This document shows, one piece after another, positions 1 through 44,458 of a DNA stretch of 44,458 bases (position 1 is the first letter of the stretch; every line of letters begins with the position of its first letter). The translations under genes were made by a program, and so were the position numbers. Source of the DNA: Hassallia byssoidea VB512170 (GTDB lineage: Bacteria > Cyanobacteriota > Cyanobacteriia > Cyanobacteriales > Nostocaceae); assembly GCF_000817785.2 (NCBI RefSeq), contig NZ_JTCM02000052.1:1-44458 (forward strand). Direction: 5' to 3'. Under the pieces are notes generated by a model. The model had not been told where the DNA came from. It saw nothing but the letters and a program-made list of their open reading frames with translations, and made no database searches.

Positions 1-2
1 TA

Positions 3-101
3 ACTTCCGCCCCACCTTTGGCGACTTGGCGCTCAGTTGGTGTCGGTGGATATTTGGGTCAACTACTCCCGGAAGCAAACAAACGCTCTGGGGATTCGTA
101 G
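3..101 (+). CDS. Possible 3' end of a gene cut by the window edge
   Basis: One frame is open from the window edge to a TAG at 99-101 and would end in GGYLGQLLPEANKRSGDS. The stop codon lies inside a GTAGTAAG repeat, as it does for the GH3-type gene near 40.75 kb. A second frame is also open, to about 119. No family is recognised, so this is only a possible C-terminus. Confidence 0.2.
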   Translation, partial: TSAPPLATWRSVGVGGYLGQLLPEANKRSGDS

Positions 102-120
102 TAAGCGCTCTTTGCGCTTA
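98..120. repeat. Half copy of the GTAGTAAG hairpin repeat
   Basis: This is one arm of the repeat family seen complete at 17288, 25316, 39176 and 40747. It starts GTAGTAAGCGCT and folds AGCGC on GCGCT. The second arm is missing. The rest of 121-345 shows only a weak inverted repeat (about 289-301) and no credible gene. Confidence 0.6.
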
Positions 121-345
121 AAAACACGTTATGTCCTGACTACAAATCATTCTTTTAAACTTGAGAAATTATACTTCCGATAAATCCGACTTTTCACTCT
201 TATGTGGAAAAGACAAAAGCACCTAAAAACTCCAACCATACATAGTTGGCATTGAGGCGGGGATCTAGGCTCAATGCCTAAGTGTTGCTGACGGCAGCAC
301 TGACTCCTACCTTCTAGAATAATTATTTTATTCTTTGGAAGTTCC

Positions 346-861
346 TTAATCCTTGATCGGCACCCTGAGCATGAGCGCACCCACCCAGTCCGATGTGGGA
401 CCGACAGGGAAATTGGTGTGGCAGAGCGAACACTCCGCCCTGAAGTTACTGAGGGGGATCGAGCGTCGATAGTACCATTGATTATTCACGCGCTGAACGG
501 AGGTGTATGCCTGCCCCGCGAGTGCCAGCGCGTTTGCCTGACGCTCGAAGTTGTCGCTGGGGCGATCGTTTTCCTCGAGCGGGTCAACAGTGCCGACCAG
601 CCGCATATCCTTGTTGCGATCGTTAAATATCAGCGAGATGGACTGCTTGCCTTGCTCGACGTTATCCACCGTAGTCTCGTCGAACTCCTGCGTCAACGCC
701 GCCAACAACGTGTTAAGCATGAGATCGCTCGTCTGTTGGGCAATCGCAATCTGCTGACTCGCGGGTGGATTGTCAGAACCACGGGCAATTGCCGTGAGAC
801 CGAACCCGATGACGAGCACCAGCACAAAAATCCCGTAGCTGACTAGCTTTTTTAGACGCAT
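346..861 (-). CDS. Tll0287-like (DUF3365) membrane-anchored c-type heme protein
   Basis: The 171-residue protein begins with a basic start and a hydrophobic segment (about residues 6-26), read as an uncleaved signal anchor or signal peptide. The rest should be outside the cytoplasmic membrane or in the lumen. Near the C-terminus CSLCH (144-148) is a c-type heme attachment motif. The pattern QRVNNQWYYRRSIPLS before it and GALMLRVP after it fits the Tll0287-like/DUF3365 family, a PAS-like sensor fold that can carry covalent heme. An AGGAG ribosome site lies about 8 bases before the ATG, supporting this start. It has no operon partner here. A role in redox or gas sensing is inference; the family call is fairly secure. 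Confidence 0.82.
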   Translation of the reverse strand: MRLKKLVSYGIFVLVLVIGFGLTAIARGSDNPPASQQIAIAQQTSDLMLNTLLAALTQEFDETTVDNVEQGKQSISLIFNDRNKDMRLVGTVDPLEENDRPSDNFERQANALALAGQAYTSVQRVNNQWYYRRSIPLSNFRAECSLCHTNFPVGPTSDWVGALMLRVPIKD

Positions 862-1120
862 TCTCTTACTCCTTTGGTTTTGTATTGTTCCTGACTGAGC
901 AACTTTGCATCACGCATAGAACTTTTTCAGCAAAGCCGCAGCCTATGCAGACAACCGCAACTCAGCCGTCGGCAACGTATAATACAATACCACCTTTTAG
1001 TTCACGGGAGCCTAAATAATCTATAGTAAGCCGCTAGAATTTGGCGATCGCCACGCAACGCTAGACTTTTAACTTGAATTTCCACATCCCGTAAAAAGCC
1101 AGCTGATAAATTCGTCAAAG

Positions 1121-2005
1121 CTATAAATTCCTAAAATCAATCATCGTCTGCAAATAAGCATCTGGCAACCCAGTATCAAAACACTTCCCATTAACAACAT
1201 AACCTGACATCCTCTCCTTCTTTTGCAACTTATCCAAACAAGTTGTTAACTGAAACTCACCCTTTAACCGCACATTATTTTTAATATCTTCCGCCAAACA
1301 ATCAAAAATTGTTGGTGTGAGTGCATACAACCCAAATATACATAAAAACTCATCATCTGCCATCCCTTCCACATGCAGATGCTGACGTGCATACTCAATA
1401 CTGGGTTTTTCCGATATTTGTGTAACCGAAAGTATCGTATCCTCTTCCCAAACGCCTGTAACACAGCCAAGTTTATGCAATAACTCTGCTGGCATTGTCG
1501 TCAATCCTACCACATTCTGATTGACTTGCTCGTAAACATCTAAAACTTGACTAGCACAAGATTTGTCAATATTTGATTTATAAATGTGGTCGCCTAACAT
1601 CAACAGAAACGGCTCATCTTTCACCCAATCTTTTGCAGAATATACTGCATGACCGTAGCCTTCTTGTTTATCTTGGATTAAAATAGTAATTCTATCACCC
1701 AAATCTACCAAATATTTGCTGTATTCCTGATTTTGCGGTGAAAGCTTTTCAAAAAGTTCTGCTTTGGGTGGTCTTTTAAATAAAGTTTTAAAAGTTTTCT
1801 TATCCTCTGGTTGCACCACAATTGCAACTTCTTCGATTCCCGCAGTAATCGCTTCTTCAATAATCGCTAAAATTACAGGCTTTGCCCTACCATCTTTATC
1901 AATAATCGGGAAAAGTTCTTTTTTCACAACTTTGGTAGCCGGAAATAAACGAGTACCAAAACCAGCCGCCGGAATTACAGCTTTTCTAACTTTCTTTTTT
2001 TGCAT
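1121..2005 (-). CDS. GalU-type UTP-sugar-1-phosphate nucleotidyltransferase
   Basis: The 294-residue protein starts with the nucleotidyltransferase signature PAAGFGTRLFPATKVVKKE (about 12-30), the nucleotide-binding loop of the GalU family. LMLGDHIY (about 135-142) carries the metal-binding Asp. It should join a sugar-1-phosphate to UTP, giving a UDP-sugar and pyrophosphate in the cytosol. Length matches bacterial GalU. The start overlaps the end of the upstream GHMP kinase gene by 20 bases, so the two are probably translationally coupled. The kinase would make the sugar-1-phosphate and this enzyme would activate it. Glucose-1-phosphate is the default substrate for the family, but the kinase partner suggests another sugar such as galactose, arabinose or glucuronate. 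That is inference. Confidence 0.85.
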   Translation of the reverse strand: MQKKKVRKAVIPAAGFGTRLFPATKVVKKELFPIIDKDGRAKPVILAIIEEAITAGIEEVAIVVQPEDKKTFKTLFKRPPKAELFEKLSPQNQEYSKYLVDLGDRITILIQDKQEGYGHAVYSAKDWVKDEPFLLMLGDHIYKSNIDKSCASQVLDVYEQVNQNVVGLTTMPAELLHKLGCVTGVWEEDTILSVTQISEKPSIEYARQHLHVEGMADDEFLCIFGLYALTPTIFDCLAEDIKNNVRLKGEFQLTTCLDKLQKKERMSGYVVNGKCFDTGLPDAYLQTMIDFRNL

Positions 2006-3026
2006 AAATAGTTAGTGGCAAACATTGCATTTGCGGAAAGTCACGCTCAATTATTTCTATAACTTTTTGTTGACTTTCCTTATCTTTGACAATAAATTGT
2101 GCAGTACCATCGCCTTGTGAACCAACGCCCTTTCCACCATAAATGTAAGGTTGAATTGCTTGATAATTAAGAAGTTGGTGCAAGACAATAGCCGTTAACT
2201 GTTGGGGACAAGCGGGTATGAGATACTTGTCAAATTCGGCTTGTGCTTGTTTCATCAAAAAACCAATTTGTTCAGCATCGCCTTTTTGCAAAGCATCAAT
2301 TGCCGCTTGGGTAATTTTATAACTAATTTCACCTAGATATTTTTGCACATTCGCGCTTACTTCGGTCGTGGCGAAGGGATAACACTCATTCAGCTTGCGA
2401 AGAATTTCTTGGGTATTTTTAGCCGCACCGAGGTCTACAATGACAAAAAATAAATCCTGGGGAGTATTAAGCTCGATGATATCAGTATCAGTGCCATCAA
2501 ATATCATCGTAATTGGGCGATCGCCATAAGCGCAAGCCTGATCCATCCGTCCACAACGCGAAGGCGTCGTAATTTCCCCCAGATAAGCAAACTCCATCTC
2601 ACCGCGTTGCGTCATTTTTAAGTTATACACTTGATTAAACGCCCTCGCTACCAATACGCAAATTGCCGCACTTGAAGATAATCCTTTTTTAATCGGCAAA
2701 TCTGTAAAATAATTATCAATTTCTATTCCACCCACATGAAAGTGTGTCAGCAATTGGTAGGCAACCCCAGCAGCATAACTGAAAAAACCACCGTTTTTCG
2801 CTTCAGTCAGCAAAACCTGCTTTTCCATCGGTATTAGCGTTTTCTCTGTAGATGTGCGTAGGACTAGCGAATCTGGGTGAGGCTTCACTTCGGCATAAAT
2901 TCCTTGATTCGTGCCTACAAGCAGCGTACAGCCCGCTTTCAGTTGCGGATTGATGCGGCGATAACCTCCAGCCCAATCACTGTGTTCACCAAACAAACAC
3001 AAGCGTCCCGGAACAAAAATTTTCAT
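1986..3026 (-). CDS. GHMP-family sugar kinase
   Basis: The protein (346 residues from this start) opens with KIFVPGRLCLFGEHSDWAGG, the sugar-binding segment of galactokinase-like GHMP kinases. It has the ATP-binding loop PIKKGLSSSAA (about 130-140) and a C-terminal glycine-rich YGGKGVGSQGDG segment. It should phosphorylate a monosaccharide at C1. An upstream GTG/ATG extension of 20 residues is possible, but the ATG at 3026 has a GGTGGA ribosome site and directly precedes the conserved PGR motif, so I chose it. Its stop overlaps the nucleotidyltransferase start by 20 bases. The two look like a salvage pair, sugar to sugar-1-phosphate to UDP-sugar. The exact sugar cannot be read from sequence. 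Confidence 0.85.
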   Translation of the reverse strand: MKIFVPGRLCLFGEHSDWAGGYRRINPQLKAGCTLLVGTNQGIYAEVKPHPDSLVLRTSTEKTLIPMEKQVLLTEAKNGGFFSYAAGVAYQLLTHFHVGGIEIDNYFTDLPIKKGLSSSAAICVLVARAFNQVYNLKMTQRGEMEFAYLGEITTPSRCGRMDQACAYGDRPITMIFDGTDTDIIELNTPQDLFFVIVDLGAAKNTQEILRKLNECYPFATTEVSANVQKYLGEISYKITQAAIDALQKGDAEQIGFLMKQAQAEFDKYLIPACPQQLTAIVLHQLLNYQAIQPYIYGGKGVGSQGDGTAQFIVKDKESQQKVIEIIERDFPQMQCLPLTIYAKKES

Positions 3027-3093
3027 TGCTTTTCCACCCTGGAATATGCAAAACTTGCTGTGTAGTGTATGTAGTACATTGAGCAAGTTTCTT

Positions 3094-3969
3094 ATGAATC
3101 AGTATCGCTTTCAAAGGTCATTTGCTGAAGATAAATTAAGCGATCGCCTTTTTAACTTATTAGAAATCGTCTTCCCGGAAATCAAAATTAGCGACGCCGC
3201 GCAAGTTGGTAGAATGCTTGGTGCATCCTGGGAATCTGCTTCTACTCCCTTCATCCGCTTGCATGATGACGTAGCAATTAGCCATGTCGGAGTGTTAGAA
3301 ATCCCGATGCAACTGATGGGACAAAATATCATCGCTGGGGGAATCCACGCAGTCTGTACCCATCCGGAATATCGCCGGCGCGGTTATTACCGGGAAATTA
3401 TGAAAGAAGTGCTTGATTATTGTAACAGTCGTTACGATACGCTTGTTTTAACAACAGCACAACCAGAGTTATATCAACCTTTTGGCTTTCGCGTTGTTAA
3501 AGAACACATTTTCATCGCCAAATCTGACTCAGTAGGTAGTCAAGGTTTTCGCTTAATTGATACTTCCGATCCTAATGACGTGAAATTGCTACACCGACTG
3601 TTAGAAACACGCGAACCTGTGTCTAACATCGTTGGCATAGTCAATGAGAAGGCTGTATTCTGCGTCAATGAGGGAAGAAACCCCCTATACTATGCCCCAG
3701 ACTTGGATGTTATCATTTGCATGGAAATAAAAGATACACAACTTCAGCTTTTCGATGTGGTTGGCACGAGAATCTGTACTTTAGCTGAGATTCTTGAAAG
3801 AATTAACATACGCATTCAAGAAGTTGCGATCTACTTCAGCCCAGATTGCCTCAATGCCGATGTGCAAGCATTATCTCACATCCTCGATGGAGATTCTCTG
3901 CTGATGGTTCGCGGCAACTTTGCGGCAGAGGGTGAGAAATTCATGCTACCGCGTTCTGCACGTTGTTGA
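3094..3969 (+). CDS. GNAT-family N-acetyltransferase
   Basis: The 291-residue protein holds a GNAT core with the acetyl-CoA loop HPEYRRRGYYREIM, followed by LTTAQPELYQPFGFRVVKEH, the typical last strands. Its length and a long C-terminal half fit the Eis-like subgroup, which adds a second domain to one GNAT domain. The substrate is unknown. An in-frame start at 3046 exists, but it would lie in the leader of the divergent GHMP kinase; the ATG at 3094 begins a typical MNQYRFQRSF and is preferred. No strong ribosome site is visible. Confidence 0.8.
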   Translation: MNQYRFQRSFAEDKLSDRLFNLLEIVFPEIKISDAAQVGRMLGASWESASTPFIRLHDDVAISHVGVLEIPMQLMGQNIIAGGIHAVCTHPEYRRRGYYREIMKEVLDYCNSRYDTLVLTTAQPELYQPFGFRVVKEHIFIAKSDSVGSQGFRLIDTSDPNDVKLLHRLLETREPVSNIVGIVNEKAVFCVNEGRNPLYYAPDLDVIICMEIKDTQLQLFDVVGTRICTLAEILERINIRIQEVAIYFSPDCLNADVQALSHILDGDSLLMVRGNFAAEGEKFMLPRSARC

Positions 3970-4291
3970 TTGTCGATGTGCGATCGCTAACCATCAAATA
4001 AAATACTTATTATGTTTTTATACCTATAACCCAAATCATCTACAGTTCTGCTTCGTCTTGTTTATCACCCTAAATGATAAGTCATGTGAGATAAACAAGT
4101 GTCAGTTAAGAAACTGTCACTCACCAGAATCCCGTCTTGACCGCAAAAGAGATATTCTTAGTAGTGCAAGGAGTGATACCACTTCATAATATGTTTGCTA
4201 CAGGTTATCTTCGCAATCCTCCTAAGTTAGGGGGTATTGCTGGTTCCAAATGTTGCATCAAACAAGTGGGTTGGTATACAGTTATACGGCA

Positions 4292-4324
4292 AAGCGCTTG
4301 AGTGAGCAAAACTCTCAAGCGCTT
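4292..4324. repeat. Inverted repeat (11-bp stem)
   Basis: AAGCGCTTGAG at 4292-4302 pairs perfectly with CTCAAGCGCTT at 4314-4324 around an 11-base loop. It may be a transcription stop for either converging gene or an interspersed palindrome. Confidence 0.7.
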
Positions 4325-4348
4325 GTTCGTGTTTGTATAAAATAATTA

Positions 4349-4377
4349 AAGCCCGGTTTCTTTAAGAAACCGGGCTT
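4349..4377 (-). terminator. Rho-independent-like terminator of leuS
   Basis: A perfect 14-bp palindrome, AAGCCCGGTTTCTT and its complement around one central base, starts 29 bases after the leuS stop. On the minus strand it is followed by a T-rich run. The core TTCTTTAAGAA recurs at 17895 and, in weaker form, at 10648, so it is also a member of a dispersed palindrome family. Confidence 0.75.
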
Positions 4378-4405
4378 CTAGGTCTTGGCTTCTAGGTCTT
4401 TAAAT

Positions 4406-6961
4406 TTACCCAATGACGAAGTTTACCAACTTTCCAGGCACCACAATCACCTTTTTAATTTCCTTACCCTCAATGTAACGCTGGGCAATTTCCGATTCAC
4501 GCGCATATTTTTCCAAAGCTGCTTTATCAGCTTGCTGAGGCACTTGAATTGCCCCGCGAGTTTTGCCCATAATTTGAATCACTAAAGTAATTTCATCAGC
4601 AACCAAAGCAGTAGGGTCAAATTTCAGCCAAGGTTGAGTGTGAACTGAATCACTATTGCCCAACAAATGCCACAATTCCTCAGTAATATGTGGTGCAAAA
4701 GGTGCCAGCAACATCACCAAAGTTTGAATACCTTCAGCATAAATTGGTGAATCTTTACAGCTAGCATCAGCTAAAGCATTACTCAACTTCATCAATTCGG
4801 AAATAGCAGTATTAAATTGATAATCTCCCTCCAAATCTTCCGTAACTTCCTTAATCGCAGTATGAATTGCCCGTCTCAATTCCTTCTCAGCCTTACTTAA
4901 TTCCCCCGTCGTAGTGACGCGATTCATCGCGTCCCTATTATCAACAGATACAACCAAACGCCAAACTCGATTCAAAAACCGAAATTGACCTTCAACATCA
5001 GCATCTTCCCATTCCAAATCTTTTTCTGGGGGTGCTTTAAACAAGATAAACATGCGTGCAGTATCCGCACCATACTTCGCCAAAACTTCTTCAGGATCGA
5101 TGCCATTATATTTCGACTTAGACATCTTTTCATAAAAGATTTGTAGCGTTTCCCCCGTTTCTGGATCTCTCGGATTTGCTATTTCAACTTGTGCTGATGG
5201 GATATACTTTCCTGTAACGGGATTTTTGTAAGTTAAACCTTGCACCATACCTTGAGTCAACAAACGTTGAAAGGGTTCATCGAAATTCAACAAACCGCGA
5301 TCGCGCAATACTTTAGTAAAGAACCGCGAATATAACAAGTGCAAAATCGCGTGTTCAATTCCACCCACATATTGATCCACCGACATCCAATCATTCGTCT
5401 TCGCTGGATCGAAAACCTGCTGTTCATTCTTCGCATCAGGATACCGCAAGAAATACCACGAGGAATCAATAAAAGTATCCATCGTGTCAGTTTCTCGCTT
5501 TGCGGGAGTGCCGCAACTCGGACAAGGCACATTGACAAAAGATTCCAACTGTGCTAATGGGGAACCACCGCGCCCGCTAAATTCTACATCTTCCGGCAAC
5601 TGTACTGGTAAATCTTCATCTGGTACTGGCACCGTCCCACAATTGGGACAGTGAATTACTGGTATCGGTGCCCCCCAGTAACGCTGCCGGGAAATCAACC
5701 AATCCCGCAAGCGATATTGTACCCGCGCTTTACCAAAATTTTGTTTTTCCGCGTATTCAACGATCGCACTCTTGCCTTCACCAGATGCCATACCATCAAA
5801 GTCACCAGAATTAATCATAATTCCCGGTTCTGTATATGCTTGTGATGTTTCTTGTTCGCCATTTTCTGGTACAATCACCACCTTGATAGATAAATTCTGT
5901 TCTTTGGCAAACTTGAAATCCCGGACATCGTGTGCCGGTACACCCATCACTGCCCCGGTACCATATTCATACAGTACATAATCGGCAATCCAGATGGGAA
6001 TTTCTTCGTTGGTAAAGGGGTTAATTGCTTTACCACCAGTGGGGATACCCCGCTTCGGTTTATCTTCAGCCGTGCGTTCCAACTCGCTTTGGTTGGTAAC
6101 TTCTTTGACAAATGCATCCACTGCTGCTTGCTGTTCGGGTGTGGTAACGCGCTTTGTTAAAGGATGTTCCGGTGCCAACACTACGTAAGTAACGCCATAA
6201 ATCGTATCTGGACGGGTGGTGTAGACGCCGATTTTCTCATCCATCCCGACGATGGGAAATTCTAAGTACGCACCTGTGGATTTACCAATCCAGTTTGCTT
6301 GCATCAACTTGACGCGATCGGGCCAGCCTGGTAATTTATCTAAGTCATTTAATAATTCTTCCGCGTAGTCGGTAATCTTCAAAAACCATTGCCGCAACAA
6401 CTTGCGTTCGACTTTGGCACCGCTACGCCAAGAATTTCCTTCGCTATCAACTTGTTCGTTTGCCAGTACAGTTTGGTCTATGGGGTCCCAGTTAACAGCA
6501 GCTTCTTTTTGGTACGCTAACCCCGCTTTGAGAAATTGCAAGAAAATCCACTGCGTCCACTTATAATAATCAGGGGAACATGTAGCTACTTCGCGTTCCC
6601 AGTCGATTGACAAACCCAGACGCTGCAATTGCTGCCGCATCTGAGCGATATTTTGATACGTCCACTTTGCCGGTGGAACACCTCTATCGATGGCGGCGTT
6701 TTCTGCTGGCAAGCCGAATGCATCCCATCCCATCGGATGCAGTACCCGATAACCTTGCATCCGTTTGAGGCGGGCAATCACATCAGTAATCGTATAATTA
6801 CGGACGTGACCCATGTGCAGGCTGCCCGATGGATAGGGGAACATGGATAAAGCGTAGAATTTTGGCTTGTCGCTGTTTGTAGGTGTTTTGTCTAAGCCTG
6901 ATTCAGTCCATGTTTTTTGCCATTTTTCCTCAATTTCTGCTGGGTTATATCGGAACTCCAC
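4406..6961 (-). CDS. leuS: Leucyl-tRNA synthetase
   Basis: The 851-residue protein is a full-length bacterial class I leucyl-tRNA synthetase, charging tRNA-Leu with leucine in the cytosol. [14 protein letters not shown] carries the HIGH motif (HMGH at 49-52) and [10 protein letters not shown] carries KMSKS (612-616). The editing domain has the expected [20 protein letters not shown] segment, and zinc-type cysteines appear in HCPNCG and CPSCG. The gene starts with GTG; an AGGAG ribosome site 8 bases before it and the family N-terminus [14 protein letters not shown] fix the start. A strong hairpin follows the stop. The family call is certain. Confidence 0.98.
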
Positions 6962-7227
6962 AATGAAAACTCCTAAAAGTATGCGATCGCTTGTTTGACG
7001 CTATTGTGGCATACTAAGACAGTTAGCTGACGGCTTGGGAAATAAACCGTTTTCTGGTGTGTGTCAAAGAGTACTGGTGTAGACGAGCGATCGGCACTAT
7101 AAAGGCACCTATAAAATCGAAGATTTCTTTTCTTGTAGCTGCCTTAAGTATGCCAGGTGGCGATCGCTCTTCGTTATAAAGCTTTTCAGTAAGCTATAAT
7201 CAGCAGCTTTCGGTACGCGAAATCACA

Positions 7228-8034
7228 GTGAAAACAGACAGCATTTTCTATAGCTTATTTCAAACATTTCCTAGCATCTTCTTTGAACTAATTAACAAAT
7301 CCCCAGCGGAAGCTGTTGGCTATGAATTCACCTCTTGCGAAGTCAAACAACTTGCCTTTCGTCTTGACGGTTTATTTTTACCAACCAGCAACGAGTCAGA
7401 AAAACCCTTCTATGTGGTTGAAGTTCAGTTTCAAGCCGATGAGGATCTATATTACCGTTTGAATTATTCCTCTACTTGCGGCAATACAAACCTGTATCAC
7501 CTTGGCAAGTTGTAGTTATTTATCCCACTCGCGGTATAGAAAGACAACAAGCTTCACAGGAAGAGTGAAATGTTAGCTATAAATCGAGTAAGACGCATTT
7601 ATTTAGATGAGTTAGGAGAAGTTGCAGAAACCTCGCTTGGTGTTGGTGTTGTTAAACTTGTTATTGAGGCTGAGGAAACCGCACCACAATTAGCAAGACG
7701 TTTAATCGACCAAGCAAAACAACAATTAACTGATGAAGTTAGTAAGCGTGACCTCATCAACTTAATTGAGACAATCATTGTCTATAAATTACCAAAAAAG
7801 AGCCGCGAGGAGATTGAAGCAATGTTAGGTTTAAGTGAGTTGAAACAAACTAAAGTCTATCAAGAAGCCTTAGAAGAAGGTAAACAGCAAGGTTTAGAAG
7901 AAGGTAAGCAGCAAAACAAGTTAGAAACAATACCGCGAATGGTAGAGTTTGGGTTGAGTTTGGATGCGATCGCCCAATTGTTAGATTTACCTTTAGAAGT
8001 AGTTCAGCAGGCAGTACAGCAGACTGATAGATAG
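7228..8034 (+). pseudogene. Frameshifted Rpn-family (PD-(D/E)XK) nuclease/putative transposase
   Basis: Two pieces in the same frame (7228-7515 and 7570-8034) are separated by about 100 bases whose family sequence, FLYLRQYKPVSPWQVVVIYP, is found in another frame. The break near 7460 loses bases after DLYYRL; the second, near 7565, restores the frame. The first piece has the nuclease core (RLDGLFLP, then VVEVQFQ as the ExQ motif). The second has the helical part and the EEGKQQGLEEGKQQ plus DAIAQLLDLPLEVVQ tail typical of these cyanobacterial proteins. Start is GTG. Such genes are mobile-element-like and often decayed. A sequencing error at two sites is the alternative. Confidence 0.8.
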
Positions 8035-8126
8035 ATTTTTCTAGTTATTTTTGCCTCTAAGTACTTAGTTCGTTATCGCCTGGAACCGCAAAACGCTACC
8101 CTAGAGGCTAAAGAGAAGAAAAAACT

Positions 8127-8696
8127 ATGAAATTAGATGAAATAGCGGTAACGCTGGCAGACTTATTTGGTGAAGCAGCTGTTGCTGCGATCGCACAGGG
8201 ATCTTGGCAAGTAGAAACTTCTGGTTTTCGGCTATTGGTGCTAGTTAGCGAAGATAATACATGGGTGCGAGTGTTGCTGCCAATTGTGCCAATACAAGAA
8301 GCTCAACCTTTATTAGAACAGTTGTTAGAAGCGAATTTTGACGAGACTCAAGAAGTACGCTACGCAGTGTATGAAGGGGTAGTGTGGGGAGTATTTCAGC
8401 ATAATAGTGACACTTTGGTAAGTGCGGATTTAAAGAGTGCGATCGCCCGACTAATATCTTTACATCAAGCTGGTTTAGATGATGTCTTCAATCGGCTAAT
8501 TGAAAATCGCATTCGACAAATTATCCTAGCAGCAAAACAGCAAGGACAATCTCTACAAACTACTATGCAAACTTTAGACCGCTTTTATGCTGAAGGATTG
8601 TTAGGTGAAATAGAACAAACTCCAGAAGCGCAGTCAGAAGTTCTAGCTGCTTGGCAACGTCAGTTAGAACGTCTTTGGAATGAAGTAGAACCGTAA
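8127..8696 (+). CDS. CesT/YbjN-like (type III chaperone-fold) hypothetical protein
   Basis: The 189-residue soluble protein has an N-terminal alpha/beta part (SGFRLLVLVSEDNTWVRVLLP and VRYAVYEGVVWGVFQHNSDTL) that looks like the YbjN/CesT type III secretion chaperone fold. The last 70 residues are helical and charged. No catalytic motif is visible and no secretion genes are near. It is probably a cytosolic adaptor or stress protein. It is followed by a DUF2358 gene on the same strand after 75 bases. The fold call is tentative. Confidence 0.65.
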   Translation: MKLDEIAVTLADLFGEAAVAAIAQGSWQVETSGFRLLVLVSEDNTWVRVLLPIVPIQEAQPLLEQLLEANFDETQEVRYAVYEGVVWGVFQHNSDTLVSADLKSAIARLISLHQAGLDDVFNRLIENRIRQIILAAKQQGQSLQTTMQTLDRFYAEGLLGEIEQTPEAQSEVLAAWQRQLERLWNEVEP

Positions 8697-8771
8697 ACAA
8701 TTCACGCATTCGCTCATTCCGAGTTTTCCTAAATGCTTGAAGCATTTTTCATGTGCAACAGATGATTCATT

Positions 8772-9161
8772 ATGGATATTATTCAAATCCTCAAAGAAGA
8801 CTATCAAAGATTTCCGGCAAATCAAACTTACAGCATCTACGCTGAAGATGTTTATTTTCAAGATCCGCTGAACAAATTTCGTGGTGTCAAGCTATACAAA
8901 CTGATGATTAAATTCATCGAGACTTTCTTTTTAAATCCGAAAATGGATTTACACGATATTCAACAAGAAGCAGACACAATTAAAATGAAGTGGACACTCA
9001 ACTGGAATACACCTCTACCGTGGAAACCACACATCTCTATCCCTGGCTGGAGTGAGTTACGCCTCAACTCTGATAATCTGATTGTTTCTCACATCGATTA
9101 TTGGAATTGTTCGCGTTTAGACGTGGTAAAGCAGCATTTATTTCCGTTAAAAAGTCGATAA
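8772..9161 (+). CDS. DUF2358 protein (SnoaL/NTF2-like)
   Basis: The 129-residue protein starts IIQILKEDYQRFPANQTYSIYAEDVYFQDPLNKFRG, the signature of the cyanobacterial and plant DUF2358 family, thought to be a small alpha+beta barrel of NTF2-like type. Function is unknown; no active residues can be assigned. It lies 42 bases before the ArsA-type ATPase gene on the same strand and could share its transcript. Confidence 0.8.
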   Translation: MDIIQILKEDYQRFPANQTYSIYAEDVYFQDPLNKFRGVKLYKLMIKFIETFFLNPKMDLHDIQQEADTIKMKWTLNWNTPLPWKPHISIPGWSELRLNSDNLIVSHIDYWNCSRLDVVKQHLFPLKSR

Positions 9162-9203
9162 TGTAAATAAATGTAAAAAATCCTCAGCTAGGACAAATCA
9201 TCC

Positions 9204-10394
9204 ATGCGTGTAATTTTGATGACAGGCAAAGGTGGTGTAGGCAAAACCTCCGTTGCCGCAGCTACTGGACTGCGTTGTGCAGAACTAGGCTATCGCACAC
9301 TTGTTTTGAGTACAGATCCGGCACATTCCTTGGCAGACAGTTTTGATTTAGAACTCGAACATGCACCGCGACAAATTCGCCCAAATTTGTGGGGTGCGGA
9401 ACTCGATGCGCTGATAGAACTAGAGTCAAACTGGGGTGCCGTCAAACGCTACATAACCCAAGTTTTGCAAGCGCGGGGTTTGGATGGGGTACAAGCCGAA
9501 GAATTAGCAATTTTACCAGGCATGGATGAGATTTTTGGCTTGGTAAGGATGAAACGCCATTACGACGAAGGCGAGTATGATGTTTTGATTATTGACTCAG
9601 CCCCCACCGGTACAGCATTACGTCTGTTGAGTTTACCAGAAATCAGCGGCTGGTATATGCGCCGATTTTACAAACCGTTTCAAAACATCTCTGTCGCACT
9701 TAGACCTTTAGTTGAACCTCTTTTTAGACCGATCGCTGGTTTTTCTTTGCCAGATAAAGAGGTGATGGACGCACCCTATGAATTTTATGAGCAAATTGAA
9801 GCTTTAGAAAAAGTATTAACTGATAATACTCAAACTTCAGTGCGGCTGATTACCAATCCAGAAAAGATGGTGATTAAAGAGTCTCTCCGCGCTCATGCTT
9901 ATTTGAGTTTGTATAATGTGGCAACGGATTTAATTATAGCTAATCGCATCATTCCCAACGAAGTACAAGATCCATTTTTCCAGCGTTGGAAAGAAAATCA
10001 GCAGCAATATCGCCAAGAAATTCATGATAACTTCCTTCCTCTGCCTGTGAAAGAAGCACCGCTTTTTTCTGAGGAACTTTGCGGTTTAGCAGCGTTAGAA
10101 AGATTGAAGGAAACGCTGTACAAAGATGAAGATCCAACTCAAGTTTATTACAAAGAAACGACTATTAGAGTAGTGCAAGATAATAATCAATACAGTTTGG
10201 AACTTTATTTACCTGGAATTCCCAAAAGCCAGGTTCAACTTAGTAAAAGTGGAGACGAATTAAACATCACAATTGGCAATCATCGCCGTAATTTAGTATT
10301 ACCGCAAGCTTTGGCAGCATTGCAACCATCTGGCGCAAAGATGGAAGATGATTATCTGAAAATTCGCTTTGCTGACGCAGCGAGAATTAGTTAG
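9204..10394 (+). CDS. ArsA/GET3-family ATPase with C-terminal Hsp20-like domain
   Basis: The 396-residue protein begins with the deviant Walker A loop [16 protein letters not shown] (G8-T15) and [14 protein letters not shown], both diagnostic of the ArsA/GET3 (TRC40) ATPases. [13 protein letters not shown] is the Walker B region. The last 80 residues ([37 protein letters not shown]) look like a small heat-shock (alpha-crystallin) domain, the ArsA_HSP20 arrangement of cyanobacteria. No arsenic genes are near. A role in delivering membrane proteins or in chaperoning is more likely than arsenite export; this is inference. A hairpin follows the stop directly. Confidence 0.87.
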
Positions 10395-10397
10395 TAG

Positions 10398-10418
10398 AGA
10401 CGTTCCGCCGGAACGTCT
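10398..10418 (+). terminator. Hairpin directly after the ArsA-type gene
   Basis: AGACGTTCC pairs with GGAACGTCT around a three-base loop, four bases after the stop codon. No clear T-run follows, so it may be a dispersed repeat used as a transcript end. Confidence 0.55.
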
Positions 10419-10647
10419 GTACAATAGGGAGGAGCGAAGTTAGGAGTTAGAATTACTGATTTTTTTGCTTTATCAGAACTTCTAACTCTCTTAACCAATA
10501 GATGATTATAAGGCAATTAAAATAGGTAAGCTTTAAATAAGATATAGGTTTTTTATAGGGGCACAACATTGTTGTGTCATTAATCATTCAAGGAAATAAA
10601 GAAGAAACAATAAATCATAATATAGGAATCGTAGATGATTTCTGTTC

Positions 10648-10680
10648 AGATTCCCGACTTCTTAAATAAATCGGGAATCT
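10648..10680. repeat. Palindrome related to those at 4349 and 17895
   Basis: AGATTCCCGA pairs with TCGGGAATCT; the loop CTTCTTAAATAAA resembles the centre of the 17895 palindrome with pairing partly lost. Confidence 0.6.
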
Positions 10681-10866
10681 AACTTTTGACGCTCTTTCGT
10701 TCAAAGTATATCTAATATTTGTACTGTGGATATTAGTGATTTTATATTAATAATTTGCCACATTTATGTAAATATAATCAGTGATTTTGCTGAGGACTAA
10801 ATCAGTTATGAAAGAAGACAATAATTATATTTTCTAAAGATTATCTTAATAATTTTAATAAAAGCA

Positions 10867-13800
10867 ATGACCTCTACCACAGAACAAGACTTGCGTGTAA
10901 GTCGAAATCAAGAAAATTTGCTGCGTCGCATAACAAACCGTATTCGTCTGACGCTAGAACTGCAAGATATTCTCATAGCGACAGTGGGGGAGGTGCGTTC
11001 ATTTCTCGGCACAGATCGAGTGATGATTTATAAATTTAATGTCGATAGTAGCGGTCAGGTCATTGCTGAATCGATAAACGATCGCTCGTTACCATCTTTG
11101 TTAGGGCTTAATTTTCCCGCTTCGGATATTCCGCCTGATGCACGGGAATTATTTATTAAATCACGAGTGCGATCGCTTGTAAATGTGGACGAGGGCAAAA
11201 TTGGTCAAAGTTTTGCGTGTGACACCCAAACCAAAGAAATTATATCTGAAGATTTTCGTTATCGTCCTGTAGACCCCTGTCATGTTGAATATTTGACGGC
11301 AATGGGTGTACAGTCATCTCTGGTAGTGCCGATTCTAGAATCGGAAAAACTCTGGGGACTGTTGGTATCTCACCACTCGCAACCGCTTTGTGTTGGCAAA
11401 GATGAACTGGAAGTGCTACAAATTGTGGTAGAGCAGCTAGAGATAGCGATCGCTCACAGTACTCTTTTGACTTTAGCGCACAGAAAAGCTGAACGAGAAG
11501 CGATCGTTAGCCGCATTGCTACATTATTGCATTCACTGCCGACAATTGTATTACAGCCAGCTTTAGAAGCAGCCATTGTTGCTTTTGGGGGTTCTGGTGG
11601 CAGACTTTGTATTAGAAATGAAGCTTTTAATTATCAAAATCGCAGCTTCAGAAGTTTCGCGGAATGTTTGATACCTGGAAGCGATGCTGTCAAACTTTAT
11701 ATCAGCGGACAGCAACCTGCAATACCAGAACAAACAATATATCCATTGATGGAACAATATAGCGTCTGGCAGGAACACTACAATCGTAACTATGATGTTT
11801 GGGCTATTTCAGATATATATCAAACTCCAAATTTACGAAGTTTACAAGCTGCTTTTCAACCAACCAAAATTCGCAGCATCTTGATGATTCCGCTTTATTA
11901 TCGTCAGCAATTACTTGGCTATTTAAGTATTTTTAGAGACGAAATAGACACAGAAACTTTGTGGGCTGGTCAATATGATAGTGACAAGCGGCAACTTTAC
12001 CCGCGTATATCATTTGATATTTGGCGTGAATTTAAAAAAGCACAGGCTCGGAAATGGACGTTTGAAGAGATTGAACTGGCTGAAGAAATCGGCAAACATT
12101 TTGCCTCGGCATGTCAGCAGTATGAATTATACCAACAAGTACAAGCCTTTAATAGCGACTTAGAAAATCAAGTTAAAAAGCGCACCGTTGAACTGCGACG
12201 GACAAGTCAACAGCAACAAGCTGTGTTCAAAGTCATTGCCAAAATTCGTGAGTCTCTTGACACCGATATTATTTTTCAAACAACTACTAAAGAGGTTTGT
12301 CAACTCTTAAAAGTTGATCGTGTTTCTGTTTATCGCTTTGATTCTGATTGGGGTGGTGAATTTGTCGGTGATTTTGAAGCTGCTAGTCCCAACTGGTTGA
12401 ATGATGAGTACAAACTAGGTATTAATACTGTTTGGAACGACACTTACTTACAAGATACACAGGGAGGACGCTACCGCAACAATGAAACATTTGCAGTAGA
12501 TGACATCTACAAGATGGGTTTTGCTCAGTGTCATATCGACAATCTAGAGCAGTTTCAGATTCACGCTTTTGTGCTTGCTCCGATCTTTGTCGGGCAAAAA
12601 CTTTGGGGTTTGCTAGCAACTTATCAACACTCTGGACCTCGGCAATGGCAAGATATTGAAGTTGATTTCTTCAGTCAGATTGCTGCCCAAATCGGGGTCG
12701 CACTCCAGCAAGCTGAATTACTCAAGCAAACACAACAGCAGACATTGAATTTGCAACAAGCAGCAGAACAACAACAGGTATTATTTGAAGTTGTTGCCAA
12801 GATTCGGGAATCTCTCAGCTTGGATGCGATATTTCAAACGACTACCCAAGTAGTTTGTCAATCACTACAAACGGATCGAGTTGCAGTCTATCGCTTTAAC
12901 GCTGATTGGAGCGGTCAGTTTCTTGCCGAGTTTGTTGGTGAGAATTGGGTCAAATTAATTACTCCCCAGATAAACATGGTGTGGGAAGATAGTTATTTGC
13001 AAGAAACACAAGGTGGAAGGTATCGCCAGAATCAAACATTTGCAGTAAACGACATCTATCAGGCTGGTCACTCTGACTGTCACTTTGCTGTTTTGGAACA
13101 ATTTCAGGTAAAAGCATATGCGATCGCTCCCATATTCATAGGGCAACAACTCTGGGGTTTGCTGGCAGCTTATCAAAATTCTGCACCCAGGCACTGGGAA
13201 GCTTCGGAAATCAAATTTTTAGCTCAGATTGCGGTGCAGCTTGGGGTAGCGCTCCAGCAAGCTGAGTTGCTTGCCCAAACCAAGCATCAAGCAGAACAAC
13301 TCGCTCAAGCGCTAGAAGAATTACAACAAACTCAAACCCAATTAATCCAAACCGAGAAAATGTCCAGTTTAGGACAATTGGTGGCTGGTGTGGCACACGA
13401 GATTAACAACCCCATAAACTTTATTTATGGCAACCTCGGTCCTGTGTGTGAATACGCTAACGATTTACTTAGTATGCTAGCTCTTTATCAGCAGCAGTAT
13501 CCGAACCCCAGCCGTGAGATTTGCAATCTAGCTGAAGATATAGACTTAGAATTTATTGCCGAAGATTTGCCCAAAATACTGTCGTCGTTGAAACTAGGAA
13601 GCGATCGCATCCGTCAGATTGTCCTATCTTTACGGAATTTCTCCAGGCTTGACGAAGCCCAGATGAAGCAAGTTGACATTCACCAAGGTATTGATAGCAC
13701 GTTACTGATTTTACAGCATCGTTTAAAACCAACGCCAAACAGTCGCGCTATTGAGGTAGTTAAAGAATACGGCAACCTACCTTTAGTAGAATGCTATGCC

Positions 13801-14169
13801 GGACAATTAAATCAGGTGTTTATGAATGTTTTGAGTAATGCGATTGATGCTTTAGAAGAGTCATTAGAAAAAAACCCCGGACTTTTAAGCGATCGCCCCC
13901 AAATTCGGATTAGTACCGAAGTTATAAACAATCATCAAGTGGTGATTCGCATCTTAGATAATGGTTCCGGAATGCCCGAAGACATCAAAAAGCGAATATT
14001 TGATCCGTTTTTTACCACCAAGCCAGTAGGAAAGGGTACTGGCTTAGGTCTATCAATTAGTTACCAAATTGTGGTAGACAAACACGGTGGTGTCTTCAAA
14101 TGTAATTCGCTACCTGATGGTACGGAATTTTCAATTCAAATTCCGATTACACCTATTCAGCACTTTTAA
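10867..14169 (+). CDS. Multi-GAF photoreceptor-like sensor histidine kinase
   Basis: The 1100-residue cytosolic protein has four GAF domains and a kinase. GAF1 (about 20-200) has the phytochrome motif PASDIP (84-89) and PCHVEYL with Cys138-His139, the place of bilin attachment. GAF2 (about 210-435) lacks these. GAF3 (about 455-625) and GAF4 (about 640-810) have the cyanobacteriochrome-like [11 protein letters not shown] and [11 protein letters not shown] (Cys555, Cys738). A coiled coil leads to a HisKA domain with the phospho-acceptor His844 ([14 protein letters not shown]) and an HATPase domain ([41 protein letters not shown]). It should autophosphorylate in response to light or another ligand. 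No response regulator is adjacent. Its stop overlaps the dnaN stop. Actual bilin binding is inferred from the cysteines. Confidence 0.92.
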
Positions 14170-15332
14170 CTTCTTAATTGCACCGGCATTGCTAAATAAG
14201 TCATCTTTAAACCGCTTAGTGGTGTAAAAATCACTGGAGTGAGATTTCCATTTAACTGCATTTGAATTTCTTGAGATGGCAAAGCTTTTAAGCCTTCCAT
14301 TAAATATTTGACGTTAAAGGCAATATCTATATCTTCTCCTGATATTTGTGCCGGCATCGATTCAATAGCGCTACCCACATCTTGAGATTCTACAGATAAG
14401 GTAATTTCCCCTGCATCGCCGTCCATGCTGATTTTGACGATATTATTTTTTTGATCGGCTAAGACAGCAATTCGCTCTAAGGTGCTAACTAATTGTCTGC
14501 GATCGAGCGTTAATTGTCGTTCAAATTGACGAGGAATAAGTAACCGATAAGCGGGATATTGTCCTTCTAAAATTCGGCTTGTTAAGCGTTGATTTTGCCA
14601 TTGAAAGACAATTTGACCTTGATCGAAGTATAAGGCTACAGTTTCTTCTTCAGAGGAACTATGAGCCAACATCCGCTCTAGTTCCCGCATGGCTCTGTTT
14701 GGTACAGTTACTTCTAGTTGATTTTCACTGCTAGCAATAGGACTTTCGTTAACTGTTTCTACAACTGCTAAACGATGTCCATCTGTCGCTGCAAATTCTA
14801 GCGCGTCTTGTTTAAGTGTTAAATGCACGCCGGTAAGCACTTGCTTAGTTTCATCGCTACTGGTTGCAAATAAACAACCGCGCAATCCTTCAATTAATGC
14901 AGTGGTGGTAAGATGAATTGCTTCAATATTTTCGATTACGGGTAGTTCCGGATACTCTTCGGCTCCCATTGCTCGCAGCTGATAACGTCCACTTTTGGGT
15001 GTGAGTGTAACAATTATACCTTCGCCGCCTGGGGTTTCGGCGGTACTTGCAGATTCATCTTCTAAGGTGATTTCTCCTTCGGGAAGACGAGAGGTAATAT
15101 CAACGAGTAGTCTAGCAGGAAGTGCGATCGCTCCGGATTGCACAACTTCAGCGCTAAAGCTGGTGCGGATACCCAAACTGAGATCGAAGGCTGTTAAACT
15201 TACAGAGTTAGTTTGAGCATCCGCTTGCAGTAGCACGTTAGCAAGTACCGGATGAGTTGGACGTGATGGAACTGCACGGCTAACGAGTGAGAGGTTGGTA
15301 CTGAGGTCGCTTTGGGCGCAAACTAATTTCAT
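14166..15332 (-). CDS. dnaN: DNA polymerase III beta subunit (sliding clamp)
   Basis: The 388-residue protein is a full-length bacterial sliding clamp with three clamp domains. It starts MKLVCAQSDLSTNLSLVSRAV and ends TPVIFTPLSGLKMTYLAMPVQL, the conserved C-terminal strand. The middle has TDGHRLAVVE, typical of the second domain. It tethers DNA polymerase III to the template during replication. It is not next to dnaA here, as is common in cyanobacteria. Its last 4 bases overlap the convergent kinase gene. No DnaA-box cluster was noticed nearby. Confidence 0.97.
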   Translation of the reverse strand: MKLVCAQSDLSTNLSLVSRAVPSRPTHPVLANVLLQADAQTNSVSLTAFDLSLGIRTSFSAEVVQSGAIALPARLLVDITSRLPEGEITLEDESASTAETPGGEGIIVTLTPKSGRYQLRAMGAEEYPELPVIENIEAIHLTTTALIEGLRGCLFATSSDETKQVLTGVHLTLKQDALEFAATDGHRLAVVETVNESPIASSENQLEVTVPNRAMRELERMLAHSSSEEETVALYFDQGQIVFQWQNQRLTSRILEGQYPAYRLLIPRQFERQLTLDRRQLVSTLERIAVLADQKNNIVKISMDGDAGEITLSVESQDVGSAIESMPAQISGEDIDIAFNVKYLMEGLKALPSQEIQMQLNGNLTPVIFTPLSGLKMTYLAMPVQLRS

Positions 15333-15421
15333 GGTCTGGTCTAGCTGGTGAAGAAATATGCTAGCATCATTGTTGCCAAGAATGTGACTGTGTAGGTAGG
15401 CGAAAACAAATATAAGATAGC

Positions 15422-15499
15422 GTAGGGTGCGTTATGCTTTGCTAACGCACCATTTCAGGCGTTAGCGGTGCGTTAGGCAGGAGCCGTAACGCACCCTAC
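15422..15499. repeat. TGCGTTA inverted-repeat element
   Basis: GTAGGGTGCGTTA at the left end is matched by its complement TAACGCACCCTAC at the right end, with internal copies of GGTGCGTTA between. A related copy is at 35702-35778. It sits between dnaN and rtcB. It looks like a non-autonomous REP/MITE-type repeat of cyanobacteria. Confidence 0.75.
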
Positions 15500-15532
15500 A
15501 ACTATCAAAGCCTACGCTGTTGGGCTAACGCT

Positions 15533-16975
15533 TTAAGCTTTAAAGGTCAAAACCGGACTCAAACGCGCCACAATATCGACCATTTTCGCTTCTACTTGCA
15601 CATCAATCACTGACTGAATCGATTTGTAAGCCGCAGGTGCTTCCTCAATTCTGCGTTCTTCGCGCAGAGTGATGCAGTCTACCCCGGTTAATCTCAGTTC
15701 TGACTCACTTTGCGATGCACCTTGGCGAGTCAGGTCAAAACGGCTACGCACTCTTCCCGCGCCATGTGAAGCGGAATTGCAAAAGGCTGGATTTCCTCTA
15801 CCTACCATCAGATAAGAATAATCACCCATTGAACCTGGGATAATTACAGGTTGTCCTGCATAAGCGGGACAAGCACCTTTGCGAGTTATCCAAGAACCGG
15901 GTTCCTTTGGTAAGGTGATGTTATGCGGTAAGTCATAAACTAACGGTGCTTCTACATCTTTGTAAACTTCTCGCAAACGCAGACGTAATAGTTCTGCTAA
16001 CATCAAGCGATTGATGAAACCATAGTTAGCAGCTGTTGCCTCAGCTTGCAAATAACTAGCAACTAATTCGGGGTGGGAATGCACAGAAAGCGGAAAAATG
16101 TGCGAGTCAGGATACTTCAGACCTTTTTGCCAAGCGGCTTTAGTTTTATCTCGCCACATTCCACCGATGTATTTACCCACATTGCGAGAACCTGAATGAA
16201 TCATAAATGCAAGCTGTCCTTCTCGCACTCGCCAAGCGTGGGCGATCGCACGATTTTCAACTTTATCAATCCGCTGCACTTCTACAAAGTGATTTCCGCC
16301 ACCAATTGTAGCTAATCCGCCATCGCGCACCAGTCCTTCATCGGGTACAAGTTCTTCGGGTGCAAGTTTTGAATTTCCATCCATTGAACCATCTAAGAAA
16401 ATGCGTTGGCTTTCTTGGGCGATTTGCTGCAAATTAGATTTGACAAAGCTGCCTGTAGGTGCATCCAACATCGCATCTAACCAACCGGGAACTCCGTATT
16501 CAAACATGGCGCGGGATGTTTTTGCTGTCATGGTGACATCGCGGGTTCCGAAGAAGTAATCACCTTTCATCAATTCGACAAAGGAATCCCGTTTCGCTAA
16601 AAATTCATCGATTGTCAAATCGGCGACATGCAAACGCATCCCACAATTGATGTCACTCCCGACAGCCGCAGGAATAATTTGACCTTCAGTTTCTACCACT
16701 GAACCAATGGCAATCCCCGCATCACCAGGGTGAAAGTCAGGTGTAGCACAGGCACGGCAAACGCAACCGCCTGCGGGGTGGCGAACGCTTGCGAGATTCG
16801 CTAGCTGCTTGAGTGCTTTCGCTTCTACGGGTAAACCTTCTGGCAGCACCACTTGTGCTACAGGCACATCCGAATTATCACGTAAACGAATTGAATAAGT
16901 TTTGTTGTTGTAAGTTACATTCAAACCCTGTCGCGCTAAAGCACGCAGGAGACGCTTAAGATTTTTTGGCTGCAT
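15533..16975 (-). CDS. rtcB: RtcB-family RNA ligase
   Basis: The 480-residue protein has the RtcB signatures: VGSDINCGMRL with metal ligands Asp108 and Cys111, GGGNHFVEVQ (225-234), HSGSRNVG, and SHGAGR with the guanylylated His404. It should join RNA 2',3'-cyclic phosphate (or 3'-phosphate) ends to 5'-OH ends using GTP and manganese, in RNA repair. Before the first metal motif is an unusual CVCRAC cluster (Cys71, 73, 76) followed by ATPDFHPGDAG, where many RtcB proteins have a PDVHLGKGA-like stretch. No archease or RtcA gene is adjacent. It is likely a divergent RtcB subgroup. Confidence 0.9.
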   Translation of the reverse strand: MQPKNLKRLLRALARQGLNVTYNNKTYSIRLRDNSDVPVAQVVLPEGLPVEAKALKQLANLASVRHPAGGCVCRACATPDFHPGDAGIAIGSVVETEGQIIPAAVGSDINCGMRLHVADLTIDEFLAKRDSFVELMKGDYFFGTRDVTMTAKTSRAMFEYGVPGWLDAMLDAPTGSFVKSNLQQIAQESQRIFLDGSMDGNSKLAPEELVPDEGLVRDGGLATIGGGNHFVEVQRIDKVENRAIAHAWRVREGQLAFMIHSGSRNVGKYIGGMWRDKTKAAWQKGLKYPDSHIFPLSVHSHPELVASYLQAEATAANYGFINRLMLAELLRLRLREVYKDVEAPLVYDLPHNITLPKEPGSWITRKGACPAYAGQPVIIPGSMGDYSYLMVGRGNPAFCNSASHGAGRVRSRFDLTRQGASQSESELRLTGVDCITLREERRIEEAPAAYKSIQSVIDVQVEAKMVDIVARLSPVLTFKA

Positions 16976-17105
16976 GAATACTCCAATGTAAGTCTTATAA
17001 AAGACTTTTGGTTGTGAAGAGATTGGGGAGACTTGGGTTCAGCAGCCGCGTCTCAAGTAATGTAATTCGGTTCCCGGAGTTTTGGGGAAGACGAATTATA
17101 GATGA

Positions 17106-17261
17106 AGTCTTAGTAAAGTTATCAATAACCTTTTTAACACATATTTCTCTCAAGTGACAAGTATTGCGGCTGTTCCTGAAGCAAGTTTCACTTTTGGGTT
17201 ATTAGCTTTTGGGGCTTTAGGTGGAGTGACGCTAAAGCGCAAATTAAACACAATTAAGTAA
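17106..17261 (+). pseudogene. Remnant of a PEP-CTERM-anchored exported protein
   Basis: The frame is open from 17106 to TAA at 17259-17261 and ends AAVPEASFTFGLLAFGALGG, then VTLKRKLNTIK. This is the PEP-CTERM sorting signal pattern: a VPEP-like motif (here VPEA), a hydrophobic helix and a basic end. No start codon with the body of such a protein precedes it; an in-frame TGA stands at 17103. It is read as the tail left after loss of the rest. A free-standing 35-residue peptide from the GTG at 17154 is possible but less likely. Confidence 0.5.
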
Positions 17262-17287
17262 GTGAGCGAAATTAAACGTAAAATATC

Positions 17288-17343
17288 GTAGTGAGCGGTT
17301 TACCGCTCAAAGCTTCGGTTTTAACGGCTAAAGCCGTTACTAC
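17288..17343. repeat. GTAGTAAG-family double-hairpin repeat
   Basis: It starts GTAGTGAGCGG and ends CCGTTACTAC. The first arm folds AGCGGT on ACCGCT and the second ACGGCT on AGCCGT, so each arm pairs with itself. It belongs to the family at 25316, 39176 and 40747. Confidence 0.75.
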
Positions 17344-17404
17344 GTTAAGGAACGTTTATTTATGCCCATCTACTTAGTTAATATTTGAGGTTTTCACTTG
17401 CCAA

Positions 17405-17821
17405 TCAAGTTTTCTCAATCAACGGACAAATTGTATCTTCTGGCTTGATTGGCAAACTTTCCCATCCTGATAGTACTCCTTTTAATTCGCCTCGCAGAGT
17501 TAACAATTGTTCTATCTGGTGGTCAATGTCTAATATTTTATCTTCTAGCTTTTCTTGAATGCGATCGCACGCTGGTTTCCCACCATCATATACTTTCAAG
17601 ATTTCGCCAATTTCTTCTAGACTCAGCCCCAGTTTTTGAGCGCGTTTAATAAATGACAACCGAGTAAGTACATCTGCGGAAAATTGCCGAAAGTTTCCCT
17701 CGGTTCGTCCTGATGACTTGAGTAAACCGAGACTTTCGTAATAGCGAATCGTCCTTATCGGGACTTGGCTTTTGGCTGTTACCTGACCAATTAACAGCAG
17801 TTGATTATCTTTAGTTAACAC
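17405..17821 (-). CDS. MerR-family metal-responsive-type regulator
   Basis: The 138-residue protein has an N-terminal winged helix (IGQVTAKSQVPIRTIRYYESLGLL), the MerR DNA-binding signature, then a dimerising coiled coil and a short metal-loop region. Cys85 (GGKPACDRI) sits where ZntR and MerR carry a metal-binding Cys, whereas CueR has Ser there; Cys132 is near the C-terminus. This favours a divalent-metal sensor, by analogy. It is divergent from the copper ATPase gene across 430 bases, a layout often linking such a regulator to its exporter, but the spacing and the Cys leave that open. No spaced MerR-type promoter was proven. Confidence 0.82.
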   Translation of the reverse strand: MLTKDNQLLLIGQVTAKSQVPIRTIRYYESLGLLKSSGRTEGNFRQFSADVLTRLSFIKRAQKLGLSLEEIGEILKVYDGGKPACDRIQEKLEDKILDIDHQIEQLLTLRGELKGVLSGWESLPIKPEDTICPLIEKT

Positions 17822-17894
17822 GATAGATTTCTCAACTCACACTACAGATAGATAAAAATCAAGCTAAAACCTGATACTAAAATTGACCTTCCTC

Positions 17895-17927
17895 AGATCC
17901 CCGACTTCTTAAAGAAGTCGGGGATCT
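17895..17927 (+). repeat. Long perfect palindrome with T-run
   Basis: AGATCCCCGACTTCTT pairs perfectly with its 16-base complement around one base and is followed by TGTTTTTTC on the plus strand. It has the form of an intrinsic terminator but follows no plus-strand gene; it lies between the MerR gene and the ATPase. It is related to the hairpins at 4349 and 10648. Confidence 0.75.
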
Positions 17928-18029
17928 TGTTTTTTCATAATTGCTTGACTCTCCACCTTACTAGAGATTTTAGAATAGTTTTAGTGAAGCTGACATAAAG
18001 AGTGTACTTTAATTCAGTTTAACGTACTC

Positions 18030-18168
18030 AGGACTTACGCAAGATGACCAAAAAACGAACCACGTTCGCCCTTGGCGTCTCCGTTGGCGCAGCCTCTCCG
18101 ATAGGAGAAGGAGAAGACACGAAGGACACGAAGTAATAAGAGTTTGAGAGGTATTTTGCGTAAGTCCT
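18030..18168. repeat. GGACTTACGC-ended MITE-like repeat
   Basis: The ends AGGACTTACGCA and TGCGTAAGTCCT are perfect inverted repeats, extended outward by a shared GTACT. The 139-bp inside contains ACGAACC and GAAGACACGAAGGACACG segments. Other family members are at 27663, 29105 and 38305. No coding capacity. It fills much of the space between the MerR gene and copA (17822-18254), where no gene is seen. Confidence 0.75.
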
Positions 18169-18254
18169 AGTACTGAAATAATCGGAATCATGATACATGC
18201 GTAAATGCCTTTCTATCCTGCGACTTAGGCATTTGTAATTTGGAATTGTTGAAT

Positions 18255-20603
18255 ATGGATATTCTCACACTGAAACTTAGAGGCATGAGTTGTGCCTCTT
18301 GCGCTAAAAGAATCGAAAAAACGATTCTCTCTGTTACAGGTGTAAGTGAATGTAGCGTCAACTTTGGTGCAGAACAAGCTGTAGTTAAATATAATCCCCG
18401 CAAAACTAATTTAAATAAAATTCAATCAACTGTAGAGGCAGCGGGATACTCGGCTTATTCTCTAGAAGATGAAGACATGATGACTGGGGAAGATGACGCC
18501 GAAAAAGCTGTTCGTCTTGCGGAATTACGCAACTTGAAAATTAAACTAGCAGTTGCAGCAGTAATTAGTATTTTACTGATTATTGGTTCGCTGCCAATGA
18601 TGATTGGCGTACATTTACCTTTCATTCCTGCATCATTGCATAATCCTTGGTTGCAATTAATTTTAACTACACCTGTACAATTTTGGTGCGGTTATAAGTT
18701 CTATATAAATAGCTGGAAAGCTTTGAAAAGCCGTTCAGCGACGATGGACACGCTAATTGTTTTGGGTACAAGTGCAGCTTATTTCTATTCTTTACTTGCT
18801 ACTATTTTTCCTGCCTTTTTTGTAAATCAAGGCTTGATGCCAGAGGTTTACTATGAAACAGCAGCGGTAGTTATTACCTTAATATCTTTAGGAAAGTTGT
18901 TAGAAAGTCGCGCTAGGGGACAAACTTCTGAGGCAATTCGCCAACTTATCGGCTTGCAAGCTAGAGATGCGAGAGTAATTCGCGGTGGCAAGGAAATTGA
19001 TATTCCCATTCAAGAAGTGAGAATTGATGATATAATTTTGGTGCGTCCGGGTGAGAAAATTCCGGTTGATGGTGAAGTGATTGAAGGCAATTCTACAGTT
19101 GATGAATCGATGGTGACTGGCGAAAGTTTGCCTAATAAAAAAGTACCAGGTGATGAGGTAATTGGAGCGACAATTAATAAGACAGGTAGCTTTAAATTCC
19201 GGGCAACACGAATTGGGAAAGATACGTTTTTAGCGCAAATTGTTCAACTGGTACAACAAGCGCAAGGAAGTAGCGCACCAATTCAAAGATTAGCAGATCA
19301 AGTGACTGGATGGTTTGTACCAGCAGTGATTAGTATTGCTGTTGTTACTTTTATTGTTTGGTTTAGTGTCACACGCAATTTGAGTTTATCTTTAATTACT
19401 ACCGTTGGTGTGTTGATTATCGCTTGTCCTTGTGCTTTGGGTTTGGCTACACCAACTTCTGTGATGGTGGGAACTGGGAAAGGTGCAGAAAATGGCATCT
19501 TAATTAAGGATGCAACCAGCTTAGAAATGGCACACAAAATTAAAATGATTGTGCTGGATAAAACCGGGACTTTGACTGAGGGGAAACCGACTGTTACTGA
19601 CTTTGTAACTGTTAATGGTACTGCGAATAATAATGAAATGAAGCTTTTGCAGTTAGTCGCAGCGGTGGAACGTAATTCTGAACATCCTTTGGCTGAGGCT
19701 ATTGTGAATTATACGCGATCGCAACAAGTCAATTTTCCCGAAGCTAAAGATTTTCAAGCTTTTGCCGGTAGCGGTGTCCAAGGTGTTGTGAAAAATCAGC
19801 TAGTACAAATCGGTACACAACGCTGGTTGGAAGAATTAAGTATTAATACAAGTTATTTTCAGCAGTACAAAGCCACCTGGGAAGCTGCTGGTAAAACAGT
19901 CGTCTGGATTGCTGTTGAAGGCAAAATAGAAGGGTTGATGGGCATTGCGGATGCCTTAAAACCTTCATCACAAGATGCGGTGAAAGCACTACAAAAGATG
20001 GGTTTAGAAGTAGTGATGCTTACCGGAGATAATCGACAAACCGCAGAAGCGATCGCTTCTCAAGTTAATATCAATAACATCTTTGCCCAAGTTCGACCCG
20101 ATGAAAAAGTGGCGGTGATTAAGTCGCTGCAAGGGGGGAGGGGGAGAGACAAGGAGACAAGGAGACAAGGAGACAAGGAGACAAGGAGAAATAAAAACTT
20201 CTCATTCCCCACTCCCCACTCCCCACTCCCCACTCCCCACTCTCTCGTAGCGATGGTGGGTGATGGTATTAATGATGCGCCGGCGTTAGCACAAGCTGAT
20301 GTGGGGTTTGCGATTGGGACGGGAACAGATATAGCGATCGCTGCTAGTGACATTACTTTAATTTCCGGAGATTTGCAAGGCATTGTCACGGCGATTAAAC
20401 TTAGTCGTGCTACCATCCGCAATATCCGGCAAAATCTCTTCTTTGCTTTTATCTACAACGTTGCGGGTATTCCAATCGCTGCTGGGGTTTTCTATCCTAT
20501 CTTCGGATGGTTACTTAACCCAATTATTGCTGGGGGCGCAATGGCTTTTAGTTCTGTGTTTGTGGTGACAAACGCTTTACGTTTGCGGAATTTTCATAAT
20601 TAA
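18255..20603 (+). CDS. copA: Cu+-exporting P1B-type ATPase with an in-frame repeat insertion
   Basis: The 782-residue membrane protein pumps copper(I) out of the cytosol. In order: one HMA domain with GMSCASC (Cys13, Cys16), TM helices, the actuator TGES motif, the membrane CPC (391-393), the phosphorylation site DKTGT (Asp435) and GDGINDAP (about 668-675). The last helices carry [11 protein letters not shown] and [15 protein letters not shown], which match the Cu+ (P1B-1) class. I chose the ATG at 18255; a TTG five codons earlier is possible. Residues about 627-664, just before [12 protein letters not shown], are encoded by a tandem-repeat insertion that keeps the frame (annotated separately). 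It lies in the nucleotide-binding/P domain and may be tolerated as a loop or impair the pump. Confidence 0.93.
20133..20246. repeat. STRR-like repeat inserted in frame in copA
   Basis: 114 bases, exactly 38 codons, lie between the codons for KSLQ and VAMVGDG, which are adjacent or nearly so in relatives as I recall them. The left part is G-rich with five GACAAGGA-type 8-base units; the right part is CCCCACT repeated at 7 bases. These are common intergenic short tandem repeats of cyanobacteria. A related, longer one interrupts the gene at 24267. Confidence 0.8.
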
Positions 20604-20696
20604 TCCTAGAAGTGAAAAAATGCGCCCTCACCCTGGAAGGGTAGACGGCAGTCGCCTCAAACTCCTCCACCCCCGCACGGCGCTGCCTCGGCTAAA

Positions 20697-20758
20697 CGAA
20701 CAAAGCCTACGCAGGTAGGCTTTTTAAACTTGAAGTCCGCGCAGGCGGACTTTGTTCG
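20697..20758. repeat. Nested palindrome (two hairpins inside an outer inverted repeat)
   Basis: Outer CGAACAAAG and CTTTGTTCG flank two inner hairpins, AGCCTAC-gca-GGTAGGCT and AGTCCGC-gca-GGCGGACT. Both inner loops are the same. This is a known style of cyanobacterial dispersed palindrome. A fragment, ACACGAACAGAGC, occurs near 24160. Confidence 0.7.
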
Positions 20759-20808
20759 TGTAGCCTCAGGCTTCCAGCCTGTAGGCGACGTATCAAACAC
20801 TCGTCAAA

Positions 20809-21114
20809 GAGTATAAAAGACTCTCTGACGAGTATAAAAGACTCTCTGACGAGTATAAAAGACTCTCTGACGAGTATAAAAGACTCTCTGACGAGTATCA
20901 AAGACTCTCTGACGAGTATAAAAGACTCTCTGACGAGTATAAAAGACTCTCTGACGAGTATCAAAGACTCTCTGACGAGTATAAAAGACTCTTTCACGAG
21001 TATAAAAGACTCTCTGACGAGTATAAAAGACTCTTTCACGAGTATCAAAGACTCTCTGACGAGTATAAAAGACTCTTTCACGAGTATCAAAGACTCTTTC
21101 ACGAGTATCAAAGC
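20809..21114. repeat. 21-bp minisatellite, 14 full copies and a partial
   Basis: The unit starts GAGTATAAAAGACTC and continues TCTGAC or TTTCAC. Copies begin at 20809 and every 21 bases to 21103. Variation is limited to A/C after GAGTAT and CTGAC/TTCAC at the end, with variants interspersed. Because 21 is a multiple of three, long open frames result: the plus strand would read EYKRLSD heptads, the minus strand ILVRESF. Each unit contains GAGT and ACTC, which can pair. No start codon lies in the plus frame. Confidence 0.9.
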
Positions 21115-21309
21115 CTCATGAAACTATATTCACCAGCCTTTTTCCAAAGCCTGACATCTGTTTTAACACTACAGATCGGCAACTGGGGACTGCGGATCGA
21201 GGACTGAGAAAGAAAGACAGATCAGTTTCTGACACAGAACTTTATAATCACATCAAACAAATGATTACAGTTCATATAATGGAACGACAAAATTTGTTTG
21301 AATGAAGTA

Positions 21310-22101
21310 ATGAAAAGCCGACTGGTTCACACTGAGGATTTATCACCAGAAGATAAGGAAGCTATGTACTCGCTACTTAGCACTTATTTTGAAGGTGTAA
21401 AGCGAGATGTTTTTGAGACAGACTTAAGTCAGAAAAACTGGGTAATTCTGCTCAAAGATGAAAAAACAAATCGGCTGCAAGGTTTTTCTACTCTGTTGAT
21501 GTATAACACAGAGTTTCAGGGTGAAAAATTAAGTGTAGTCTATTCTGGGGACACGATAATGGACCCTAGCGGGTGGTCGAGTTCTGCGCTTTCTCGCTGT
21601 TGGATAACTTCGGTAAACCAGCTTCGGCGAGATTATGCTCAGGGTAGACTATATTGGCTGCTCATTTCTGGGGGATATCGTACCTATCGTTTTCTGCCGA
21701 TTTTCTGGCGGGAGTTTTATCCGCGATATGATGCAGTTACACCAGTTTATATTTCCTCGTTGATCGAGTTTCTTGCAGGCGATCGCTTTGGCGACTATTA
21801 TGACACAAAAGCGGGAATAGTCCGCTTTCCTCATCCCCATGTGCTGCGAGACTGTCTGCGGGGAATTCCTCAAGAAAGACTGCAAGATCCTCACATCCGC
21901 TTTTTTGAGCAATGTAACCCAGGTCATCTCCAAGGCGCCGAACTCGTTTGCTTAACAGAGATTTGTGAAGAAAACCTGACAGATGCGGGTAAGCGAATGT
22001 GGTTCGCTAATTCTCCTATGAAGCAGCAGCAACAGTTTTCAGCAGAATGGGGGTTGGAAAAAAATACTCACAAAGCAAAACCTGCGATCGCAACATTTTA
22101 A
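21310..22101 (+). CDS. GNAT-like hypothetical protein
   Basis: The 263-residue soluble protein is not firmly recognised. The order of strands (WVILLKDEKTNRLQGFSTLLMY, then KLSVVYSGDTIMDPSGW, then LYWLLISGGYRTYRFLPIFWREFYPRYD) resembles a GNAT-type acyltransferase, although a clear R/Q-x-x-G-x-G/A loop is not visible. A TTG four codons upstream could also start it. It is the first gene of the oxidative cluster, 57 bases before the first Rieske gene on the same strand, so it may modify or release the pathway substrate. This role is inference. Confidence 0.6.
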   Translation: MKSRLVHTEDLSPEDKEAMYSLLSTYFEGVKRDVFETDLSQKNWVILLKDEKTNRLQGFSTLLMYNTEFQGEKLSVVYSGDTIMDPSGWSSSALSRCWITSVNQLRRDYAQGRLYWLLISGGYRTYRFLPIFWREFYPRYDAVTPVYISSLIEFLAGDRFGDYYDTKAGIVRFPHPHVLRDCLRGIPQERLQDPHIRFFEQCNPGHLQGAELVCLTEICEENLTDAGKRMWFANSPMKQQQQFSAEWGLEKNTHKAKPAIATF

Positions 22102-22158
22102 GGGCTATTAAATTGGGAATTATATATCAGCTGCTTCACCAGAAGTGAAAACCTCAAC

Positions 22159-23244
22159 ATGAATATCAACTCGCAGATTTTTAGCGCAAGAAGCCAAAAA
22201 AAGACTTTCAATAACCCACAGCGCTTTATCGAGGGGTGGTATTGGGTATTACCCTCGCGCAATTTAAGTCAGGGTGAGGTAAAAGCTGTCACAGTTCTCG
22301 GTCGCGAACTAGTTATTTACCGAGGTCAAGACAAAAGAGTAATTACCTTTGATGCCTACTGTCCGCATATGGGTGCCCATTTAGCGGAAGGTAAAGTTGA
22401 GGGTAATGAATTGCGCTGTTTTTTCCACAACTGGAAGTTTGATGCTGAGGGTATTTGTGTTGACATCCCTTGTTTAGAAGAACCGCTGCCGATGAAGTTG
22501 AAATCTTGGCACACAGCTGAGAAATACGGGATGATTTGGGTTTGGACTGGGGAAACTCCGCACCACCCGTTACCTTTTGTCCCGGAGTTGGAGGACGAAG
22601 AATGTCACAGCGCTTTAGGTTCTCGCTTCATCAAAAATTGTCATCCCAACGTGGTGATGATTAATGCAATTGACGCTCAACACTTCAATACAGTTCACAA
22701 TCTACCATTAGAAATTGTCTTCGAGAAAGACGAACTGAATGAGAATGCAATTACCTTCAGCAATACTACACGGGGGGGTGAAGATTCGTTTTTTATTAAG
22801 TTGATTCGTCCTTTCTACAAAAACGCCGTTACTTACAGCATGTGTTATTGGTACGGTAGCACCGGTACAGTTACAGTTGGACCCGACTTTTTGCATTTCC
22901 ACATCATGTTTACCCTGCGTATGACCGAACAAGGAAAAGCCGAAGGTCAAACTTTGTTCATTACGAAAAAACGTAAAGGTATTTTCGGTTGGTTATTTAA
23001 CTCAATTGTGCTATCACTTACAAAGATGGTGGGTGACTACTTTGCTAAAGGTGATACTAAGATTTTCCAAACAATTAAGTTTGAGATGAGAACCCCGATT
23101 AAGGCAGATCAATCGATTATGCAGTTTATCAATCATGTGGAAAGACAGAAAGCTTTATCTTGGGAAACTTGGCTAGATGCGCGATCGCGTGACATAGAAA
23201 GTAGCGATCGCTCAAAATGGCGAGACGATATGACTAGTGATTAA
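22159..23244 (+). CDS. Rieske non-heme iron oxygenase (KshA/Neverland-like)
   Basis: The 361-residue protein has an N-terminal Rieske 2Fe-2S domain (Cys68, His70, Cys87, His90 in CPHMGAHL and CFFHNW) and a catalytic domain whose IDAQHFNTVH gives the mononuclear iron ligands His175 and His180. The later GIFGWLFNSIVLSLTKM and GDTKIFQTIKF resemble the C-terminal part of KshA and the DAF-36/Neverland sterol desaturases. It should hydroxylate or desaturate a hydrophobic substrate using O2 and electrons from a ferredoxin. The paralogue at 26603 shares length and architecture. Substrate unknown. Confidence 0.88.
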   Translation: MNINSQIFSARSQKKTFNNPQRFIEGWYWVLPSRNLSQGEVKAVTVLGRELVIYRGQDKRVITFDAYCPHMGAHLAEGKVEGNELRCFFHNWKFDAEGICVDIPCLEEPLPMKLKSWHTAEKYGMIWVWTGETPHHPLPFVPELEDEECHSALGSRFIKNCHPNVVMINAIDAQHFNTVHNLPLEIVFEKDELNENAITFSNTTRGGEDSFFIKLIRPFYKNAVTYSMCYWYGSTGTVTVGPDFLHFHIMFTLRMTEQGKAEGQTLFITKKRKGIFGWLFNSIVLSLTKMVGDYFAKGDTKIFQTIKFEMRTPIKADQSIMQFINHVERQKALSWETWLDARSRDIESSDRSKWRDDMTSD

Positions 23245-23273
23245 TGAAACAACTTAGCGAGTGACCGAACTTT

Positions 23274-24119
23274 TTAGATAGTTCGGTCATTACTAAGAGA
23301 CGACTTGATACTTTTATACTCCAGAAGACTCACAGGAAACATAATTCCTGGTTTTTTGGTAGTAGGATTCAATGTGTTGAATACCCTGTCCCAAAATCCA
23401 TGAATGCCATAGTTTCCATGAAAGGAAGTGTGATGAAGATCGTGAAAATTTGATGGGATGAAAAATATTGACAAAGAACTATGACCTTCTAGATTGTAAG
23501 CATTGCCTATAAAGCTCCATGCACAAAGTTGAGTGATGTCATATCCAAATATAAAGATAGGTAAAACGTCTGTGAGGGTAACAATAATATATTCAAGAAG
23601 ACTCTTATGACCAGCAACAAAACTTGATGAATCGCTAAACTCGTGATGTTTCAGATGGATTTTATACAATAATTTTGTGTGAAAGAGCCGATGGGAAACG
23701 TAAAAACATAAATCAGCAGCAACTATTCTCATCAAAAACCATCCAAGGTTTAAGAGTAAGCTATTTCCTCTATGAACCTCCGGAGCTAGATATAGAATTA
23801 TTAATGCTGATATAAAAGCTTTGATTTCTCCTGTAATGATGCCTTTTACAGTAAATGAAGGAAATGGTTGCTTTTTTACTTTCTTGACTCTTGCATTTAG
23901 TTTCTCCCTCCAAACATCGTTAGTTTTTATTTTTTCAATCAAAAAACCAATACCATAAAATGAGATAGAACCAACGAGCCAGTACAATAGCACCTGGGTT
24001 ATAAAGTTGATTTCGATATTGTTTAAGAGAAAATAGAATGCCTGCTGAACAATCGCGCAACTAATAGCGATTTTTATATAAAATTCGAGTTCAAAACAGA
24101 GATTAAAAAGTTTTTGCAT
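23274..24119 (-). CDS. Fatty acid hydroxylase/sterol desaturase-family membrane protein
   Basis: The 281-residue protein has four or more hydrophobic helices and the histidine boxes of the family: HRLFH (143-147), HLKHH (155-159), EGHSS (211-215) and HDLHH (226-230). These bind a diiron centre facing the cytosol and hydroxylate or desaturate lipids, sterols or carotenoids. It is on the opposite strand to its neighbours, converging with the first Rieske gene (29 bases between stops) and divergent from the diiron gene. A second family member is at 29313. Substrate unknown. Confidence 0.87.
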   Translation of the reverse strand: MQKLFNLCFELEFYIKIAISCAIVQQAFYFLLNNIEINFITQVLLYWLVGSISFYGIGFLIEKIKTNDVWREKLNARVKKVKKQPFPSFTVKGIITGEIKAFISALIILYLAPEVHRGNSLLLNLGWFLMRIVAADLCFYVSHRLFHTKLLYKIHLKHHEFSDSSSFVAGHKSLLEYIIVTLTDVLPIFIFGYDITQLCAWSFIGNAYNLEGHSSLSIFFIPSNFHDLHHTSFHGNYGIHGFWDRVFNTLNPTTKKPGIMFPVSLLEYKSIKSSLSNDRTI

Positions 24120-24266
24120 CTCTCTATCCTTAAAGTAGAGTCATCGTACTGGCACTTGCTACACGAACAGAGCTTACCTACGTGGGCTGAAAGGCTTATT
24201 TTTCCTTGGTTTGGATAGCTGCACCCTTCCAGGGTGTGGGTTAGTATAAATTTTACAACAAATCCT

Positions 24267-25298
24267 ATGAATATTGAACGCAAAACCGCTGGATTCGACC
24301 TACCCCACCTACAACAGCAAGACAAACTGCATCGCTTATTGTCCTCAACCCTTTTGAAGAGAGGGGGAGATGGGGGAGAGGGGGGAGACAAGGAGATGGG
24401 GAGACAAGGAGACAAGGAGAGGGGGAGACTCCTTGAAGATAGGGGAGATGAGGAAGCAAATTTTCCTTGTCCCCTTGTCCCCTTGTCCCCTTGTCCCCTT
24501 GTCTCCCCCTCCCCCCCTCCTCCTTGGGATGCCACACACTTCAACCTGCATAATGTAGAAATCTTTACCGATGCTACTTTAAACGAGCAAGTTGAGATTT
24601 TACAACTTTGTAGCTACGGACTGCTAGAAGAATCCTACTTTATTGAGAAAGCGGGTATGGGTTACATGGCAAAAATGGTGCTGTTGGCAGAAACGACAGA
24701 AGAAAGAATGCTTTATGCTCTTTTTTGTGGTGATGAAGCTAACCACTTCGCGCAAATTAGCCGTTTCTTACCAACTCCCGAACCTGTGGGAAATAACTTT
24801 TTCCTACGCTTTTTAGGAGATTTGATAGAAAGTCAAGATAAAACCGTGCTGCTGTTCGTGCTACAAGTAGTGCTTGAGGGTTGGGGTTTAAGCCATTATC
24901 GCAGTCTCGCTAAAGACTGTGTAGATCGAGATTTGGCTTTGATGTTACATTCGTTTTTGCAAGACGAAAGCCGTCACCACGCTACAGGAGTAACGCTATT
25001 TGACCGAATCTGCGTGACACCATCAAGCCAACAGACGATAATCGAGACACTTGCATCATTTTTGCAGATGGTGCAAGTGGGACCTCAAAGCGTTGTAGCT
25101 GCAATTGAGAAAGTCAAAGGTGATTTATCCCGGCAACAGAAAGTAAAGATTTTTGCCGAATTGGATACAGAAACTCATAGTGGTAGTCGTTTGAAATTGT
25201 TGCGATCGCTCATGAGTCACTCCCATGCAGAAATCATACTTCAACAACTGCAAGAGCGAAAATCATTTCACCCTTTCCCACCCCACAAATGTGTATAA
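24267..25298 (+). CDS. Ferritin-like diiron oxygenase with an in-frame repeat insertion
   Basis: The C-terminal 260 residues form a four-helix ferritin-like domain with metal ligands: EANH (157-160), Glu204 in EGWGLSHY, and ESRH (234-237); another Glu is supplied by the LLEESYF helix. It should activate O2 at a diiron site. Residues about 31-85, between STLLKR and WDATHFNL, are coded by an STRR-like inverted repeat that keeps the frame. An in-frame GTG at 24234 is an alternative start; the ATG at 24267 gives MNIERKTAGFDLP and is preferred. It sits 114 bases before the AurF-like gene. Substrate unknown; the insertion may be a disordered loop or may harm the protein. Confidence 0.8.
   Translation: MNIERKTAGFDLPHLQQQDKLHRLLSSTLLKRGGDGGEGGDKEMGRQGDKERGRLLEDRGDEEANFPCPLVPLSPCPLVSPSPPPPWDATHFNLHNVEIFTDATLNEQVEILQLCSYGLLEESYFIEKAGMGYMAKMVLLAETTEERMLYALFCGDEANHFAQISRFLPTPEPVGNNFFLRFLGDLIESQDKTVLLFVLQVVLEGWGLSHYRSLAKDCVDRDLALMLHSFLQDESRHHATGVTLFDRICVTPSSQQTIIETLASFLQMVQVGPQSVVAAIEKVKGDLSRQQKVKIFAELDTETHSGSRLKLLRSLMSHSHAEIILQQLQERKSFHPFPPHKCV
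24361..24522. repeat. STRR-like inverted repeat inserted in frame in the diiron gene
   Basis: A G-rich left arm with GGAGACAAGG units pairs with a C-rich right arm with CCTTGTCCCC units and CCTTGTCTCCCC. The 162 bases keep the reading frame in the plus strand. The unit GGAGACAA is the same as in the copA insertion at 20133. Frames on the minus strand here are by-products. Confidence 0.82.
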
Positions 25299-25315
25299 AA
25301 GCTCATATAAAACTC

Positions 25316-25365
25316 GTAGTAAGCGCTTCAGCGCTTTAATCCTTAAGCGCTTTAGCGCTTACTAC
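25316..25365. repeat. GTAGTAAG-family double-hairpin repeat
   Basis: It starts GTAGTAAGCGCTTCAGCGCT and ends GCGCTTACTAC. Both arms fold on themselves (AGCGCT with AGCGCT). It lies between the two diiron genes and could form a structured spacer in a shared transcript. Confidence 0.8.
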
Positions 25366-25412
25366 ATTCTTTAATTATGAATTATGAATTAATAATTATT
25401 AATTAGATTAAC

Positions 25413-26606
25413 ATGAACACAACACTCAACGAACCCAAACAAAACACCCTTTTAGAAAATCCCCAAGTCTACCGCAAACTACAAATTAACCACACACGCA
25501 ACAAACAACAAGACCACACGCAACTGCTTGACGAAGCTGCTGCCGCATTTAAATATGAAGATTGCAAAGATGTCTATTGGAACCCAGAAGAATTCTCTTT
25601 ACTTTACGGTACACCTGTATGGTCACAAGCAAGCCCTCGTCAAAAAGTTATCTTAAATCAACTTTATTGGGTAGCTTATTATTCCCAAATTATCTCCGCC
25701 GAAATTGCCACAATCTTCTTTAATCAAACTAGCGCAGCCGGACTTTATGCTCAAGAAGATTTTCGTCTAGTTTGTGATATGCTTGACTTAGAATCAGCCC
25801 AAGAACGCGCTCATATAAACGCTTTTCAAACAGTTTCCCACCAAGTAGAAGCCGCATTATTTGGCAAGCGAATTTTCTCCTATACGATGCGCGGACCATT
25901 TGCGGAAACGATGATTTTCGCCGATACCAACACCTTCAAAAGATTCTGGAAAAAGCTGCAATTACAAACCTTTGGACTTTTATCATCAGATAATACCTTC
26001 TTGGCTTGCCAATACTTCACCGTGCGGGGTGTGCGAACACTCAACGGTAAGTTAGTACAGCATAAGTTAAGCAATTATTATCAGAAACATCCCGACCAAG
26101 AAAACGCTCCCATCCCTGCAAAGATATCTTACTATCACTTCATGGATGAAAGCTTTCATTTTAACAGTTCGACAATTATATCCCATGATGTGATTTCGTG
26201 TTTGAAACCGCCGACAGCATTTGAGAAGTTAGTCGCTAACTTGGGTTTGCGTGGTTGTCAAAAAGACCATTATCATTTTAGTGCGGTTATAAACGGGATT
26301 TTTTGGTACGATCCGGCATTGTATGCAGCGATTTATCAAGTCTTGCGATCGCAATCTTTTAGCATGAGCGATATTGAAGCAAAAGAAATGATGCGTCTTA
26401 GCTTCACCCAAGAATCAGAAGGACTACATCGCAGCTATCAAACCCACACCGAAGCAATGGAATCTTATAAAGTTTACCTCGATAAACTCAACTACGTTTG
26501 GCAAAGTAATAAACAAATGTCCCTCATGGCATCAAATTCTATTCCTAAATATTTAGAAATGCAACAAAAGTCATTTTCCTCGTTTTTACACTCACAGAGA
26601 AAATGA
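25413..26606 (+). CDS. AurF-like (p-aminobenzoate N-oxygenase-like) diiron oxygenase
   Basis: The 397-residue protein has the helical diiron pattern of AurF-like proteins: Glu97 (IISAEIATIFF), ERAH (131-134) and DESFHFN with Glu246 and His249. His residues in KDHYHFSA may add a ligand. In known members the diiron site oxidises an amine to nitro or hydroxylates carbons. Its stop overlaps the start of the next Rieske gene in ATGA, so the two are translationally coupled and probably act in sequence. N-oxygenation of an amine is possible but not shown. Confidence 0.8.
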   Translation: MNTTLNEPKQNTLLENPQVYRKLQINHTRNKQQDHTQLLDEAAAAFKYEDCKDVYWNPEEFSLLYGTPVWSQASPRQKVILNQLYWVAYYSQIISAEIATIFFNQTSAAGLYAQEDFRLVCDMLDLESAQERAHINAFQTVSHQVEAALFGKRIFSYTMRGPFAETMIFADTNTFKRFWKKLQLQTFGLLSSDNTFLACQYFTVRGVRTLNGKLVQHKLSNYYQKHPDQENAPIPAKISYYHFMDESFHFNSSTIISHDVISCLKPPTAFEKLVANLGLRGCQKDHYHFSAVINGIFWYDPALYAAIYQVLRSQSFSMSDIEAKEMMRLSFTQESEGLHRSYQTHTEAMESYKVYLDKLNYVWQSNKQMSLMASNSIPKYLEMQQKSFSSFLHSQRK

Positions 26607-27697
26607 ATCAATTTCAAAATCAAAACACACAACCGATTGTGAAGATGAAAATCTTCAACAATTGGGATATTATCGCTAAAGGCTGGTATATTGCTTGTCC
26701 AAGCAAAGAAATACCAAAAGGTCAAGCAAAATCTTTAAATCTTTGTGGACAACAAATCGTTATTTTTCGCGGAGAAGATGGAAATATTCGCGCATTAGAT
26801 GCTTATTGCCCACATTTAGGAACTGATTTAGGAATTGGACGAGTTGATGGTAATTTCATTCGCTGTTTTTTTCATCATTGGGCATTTGATGGTGAGGGAA
26901 ACTGTCAAGACATTCCTTGTCAATCAACAATTCCCGATAAAGCGAAACTGCAATCTTATGCAACTGACGAAAAATATGATTTTATTTGGGTTTATCCAGA
27001 TAAAGAAGCACCAAATAAAGTAGTTGAATTTGATGAACTTAAAGATAAACCTCTCGTGACAATACATGACAAAGCTTTCGAGAGAAGCTGTCATCACCAC
27101 ATTTGCATGATGAATGGCATTGATGCTCAACATCTGCAAACCGTACATAAATTAAATATTAAAATGGATTTATCCTTACAACAAAATGAATCCGGTACAA
27201 TTGTTGATTTTACACTGAGCGGTGAATTTCCCCAAACGACAACAAGAGAGCGAATAGGGCAAAAAATTCTCGGCGAACATTATGAATATACGATGAGATA
27301 TGCAGATGGCTGTATCGGACTTTTAACTATTATGAAAAAAGTTCGTATTGTGCCACCATTACATATGATTTACGCTTACACCCCTCTAGAAACGGGTAGA
27401 ACGCGCATTCAACCTATTTATGTTGCAAAAGAAAGAAAAGGTATTTTCGGTTGGGTTATTACGCGAATGTTGCTTTTGCTAACTAAATTAGCTTACTATT
27501 TCTTGCGTGGTGAAGATGGCATGATTTATGACAATATTCGCTACAATCCTCAGGCAATTATTAATATAGATATGCCGTTAGTTAAATATATGCAGTATGT
27601 AAATCAACTTGAAGCGTCTGTATGGTCGAAAAATAAATTTTTATTAGCCAAAGAAGATTTATTTAACGAACCGCAGAGTACGCAGCGGAAAGTTTGA
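26603..27697 (+). CDS. Rieske non-heme iron oxygenase (KshA/Neverland-like), second copy
   Basis: The 364-residue protein is a paralogue of the 22159 gene, with Rieske ligands Cys69, His71, Cys88 and His91 (CPHLGTDL and CFFHHW) and the iron motif GIDAQHLQTVH. KGIFGWVITRMLLLLTKL and EDGMIYDNIRYNP align with the same C-terminal part of the first copy. Translation is coupled to the AurF-like gene by an ATGA overlap. The last ten residues (EPQSTQRKV and one before) are encoded by the edge of a MITE-like repeat, so the native C-terminus was probably replaced. Electrons may come from the ferredoxin encoded just downstream. Confidence 0.88.
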   Translation: MNQFQNQNTQPIVKMKIFNNWDIIAKGWYIACPSKEIPKGQAKSLNLCGQQIVIFRGEDGNIRALDAYCPHLGTDLGIGRVDGNFIRCFFHHWAFDGEGNCQDIPCQSTIPDKAKLQSYATDEKYDFIWVYPDKEAPNKVVEFDELKDKPLVTIHDKAFERSCHHHICMMNGIDAQHLQTVHKLNIKMDLSLQQNESGTIVDFTLSGEFPQTTTRERIGQKILGEHYEYTMRYADGCIGLLTIMKKVRIVPPLHMIYAYTPLETGRTRIQPIYVAKERKGIFGWVITRMLLLLTKLAYYFLRGEDGMIYDNIRYNPQAIINIDMPLVKYMQYVNQLEASVWSKNKFLLAKEDLFNEPQSTQRKV

Positions 27698-27779
27698 GCG
27701 GAGGTTTCCTCCGATCAAAGCTTTCCAAGAGAGAGTTCACAGAGGAATGAGGAAGAGAGAGAATTTTTGCGTAAGTCCT
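27663..27779. repeat. Partial GGACTTACGC-type repeat, interrupted by a hairpin
   Basis: The right end TGCGTAAGTCCT matches the family terminus and abuts the ferredoxin ATG; ACGAACCGCAGAG matches the interior of the copy at 38305 in the opposite direction. The outer left terminus is missing. Inside it a separate hairpin pairs AAAG(T)TTGA..CGGAGG with CCTCCG..CAAAGCTTT. It supplies the 3' end of the Rieske gene. Confidence 0.7.
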
Positions 27780-27780
27780 A

Positions 27781-28068
27781 ATGAATAAACATATTATTCG
27801 CTTTACCCAAAGCAATTATCAACCAATTAGTCTAGAAAAACATCAAAAACTTTCTGAATATCTGACGGTACAAAATTCTCCGGTGTTATTTGGCTGTCGG
27901 ACGGGAATTTGTGGAACTTGTCTGGTAGTTGTAGAAGGGGATATTCCACCACCCAGTGAGGAAGAAAAGGAAATTTTAGAGATATTTGCACCGGGAAATG
28001 AACAAGCAAGACTTGCTTGTCAGATAGATTTAACAAACGATATAGATATAAAAATTTATGCGGGGTAA
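27781..28068 (+). CDS. Plant-type 2Fe-2S ferredoxin
   Basis: The 95-residue protein has FGCRTGICGTC with Cys39, Cys44 and Cys47 and a distal Cys80 (ARLACQID), the CX4CX2C...C pattern of plant-type 2Fe-2S ferredoxins. It carries single electrons in the cytosol. Two bases after its stop a Rieske oxygenase gene starts, so it is likely the dedicated donor for the Rieske enzymes of this cluster. No reductase gene is nearby, so electrons may come from photosystem I ferredoxin:NADP reductase. That last point is inference. Its ATG directly follows a repeat terminus and has no clear ribosome site. Confidence 0.9.
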   Translation: MNKHIIRFTQSNYQPISLEKHQKLSEYLTVQNSPVLFGCRTGICGTCLVVVEGDIPPPSEEEKEILEIFAPGNEQARLACQIDLTNDIDIKIYAG

Positions 28069-28070
28069 AA

Positions 28071-29093
28071 GTGAGATTTGAGGATTTTTGGTATGTTGTT
28101 TGTGAGAGTAAGCAACTAAAATTGAAGACGATACTGCAACGCACAGTTTTAGATGAATGGCTGGTGGTGTTTCGTGGTGATGATGGGAAAGCTGTTGTAT
28201 TGCGCGATCGCTGTATGCACAGAAACAGCCGTCTGTCTCATGGTAAAATCTGTAAAGGCAATATTCAGTGTCCTTACCACGGTTGGGTTTACGACAAAAC
28301 CGGCAAAGTTGTAGCTGTACCTGCTGAAGGTGAAAATTTTCAAGTTACCGATGCTCGTCGCGTGTTATGTTATGACACACAAGAGCAAGATGGATATGTT
28401 TATGTGCGATTGACGCAAAAGCCAAGTCAAGAATTTGCGCCTTTCAAAATGCCTTGCTATAAACAACCAGGATGGGAAACAGTACGTGTCATCAACCGCT
28501 TTCGCAACAATGTCACCAACTGTGCGGAAAACTTCATCGACATTCCCCACACTGCATCAGTTCATCCGGGAGTCTTCCGCACACCTTGCGCTTCACAGCT
28601 AGAAATGACAGTCCAAAGACGCAACGGTTCAGTATTCGCATCCTACCGTAACGAAACAACAAATCTCGGTTGGTTTACACACTTCCTCAACTCTCAAGGT
28701 TACGAAATTCGTCATATCGACAGCTTTCACATGCCGAATATCACCAGCGTTGAGTATGATATGGGAACGCACAGAAAACTTTTCATCACCAGTCAGTCGA
28801 TTCCCGAAGCTGCGGATTCAACTTTAGTTTACACTGACGTAACTTTCAACTACGGCATTTGGAACAAGTTAGCACGACCTTTTGTCAAATGGACTGCTCA
28901 ATATATTATCCGTCAAGATGTCGCAGCTTTAAACATCCAGTGGCAAGTAATTGAAAAATACGGCAGCAATTTTGCCAACACTCCCGCTGATACAATCCAC
29001 ATCTTTGTCGAATCTATCCGCAACAAAATCGCTGAAGGAGAAGACCCTAGAAACTTACCAGAAAAATCTGTAGAAATCAAGTTTTGGGTGTGA
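28071..29093 (+). CDS. Rieske ring-hydroxylating-type oxygenase (third)
   Basis: The 340-residue protein from the GTG at 28071 starts RFEDFWYVVCESKQL, a usual N-terminus of these oxygenases; an upstream ATG at 28017 would lie inside the ferredoxin gene and is rejected. Rieske ligands are Cys48, His50, Cys67 and His70 (CMHRNSRL and CPYHGW). ENFIDIPHTASVHPG gives the mononuclear iron histidines. It belongs to a different Rieske branch from the other two (CPYHGW and HTASVH instead of CFFHxW and AQHxxTVH). It is coupled to the ferredoxin gene at 2 bases. Substrate unknown. Confidence 0.88.
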   Translation: MRFEDFWYVVCESKQLKLKTILQRTVLDEWLVVFRGDDGKAVVLRDRCMHRNSRLSHGKICKGNIQCPYHGWVYDKTGKVVAVPAEGENFQVTDARRVLCYDTQEQDGYVYVRLTQKPSQEFAPFKMPCYKQPGWETVRVINRFRNNVTNCAENFIDIPHTASVHPGVFRTPCASQLEMTVQRRNGSVFASYRNETTNLGWFTHFLNSQGYEIRHIDSFHMPNITSVEYDMGTHRKLFITSQSIPEAADSTLVYTDVTFNYGIWNKLARPFVKWTAQYIIRQDVAALNIQWQVIEKYGSNFANTPADTIHIFVESIRNKIAEGEDPRNLPEKSVEIKFWV

Positions 29094-29104
29094 ACTACAT
29101 TCAT

Positions 29105-29198
29105 TAAGACTTACGCAAAAACTCTCTCAAACTCTTATTCCTCTGTTACCTCTGTGTCCTCTGCGGTTCGTTATTCGATTATTCGTCCGTAAGTCCTA
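29105..29198. repeat. GGACTTACGC-ended MITE-like repeat, about 92 bp
   Basis: It starts AAGACTTACGCAAAA and ends CCGTAAGTCCT; the inside has CTCTGTTACCTCTGTGTCC and GCGGTTCGTT. It aligns over its whole length with the copy at 38305-38396. It is downstream of the third Rieske gene. Confidence 0.8.
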
Positions 29199-29312
29199 TT
29201 CATAAAAAGAAGTGGCAAAATAAAGCCACTTCGTAATTCCCAGGTAGAACCTGAGAAATATTATAAATAAAATTCCACTTGCAAATGGTGTAAAGAGACA
29301 CTGTTTTTTGAA

Positions 29313-30065
29313 ATGTTAGTTTTTTTTGCCTTCGTGATTTTGCTGACGCTGACTGTGGCTAATGACAACAAACTTACTTTATTTCGCTTAAAAAAGCGTG
29401 AAGACTGGTTTGTAGATGGAATTAATCTATTTTTTCAGGGAATTTTGATTCCCATACTGCAAATAACTGTTATATATCAACTTTATCAGCATTTGCTTCC
29501 CAATTTTCAATCTTCTCTAAATCTGCACCCCATCGTTGCATTTTGCTTCAGCTTCGTGTTTGTAGATTATCTATATTACTGGAATCATCGCTTATTTCAT
29601 ACCCGTTGGCTGTGGTATGTCCATCAAGTGCATCACACAGTTACACAAATGGATGTTTTAGGAACTTCTCGCAATACTTTGTGGACAAGCTTTCTAATTA
29701 TTTACTTGTGGGTTCACGCTTTATTTATCTACCTGCTGCAAGATTCAAGTTGGTATGTTGCAGGTGTCAGCTTGAGTTCGGCTTTAGATTTGTGGAGACA
29801 TAGTGTTTTTACACCCAAACCAACATCTTTATTTTACCGCTGTTTGTCACCTTGGCTCATTCTACCCCAGAATCATGCTTGGCATCACGCCAGCAGCGGT
29901 ACTGTTGGTAATTATGGAGCAAATTTCAAGCTTTGGGATAAAATACACGGGACTTATTTTGAATGCGATAAAGCACCAGATTCTTTAGGTGTGGAGACGA
30001 AGTTAAGCTTAACCCAAAAGCTATTTTTACCCTTTAATTATTCTCAGGGCGATTTGTCGTTGTAG
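29313..30065 (+). CDS. Fatty acid hydroxylase/sterol desaturase-family membrane protein (second)
   Basis: The 250-residue membrane protein has the histidine boxes HRLFH (92-96), HQVHH (104-108), WRHS (161-164) and HAWHH (188-192) of the diiron fatty acid hydroxylase superfamily, and helices at about 1-16, 40-60, 75-90 and 115-145. It should oxidise a lipid-like substrate at the membrane. It follows the third Rieske gene after a MITE-like repeat. Its 3' end overlaps the minus-strand pentapeptide gene by 32 bases, marking the border between the two clusters. Substrate unknown. Confidence 0.87.
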   Translation: MLVFFAFVILLTLTVANDNKLTLFRLKKREDWFVDGINLFFQGILIPILQITVIYQLYQHLLPNFQSSLNLHPIVAFCFSFVFVDYLYYWNHRLFHTRWLWYVHQVHHTVTQMDVLGTSRNTLWTSFLIIYLWVHALFIYLLQDSSWYVAGVSLSSALDLWRHSVFTPKPTSLFYRCLSPWLILPQNHAWHHASSGTVGNYGANFKLWDKIHGTYFECDKAPDSLGVETKLSLTQKLFLPFNYSQGDLSL

Positions 30066-32946
30066 AATACAAACTTATCAAAACCTTAGCTAATTCACCT
30101 GGTTTAAATATTCTACCGTTTAACTCTGGTTTGCGACCGGGATCGGGGTTGTTCTTAGTGGGTATTTGCGTGTAGATATAATCACACTCTACTCCGACTA
30201 ATTTTGTTTCTGGTGTCAGTTCACATTTATAAATATAAGCACCTGTGAGTTGAGCGATCGCTAAATTTGTTTTTCTCAATTTAGTATGCAACAATTTTGC
30301 GCGTGAGAGGTTAGCACCTTGCAAGTCTGCTTCACTCAAATCTGTATTTATAAAACTAGCATCAACAAGGTTTGCTCCTCGTAAATTAATTCCCCGCAAA
30401 TCTAAATTATCAAACTTCTGATTTTGTCCATTATTAGTAACCAACAATTGTTGTACTAAAGGATACTGTAAATAACTGTCACCGCAAGCACGGTTAAGTC
30501 GTTTTGCCCCAAACCAGCGCGTACCGTTAATTTTGGCTTGTCTAAAGTTGGCAGCTTTCAGCGTGGCTTGGGTAAATTCCACATTCGTCAAGTCAGATTT
30601 AGCAAAATTAGTACCACCTGCGGAGGCAAAGGCAAGAGCACAATTGCGAACTGAGGTAAATTTAACATTGCCGGATATAGCCTGCAAACCAATATAAGCG
30701 CTAAGTTGGATAGTTGCTAAAGAGGTAACAATTGAGGAGGCAATTGGCAGATTTGAAGCACCAGAAGTGGCTAGAAAACCCACTATCAGTAGCATTGATG
30801 TAATGACAACGCTAACAGACCAAAATAAGGCGATTATTTGATTGCCTGATTCTGCCCAAGTTAGGGCGATACTAACAGCTATAATTACTGCTGTAGCCCA
30901 AGTTACAGCTAAAGCCGTAATTAAGAATGCAGCGATATATATGAAATAAGGCAAGGAATCTGTCGAAAAGTTGTTAATAAACCCTAAAGTAAACAACAAA
31001 GCAAATAAAACTGGTATAGAGATAATTGTAGCGATCGCACTACGCAGGTTAGCTACCCCTGCCAACATCAAAAATATCGCCATAATCAAAGCTATGAGCA
31101 GAGTAGATATTAGTAACGAAGTTAGCTGGTTGGTTGAACTAGAAAGCCCAATCCAGCTAAAACCTAAAGCTATAGCGACAATAATTCCCACAAAAACGAC
31201 AAGCGTGACAGACATCTTTACCAAAGTTATTTCTGGAAGAGCGGCTTCAAATGCTAAAGCTAAAGCTAAATAAAGAGCAATTGCAATGAAAGCTAGAAAA
31301 ATAGTGATATGGCTTTTACCTGCTACCAAAGCGATCGCGAAAATTATCGCTGTTAAAACTAAATGAAATCTTATCCATCTAAATTTACCCCAAAAATGCA
31401 ACCTTATATTAGTTTCTAACTGATTTTTCCTGCTATTTTCATAGAAACGGGTAAAGGCAAAACCTAAACCGAGTGCGATCGCGACAACTAATAAAGATAC
31501 CTCAATTGGCATCGACTGTAGCGAATTCTTGGATGATGAACTGACGCTTGCAAGCATCAACGTCGGCAAAGCAATTCCCATCAAAGCCAGCGCTACAGCA
31601 ACCCAAGCTGTATTTACACCCTTGCGAACAGTCCAAAAGCAGTTAAAGGTAAACACAATTACTATAATTATCAAAACAATTGCCCAAGCGATCGCATTGT
31701 CACTTTCATCGGGCAATCGCAGGGTTTTAATCGGAAAGTTGAAAAGCAAACCGATTAACAATGCTGCCGGAGCTAACAACAGCGTTATCATTAAACTTGT
31801 CTGTAAGCATAATCGCCAACCTTTGCGAATATTAGCAATGCTACTTACCGCAAATATTAATAAACTCACGACGCTTGTAGAAATGAAAGTATTATTATAA
31901 TTCCTGTAATTTTCTCGTATTAGTGAATTTAACGATTCTCCCCACCCAGCACCAAGCAGCGATACAGTAGCGCTAGATAAAAACAACAACAAAAAGCAGC
32001 AAAACATCAAACCAAATGCCCCACGAGGTTGTAACCCAGTTTTTGCATAGCTAAAATTTGCCCCGACTAACTTGGCATTTACAAAGTTTGCTCCGCGTAA
32101 ATCTGCATAGCTGAAGTTTGCTTGAGTTAAATCTCGATTTTTGAAAGACTTTCCCCGCAAATTTTGACCGCTGAAATCCTGCTTTGGTGGTAAACTAGGC
32201 TTTCCCAGATTTTCTTTGAGGCTTTCGGGAATGGGAAATTCCTGTCCAGCAATTTCGATTGTCCCTGACTCAGAAATTTTACTAAGTTGCTCAATAGCTT
32301 CTTGCAAATCACCACGAGAAAAGCTTGCCATTCCACGAGCGTAAAGCAATAAAGGTTCTAATTTTGCTTCTTCTAAGGTTTCTGCAAAGCTTTCTATTAA
32401 AGAAGATAAGCGCAGGATTTCTGTGTTTTGCGTCGAATCGACTTCTAAAACATCTAATTGAAGTTTATTAAAGGCTTGTGCAATTTGCTCGACTGCCTTT
32501 CCCGGTTTGGCGTAAGCTAAAGCTGTCCACTGTTGAGCTTCGGCAAAGTCCCGCACATCAATATCATTGCTGTGGAGTTGGCGATCGACATATTCCACTA
32601 AAAAGTCAGATAGTTGCAAAATTCGGTCTTGGTGAAAGTCGTCGTCACAAAACTTTTTGTCAGCTTTTAAACGACGCAACAGTTCATTTCGCACTGCGCT
32701 ATCGATTTCGTAAAGTTCGTGTCCTACTTCTTGGCACAAACTAGAAAGTAACAAATCTGCTACCGATTCCCAAGGAATGTTGAGCAATTCACCGTGAATA
32801 TCTTGTTGAAAATTAGCCCACAAACTATATAATAGTTGCGGAGTCAGAGCCAGTGGAAAAGCTGCATGATAAGCCAAGTAGAGATGAGGCTTGCCAAAGC
32901 GTTTTTCAAACGAATCTATTCGGCGGATGGCAACTGTAGGTTTCAT
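30034..32946 (-). CDS. Polytopic pentapeptide-repeat protein of a MoxR-vWA system (VMAP-like partner)
   Basis: The 970-residue protein has four parts. Residues 1-240 form a helical soluble domain (SFEKRFGKPHLYLAYHAAFP, LLLSSLCQEVGHELYEIDSA), which I have seen in cyanobacterial partner proteins of MoxR/vWA loci. Pentapeptide repeats follow (257-301, A(D/N)L/FxxA), then about 12-14 TM helices (311-750) and a second pentapeptide block (about 765-910) with the common cyanobacterial C-terminus CDYIYTQ..NGRIFKPGE. The start overlaps the vWA gene stop by 4 bases, so it is translationally coupled. I infer the membrane-bound effector or target module of the system. The TM block in the middle of a solenoid is unusual. 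Confidence 0.8.
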   Translation of the reverse strand: MKPTVAIRRIDSFEKRFGKPHLYLAYHAAFPLALTPQLLYSLWANFQQDIHGELLNIPWESVADLLLSSLCQEVGHELYEIDSAVRNELLRRLKADKKFCDDDFHQDRILQLSDFLVEYVDRQLHSNDIDVRDFAEAQQWTALAYAKPGKAVEQIAQAFNKLQLDVLEVDSTQNTEILRLSSLIESFAETLEEAKLEPLLLYARGMASFSRGDLQEAIEQLSKISESGTIEIAGQEFPIPESLKENLGKPSLPPKQDFSGQNLRGKSFKNRDLTQANFSYADLRGANFVNAKLVGANFSYAKTGLQPRGAFGLMFCCFLLLFLSSATVSLLGAGWGESLNSLIRENYRNYNNTFISTSVVSLLIFAVSSIANIRKGWRLCLQTSLMITLLLAPAALLIGLLFNFPIKTLRLPDESDNAIAWAIVLIIIVIVFTFNCFWTVRKGVNTAWVAVALALMGIALPTLMLASVSSSSKNSLQSMPIEVSLLVVAIALGLGFAFTRFYENSRKNQLETNIRLHFWGKFRWIRFHLVLTAIIFAIALVAGKSHITIFLAFIAIALYLALALAFEAALPEITLVKMSVTLVVFVGIIVAIALGFSWIGLSSSTNQLTSLLISTLLIALIMAIFLMLAGVANLRSAIATIISIPVLFALLFTLGFINNFSTDSLPYFIYIAAFLITALAVTWATAVIIAVSIALTWAESGNQIIALFWSVSVVITSMLLIVGFLATSGASNLPIASSIVTSLATIQLSAYIGLQAISGNVKFTSVRNCALAFASAGGTNFAKSDLTNVEFTQATLKAANFRQAKINGTRWFGAKRLNRACGDSYLQYPLVQQLLVTNNGQNQKFDNLDLRGINLRGANLVDASFINTDLSEADLQGANLSRAKLLHTKLRKTNLAIAQLTGAYIYKCELTPETKLVGVECDYIYTQIPTKNNPDPGRKPELNGRIFKPGELAKVLISLYSTTTNRPENN

Positions 32947-35591
32947 TGGCGGTAGGGTGTAAACTGACCTCTTAAATGGGCGATCGCTCCCTGCAATCCC
33001 TGACGGCTAAACTCAAACATCGGTACTAAAAGAGCGATTTTACCAGCCGATGTGCCAGCCCAACGAGATTGAGGCATCGGATTTAACCATGCAACATAGC
33101 GCACTTTCTGCTTAAGTTGCTGCAAAAATTGCTCAGTTAACTTGATGCGTTCTGCATTCAAACCACCACGAGCTGCACCTGCATCACTAAAAATCATCAC
33201 ACCTGCGAAGAGTGAGTAACTCGCAAGGATATCGTTTAATAATTCAGCTTCGCAAAGGCTAGGGTCGTGGTAAATATATTTATCAGCACAGTTGTGAAAA
33301 TAATAAACATCTGCTTTAGCTAAACGTCCACCCTGGACTGCTGTTTCTCCCAAGCGGCAAGATAACGTGTGGAATGGTACCATCGAACCATCTCGATCAA
33401 TTAACAGCAGCAACTCAGCTTGATTGACTCGTCTGGGCATTAAACTAGGTTTGAGGAATACACCCTGACGGGCAAACTCGCTCACAGTCGCTTCTATGTC
33501 AAGTTCCGTGGCTGGACCTTCCCTAACAAACCGTCGCAAATAACGCCAACTTTGCTTCATTTGCCGACGAGTTACGGGGAAGTATTCAGCTAACTCAATG
33601 CCAACTGCTTGCCGCACTGCTTGCACAACTTGCACCACATCTTCAGGCGATCGCTTCTTTTCAAAAGTCGATGCAGCAGGTGTAGAATCAGCTTTAGACT
33701 CATCATTTGCTTGCTTTTGGCGCGATTTGGCATTACGTTCTTGTAAGTACCTCATAATCGCGTATTGCATCAAGCACAAACACAAAGCGATTAATGCAAC
33801 AATAGTAAGGAATTGCCCCCATTTCTCATTGGGATTGAAAGAAGGTTTTTCAAAAACGTCAATATCTAATGAGCGAGTGTCTTTTATGCCACTTGCATCA
33901 CTGAGTTCTAGCTTTACTTTCTGATAGTAAGGCTCTGAAGTGATAATCAAGCGCTTGCTATCGCGACTAAAGCTAAGACTATTGTTTCTTCCGGTAAAAG
34001 GTATTTTTCGTAACTCGTTAACCGACAGATCCCACAGACGAAGGTAGCCATCATCCGCATATGTGGCAATCCAGCGTTGATCTGAGCTCAAAGCGACACT
34101 TCTAACTTTTCCTCGATGTCTCAATCCTCGCCATTGCTTCCCAGATGGATCTTGGAAAGGTTGCCACAAACGTGAAATGCGATCGCTCTCTGAAGCTGTG
34201 ACAATACGCTGTCCATCTAAACTAAAGTTGATAAAATCAACATTTGGTTGTTTTAGTTCTGCCAGCTTTTTGCCCGACAAAATATCCAGCACAATCACCT
34301 TATCTTGTGTTGTAAGAGCGATCTGCTGTCCATTCGGACTTAATTCTACGTAACGACTGGGGAAATAATCTTTGAATTGCTTTTGCGAAAAGTTAGATTC
34401 TCCCAACTTCTTACCAGACATATCCCACAAACGGACAGAGAATTCTCCGAGCGAGTTTTCTGAGGAATCTTTCCACAATATCGTCATCAACCACTGTCCA
34501 TTAGCACTAAAAGCAGCAAGATTGGGACTATTTTCACCGAGATCGGCAATCTTTTTACCTGAGATATCCCAGAGAAAAATCCTCTCATTGTCAGTTGAAT
34601 AATCCCCGGAAGCGGTGACTATGCGTTGACTATCGGGACTAAAGATAATTTTATAAATCGGTTTCTGATGCTTTAATTGCCCTACCTGTTTACCGGAAAC
34701 ATCCCATATCCGAACCAAGCCATCACCCGATGCAGTGGCTAAACGCTTACCGTCAGGGCTAAAACTTATATCATTGATTTTACCTTGATGCTGTAAGTCT
34801 TTTCCTATTTGCTGATGCGATGAATTCCACAAGCGAACAATATTTTTGTCTTCTGTGGTGGCGAAATACGATCCATCAGGGGTAAAGATTAGTTGGAACT
34901 CACTATCATCTTTATCGTTAGTCTGCCACCAATATTCAAATTCCCCTATTTGTTTACCAGAAAGATCCAACACACTAACGCTTTTATTAGTGTATTTTTC
35001 AGCTTTGCCAACTAACCTGTATTTTCCATTTTCACCTTCTTCTAACTTTAGCCAAGGTGGTATCTTTACAGCAGTAATCTTCAGTTTATCGTTTTCCTTT
35101 GCTTTACAAAATGAAACCTCTTTCTTGTAATCTTCGCCCTGTATGGCTTGTTTACTCGGTGTATCCAGGAAATAAGGACATTTTCTCGGTTGGGGTCTGA
35201 CTAACCAAATGGATACTCCCGCAACTAGCAACAAAGTACTCCCCCAAACTAGCTTACGAGTGAGAGAAAGCCTTGGTAAGTTAAAGCCTCGTTTCTTTTT
35301 TTCCGGCTCTAATTTTGGCAGAATGGGAGCATCATCTAATAAAGTAGACAATTCCGCTTCTTCAGCCATCACTTGCTCAAAGTGATAGTTAAACAGCAGC
35401 CTTTCTTCGTCTGACTTAACCCACAAAGTACGGCATAATCTAGCTAAAGCCTCCTGGTCTTTGATACCAAAACCAGACTGAAGAGCGTTTAGCGCCAGTT
35501 TATACTCATCAATGCCTAATGGTAAACCTGCTTTTCGCAGTCGGTCAAAAAGTTTCAGTAGTGGTAGTTGCAAGTTAAAGTCTTTGCTCAT
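32943..35591 (-). CDS. Membrane-spanning WD40-vWA (CoxE/SAV_2336-like) protein
   Basis: The 882-residue protein starts with a helical domain (LPLLKLFDRLRKAGLPLGID, 10-28; DEERLLFNYHFEQV) typical of CoxE/SAV_2336-like proteins. TM1 (about 114-131) is followed by an Ig-like segment (IPPWLKLEEGENGKYRLVGKA), about seven WD40-type blades (FSPDGKRLATASGDGLVRIW) at about 225-585, TM2 (about 589-608) and a C-terminal vWA domain. The vWA metal site reads DRDGSM (732-737), with Asp where DxSxS has Ser, and IFSDAGAARGG follows. Positive charges flank the TMs so that the propeller would be outside and both ends cytosolic. An upstream start at 35771 would be made only of repeats and is rejected. MoxR AAA+ partners act on vWA proteins. 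Confidence 0.85.
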   Translation of the reverse strand: MSKDFNLQLPLLKLFDRLRKAGLPLGIDEYKLALNALQSGFGIKDQEALARLCRTLWVKSDEERLLFNYHFEQVMAEEAELSTLLDDAPILPKLEPEKKKRGFNLPRLSLTRKLVWGSTLLLVAGVSIWLVRPQPRKCPYFLDTPSKQAIQGEDYKKEVSFCKAKENDKLKITAVKIPPWLKLEEGENGKYRLVGKAEKYTNKSVSVLDLSGKQIGEFEYWWQTNDKDDSEFQLIFTPDGSYFATTEDKNIVRLWNSSHQQIGKDLQHQGKINDISFSPDGKRLATASGDGLVRIWDVSGKQVGQLKHQKPIYKIIFSPDSQRIVTASGDYSTDNERIFLWDISGKKIADLGENSPNLAAFSANGQWLMTILWKDSSENSLGEFSVRLWDMSGKKLGESNFSQKQFKDYFPSRYVELSPNGQQIALTTQDKVIVLDILSGKKLAELKQPNVDFINFSLDGQRIVTASESDRISRLWQPFQDPSGKQWRGLRHRGKVRSVALSSDQRWIATYADDGYLRLWDLSVNELRKIPFTGRNNSLSFSRDSKRLIITSEPYYQKVKLELSDASGIKDTRSLDIDVFEKPSFNPNEKWGQFLTIVALIALCLCLMQYAIMRYLQERNAKSRQKQANDESKADSTPAASTFEKKRSPEDVVQVVQAVRQAVGIELAEYFPVTRRQMKQSWRYLRRFVREGPATELDIEATVSEFARQGVFLKPSLMPRRVNQAELLLLIDRDGSMVPFHTLSCRLGETAVQGGRLAKADVYYFHNCADKYIYHDPSLCEAELLNDILASYSLFAGVMIFSDAGAARGGLNAERIKLTEQFLQQLKQKVRYVAWLNPMPQSRWAGTSAGKIALLVPMFEFSRQGLQGAIAHLRGQFTPYRQ

Positions 35592-35616
35592 AGTAATTAG
35601 TGCTAAACAGTCATCC

Positions 35617-35647
35617 GATTTTGGATTTTGGATTTTGGATTTTGGAT
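35617..35647. repeat. 7-bp tandem repeat (GATTTTG)
   Basis: About 4.5 copies of GATTTTG. Similar runs are common between cyanobacterial genes. It lies 26 bases before the vWA gene start and would encode KSKIQNPKS if translated. Confidence 0.8.
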
Positions 35648-35701
35648 TGATCCCACGGATAAACCGTTCGGTTGTACCATCAAGTTCCAAGAAATTTAAA
35701 T

Positions 35702-35778
35702 GTAGGGTGCGTTGCGCTGCGCGACAACGCACCTTGAATTCTTGATGGTGCGTTAGCCTATGGCATAACACACCCTAC
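35702..35778. repeat. TGCGTTA inverted-repeat element
   Basis: Ends GTAGGGTGCGTT and AACACACCCTAC pair with one mismatch; GGTGCGTTA is inside. It is a relative of the copy at 15422. Confidence 0.75.
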
Positions 35779-35886
35779 CAACTAACGAACCGCGAAGACA
35801 CGAAGGACACGAAGGAAGAAGAAAAAGAAGATAGGTAATTTTGTAGCGGGAAGGGAGTAAACAGTCAACAGTCAAGCTTCAAGCGA

Positions 35887-36117
35887 GAAACTTCGAGTTC
35901 GGAACCTGAAACTTCGAGTTCGGAACCTGAAACTTCGTGTTCTGAACCTGAAACTTCGAGTTCTGAACCTGAAACTTCGAGTTCCGAACCTGAAACTTCG
36001 AGTTCTGAACCTGAAACTTCGAGTTCTGAACCTGAAACTTCGAGTTCCGAACCTGAAACTTCGTGTTCGGAACCTGAAACTTCGAGTTCGGAACCTGAAA
36101 CTTCGTGTTCCGAACCT
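35887..36117. repeat. 21-bp minisatellite, 11 full copies
   Basis: The unit begins GAAACTTCGAGTTC and ends with a variable base, then GAACCT. Copies start every 21 bases from 35887; a partial copy follows at 36118. Variable positions are the GAG/GTG in the middle and the C/T/G after GTTC or GTTCT. All frames are open through it: minus-strand frames read VSGSELE or KFQVQNS. It has no start site context and lies between operon genes. Confidence 0.88.
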
Positions 36118-36168
36118 GAAACTTCAACACACCACGCTTCCCCCACACCACGCTTCCCCCACTCCCCA

Positions 36169-37119
36169 TCACCCCCGCTTCTTCAGATATGCTAAATAGC
36201 GCTGATGATCTGCCCAGTTTTTGAGTAACACACCCAAAAACGGCAGCTTTCCGTCGAGTTGCTGCAAAATTTTATCCTCAGGATGCTCTTTTAGCACTTT
36301 TATCCAATCGATCAATTCGCTGGTGCTAACATTTTTACCAGCTTCACCTCTGCTGTCAGCGATCGCTTTTCGCAGTTCCTGAAAACGCTGTATAGCTTTT
36401 TGAGAAAGTTCTGGGGAGATATCTGGAAAAATGTTGCGGATAATTTGTTCGAGTCGTTTATCGTCAGGAAATTCTAGATAATGAAATAAGCAGCGACGCA
36501 AAAAGGCATCTGGCAAATCCTTTTCATCATTGCTGGTGATAAAAATTATTGGGGCTGCTTTTGCCTCAATCTTTTGATCTGTTTCTTCGACAATAAAGCA
36601 TTTTTCGTCAAGTTCCAGTAACAAATCGTTGGGAAAGTCAATATCAGCTTTATCAATTTCGTCAATTAGCACAACGCAGGGTTTATCGTGTTGAAATGCG
36701 CGTCCCAACGGACCCCAACGGATATAAGAAGTTGGATCGTCAAGGCGTCGGCGTTGTTCTGGTGTCAGGCGATCGCTTGCCGCTAATTGAGCATCCCGCA
36801 ACCTTCCGACTGCATCGTATGTATACAAACCATCCCTGGCTCTACTAGTAGATTTTACGTACCAAGCCTCCAATTTAGGCAAACCAAATTTTCGACTAAA
36901 TTCATAAGCAACTGCTTTTGCCAGCAGAGTTTTACCGCATCCGGGTTCACCTTTTAACAGCAATGGTCGCCCCAAATAAATCGCCAAATTCACTGCTTCT
37001 ATCAGTTCAGGACTAGGTAAATAAGGAGATAAAAGTTGTTTATTCTCTCCTCGTTCTCCCGGTTGAGGGTGAACATTGCCTTCATATTTCAACGTTTGTC
37101 TATTTAGTACTTCAACCAT
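36169..37119 (-). CDS. MoxR-family AAA+ ATPase
   Basis: The 316-residue protein has the Walker A loop GEPGCGKT (57-64), Walker B VVLIDEIDKA, sensor-1 IFITSNDEKD and the LRRC arginine-finger region. MoxR proteins act as cytosolic AAA+ chaperones that remodel or activate vWA-domain partners. The next gene in the operon encodes such a vWA protein. The start overlaps the end of the STAND-like gene by 16 bases, so translation is coupled. The usual C-terminal lid is present. Function inside this particular system is inferred from neighbours. Confidence 0.9.
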   Translation of the reverse strand: MVEVLNRQTLKYEGNVHPQPGERGENKQLLSPYLPSPELIEAVNLAIYLGRPLLLKGEPGCGKTLLAKAVAYEFSRKFGLPKLEAWYVKSTSRARDGLYTYDAVGRLRDAQLAASDRLTPEQRRRLDDPTSYIRWGPLGRAFQHDKPCVVLIDEIDKADIDFPNDLLLELDEKCFIVEETDQKIEAKAAPIIFITSNDEKDLPDAFLRRCLFHYLEFPDDKRLEQIIRNIFPDISPELSQKAIQRFQELRKAIADSRGEAGKNVSTSELIDWIKVLKEHPEDKILQQLDGKLPFLGVLLKNWADHQRYLAYLKKRG

Positions 37120-38096
37120 GTTTTCTCTTCTTCATACCAATCGCAACAACCTGATAAGTAACATATTTGTTCCATTGCTAATTCAGGAACGCCATTATCA
37201 CTATTTTCTAAAATTGTTTGTACTGTTTGCTCTAATTGCTCTGTTAGTAAGATAGGCAAATCATCCGATTCATAGTCTAACCATTTCGCCAGTTCTTCTT
37301 GAGAAAATCCGCTAATTTCAGGCAGCTTAACAGGGCTATCTGGTTGCCAGTTTGAATTAGGTTCTTCTGGTGCAAACGGAACATTCCATTTGCTTACACA
37401 ACCCTTCTCGTCAATCAAGAACATTATTAGCTGGAATTGACTAACTTTGGCGTTAGCACTTGTAGTTTTAATGGTTAATGGGAACCAGAAATTTTCAAGC
37501 AACTCGCGCAAGTAAATTTCTGATAAAAAATCCACATCGCGGAAAATTAGCAGCACATTCTGAGTTTGCCACCATTGGTAAACGCGATCGGCAATATCCG
37601 GGGGTAAACCTTGCCCACCTAAACCAACTCCTCGACTAAGTTCGCGCCATAAAGAAGGCACATCGCTTTTACGCGCAAGCCGATTGAGGTTAAATTGCAC
37701 GACTTTTGCTGTAATGCTATTAGGAACGTGCTGTTGCACCAAGCGATTCAACAGCCAACCTTGTCCATAATCGGGTAAGCCATGAATCAAAAAAGCTGCG
37801 ACTGAATTATCAGGAATAATCCGACGAAATTTTTTTGTCTGCTCTCGATAGTTCAATTTCAGCAGCGCTCGATATAACCGTTCAACAGGTGATGCTCTCT
37901 CAAGCCGATCAATCTGTTGAGCTAGTTCATCCATTTCTGCTTCAGTTTGTTCAATTTGCTTTTCCAACTGAAAGCGAGCGATCGTACTTGCTTCAATCGC
38001 ATAACTGCGTCGCAAATCTTTCAGCTTCTCAGCCTCTAAGTCATACTGTTGTTGTAATGCATCAAGTTTATGCTGTAAGTGCTGATCTGAGAACAT
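37104..38096 (-). CDS. Coiled-coil plus degenerate STAND-like NTPase protein
   Basis: The 330-residue protein from the ATG at 38096 has an N-terminal coiled coil (residues 3-68, HLQHKLDALQQQYDLEAEKL), resembling effector-associated adaptor domains. The rest resembles an inactive STAND (iSTAND) NTPase: FLIHGLPDYGQGW (about 103-115) lies where the P-loop should be but lacks the GK(S/T), and NVLLIFRDVDFLSE resembles Walker B. It likely recruits partners without hydrolysing NTP. A TTG at 38180 would add 28 residues; the ATG has an AAGGAAG ribosome site and fits the family start. It heads the operon iSTAND-MoxR-vWA-pentapeptide protein. Confidence 0.75.
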   Translation of the reverse strand: MFSDQHLQHKLDALQQQYDLEAEKLKDLRRSYAIEASTIARFQLEKQIEQTEAEMDELAQQIDRLERASPVERLYRALLKLNYREQTKKFRRIIPDNSVAAFLIHGLPDYGQGWLLNRLVQQHVPNSITAKVVQFNLNRLARKSDVPSLWRELSRGVGLGGQGLPPDIADRVYQWWQTQNVLLIFRDVDFLSEIYLRELLENFWFPLTIKTTSANAKVSQFQLIMFLIDEKGCVSKWNVPFAPEEPNSNWQPDSPVKLPEISGFSQEELAKWLDYESDDLPILLTEQLEQTVQTILENSDNGVPELAMEQICYLSGCCDWYEEEKTWLKY

Positions 38097-38540
38097 TGAC
38101 TTCCTTTTTGAGCTAATAATCTTTTCACTCATACGGCATTCCAGATTTTTGCGTTCTAGATTGCTCGCGTTTTGTGTCAATAGCTAAAACATCCCTCTAA
38201 AACTAGATTTCACTTATATAGTTTCTTCACTTCGCATCTTCTTAAATCCAGATGTATAGTATTTATGTCTCGCTTTCAAGTAGTTGTTATTGCCCATTTT
38301 TGATAGGACTTACGCAAAAATTCTCTCTTTTCCTCATTCCTCTGTGAACTCTGTGCCTCTGCGGTTCGTTTATTTCATTATTCTTGCGTAAGTCCTGTTT
38401 GATTCAAAACGCTCAAAATCTCGGTTCTTCAACAAAATCAAGATTGTGAAAAATTGCATCGAAAACAGATTTAGTATAAAAATTTAATCTAAATAAAACT
38501 GAATCAAGGTCAACGATATTATTGTTGTCTTATAAATGAC
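38097..38540. other. Gene-free divergent region between two operons
   Basis: The region separates the minus-strand MoxR-vWA operon from the plus-strand acyltransferase gene. It holds a MITE-like repeat at 38305-38396 and AT-rich sequence on both sides that should carry the promoters. No gene is seen. Confidence 0.6.
38305..38396. repeat. GGACTTACGC-ended MITE-like repeat, 92 bp
   Basis: Ends AGGACTTACGCAA and TTGCGTAAGTCCT are perfect inverted repeats. It aligns with the copy at 29105-29198. Confidence 0.85.
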
Positions 38541-39152
38541 ATGACATTTCTCAGTACTATTCTCTCTTTGTTTCCTACTTTAGTGATGCTGATGACAGCA
38601 GCATCAATCCTTTGGATTTGCTTTTATCCAGGGATATTAAGTATTATGGCGCTTTTGATTTCTTTATACATCTTTCCCTTATTGATATATAGAATACACG
38701 AATATTTTTATCCTTTAAAAGAAGGAATCAGTTATTTAGCTGGTAAAAATTATTCGCCTTGGTGGGGAAGTCATCAAATCCAAGTAATATATATTGCCTT
38801 TCCCGCGTTAGAAACACTGTTGCGGCTTATCCCTGGTGCATTCTCATTGTGGTTGCGGTTGTGGGGCGCAAAAGTGGGTAAAAATGTTTATTGGACACCG
38901 CAGTTAGAAATAAGCGATCGCGCTTTAATCGAAATCGGCGATAATGTCGTATTCGGTAATGGCATCGGCATTTATTCTCACATCATCAAACCGAAAAAAC
39001 AAGACTTACTGCTATATGTTAAAAAAGTGAAAATCGGTAACAATGTCTTTTTAGGAGCTTGGAATCACATCGCACCAGGAGTTACAATTTTAGATGGAAC
39101 TTATGTTCCTGTTTTCACTCATGTTTATCCAAACAAAAAATTTAGTCAATAG
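38541..39152 (+). CDS. Hexapeptide-repeat (left-handed beta-helix) acyltransferase
   Basis: The 203-residue protein has two N-terminal hydrophobic helices (about 8-50) and a C-terminal left-handed beta-helix with hexapeptide repeats (GAKVGKNVYW, IGDNVVFGNG, VKIGNNVFLG, IAPGVTILDG). Such proteins transfer acetyl or other acyl groups. HIIKPKKQD holds a likely catalytic His in the loop. It is 84 bases upstream of the GH3-type gene and probably in the same transcript. It may acylate the product of the nearby oxidative cluster, but the MoxR-vWA operon lies between. Acceptor unknown. Confidence 0.8.
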   Translation: MTFLSTILSLFPTLVMLMTAASILWICFYPGILSIMALLISLYIFPLLIYRIHEYFYPLKEGISYLAGKNYSPWWGSHQIQVIYIAFPALETLLRLIPGAFSLWLRLWGAKVGKNVYWTPQLEISDRALIEIGDNVVFGNGIGIYSHIIKPKKQDLLLYVKKVKIGNNVFLGAWNHIAPGVTILDGTYVPVFTHVYPNKKFSQ

Positions 39153-39175
39153 TGAAAATTTAGAAACTTAATTTT

Positions 39176-39231
39176 GTAGTAAGGGCTTCAGCCCTGAAAA
39201 TTTAAATTATGAGGGCTGAAGCCCTCACTAC
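39176..39231. repeat. GTAGTAAG-family double-hairpin repeat before the GH3-type gene
   Basis: It starts GTAGTAAGGGCTTCAGCCCT and ends AGCCCTCACTAC, five bases before the ATG of the GH3-type gene. Each arm folds AGGGC on GCCCT. Confidence 0.85.
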
Positions 39232-39236
39232 GTTAA

Positions 39237-40769
39237 ATGCGCTTTATTATTAAACTATTCGCAAAGCTTCTCACACCTGCTGCTAGTCGGTTCCATCATG
39301 CACTGAAAAATCCCCAAGCATCGCAGCAAACAGTACAAAAAGCGATTATCAAACGTCTTATTCAAAGTGAATATGGTAAATCTTTAAATATCAAATCTAT
39401 TACCGATTGGCATCACATCCCCATAGTTGCATACCACGATATTGAAAAGTTAATTTTGCAACAAAAGGAAACTAAAAAGCCTTTACTAACATCTGAATCA
39501 ATCCTTTTTTATGAAAAAACTTCCGGAAGTCGCGGTGCTGCAAAGTTAATTCCTTACACCAAATCTTTGCTGAGTTCTTTTAATCAAATGTTCTGCGTTT
39601 GGGCGCATGATTTAATTGTGCATGGGGCAAATTTTTCAACAGGTAAAATATACTTTTGCATTTCGCCACAGTTGGGAGGAAAACAAGATGAAATCGGATT
39701 GAACAATGATTCAGAATATTTAGATAAATGGTTAAGATGGTTTCTCAGTCCTTTTTTGATTTCACCTCGCGGATTAAATCGCGTTGGTGATGCGGAAGAA
39801 TTTAAAAATAAACTTTCTCACACACTTTTACTCGAAGAAAAGTTGGAAATTATCTCTATTTGGAGTCCGAGTTTTCTCAAAGTTATCCTCGATTATATTC
39901 AAAGTAATCGTACACGACTTTTGTTAGAAATAGGCGATCGCCTTTCACCTCAACGTCACCAACTGCTTCTCAATACAGAGATTCCCTGGACGCAACTTTG
40001 GCGAGAACTTAAACTTATCTCTTGTTGGGATAGCGCTAACGCTGCGGATGGTGCGGAATTTTTGCGTTTATTGTTTCCCAACGTTTTAGTACAGGGTAAA
40101 GGACTCCTTGCCACCGAAGCACCGCTAACTATCCCCTTAATTTCAGCGCAAGGATGCGTACCAATGCTGAATGAGGTGTTTTTTGAGTTTGAAGATGAAG
40201 CGGGGAAAATTTACCGTTTGCATGAATTGGAAAAAGACGGCATTTATGAGATAATTATTTCTCAGAAATCAGGATTGTATCGTTATCGAATAGGCGATCG
40301 CCTGAGCGTTACCCATTTCTATTTAAATACACCTTGTTTGCAATTTCTCGGACGCACACAAGAAATCAGCGATTTAGTAGGCGAGAAACTAAATTCTCAA
40401 TTTGTGCGTCAAGTTCTCGATTCCTTACCCTTACAAAAAACATCCTTTAAAAGTTTAGTACCCGTCAAGCAACCACAACATTACGTTTTGTTACTCGACC
40501 AAACGAATGTAAATCCCCAAGAACTCGCTCAACAATTAGATAATGCCTTGCAACAATCTCCTCAATATCGCCATGCAAGGCTTCTAAATCAACTTCAACC
40601 CGTGCGAGTATTGGTATCTTCACGCATCCCGGAAATTATCGCTTTATATAAAACGCGATCGGGCAAAAAATGGGGCGACTTTAAACACGATATTCTCTCA
40701 ACTACACCCATCGAACCAGAACTACTCGCGGAAATTGAATTGATTCGTAGTAAGCACTTCAGTGCTTAA
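39237..40769 (+). CDS. GH3-family (auxin-responsive-type) acyl-adenylating enzyme
   Basis: The 510-residue protein has the GH3 N-terminal ATP loop YEKTSGSRGAAKLIPYT and SGLYRYRIGDRL with FLGRTQEISDLVGEKL, the conserved adenylate and hinge motifs of GH3 proteins. In plants such enzymes adenylate acids and join them to amino acids; bacterial members activate carboxylic acids, and several occur in natural-product loci. It should adenylate an acid here. The last residues (RSKHFSA) and the stop come from a GTAGTAAG repeat, so the native end may be lost. Linkage to the oxidative cluster is inference. Confidence 0.85.
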   Translation: MRFIIKLFAKLLTPAASRFHHALKNPQASQQTVQKAIIKRLIQSEYGKSLNIKSITDWHHIPIVAYHDIEKLILQQKETKKPLLTSESILFYEKTSGSRGAAKLIPYTKSLLSSFNQMFCVWAHDLIVHGANFSTGKIYFCISPQLGGKQDEIGLNNDSEYLDKWLRWFLSPFLISPRGLNRVGDAEEFKNKLSHTLLLEEKLEIISIWSPSFLKVILDYIQSNRTRLLLEIGDRLSPQRHQLLLNTEIPWTQLWRELKLISCWDSANAADGAEFLRLLFPNVLVQGKGLLATEAPLTIPLISAQGCVPMLNEVFFEFEDEAGKIYRLHELEKDGIYEIIISQKSGLYRYRIGDRLSVTHFYLNTPCLQFLGRTQEISDLVGEKLNSQFVRQVLDSLPLQKTSFKSLVPVKQPQHYVLLLDQTNVNPQELAQQLDNALQQSPQYRHARLLNQLQPVRVLVSSRIPEIIALYKTRSGKKWGDFKHDILSTTPIEPELLAEIELIRSKHFSA

Positions 40770-40793
40770 AACAGGCGTTAAAACGCCTACTAC
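40747..40793. repeat. GTAGTAAG-family double-hairpin repeat overlapping the GH3-type stop
   Basis: It starts GTAGTAAGCACTTCAGTGCT and ends CGCCTACTAC. Its first arm pairs GCAC with GTGC and the second GGCG with CGCC, showing that arms fold independently. It supplies the last codons of the upstream gene. Confidence 0.85.
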
Positions 40794-40909
40794 AAATTTT
40801 AAATCTAAAAATCAAAAGTAGAACTAATTATTTTCCTGAAAAAACTCTCTTGACCTGTAACAGTTAATCGGATAACCTAATCGTTCAGTAAGACGTTCCT
40901 TGAAAACTT

Positions 40910-41266
40910 ATGAACAGAAAATTAATACTGACTTTACTTTCCAGCCCGACTATTTTTGCATCTATGATGTCTATCATTGGGGTAGTAAACCCGGCACATG
41001 CGTCACAGCCAGTTCTGCGTATGAAAGACGGTCAAGCTTGTGTACGCCATCCACATGCAGGGTATAAAAACTTTGTTTGTACGCGGGTTTCACAGACAAC
41101 ACCCCCACCGAAAGTGAGTTCAGTACAGCAATCTGATAAAAATGTTGCCATGTTGGACTTTTCGGAAGAAGAAAGCCATGAGGCGATCGTTTTATTTGGT
41201 TGCGACTGCCCATATTGTGTAAATACTTTACGTAATCTCAAAGGTGGGCAACCTTTAGTGTATTAG
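40910..41266 (+). CDS. Small secreted protein with a CDCPYC cysteine cluster
   Basis: The 118-residue protein has a signal peptide (MNRKLIL, a hydrophobic stretch, then cleavage likely after AHA, about residue 31). The mature part is about 87 residues and ends with GCDCPYCVNTLRNLKGGQ, a four-residue-spaced cysteine pair plus others (CVRHPH, NFVCTR). This suggests a disulphide or metal-binding role in the periplasm. I do not recognise a named family. It is a single-gene unit upstream of a repeat region and the convergent helicase gene. Confidence 0.7.
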   Translation: MNRKLILTLLSSPTIFASMMSIIGVVNPAHASQPVLRMKDGQACVRHPHAGYKNFVCTRVSQTTPPPKVSSVQQSDKNVAMLDFSEEESHEAIVLFGCDCPYCVNTLRNLKGGQPLVY

Positions 41267-41459
41267 GGAATAGGGCATGGGGCAATGGGCAATTGTTTAA
41301 TGGGCCCTATCGCAATGGGCCCTATCGCAATGGGCCCTATCGCAATTGTTTAATGGGCAATTGTTTAATGGGCATTGGTAATAAAAAGAAGCGATCGCGT
41401 ATTTCACAAAGGGATTATGCCCCATGCCCGATGCCCCATTCCCCACTCCCCACTCCCCA
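41267..41459. repeat. Tandem and STRR-like repeats 3' of the helicase gene
   Basis: Three 15-base units AATGGGCCCTATCGC are at about 41299-41343, then AATTGTTTAATGGGC twice, and a CATGCCCC/CCCCACTCC run at about 41419-41459. The same types of unit occur on the other side of the helicase gene. No gene. Confidence 0.8.
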
Positions 41460-44132
41460 TTACTCAACCTCCTCATTAACCGGGAACCTGTCAATAAGCT
41501 GCATTGCCCGATGAGCATTGCGGCGCAACGATTCCGGCAGATGGGGGACGTGGGGTATCTGCGATAATAAATCTAAAGTCCGGCGCAGCAACCTGACTAC
41601 ATCACCTTCATCTAAAGTGGTATGTTCGCACAGTTCTGTCCACGGCATACCCAGTGCCCATTGTTCGATTATGGCAATTAACTCAAATTCCAACCAAATA
41701 GGCAACGCCACGCTATACCGGCGTTGTAATTGAAACATCTGGCGGCGAATTCCCCGCAATTTTCCTAATGTTTCTACTACTTCATCACTTAAGTTGAAGT
41801 GTACTTTACTATCTGGACGTGGAGTTTCTGTCACCAAAGCCGCAGCTGCTGCTGCTAAATGGTGCGGATCTAAATTATCCAACTCCCCACTGGCAAGCGC
41901 CAAACCCAACCACAATTCATTTTCTCCGCGCATAGCGGCAGCGATTTGCCCTAATTGAGTTGGGACTAAGTTAACCAATGCGTTAAAATGTTGCAAAATT
42001 TCGATTAAGTTGACAAATTCTTCCCAATGACGTTGGGATTGTTGCTCAACTTGTTCCTGCATCAGTTGAATTTCGGCTTCGAGTTCGACACAGCGGGCTT
42101 TGCGTTTAAAAAGTGCTGGGAGATTGCCGGCTTGATGTATAGGATGAGCTTCTATTTGCTCTTGAATCGCGGCTGTGCGGCTAAGTTGTTCGGCTACTTC
42201 TGGTGGTAGTTGCACAAACTCGCTCGGATCGGGAATTATAGAAGCGATCGCTGCTGTTTGTTCATTCCCCCGGCGTGACTGTCCTGGTTTTAAAGGCATT
42301 TCCGGCGGTGGTAACAAATCAGCTTCAACTTGAATTCGCGGTAGTTCCGCATACAAATCCACGACATCCCCAGTCGTCGCTACATACCAGCGGTTATCTT
42401 GCCCCAAGCATACCAAGTAAGGCGATTGACCGGAGCCTGGGGTTTTTCCCACCAACACCGCTGTTACAGGTGTAGATACGGGAATATTCTTCCCCTTCAA
42501 ACCTAAAAGCGTCCCCGACACTGCAAAGCTCAACATCATGCCCAATTCTTCTTGCCTATCTGACTGAGCCTGTTCTTGCAGAGTTTTCAAAATTTGCCTT
42601 TCTACTTTTAGCCGTTGGCGCAATTTCTCATAAACAGCAATTTCCTTTTCATCTACTGCGGCTATTTGCGCCTGAAGTTGTGCCAATTCTGCTTGCAGTT
42701 CGCCAATCTCATCATAATCTGGTCTTAAATGCAACGTCGCCATATACTGCCCAAAACTGCGCTCTATCAATTCCTTGGCTTCTTCCAAGGTGTGAGTTTG
42801 CAATAAGTTCAGTACCATCCCGTAACTTGGTGTAAATTGGCTCACCAAAGGGTCAGGTTTAGATGTTGCTAGATATGCCGCTTCTTTGGCTCCTTCAAAC
42901 GGAGTTTGCAACGTCACCACGTAACCTTGCTTGTCCATCCCCCGGCGTCCGGCTCTTCCCGCCATTTGCAGAAATTCGGAAGCGTTTAACAAACGGTGTC
43001 CGGTGTCGGTACGCTTGGAAAGGGTGGAAATCACAGTTGTCCGGGCTGGCATGTTAATTCCTGCTGCCAATGTCTCGGTAGCAAAGACTACCTTAATCAG
43101 TCCTTGCTGAAAAAGTTCTTCTACCAAGACTTTCCACGCTGGTAAAATTCCCGCATGGTGTGCGGCAATTCCCCTGTATAAAGGGGCAATTTGTCCAGAA
43201 CGTCCGGCATCGGGATTGCGAGCTAAAAAATCGTCAATTTGCCGTCGCAACACTTGGGACTCGTCATTATCCACCAGCCACAAATCACCCACCTCAGCCA
43301 CTGCTTTATCACATCCCCGACGGCTGAAGATAAAGTAAATTGCGGGTAGCATATCCCTTTGCTGTAGCTGGCTCAGGGTGTATTCTATGCTGGGAGCTTC
43401 TGGTCTACCACCTCTACCTCTATCGGACGATCCCCTTTTTACCCTTTTAACTAAGCGGGGGTTGATTTTATTTTTGCTTTCGTTTAACAAGGGAAACAAC
43501 CCCTTGGGATTGCCAAAGTTAAATTCTAAGGGGACTGGGCGAAAATCAGAGTAAATCAGGTCAGTCGGACCGTGAACTTGATTTAGCCAGTCGGTGAGTT
43601 GGTCACTGTTAGCAACTGTGGCGGAAAGGGCTACGAGTTGAACTTCACGGGGGCAATAGATAATCGATTCTTCCCAAACTGTGCCCCGTTGACGGTCGTT
43701 CATATAGTGGCACTCATCCAGCACCACCACCTCAACGTCTACTAATGAGGTGCCGACTTGCCCAATGGGTGTGCCATAGAGCATATTTCGGAAAATTTCT
43801 GTAGTCATGACTACAATCGGCGCATCTCTGTTAACAGAGATATCGCCAGTTAATAGTCCGACGAGATCGGAACCGAATTTCAAACGAAAATCACGTAACT
43901 TTTGATTTGACAGCGCCTTTAGAGGCGTCGTGTAAAATACACGTTTACCCCGCGACAAAGCGCGATAAATAGCGTATTCCCCGATTAAAGTTTTGCCGCT
44001 GCCAGTGGGCGCACAGACAACAACGGAGCTTCCAGCGTTCAGCGAGGCGATCGCATCCTTCTGAAATTGATCCAACTCAAAGGGAAATATCGTATGCGGG
44101 TCAAGTTCTGAAGACAGCGCAGGATAATTCAC
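41460..44132 (-). CDS. Ski2-like DExH-box RNA helicase
   Basis: The protein (890 residues from this start) is a superfamily 2 helicase of the Ski2/Mtr4 type: APTGSGKT (motif I), TPLKALSNQK (Ia), LDECHYM (motif II, DECH), ALSATVAN (III), VFATETLAAGINMPA and QMAGRAGRRGMD (V and VI). The C-terminal half has coiled coils and a DSHCT-like helical end. It should unwind structured RNA, in RNA decay or maturation. An ATG at 44216 is in frame but lies in a repeat and would put a promoter-like TTGACA/TATAGT region inside the gene. The GTG at 44132, giving VNYPALSSELD, fits relatives as I remember them. Either start shares the same stop. Confidence 0.9.
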   Translation of the reverse strand: MNYPALSSELDPHTIFPFELDQFQKDAIASLNAGSSVVVCAPTGSGKTLIGEYAIYRALSRGKRVFYTTPLKALSNQKLRDFRLKFGSDLVGLLTGDISVNRDAPIVVMTTEIFRNMLYGTPIGQVGTSLVDVEVVVLDECHYMNDRQRGTVWEESIIYCPREVQLVALSATVANSDQLTDWLNQVHGPTDLIYSDFRPVPLEFNFGNPKGLFPLLNESKNKINPRLVKRVKRGSSDRGRGGRPEAPSIEYTLSQLQQRDMLPAIYFIFSRRGCDKAVAEVGDLWLVDNDESQVLRRQIDDFLARNPDAGRSGQIAPLYRGIAAHHAGILPAWKVLVEELFQQGLIKVVFATETLAAGINMPARTTVISTLSKRTDTGHRLLNASEFLQMAGRAGRRGMDKQGYVVTLQTPFEGAKEAAYLATSKPDPLVSQFTPSYGMVLNLLQTHTLEEAKELIERSFGQYMATLHLRPDYDEIGELQAELAQLQAQIAAVDEKEIAVYEKLRQRLKVERQILKTLQEQAQSDRQEELGMMLSFAVSGTLLGLKGKNIPVSTPVTAVLVGKTPGSGQSPYLVCLGQDNRWYVATTGDVVDLYAELPRIQVEADLLPPPEMPLKPGQSRRGNEQTAAIASIIPDPSEFVQLPPEVAEQLSRTAAIQEQIEAHPIHQAGNLPALFKRKARCVELEAEIQLMQEQVEQQSQRHWEEFVNLIEILQHFNALVNLVPTQLGQIAAAMRGENELWLGLALASGELDNLDPHHLAAAAAALVTETPRPDSKVHFNLSDEVVETLGKLRGIRRQMFQLQRRYSVALPIWLEFELIAIIEQWALGMPWTELCEHTTLDEGDVVRLLRRTLDLLSQIPHVPHLPESLRRNAHRAMQLIDRFPVNEEVE

Positions 44133-44458
44133 GTATGGGACATTTGCAACCAGTCTGTTTACTATATTAACGGCTATTTTGTCAACTTTGTCAGGAGGGA
44201 ATGGGGAATTGGGCATTGGGCCCTATCGCAATGGGCAATGGGCCCTATCGCAATGGGCAATTGTTTAATGGGCAATGGGAGATTTTTTCCATGCCCCATG
44301 CCCCATGCCCCATGACGGCAGGTGCTCCACGCAGGTGATCCCCAAGACCGCACTGCCTCCCCCATGCCCCATGCCCAAGGACGTGAACCTGGACAAAAAT
44401 GGACAGGCTTCATCTTGCAGGTTCGTTGGGCATCGCGGATCTTTAAAACAAGCCTGTC
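44133..44458. other. Leader of the helicase gene and repeats to the window end
   Basis: 44150-44195 is AT-rich and holds TTGACA and TATAGT-like boxes on the minus strand. 44200-44380 is repeat. 44380-44458 is unique sequence with no recognised gene. Confidence 0.45.
44200..44378. repeat. Tandem and STRR-like repeats 5' of the helicase gene
   Basis: AATGGGCCCTATCGC units and AATTGTTTAATGGGC appear in the same direction as at 41267-41459, followed by CATGCCC tandem units (period 7 to 8) around 44290-44378. The helicase gene is thus bracketed by directly repeated repeat clusters. Confidence 0.8.

Follow-up and report, generated by a model that had tools for sequence, protein, structure and literature searches.

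Four open reading frames lie on the minus strand at 30034-38096 of the window (the whole stretch of 44,458 nucleotides of Hassallia byssoidea VB512170 analysed here) and encode, in order, an adaptor with a degenerate STAND domain, a MoxR AAA+ ATPase, a membrane-spanning WD40-vWA protein and a polytopic pentapeptide-repeat protein (table 1). The original prediction had described this arrangement, and the details agree with it: all four frames are found, the gene order is that of the Pfam domains, adjacent genes overlap by 16 bp (37104-37119) and 4 bp (32943-32946), and a repeat-bearing gap of 577 bp separates the MoxR and vWA genes. The gap carries a heptamer repeat at 35617-35648 and a 21-bp tandem array of 11.4 copies at 35887-36125 (TRF); a gap is also found at this place in some other loci (e.g. 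L033, L063 and L070), and the stop-to-stop frame of vWA runs on to MoxR without a gap in L048 and L088. As for the gene starts, an alternative upstream TTG at 38180 is possible for the adaptor, and a longer GTG frame of the vWA gene, up to 35771, runs into the repeat DNA.

Table 1. Genes, domains and other features of the locus (aa, residues of the encoded protein; TM, transmembrane; K/R, lysine and arginine residues).
Feature	Position	Strand	Description
iSTAND adaptor gene	37104..38096	-	330 aa; PF19995
EAD9-like helical N-terminus	37905..38075	-	adaptor aa 8-64; weak PF19962
iSTAND domain	37413..37865	-	adaptor aa 78-228; PF19995
MoxR AAA+ ATPase gene	36169..37119	-	316 aa; AAA_5/AAA
MoxR-vWA gap	35592..36168	.	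577 bp; heptamer repeat and 21-bp tandem array
Membrane-spanning vWA protein gene	32943..35591	-	882 aa; WD40 and VWA_CoxE, predicted TM helices
vWN, conserved N-terminal domain, predicted cytoplasmic	35352..35570	-	aa 8-80; alignment with L048
TM helix 1	35190..35267	-	aa 109-134; hydropathy; flanking K/R 5 (N-terminal) and 3 (loop)
Ig-like (He_PIG-like) domain, N-terminal part, predicted extracytoplasmic	34956..35177	-	profile/alignment with relatives
WD40 propeller inserted within Ig-like domain	33957..34916	-	WD40 match; alignment A2
Ig-like domain, C-terminal strands after propeller	33867..33947	-	alignment A2
TM helix 2	33738..33818	-	aa 592-618; hydropathy; flanking K/R 2 (loop) and 5 (C-terminal)
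CoxE-type vWA domain	32964..33587	-	PF05762; MIDAS-like DRDGS, second Asp in FSDAG
vWA-L + pentapeptide/polytopic protein gene	30034..32946	-	970 aa; Pentapeptide and predicted TM
vWA-L linker domain	32227..32946	-	aa 1-240; fused to vWN-vWA elsewhere
N-terminal pentapeptide block	32032..32181	-	Pfam
Polytopic region, 12 predicted TM segments	30661..32031	-	hydropathy
C-terminal pentapeptide block	30202..30639	-	Pentapeptide
Segment absent from congener G356	30034..38534	.	blastn; flanks ~0.25 kb apart there vs ~8.5 kb

Relatives were gathered with the vWA-L linker (25 of 292 genomes of the phylum matched) and with the conserved N-terminal domain of the vWA protein, vWN (at least 103 of 217 genomes of the family). 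The resulting set of 93 loci, namely the window and 92 relatives, was picked by vWA-L or vWN matches, so that the counts given here measure linkage among such loci, not prevalence. The iSTAND family itself, searched in a draw of 292 genomes, matched 26 at E 0.001 (24 above cut-off) and 0 of 14 control genomes. MoxR, vWN, vWA and vWA-L occur together in 89 of the 93 loci, vWN being conserved in 89 and also in L072, which has no vWA match. A 4-helical CoxE-like domain is expected at the N-terminus of the vWA proteins of the iSTAND class; vWN lies at that place and may correspond to it, the VWA_CoxE match of the window covering the vWA part. The genes stay together, as the prediction supposed: among the 89, iSTAND is present and all components lie on one strand in 80, the others being eight loci without a long iSTAND match and one (L032) with a component on the opposite strand.

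The adaptor matches the iSTAND family (PF19995) with 105 bits against a cut-off of 24 (E 6.7e-30), and the pattern GxxxxGK[ST], sought by regular expression, occurs in 0 of 81 iSTAND proteins; on both counts it is an inactive STAND third component, as iSTAND systems have. The ATPase, matched by AAA_5 and AAA (Pfam), has the active motifs found in the MoxR proteins of such systems, with the P-loop GEPGCGKT in the window; a regular expression finds Walker A in all but one of the 86 MoxR proteins and Walker B in all of them; on reading its sequence, the N-terminal aromatic motifs and extensions of VMAP-type MoxR proteins are absent.

The N-terminus of the adaptor resembles EAD9 (PF19962) weakly (E 0.0091, 16.2 bits, cut-off 25). 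Tail-like sequences 47-61% identical to it are carried by three other proteins of the same genome: a paralogous iSTAND protein on contig C167, a CHAT protein adjoining it (CHAT domain E 5e-7) and a TIR protein on contig C23 (TIR_2 E 2.2e-17), EAD9 being absent from the Pfam lists of the TIR and CHAT proteins at E 0.001. The vWA protein of the paralogous system, L005, is without TM segments. According to Kaur et al. 2021 (PMC8195603), adaptor tails of the EAD type bring like-tailed partners together; by analogy, the tail-bearing TIR and CHAT proteins may join the window system in trans as co-effectors.

In the vWA protein, WD40 (E 3.1e-30) and VWA_CoxE (PF05762, E 1.8e-8) matches are separated by the second of two predicted TM helices, and the first helix follows vWN, so that the loop between the helices comprises an Ig-like domain interrupted by a WD40 propeller, an architecture which appears to be new. 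WD40 lies in the loop of three of these proteins (window, L048 and L049); in L019 and L050-L053 the Ig-like domain stands alone (He_PIG in L019 is weak, E 6.9e-4, under cut-off), and the loop of L018 gives a Calx-beta match slightly under cut-off. Between vWN and vWA, no TM segment is predicted in 49 of 89 proteins and at least one in 40. The topology of the vWA protein is predicted from hydropathy and charge: among the 34 vWA proteins with at least two TM segments, flanking K/R residues number 186 on the outer sides vs 102 on the loop sides, the pattern being broken in single proteins (e.g. L051, L060 and L098). The two cysteines of the window loop, Cys138 at the edge of the Ig-like domain and Cys162, are kept in L048 and L049, and further relatives of the Ig-like domain lie mostly in frames of 2000-8200 aa, taken to be surface proteins, and a few weaker ones in frames of 740-880 aa. 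On the indirect evidence of the flanking charges, the conserved Cys pair and the long Ig-bearing frames, the Ig/propeller loop is predicted to lie outside the cytoplasmic membrane. Compared with L048, the window proteins are 49% identical in the Ig part, 46% in WD40, 44% in the polytopic region and 26% in TM helix 2, vs 84% in vWN, 81% in vWA, 78% in vWA-L and 78 and 73% in the pentapeptide blocks; the low values of the Ig, WD40 and polytopic parts would be expected if outward parts evolve fast, but equally if they are just less constrained. A MIDAS-like regular expression, which may be overly strict, is unmatched in 44 of 86 vWA proteins, mostly soluble ones.

The fourth protein, matched by Pentapeptide (E 2.7e-26), begins with ~240 residues that are taken as the published vWA-L linker because of their position and their fusion to vWA elsewhere; of 89 loci, 12 have the domain in one frame with vWN and vWA, and 77 have it in a frame of its own. 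The fourth gene is more than the variable partner foreseen at this place, since the fusions mark its N-terminus as the probable vWA-L linker. With 13 seeds, the modules on vWA-L in the 89 loci were scored as FGS (36), pentapeptide-TM (8), CHASE2 (6), GUN4 (5), AAA_35 (3), KAP/STAND (2), caspase C14 (2) and six singletons, with no seed match in 21; Pfam scans of ten more modules gave GH25, PG_binding_1, WD40, Sigma70_r4 and DUF1257 once each and were empty for five. Fusions and census together place a variable module, joined through vWA-L, on the vWA gene or on a gene of its own.

The polytopic region is at least partially matched in at least 148 of the 217 family genomes (the eight with full matches included), mostly in frames of ~450-720 aa. 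Six of seven such relatives that were fetched have the same pentapeptide-TM-pentapeptide layout and a similar tail, and offer no space for vWA-L (masked sequence interrupts the seventh); their frames start straight at the pentapeptide repeats, whereas the window protein has vWA-L first. As partial matches are so widespread, the polytopic module may have been drawn from a resident protein family. TRADD-N, suspected by eye in the long pentapeptide-TM relatives, was dropped when Pfam, on the four of them scanned, gave pentapeptide-type families only. The commonness of the polytopic pentapeptide family outside these systems fits a housekeeping as well as a toxic role.

By these domains, the locus belongs to the iSTAND-type MoxR-vWA ternary conflict systems, with vWA-L split off from the vWA gene. 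The third component is matched strongly by iSTAND proper (PF19995), in a comparison that covered this one profile of the iSTAND, iSTAND2 and TERNS3 types. The original prediction was therefore right in placing the genes among the NTP-dependent conflict systems, in what is itself a predicted class, and mistaken as to the VMAP type: Pfam, which includes VMAP models, gives none of them at E up to 1 for the adaptor, for MoxR or for the pentapeptide protein (for the vWA protein the list comprises the best 25 of 53 matches). PADLOC returned weak partial matches only. A MadB similarity given by NCBIfam (E 2.2e-26) lay below the cut-off (92.8 vs 475 bits) and was set aside, and a literature search on it yielded nothing relevant among the papers listed. 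Defence by iSTAND systems, this one included, is a prediction and is not known from experiment.

Four classes of MoxR-vWA ternary systems were defined by Kaur et al. 2020 (PMC7159879), who predicted a counter-invader activity for the iSTAND type and, finding TM segments in ~28% of such systems, inferred a membrane-proximal subset. Since that subset is already published, the claim that no membrane-spanning version had been described fails as worded. Of the narrower form, an iSTAND system whose vWA protein has an Ig/propeller slot matched with a polytopic pentapeptide partner, and of paired cassette exchange, no description was found in the open-licence text searched; such loci may be listed in the supplementary tables of Kaur et al. 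With the iSTAND systems described there (PMC7159879) the window shares MoxR, a CoxE-type vWA, a third component with an inactive STAND domain and an adaptor-like tail, a variable module, the TM segments of the subset and a cyanobacterial host; it differs by the TM-bounded Ig-like domain and WD40 propeller that lie between vWN and vWA, and by the polytopic pentapeptide module. Hosts of the class are expected to be multicellular in habit; most of the 29 named relatives are filamentous cyanobacteria. A separate vWA-L gene, as in the window, is found in a minority of iSTAND systems (PMC8195603), which the 77 of 89 counted here do not contradict, the sample being biased to near relatives. VMAP-type systems have MoxR, vWA, a third component and variable modules in common with the window, in which the third component is iSTAND. 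In bpMoxR systems the vWA protein also has a propeller, but it follows the vWA domain, and GXXXTAKS is a frequent form of the P-loop (PMC7159879). The beta-propeller subtype was rejected for the window, where the propeller is N-terminal to vWA, the P-loop is GEPGCGKT and bpMoxR scores 17.3 bits against a 27-bit cut-off. In systems linked to diversity-generating retroelements (DGR), a variable domain of the vWA protein is proposed as the sensor (PMC10907252), as is done here for the window loop; those systems vary by the retroelements, whereas the window system apparently does so by exchange of a two-gene cassette. Expression of CHAT, MoxR and vWA genes and of DGR targets is described as correlated in Nostoc punctiforme (PMC12691664).

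A predicted TM segment in the vWA-L module goes with a TM-bearing vWA protein in 27 of 28 loci, the exception (L031) being an FGS protein with a predicted TM segment overlapping the end of the FGS domain; 13 loci combine a TM-bearing vWA protein with a soluble module, and 48 have TM segments in neither. The association (Fisher p 5.6e-12) is not significant by sign test once relatedness is counted (3 and 8 independent pairs), and descent explains much of it.

A closer pairing links the Ig slot to the polytopic pentapeptide module, which occur together in 8 of 93 loci: the eight were first chosen by the pentapeptide-TM module, and the Ig-like domain was then found in 8 of 8 vWA proteins. Profiles of the Ig and polytopic parts built from these loci matched 0 of the 85 others. 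In the 217 family genomes the polytopic profile gave eight strong loci (E <=1.6e-45), the next other locus among the matches listed being at 1.5e-16, and the Ig profile gave the same eight plus a ninth, vWA-like locus in genome G320 (E 1.2e-26), which looks broken and whose vWA-L protein also matches the polytopic part, though more weakly (E 4e-9). Trees of 38 chosen loci (LG+G4 without mixture, the tests having been picked after the identities were seen) differ from module to module. In the iSTAND tree, the eight loci as one clade are rejected (p 4.7e-83) and the paired label changes five times; in the MoxR trees it changes five times (N-part) and four times (C-part), and the paired loci are not united; in the vWN-vWA-vWA-L tree all eight are on one branch, with weak support (78/62). 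A core tree of four modules (MoxR, vWA, vWA-L and vWN) had split them into three groups (AU p 0.042), as a two-step gain of the Ig slot and the polytopic module would. Since the tree without MoxR keeps the eight together, the split came with MoxR, and the two-step gain was set aside in favour of exchange of the pair between backbones. We read this as joint movement of vWA and vWA-L, as one unit, between backbones; the window locus would be one product of such a move.

The site itself differs between congeners. The flanking fatty-acid hydroxylase and GH3-family genes are present in the congeners G356, where the site is empty (table 1), and G357, as well as in G409, of another genus; they were not found in G355 or in G358 (54% complete). 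The site is occupied in G357 by another iSTAND system (L088/L151), which has an FGS module and a short TM hairpin. No system separates the flanking genes in G409, where they are adjacent; the genome's own system lies on another contig. The iSTAND protein of the window is 78% identical to that of L088 and 58% to that of L048, MoxR 74% and 78%, respectively, and by the same comparison identity to L088 is 65% in vWN, 68% in vWA and 60% in vWA-L, vs 86, 82 and 80% to L048. In the iSTAND tree the window joins L088 (100/100) and union with L048 is rejected (AU p 1.7e-4), vs union with L048 (100/100) and rejection of L088 (p 4.9e-55) in the vWN-vWA-vWA-L tree. By these trees the locus of the window is of recombinant origin: the iSTAND gene goes with the allele of the congener, and the vWA and vWA-L genes go with L048 of a distant genome. 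Within MoxR, the DNA is 87% identical to L088 up to codon-aligned position ~630 (window ~36465) and 47% beyond it, vs ~80% throughout for L048; the C-part tree joins the window to L048 (SH-aLRT 98). A break placed precisely inside MoxR was softened, as the same drop is seen against L098 and L105, the window MoxR before ~36465 is not clearly nearer L088 than others, and the N-part tree places it without starred support; the recombination break is thus bounded only by the iSTAND gene and ~36465, and would lie at MoxR. The co-occurrence of Ig slot and polytopic module, the empty and FGS alleles and the recombinant locus also look new.

That recombination at MoxR and the repeat-filled 577-bp gap have left a decaying, non-functional hybrid seems highly improbable. 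The repeats, at a place where L048 and L088 have no gap, and the related locus L119, which is without MoxR and vWN matches and looks broken, would suit such a fate; the four open frames, the Walker A/B-like and MIDAS-like motifs and the core domains conserved with L048 would not. The empty site and the different allele within one genus, together with the many unrelated modules on the same core and the TIR and CHAT proteins with like tails, also make it improbable that MoxR-vWA merely assembles or loads a polytopic pentapeptide client in ordinary envelope physiology, as a non-defence chaperone like NorQ-NorD or RavA-ViaA, despite the fact that characterised MoxR-vWA pairs are chaperones (PMC9976466, PMC3893208) and that the client family is as common as stated above.

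Somewhat better than even, in our estimate, are the chances of a membrane-anchored iSTAND MoxR-vWA system with a split vWA-L, in which sensing on the envelope side leads to action of the polytopic effector. Outside the membrane, the Ig/propeller loop would sense a cue from infection by a phage, attack by a lytic predator or damage to the wall. Once the cue is bound, the vWN/vWA pair in the cytoplasm would be altered, and MoxR, using ATP, would remodel the vWA-vWA-L complex and so set a threshold, the default state of the system being off. The polytopic pentapeptide protein tethered by vWA-L would then be altered so that, most simply, the membrane is opened or destabilized and the cell stopped or killed, and the EAD9-like tail of the iSTAND protein would recruit like-tailed partners in trans. 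The vWA and vWA-L proteins would travel together because sensor and output need to match. A more far-reaching proposal, offered tentatively and held to be rather less than an even bet, is that of a transmembrane immune receptor, the matched cassette of Ig/propeller sensor and polytopic effector recombining at MoxR into different iSTAND-EAD backbones, so that one site swaps specificity and output at once. If true, predicted bacterial immunity would gain an envelope-facing class of receptor, and specificity could be changed economically, through exchange of cassettes at the gene of a shared ATPase.

Which part of MoxR-vWA systems senses and which acts is debated, the third component being favoured by Kaur et al. 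and the variable domain of the vWA protein by the DGR study. The order with iSTAND as the sensor, as proposed in 2020 and 2021 (PMC7159879, PMC8195603), would make the iSTAND protein the detector, perhaps of intracellular nucleic acid, and leave the Ig/WD40 loop and the pentapeptide protein as a scaffold or effector placing the complex at the membrane. Such an order suits the independent variation of iSTAND relative to the vWA/vWA-L pair, as might be expected of a separate input, but it is rather unlikely here: the divergence of Ig and WD40 from L048 (49 and 46% identity vs 84% in vWN, 81% in vWA and 78% in vWA-L) suits a ligand-facing part, if equally a weaker constraint, and the so-called effector slot holds known sensory or wall-binding domains (CHASE2 and PG_binding_1). 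With envelope-side sensing by the loop as the preferred reading, the apparently outward-facing variable part and its exchange between congeners make the question of sensing directly testable by removal or swap of the loop.

CHASE2, an extracytoplasmic sensory domain, occupies the so-called effector slot, i.e. the position of the variable module on the vWA-L linker domain, in 6 of the 89 loci (L069, L071, L073, L083, L101 and L102; the assignment was checked by Pfam scan in L069 only), and its presence there hints that the slot may sense rather than act. In the vWA domains of the survey, the MIDAS-like pattern D-x-[DS]-[GA]-S is found in 42 of 86 cases, chiefly in those of the membrane type; metal-dependent peptide binding may have been lost in the soluble type, or the pattern may be too strict.

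The related locus L119 (G320:C258) is apparently broken: an iSTAND protein, an Ig-bearing ORF and a separate vWA ORF are present, and its vWA-L protein also matches the polytopic part, while no MoxR or vWN matches were found in it.

The conflict system lies in the middle of, and antisense to, what looks like a small biosynthetic cluster, as suggested by a gene content that includes Rieske oxygenases, a 2Fe-2S ferredoxin, a fatty-acid hydroxylase, a hexapeptide-type transferase, a GH3-family ligase and a protein with weak likeness to AurF. Tandem repeats are also found elsewhere in the window (see table).

Flanking genes and tandem repeats in the window
Feature	Position	Remark
P-type metal ATPase ORF	18240-20603	assigned by eye
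Short tandem repeats	20146-20242	units GAGACAAG and TCCCCAC; inside the ATPase ORF
21-bp tandem array	20809-21117	14.7 copies
Putative biosynthetic cluster	22159-30065, 38541-40769	
Cluster ORF	22159-23244	assigned by eye
Cluster ORF	23274-24119	assigned by eye

The window's genome also carries a third, more distant MoxR-like gene (L006, G000:C48), near which a caspase-like and an FGS-like ORF are found (domains assigned by eye).
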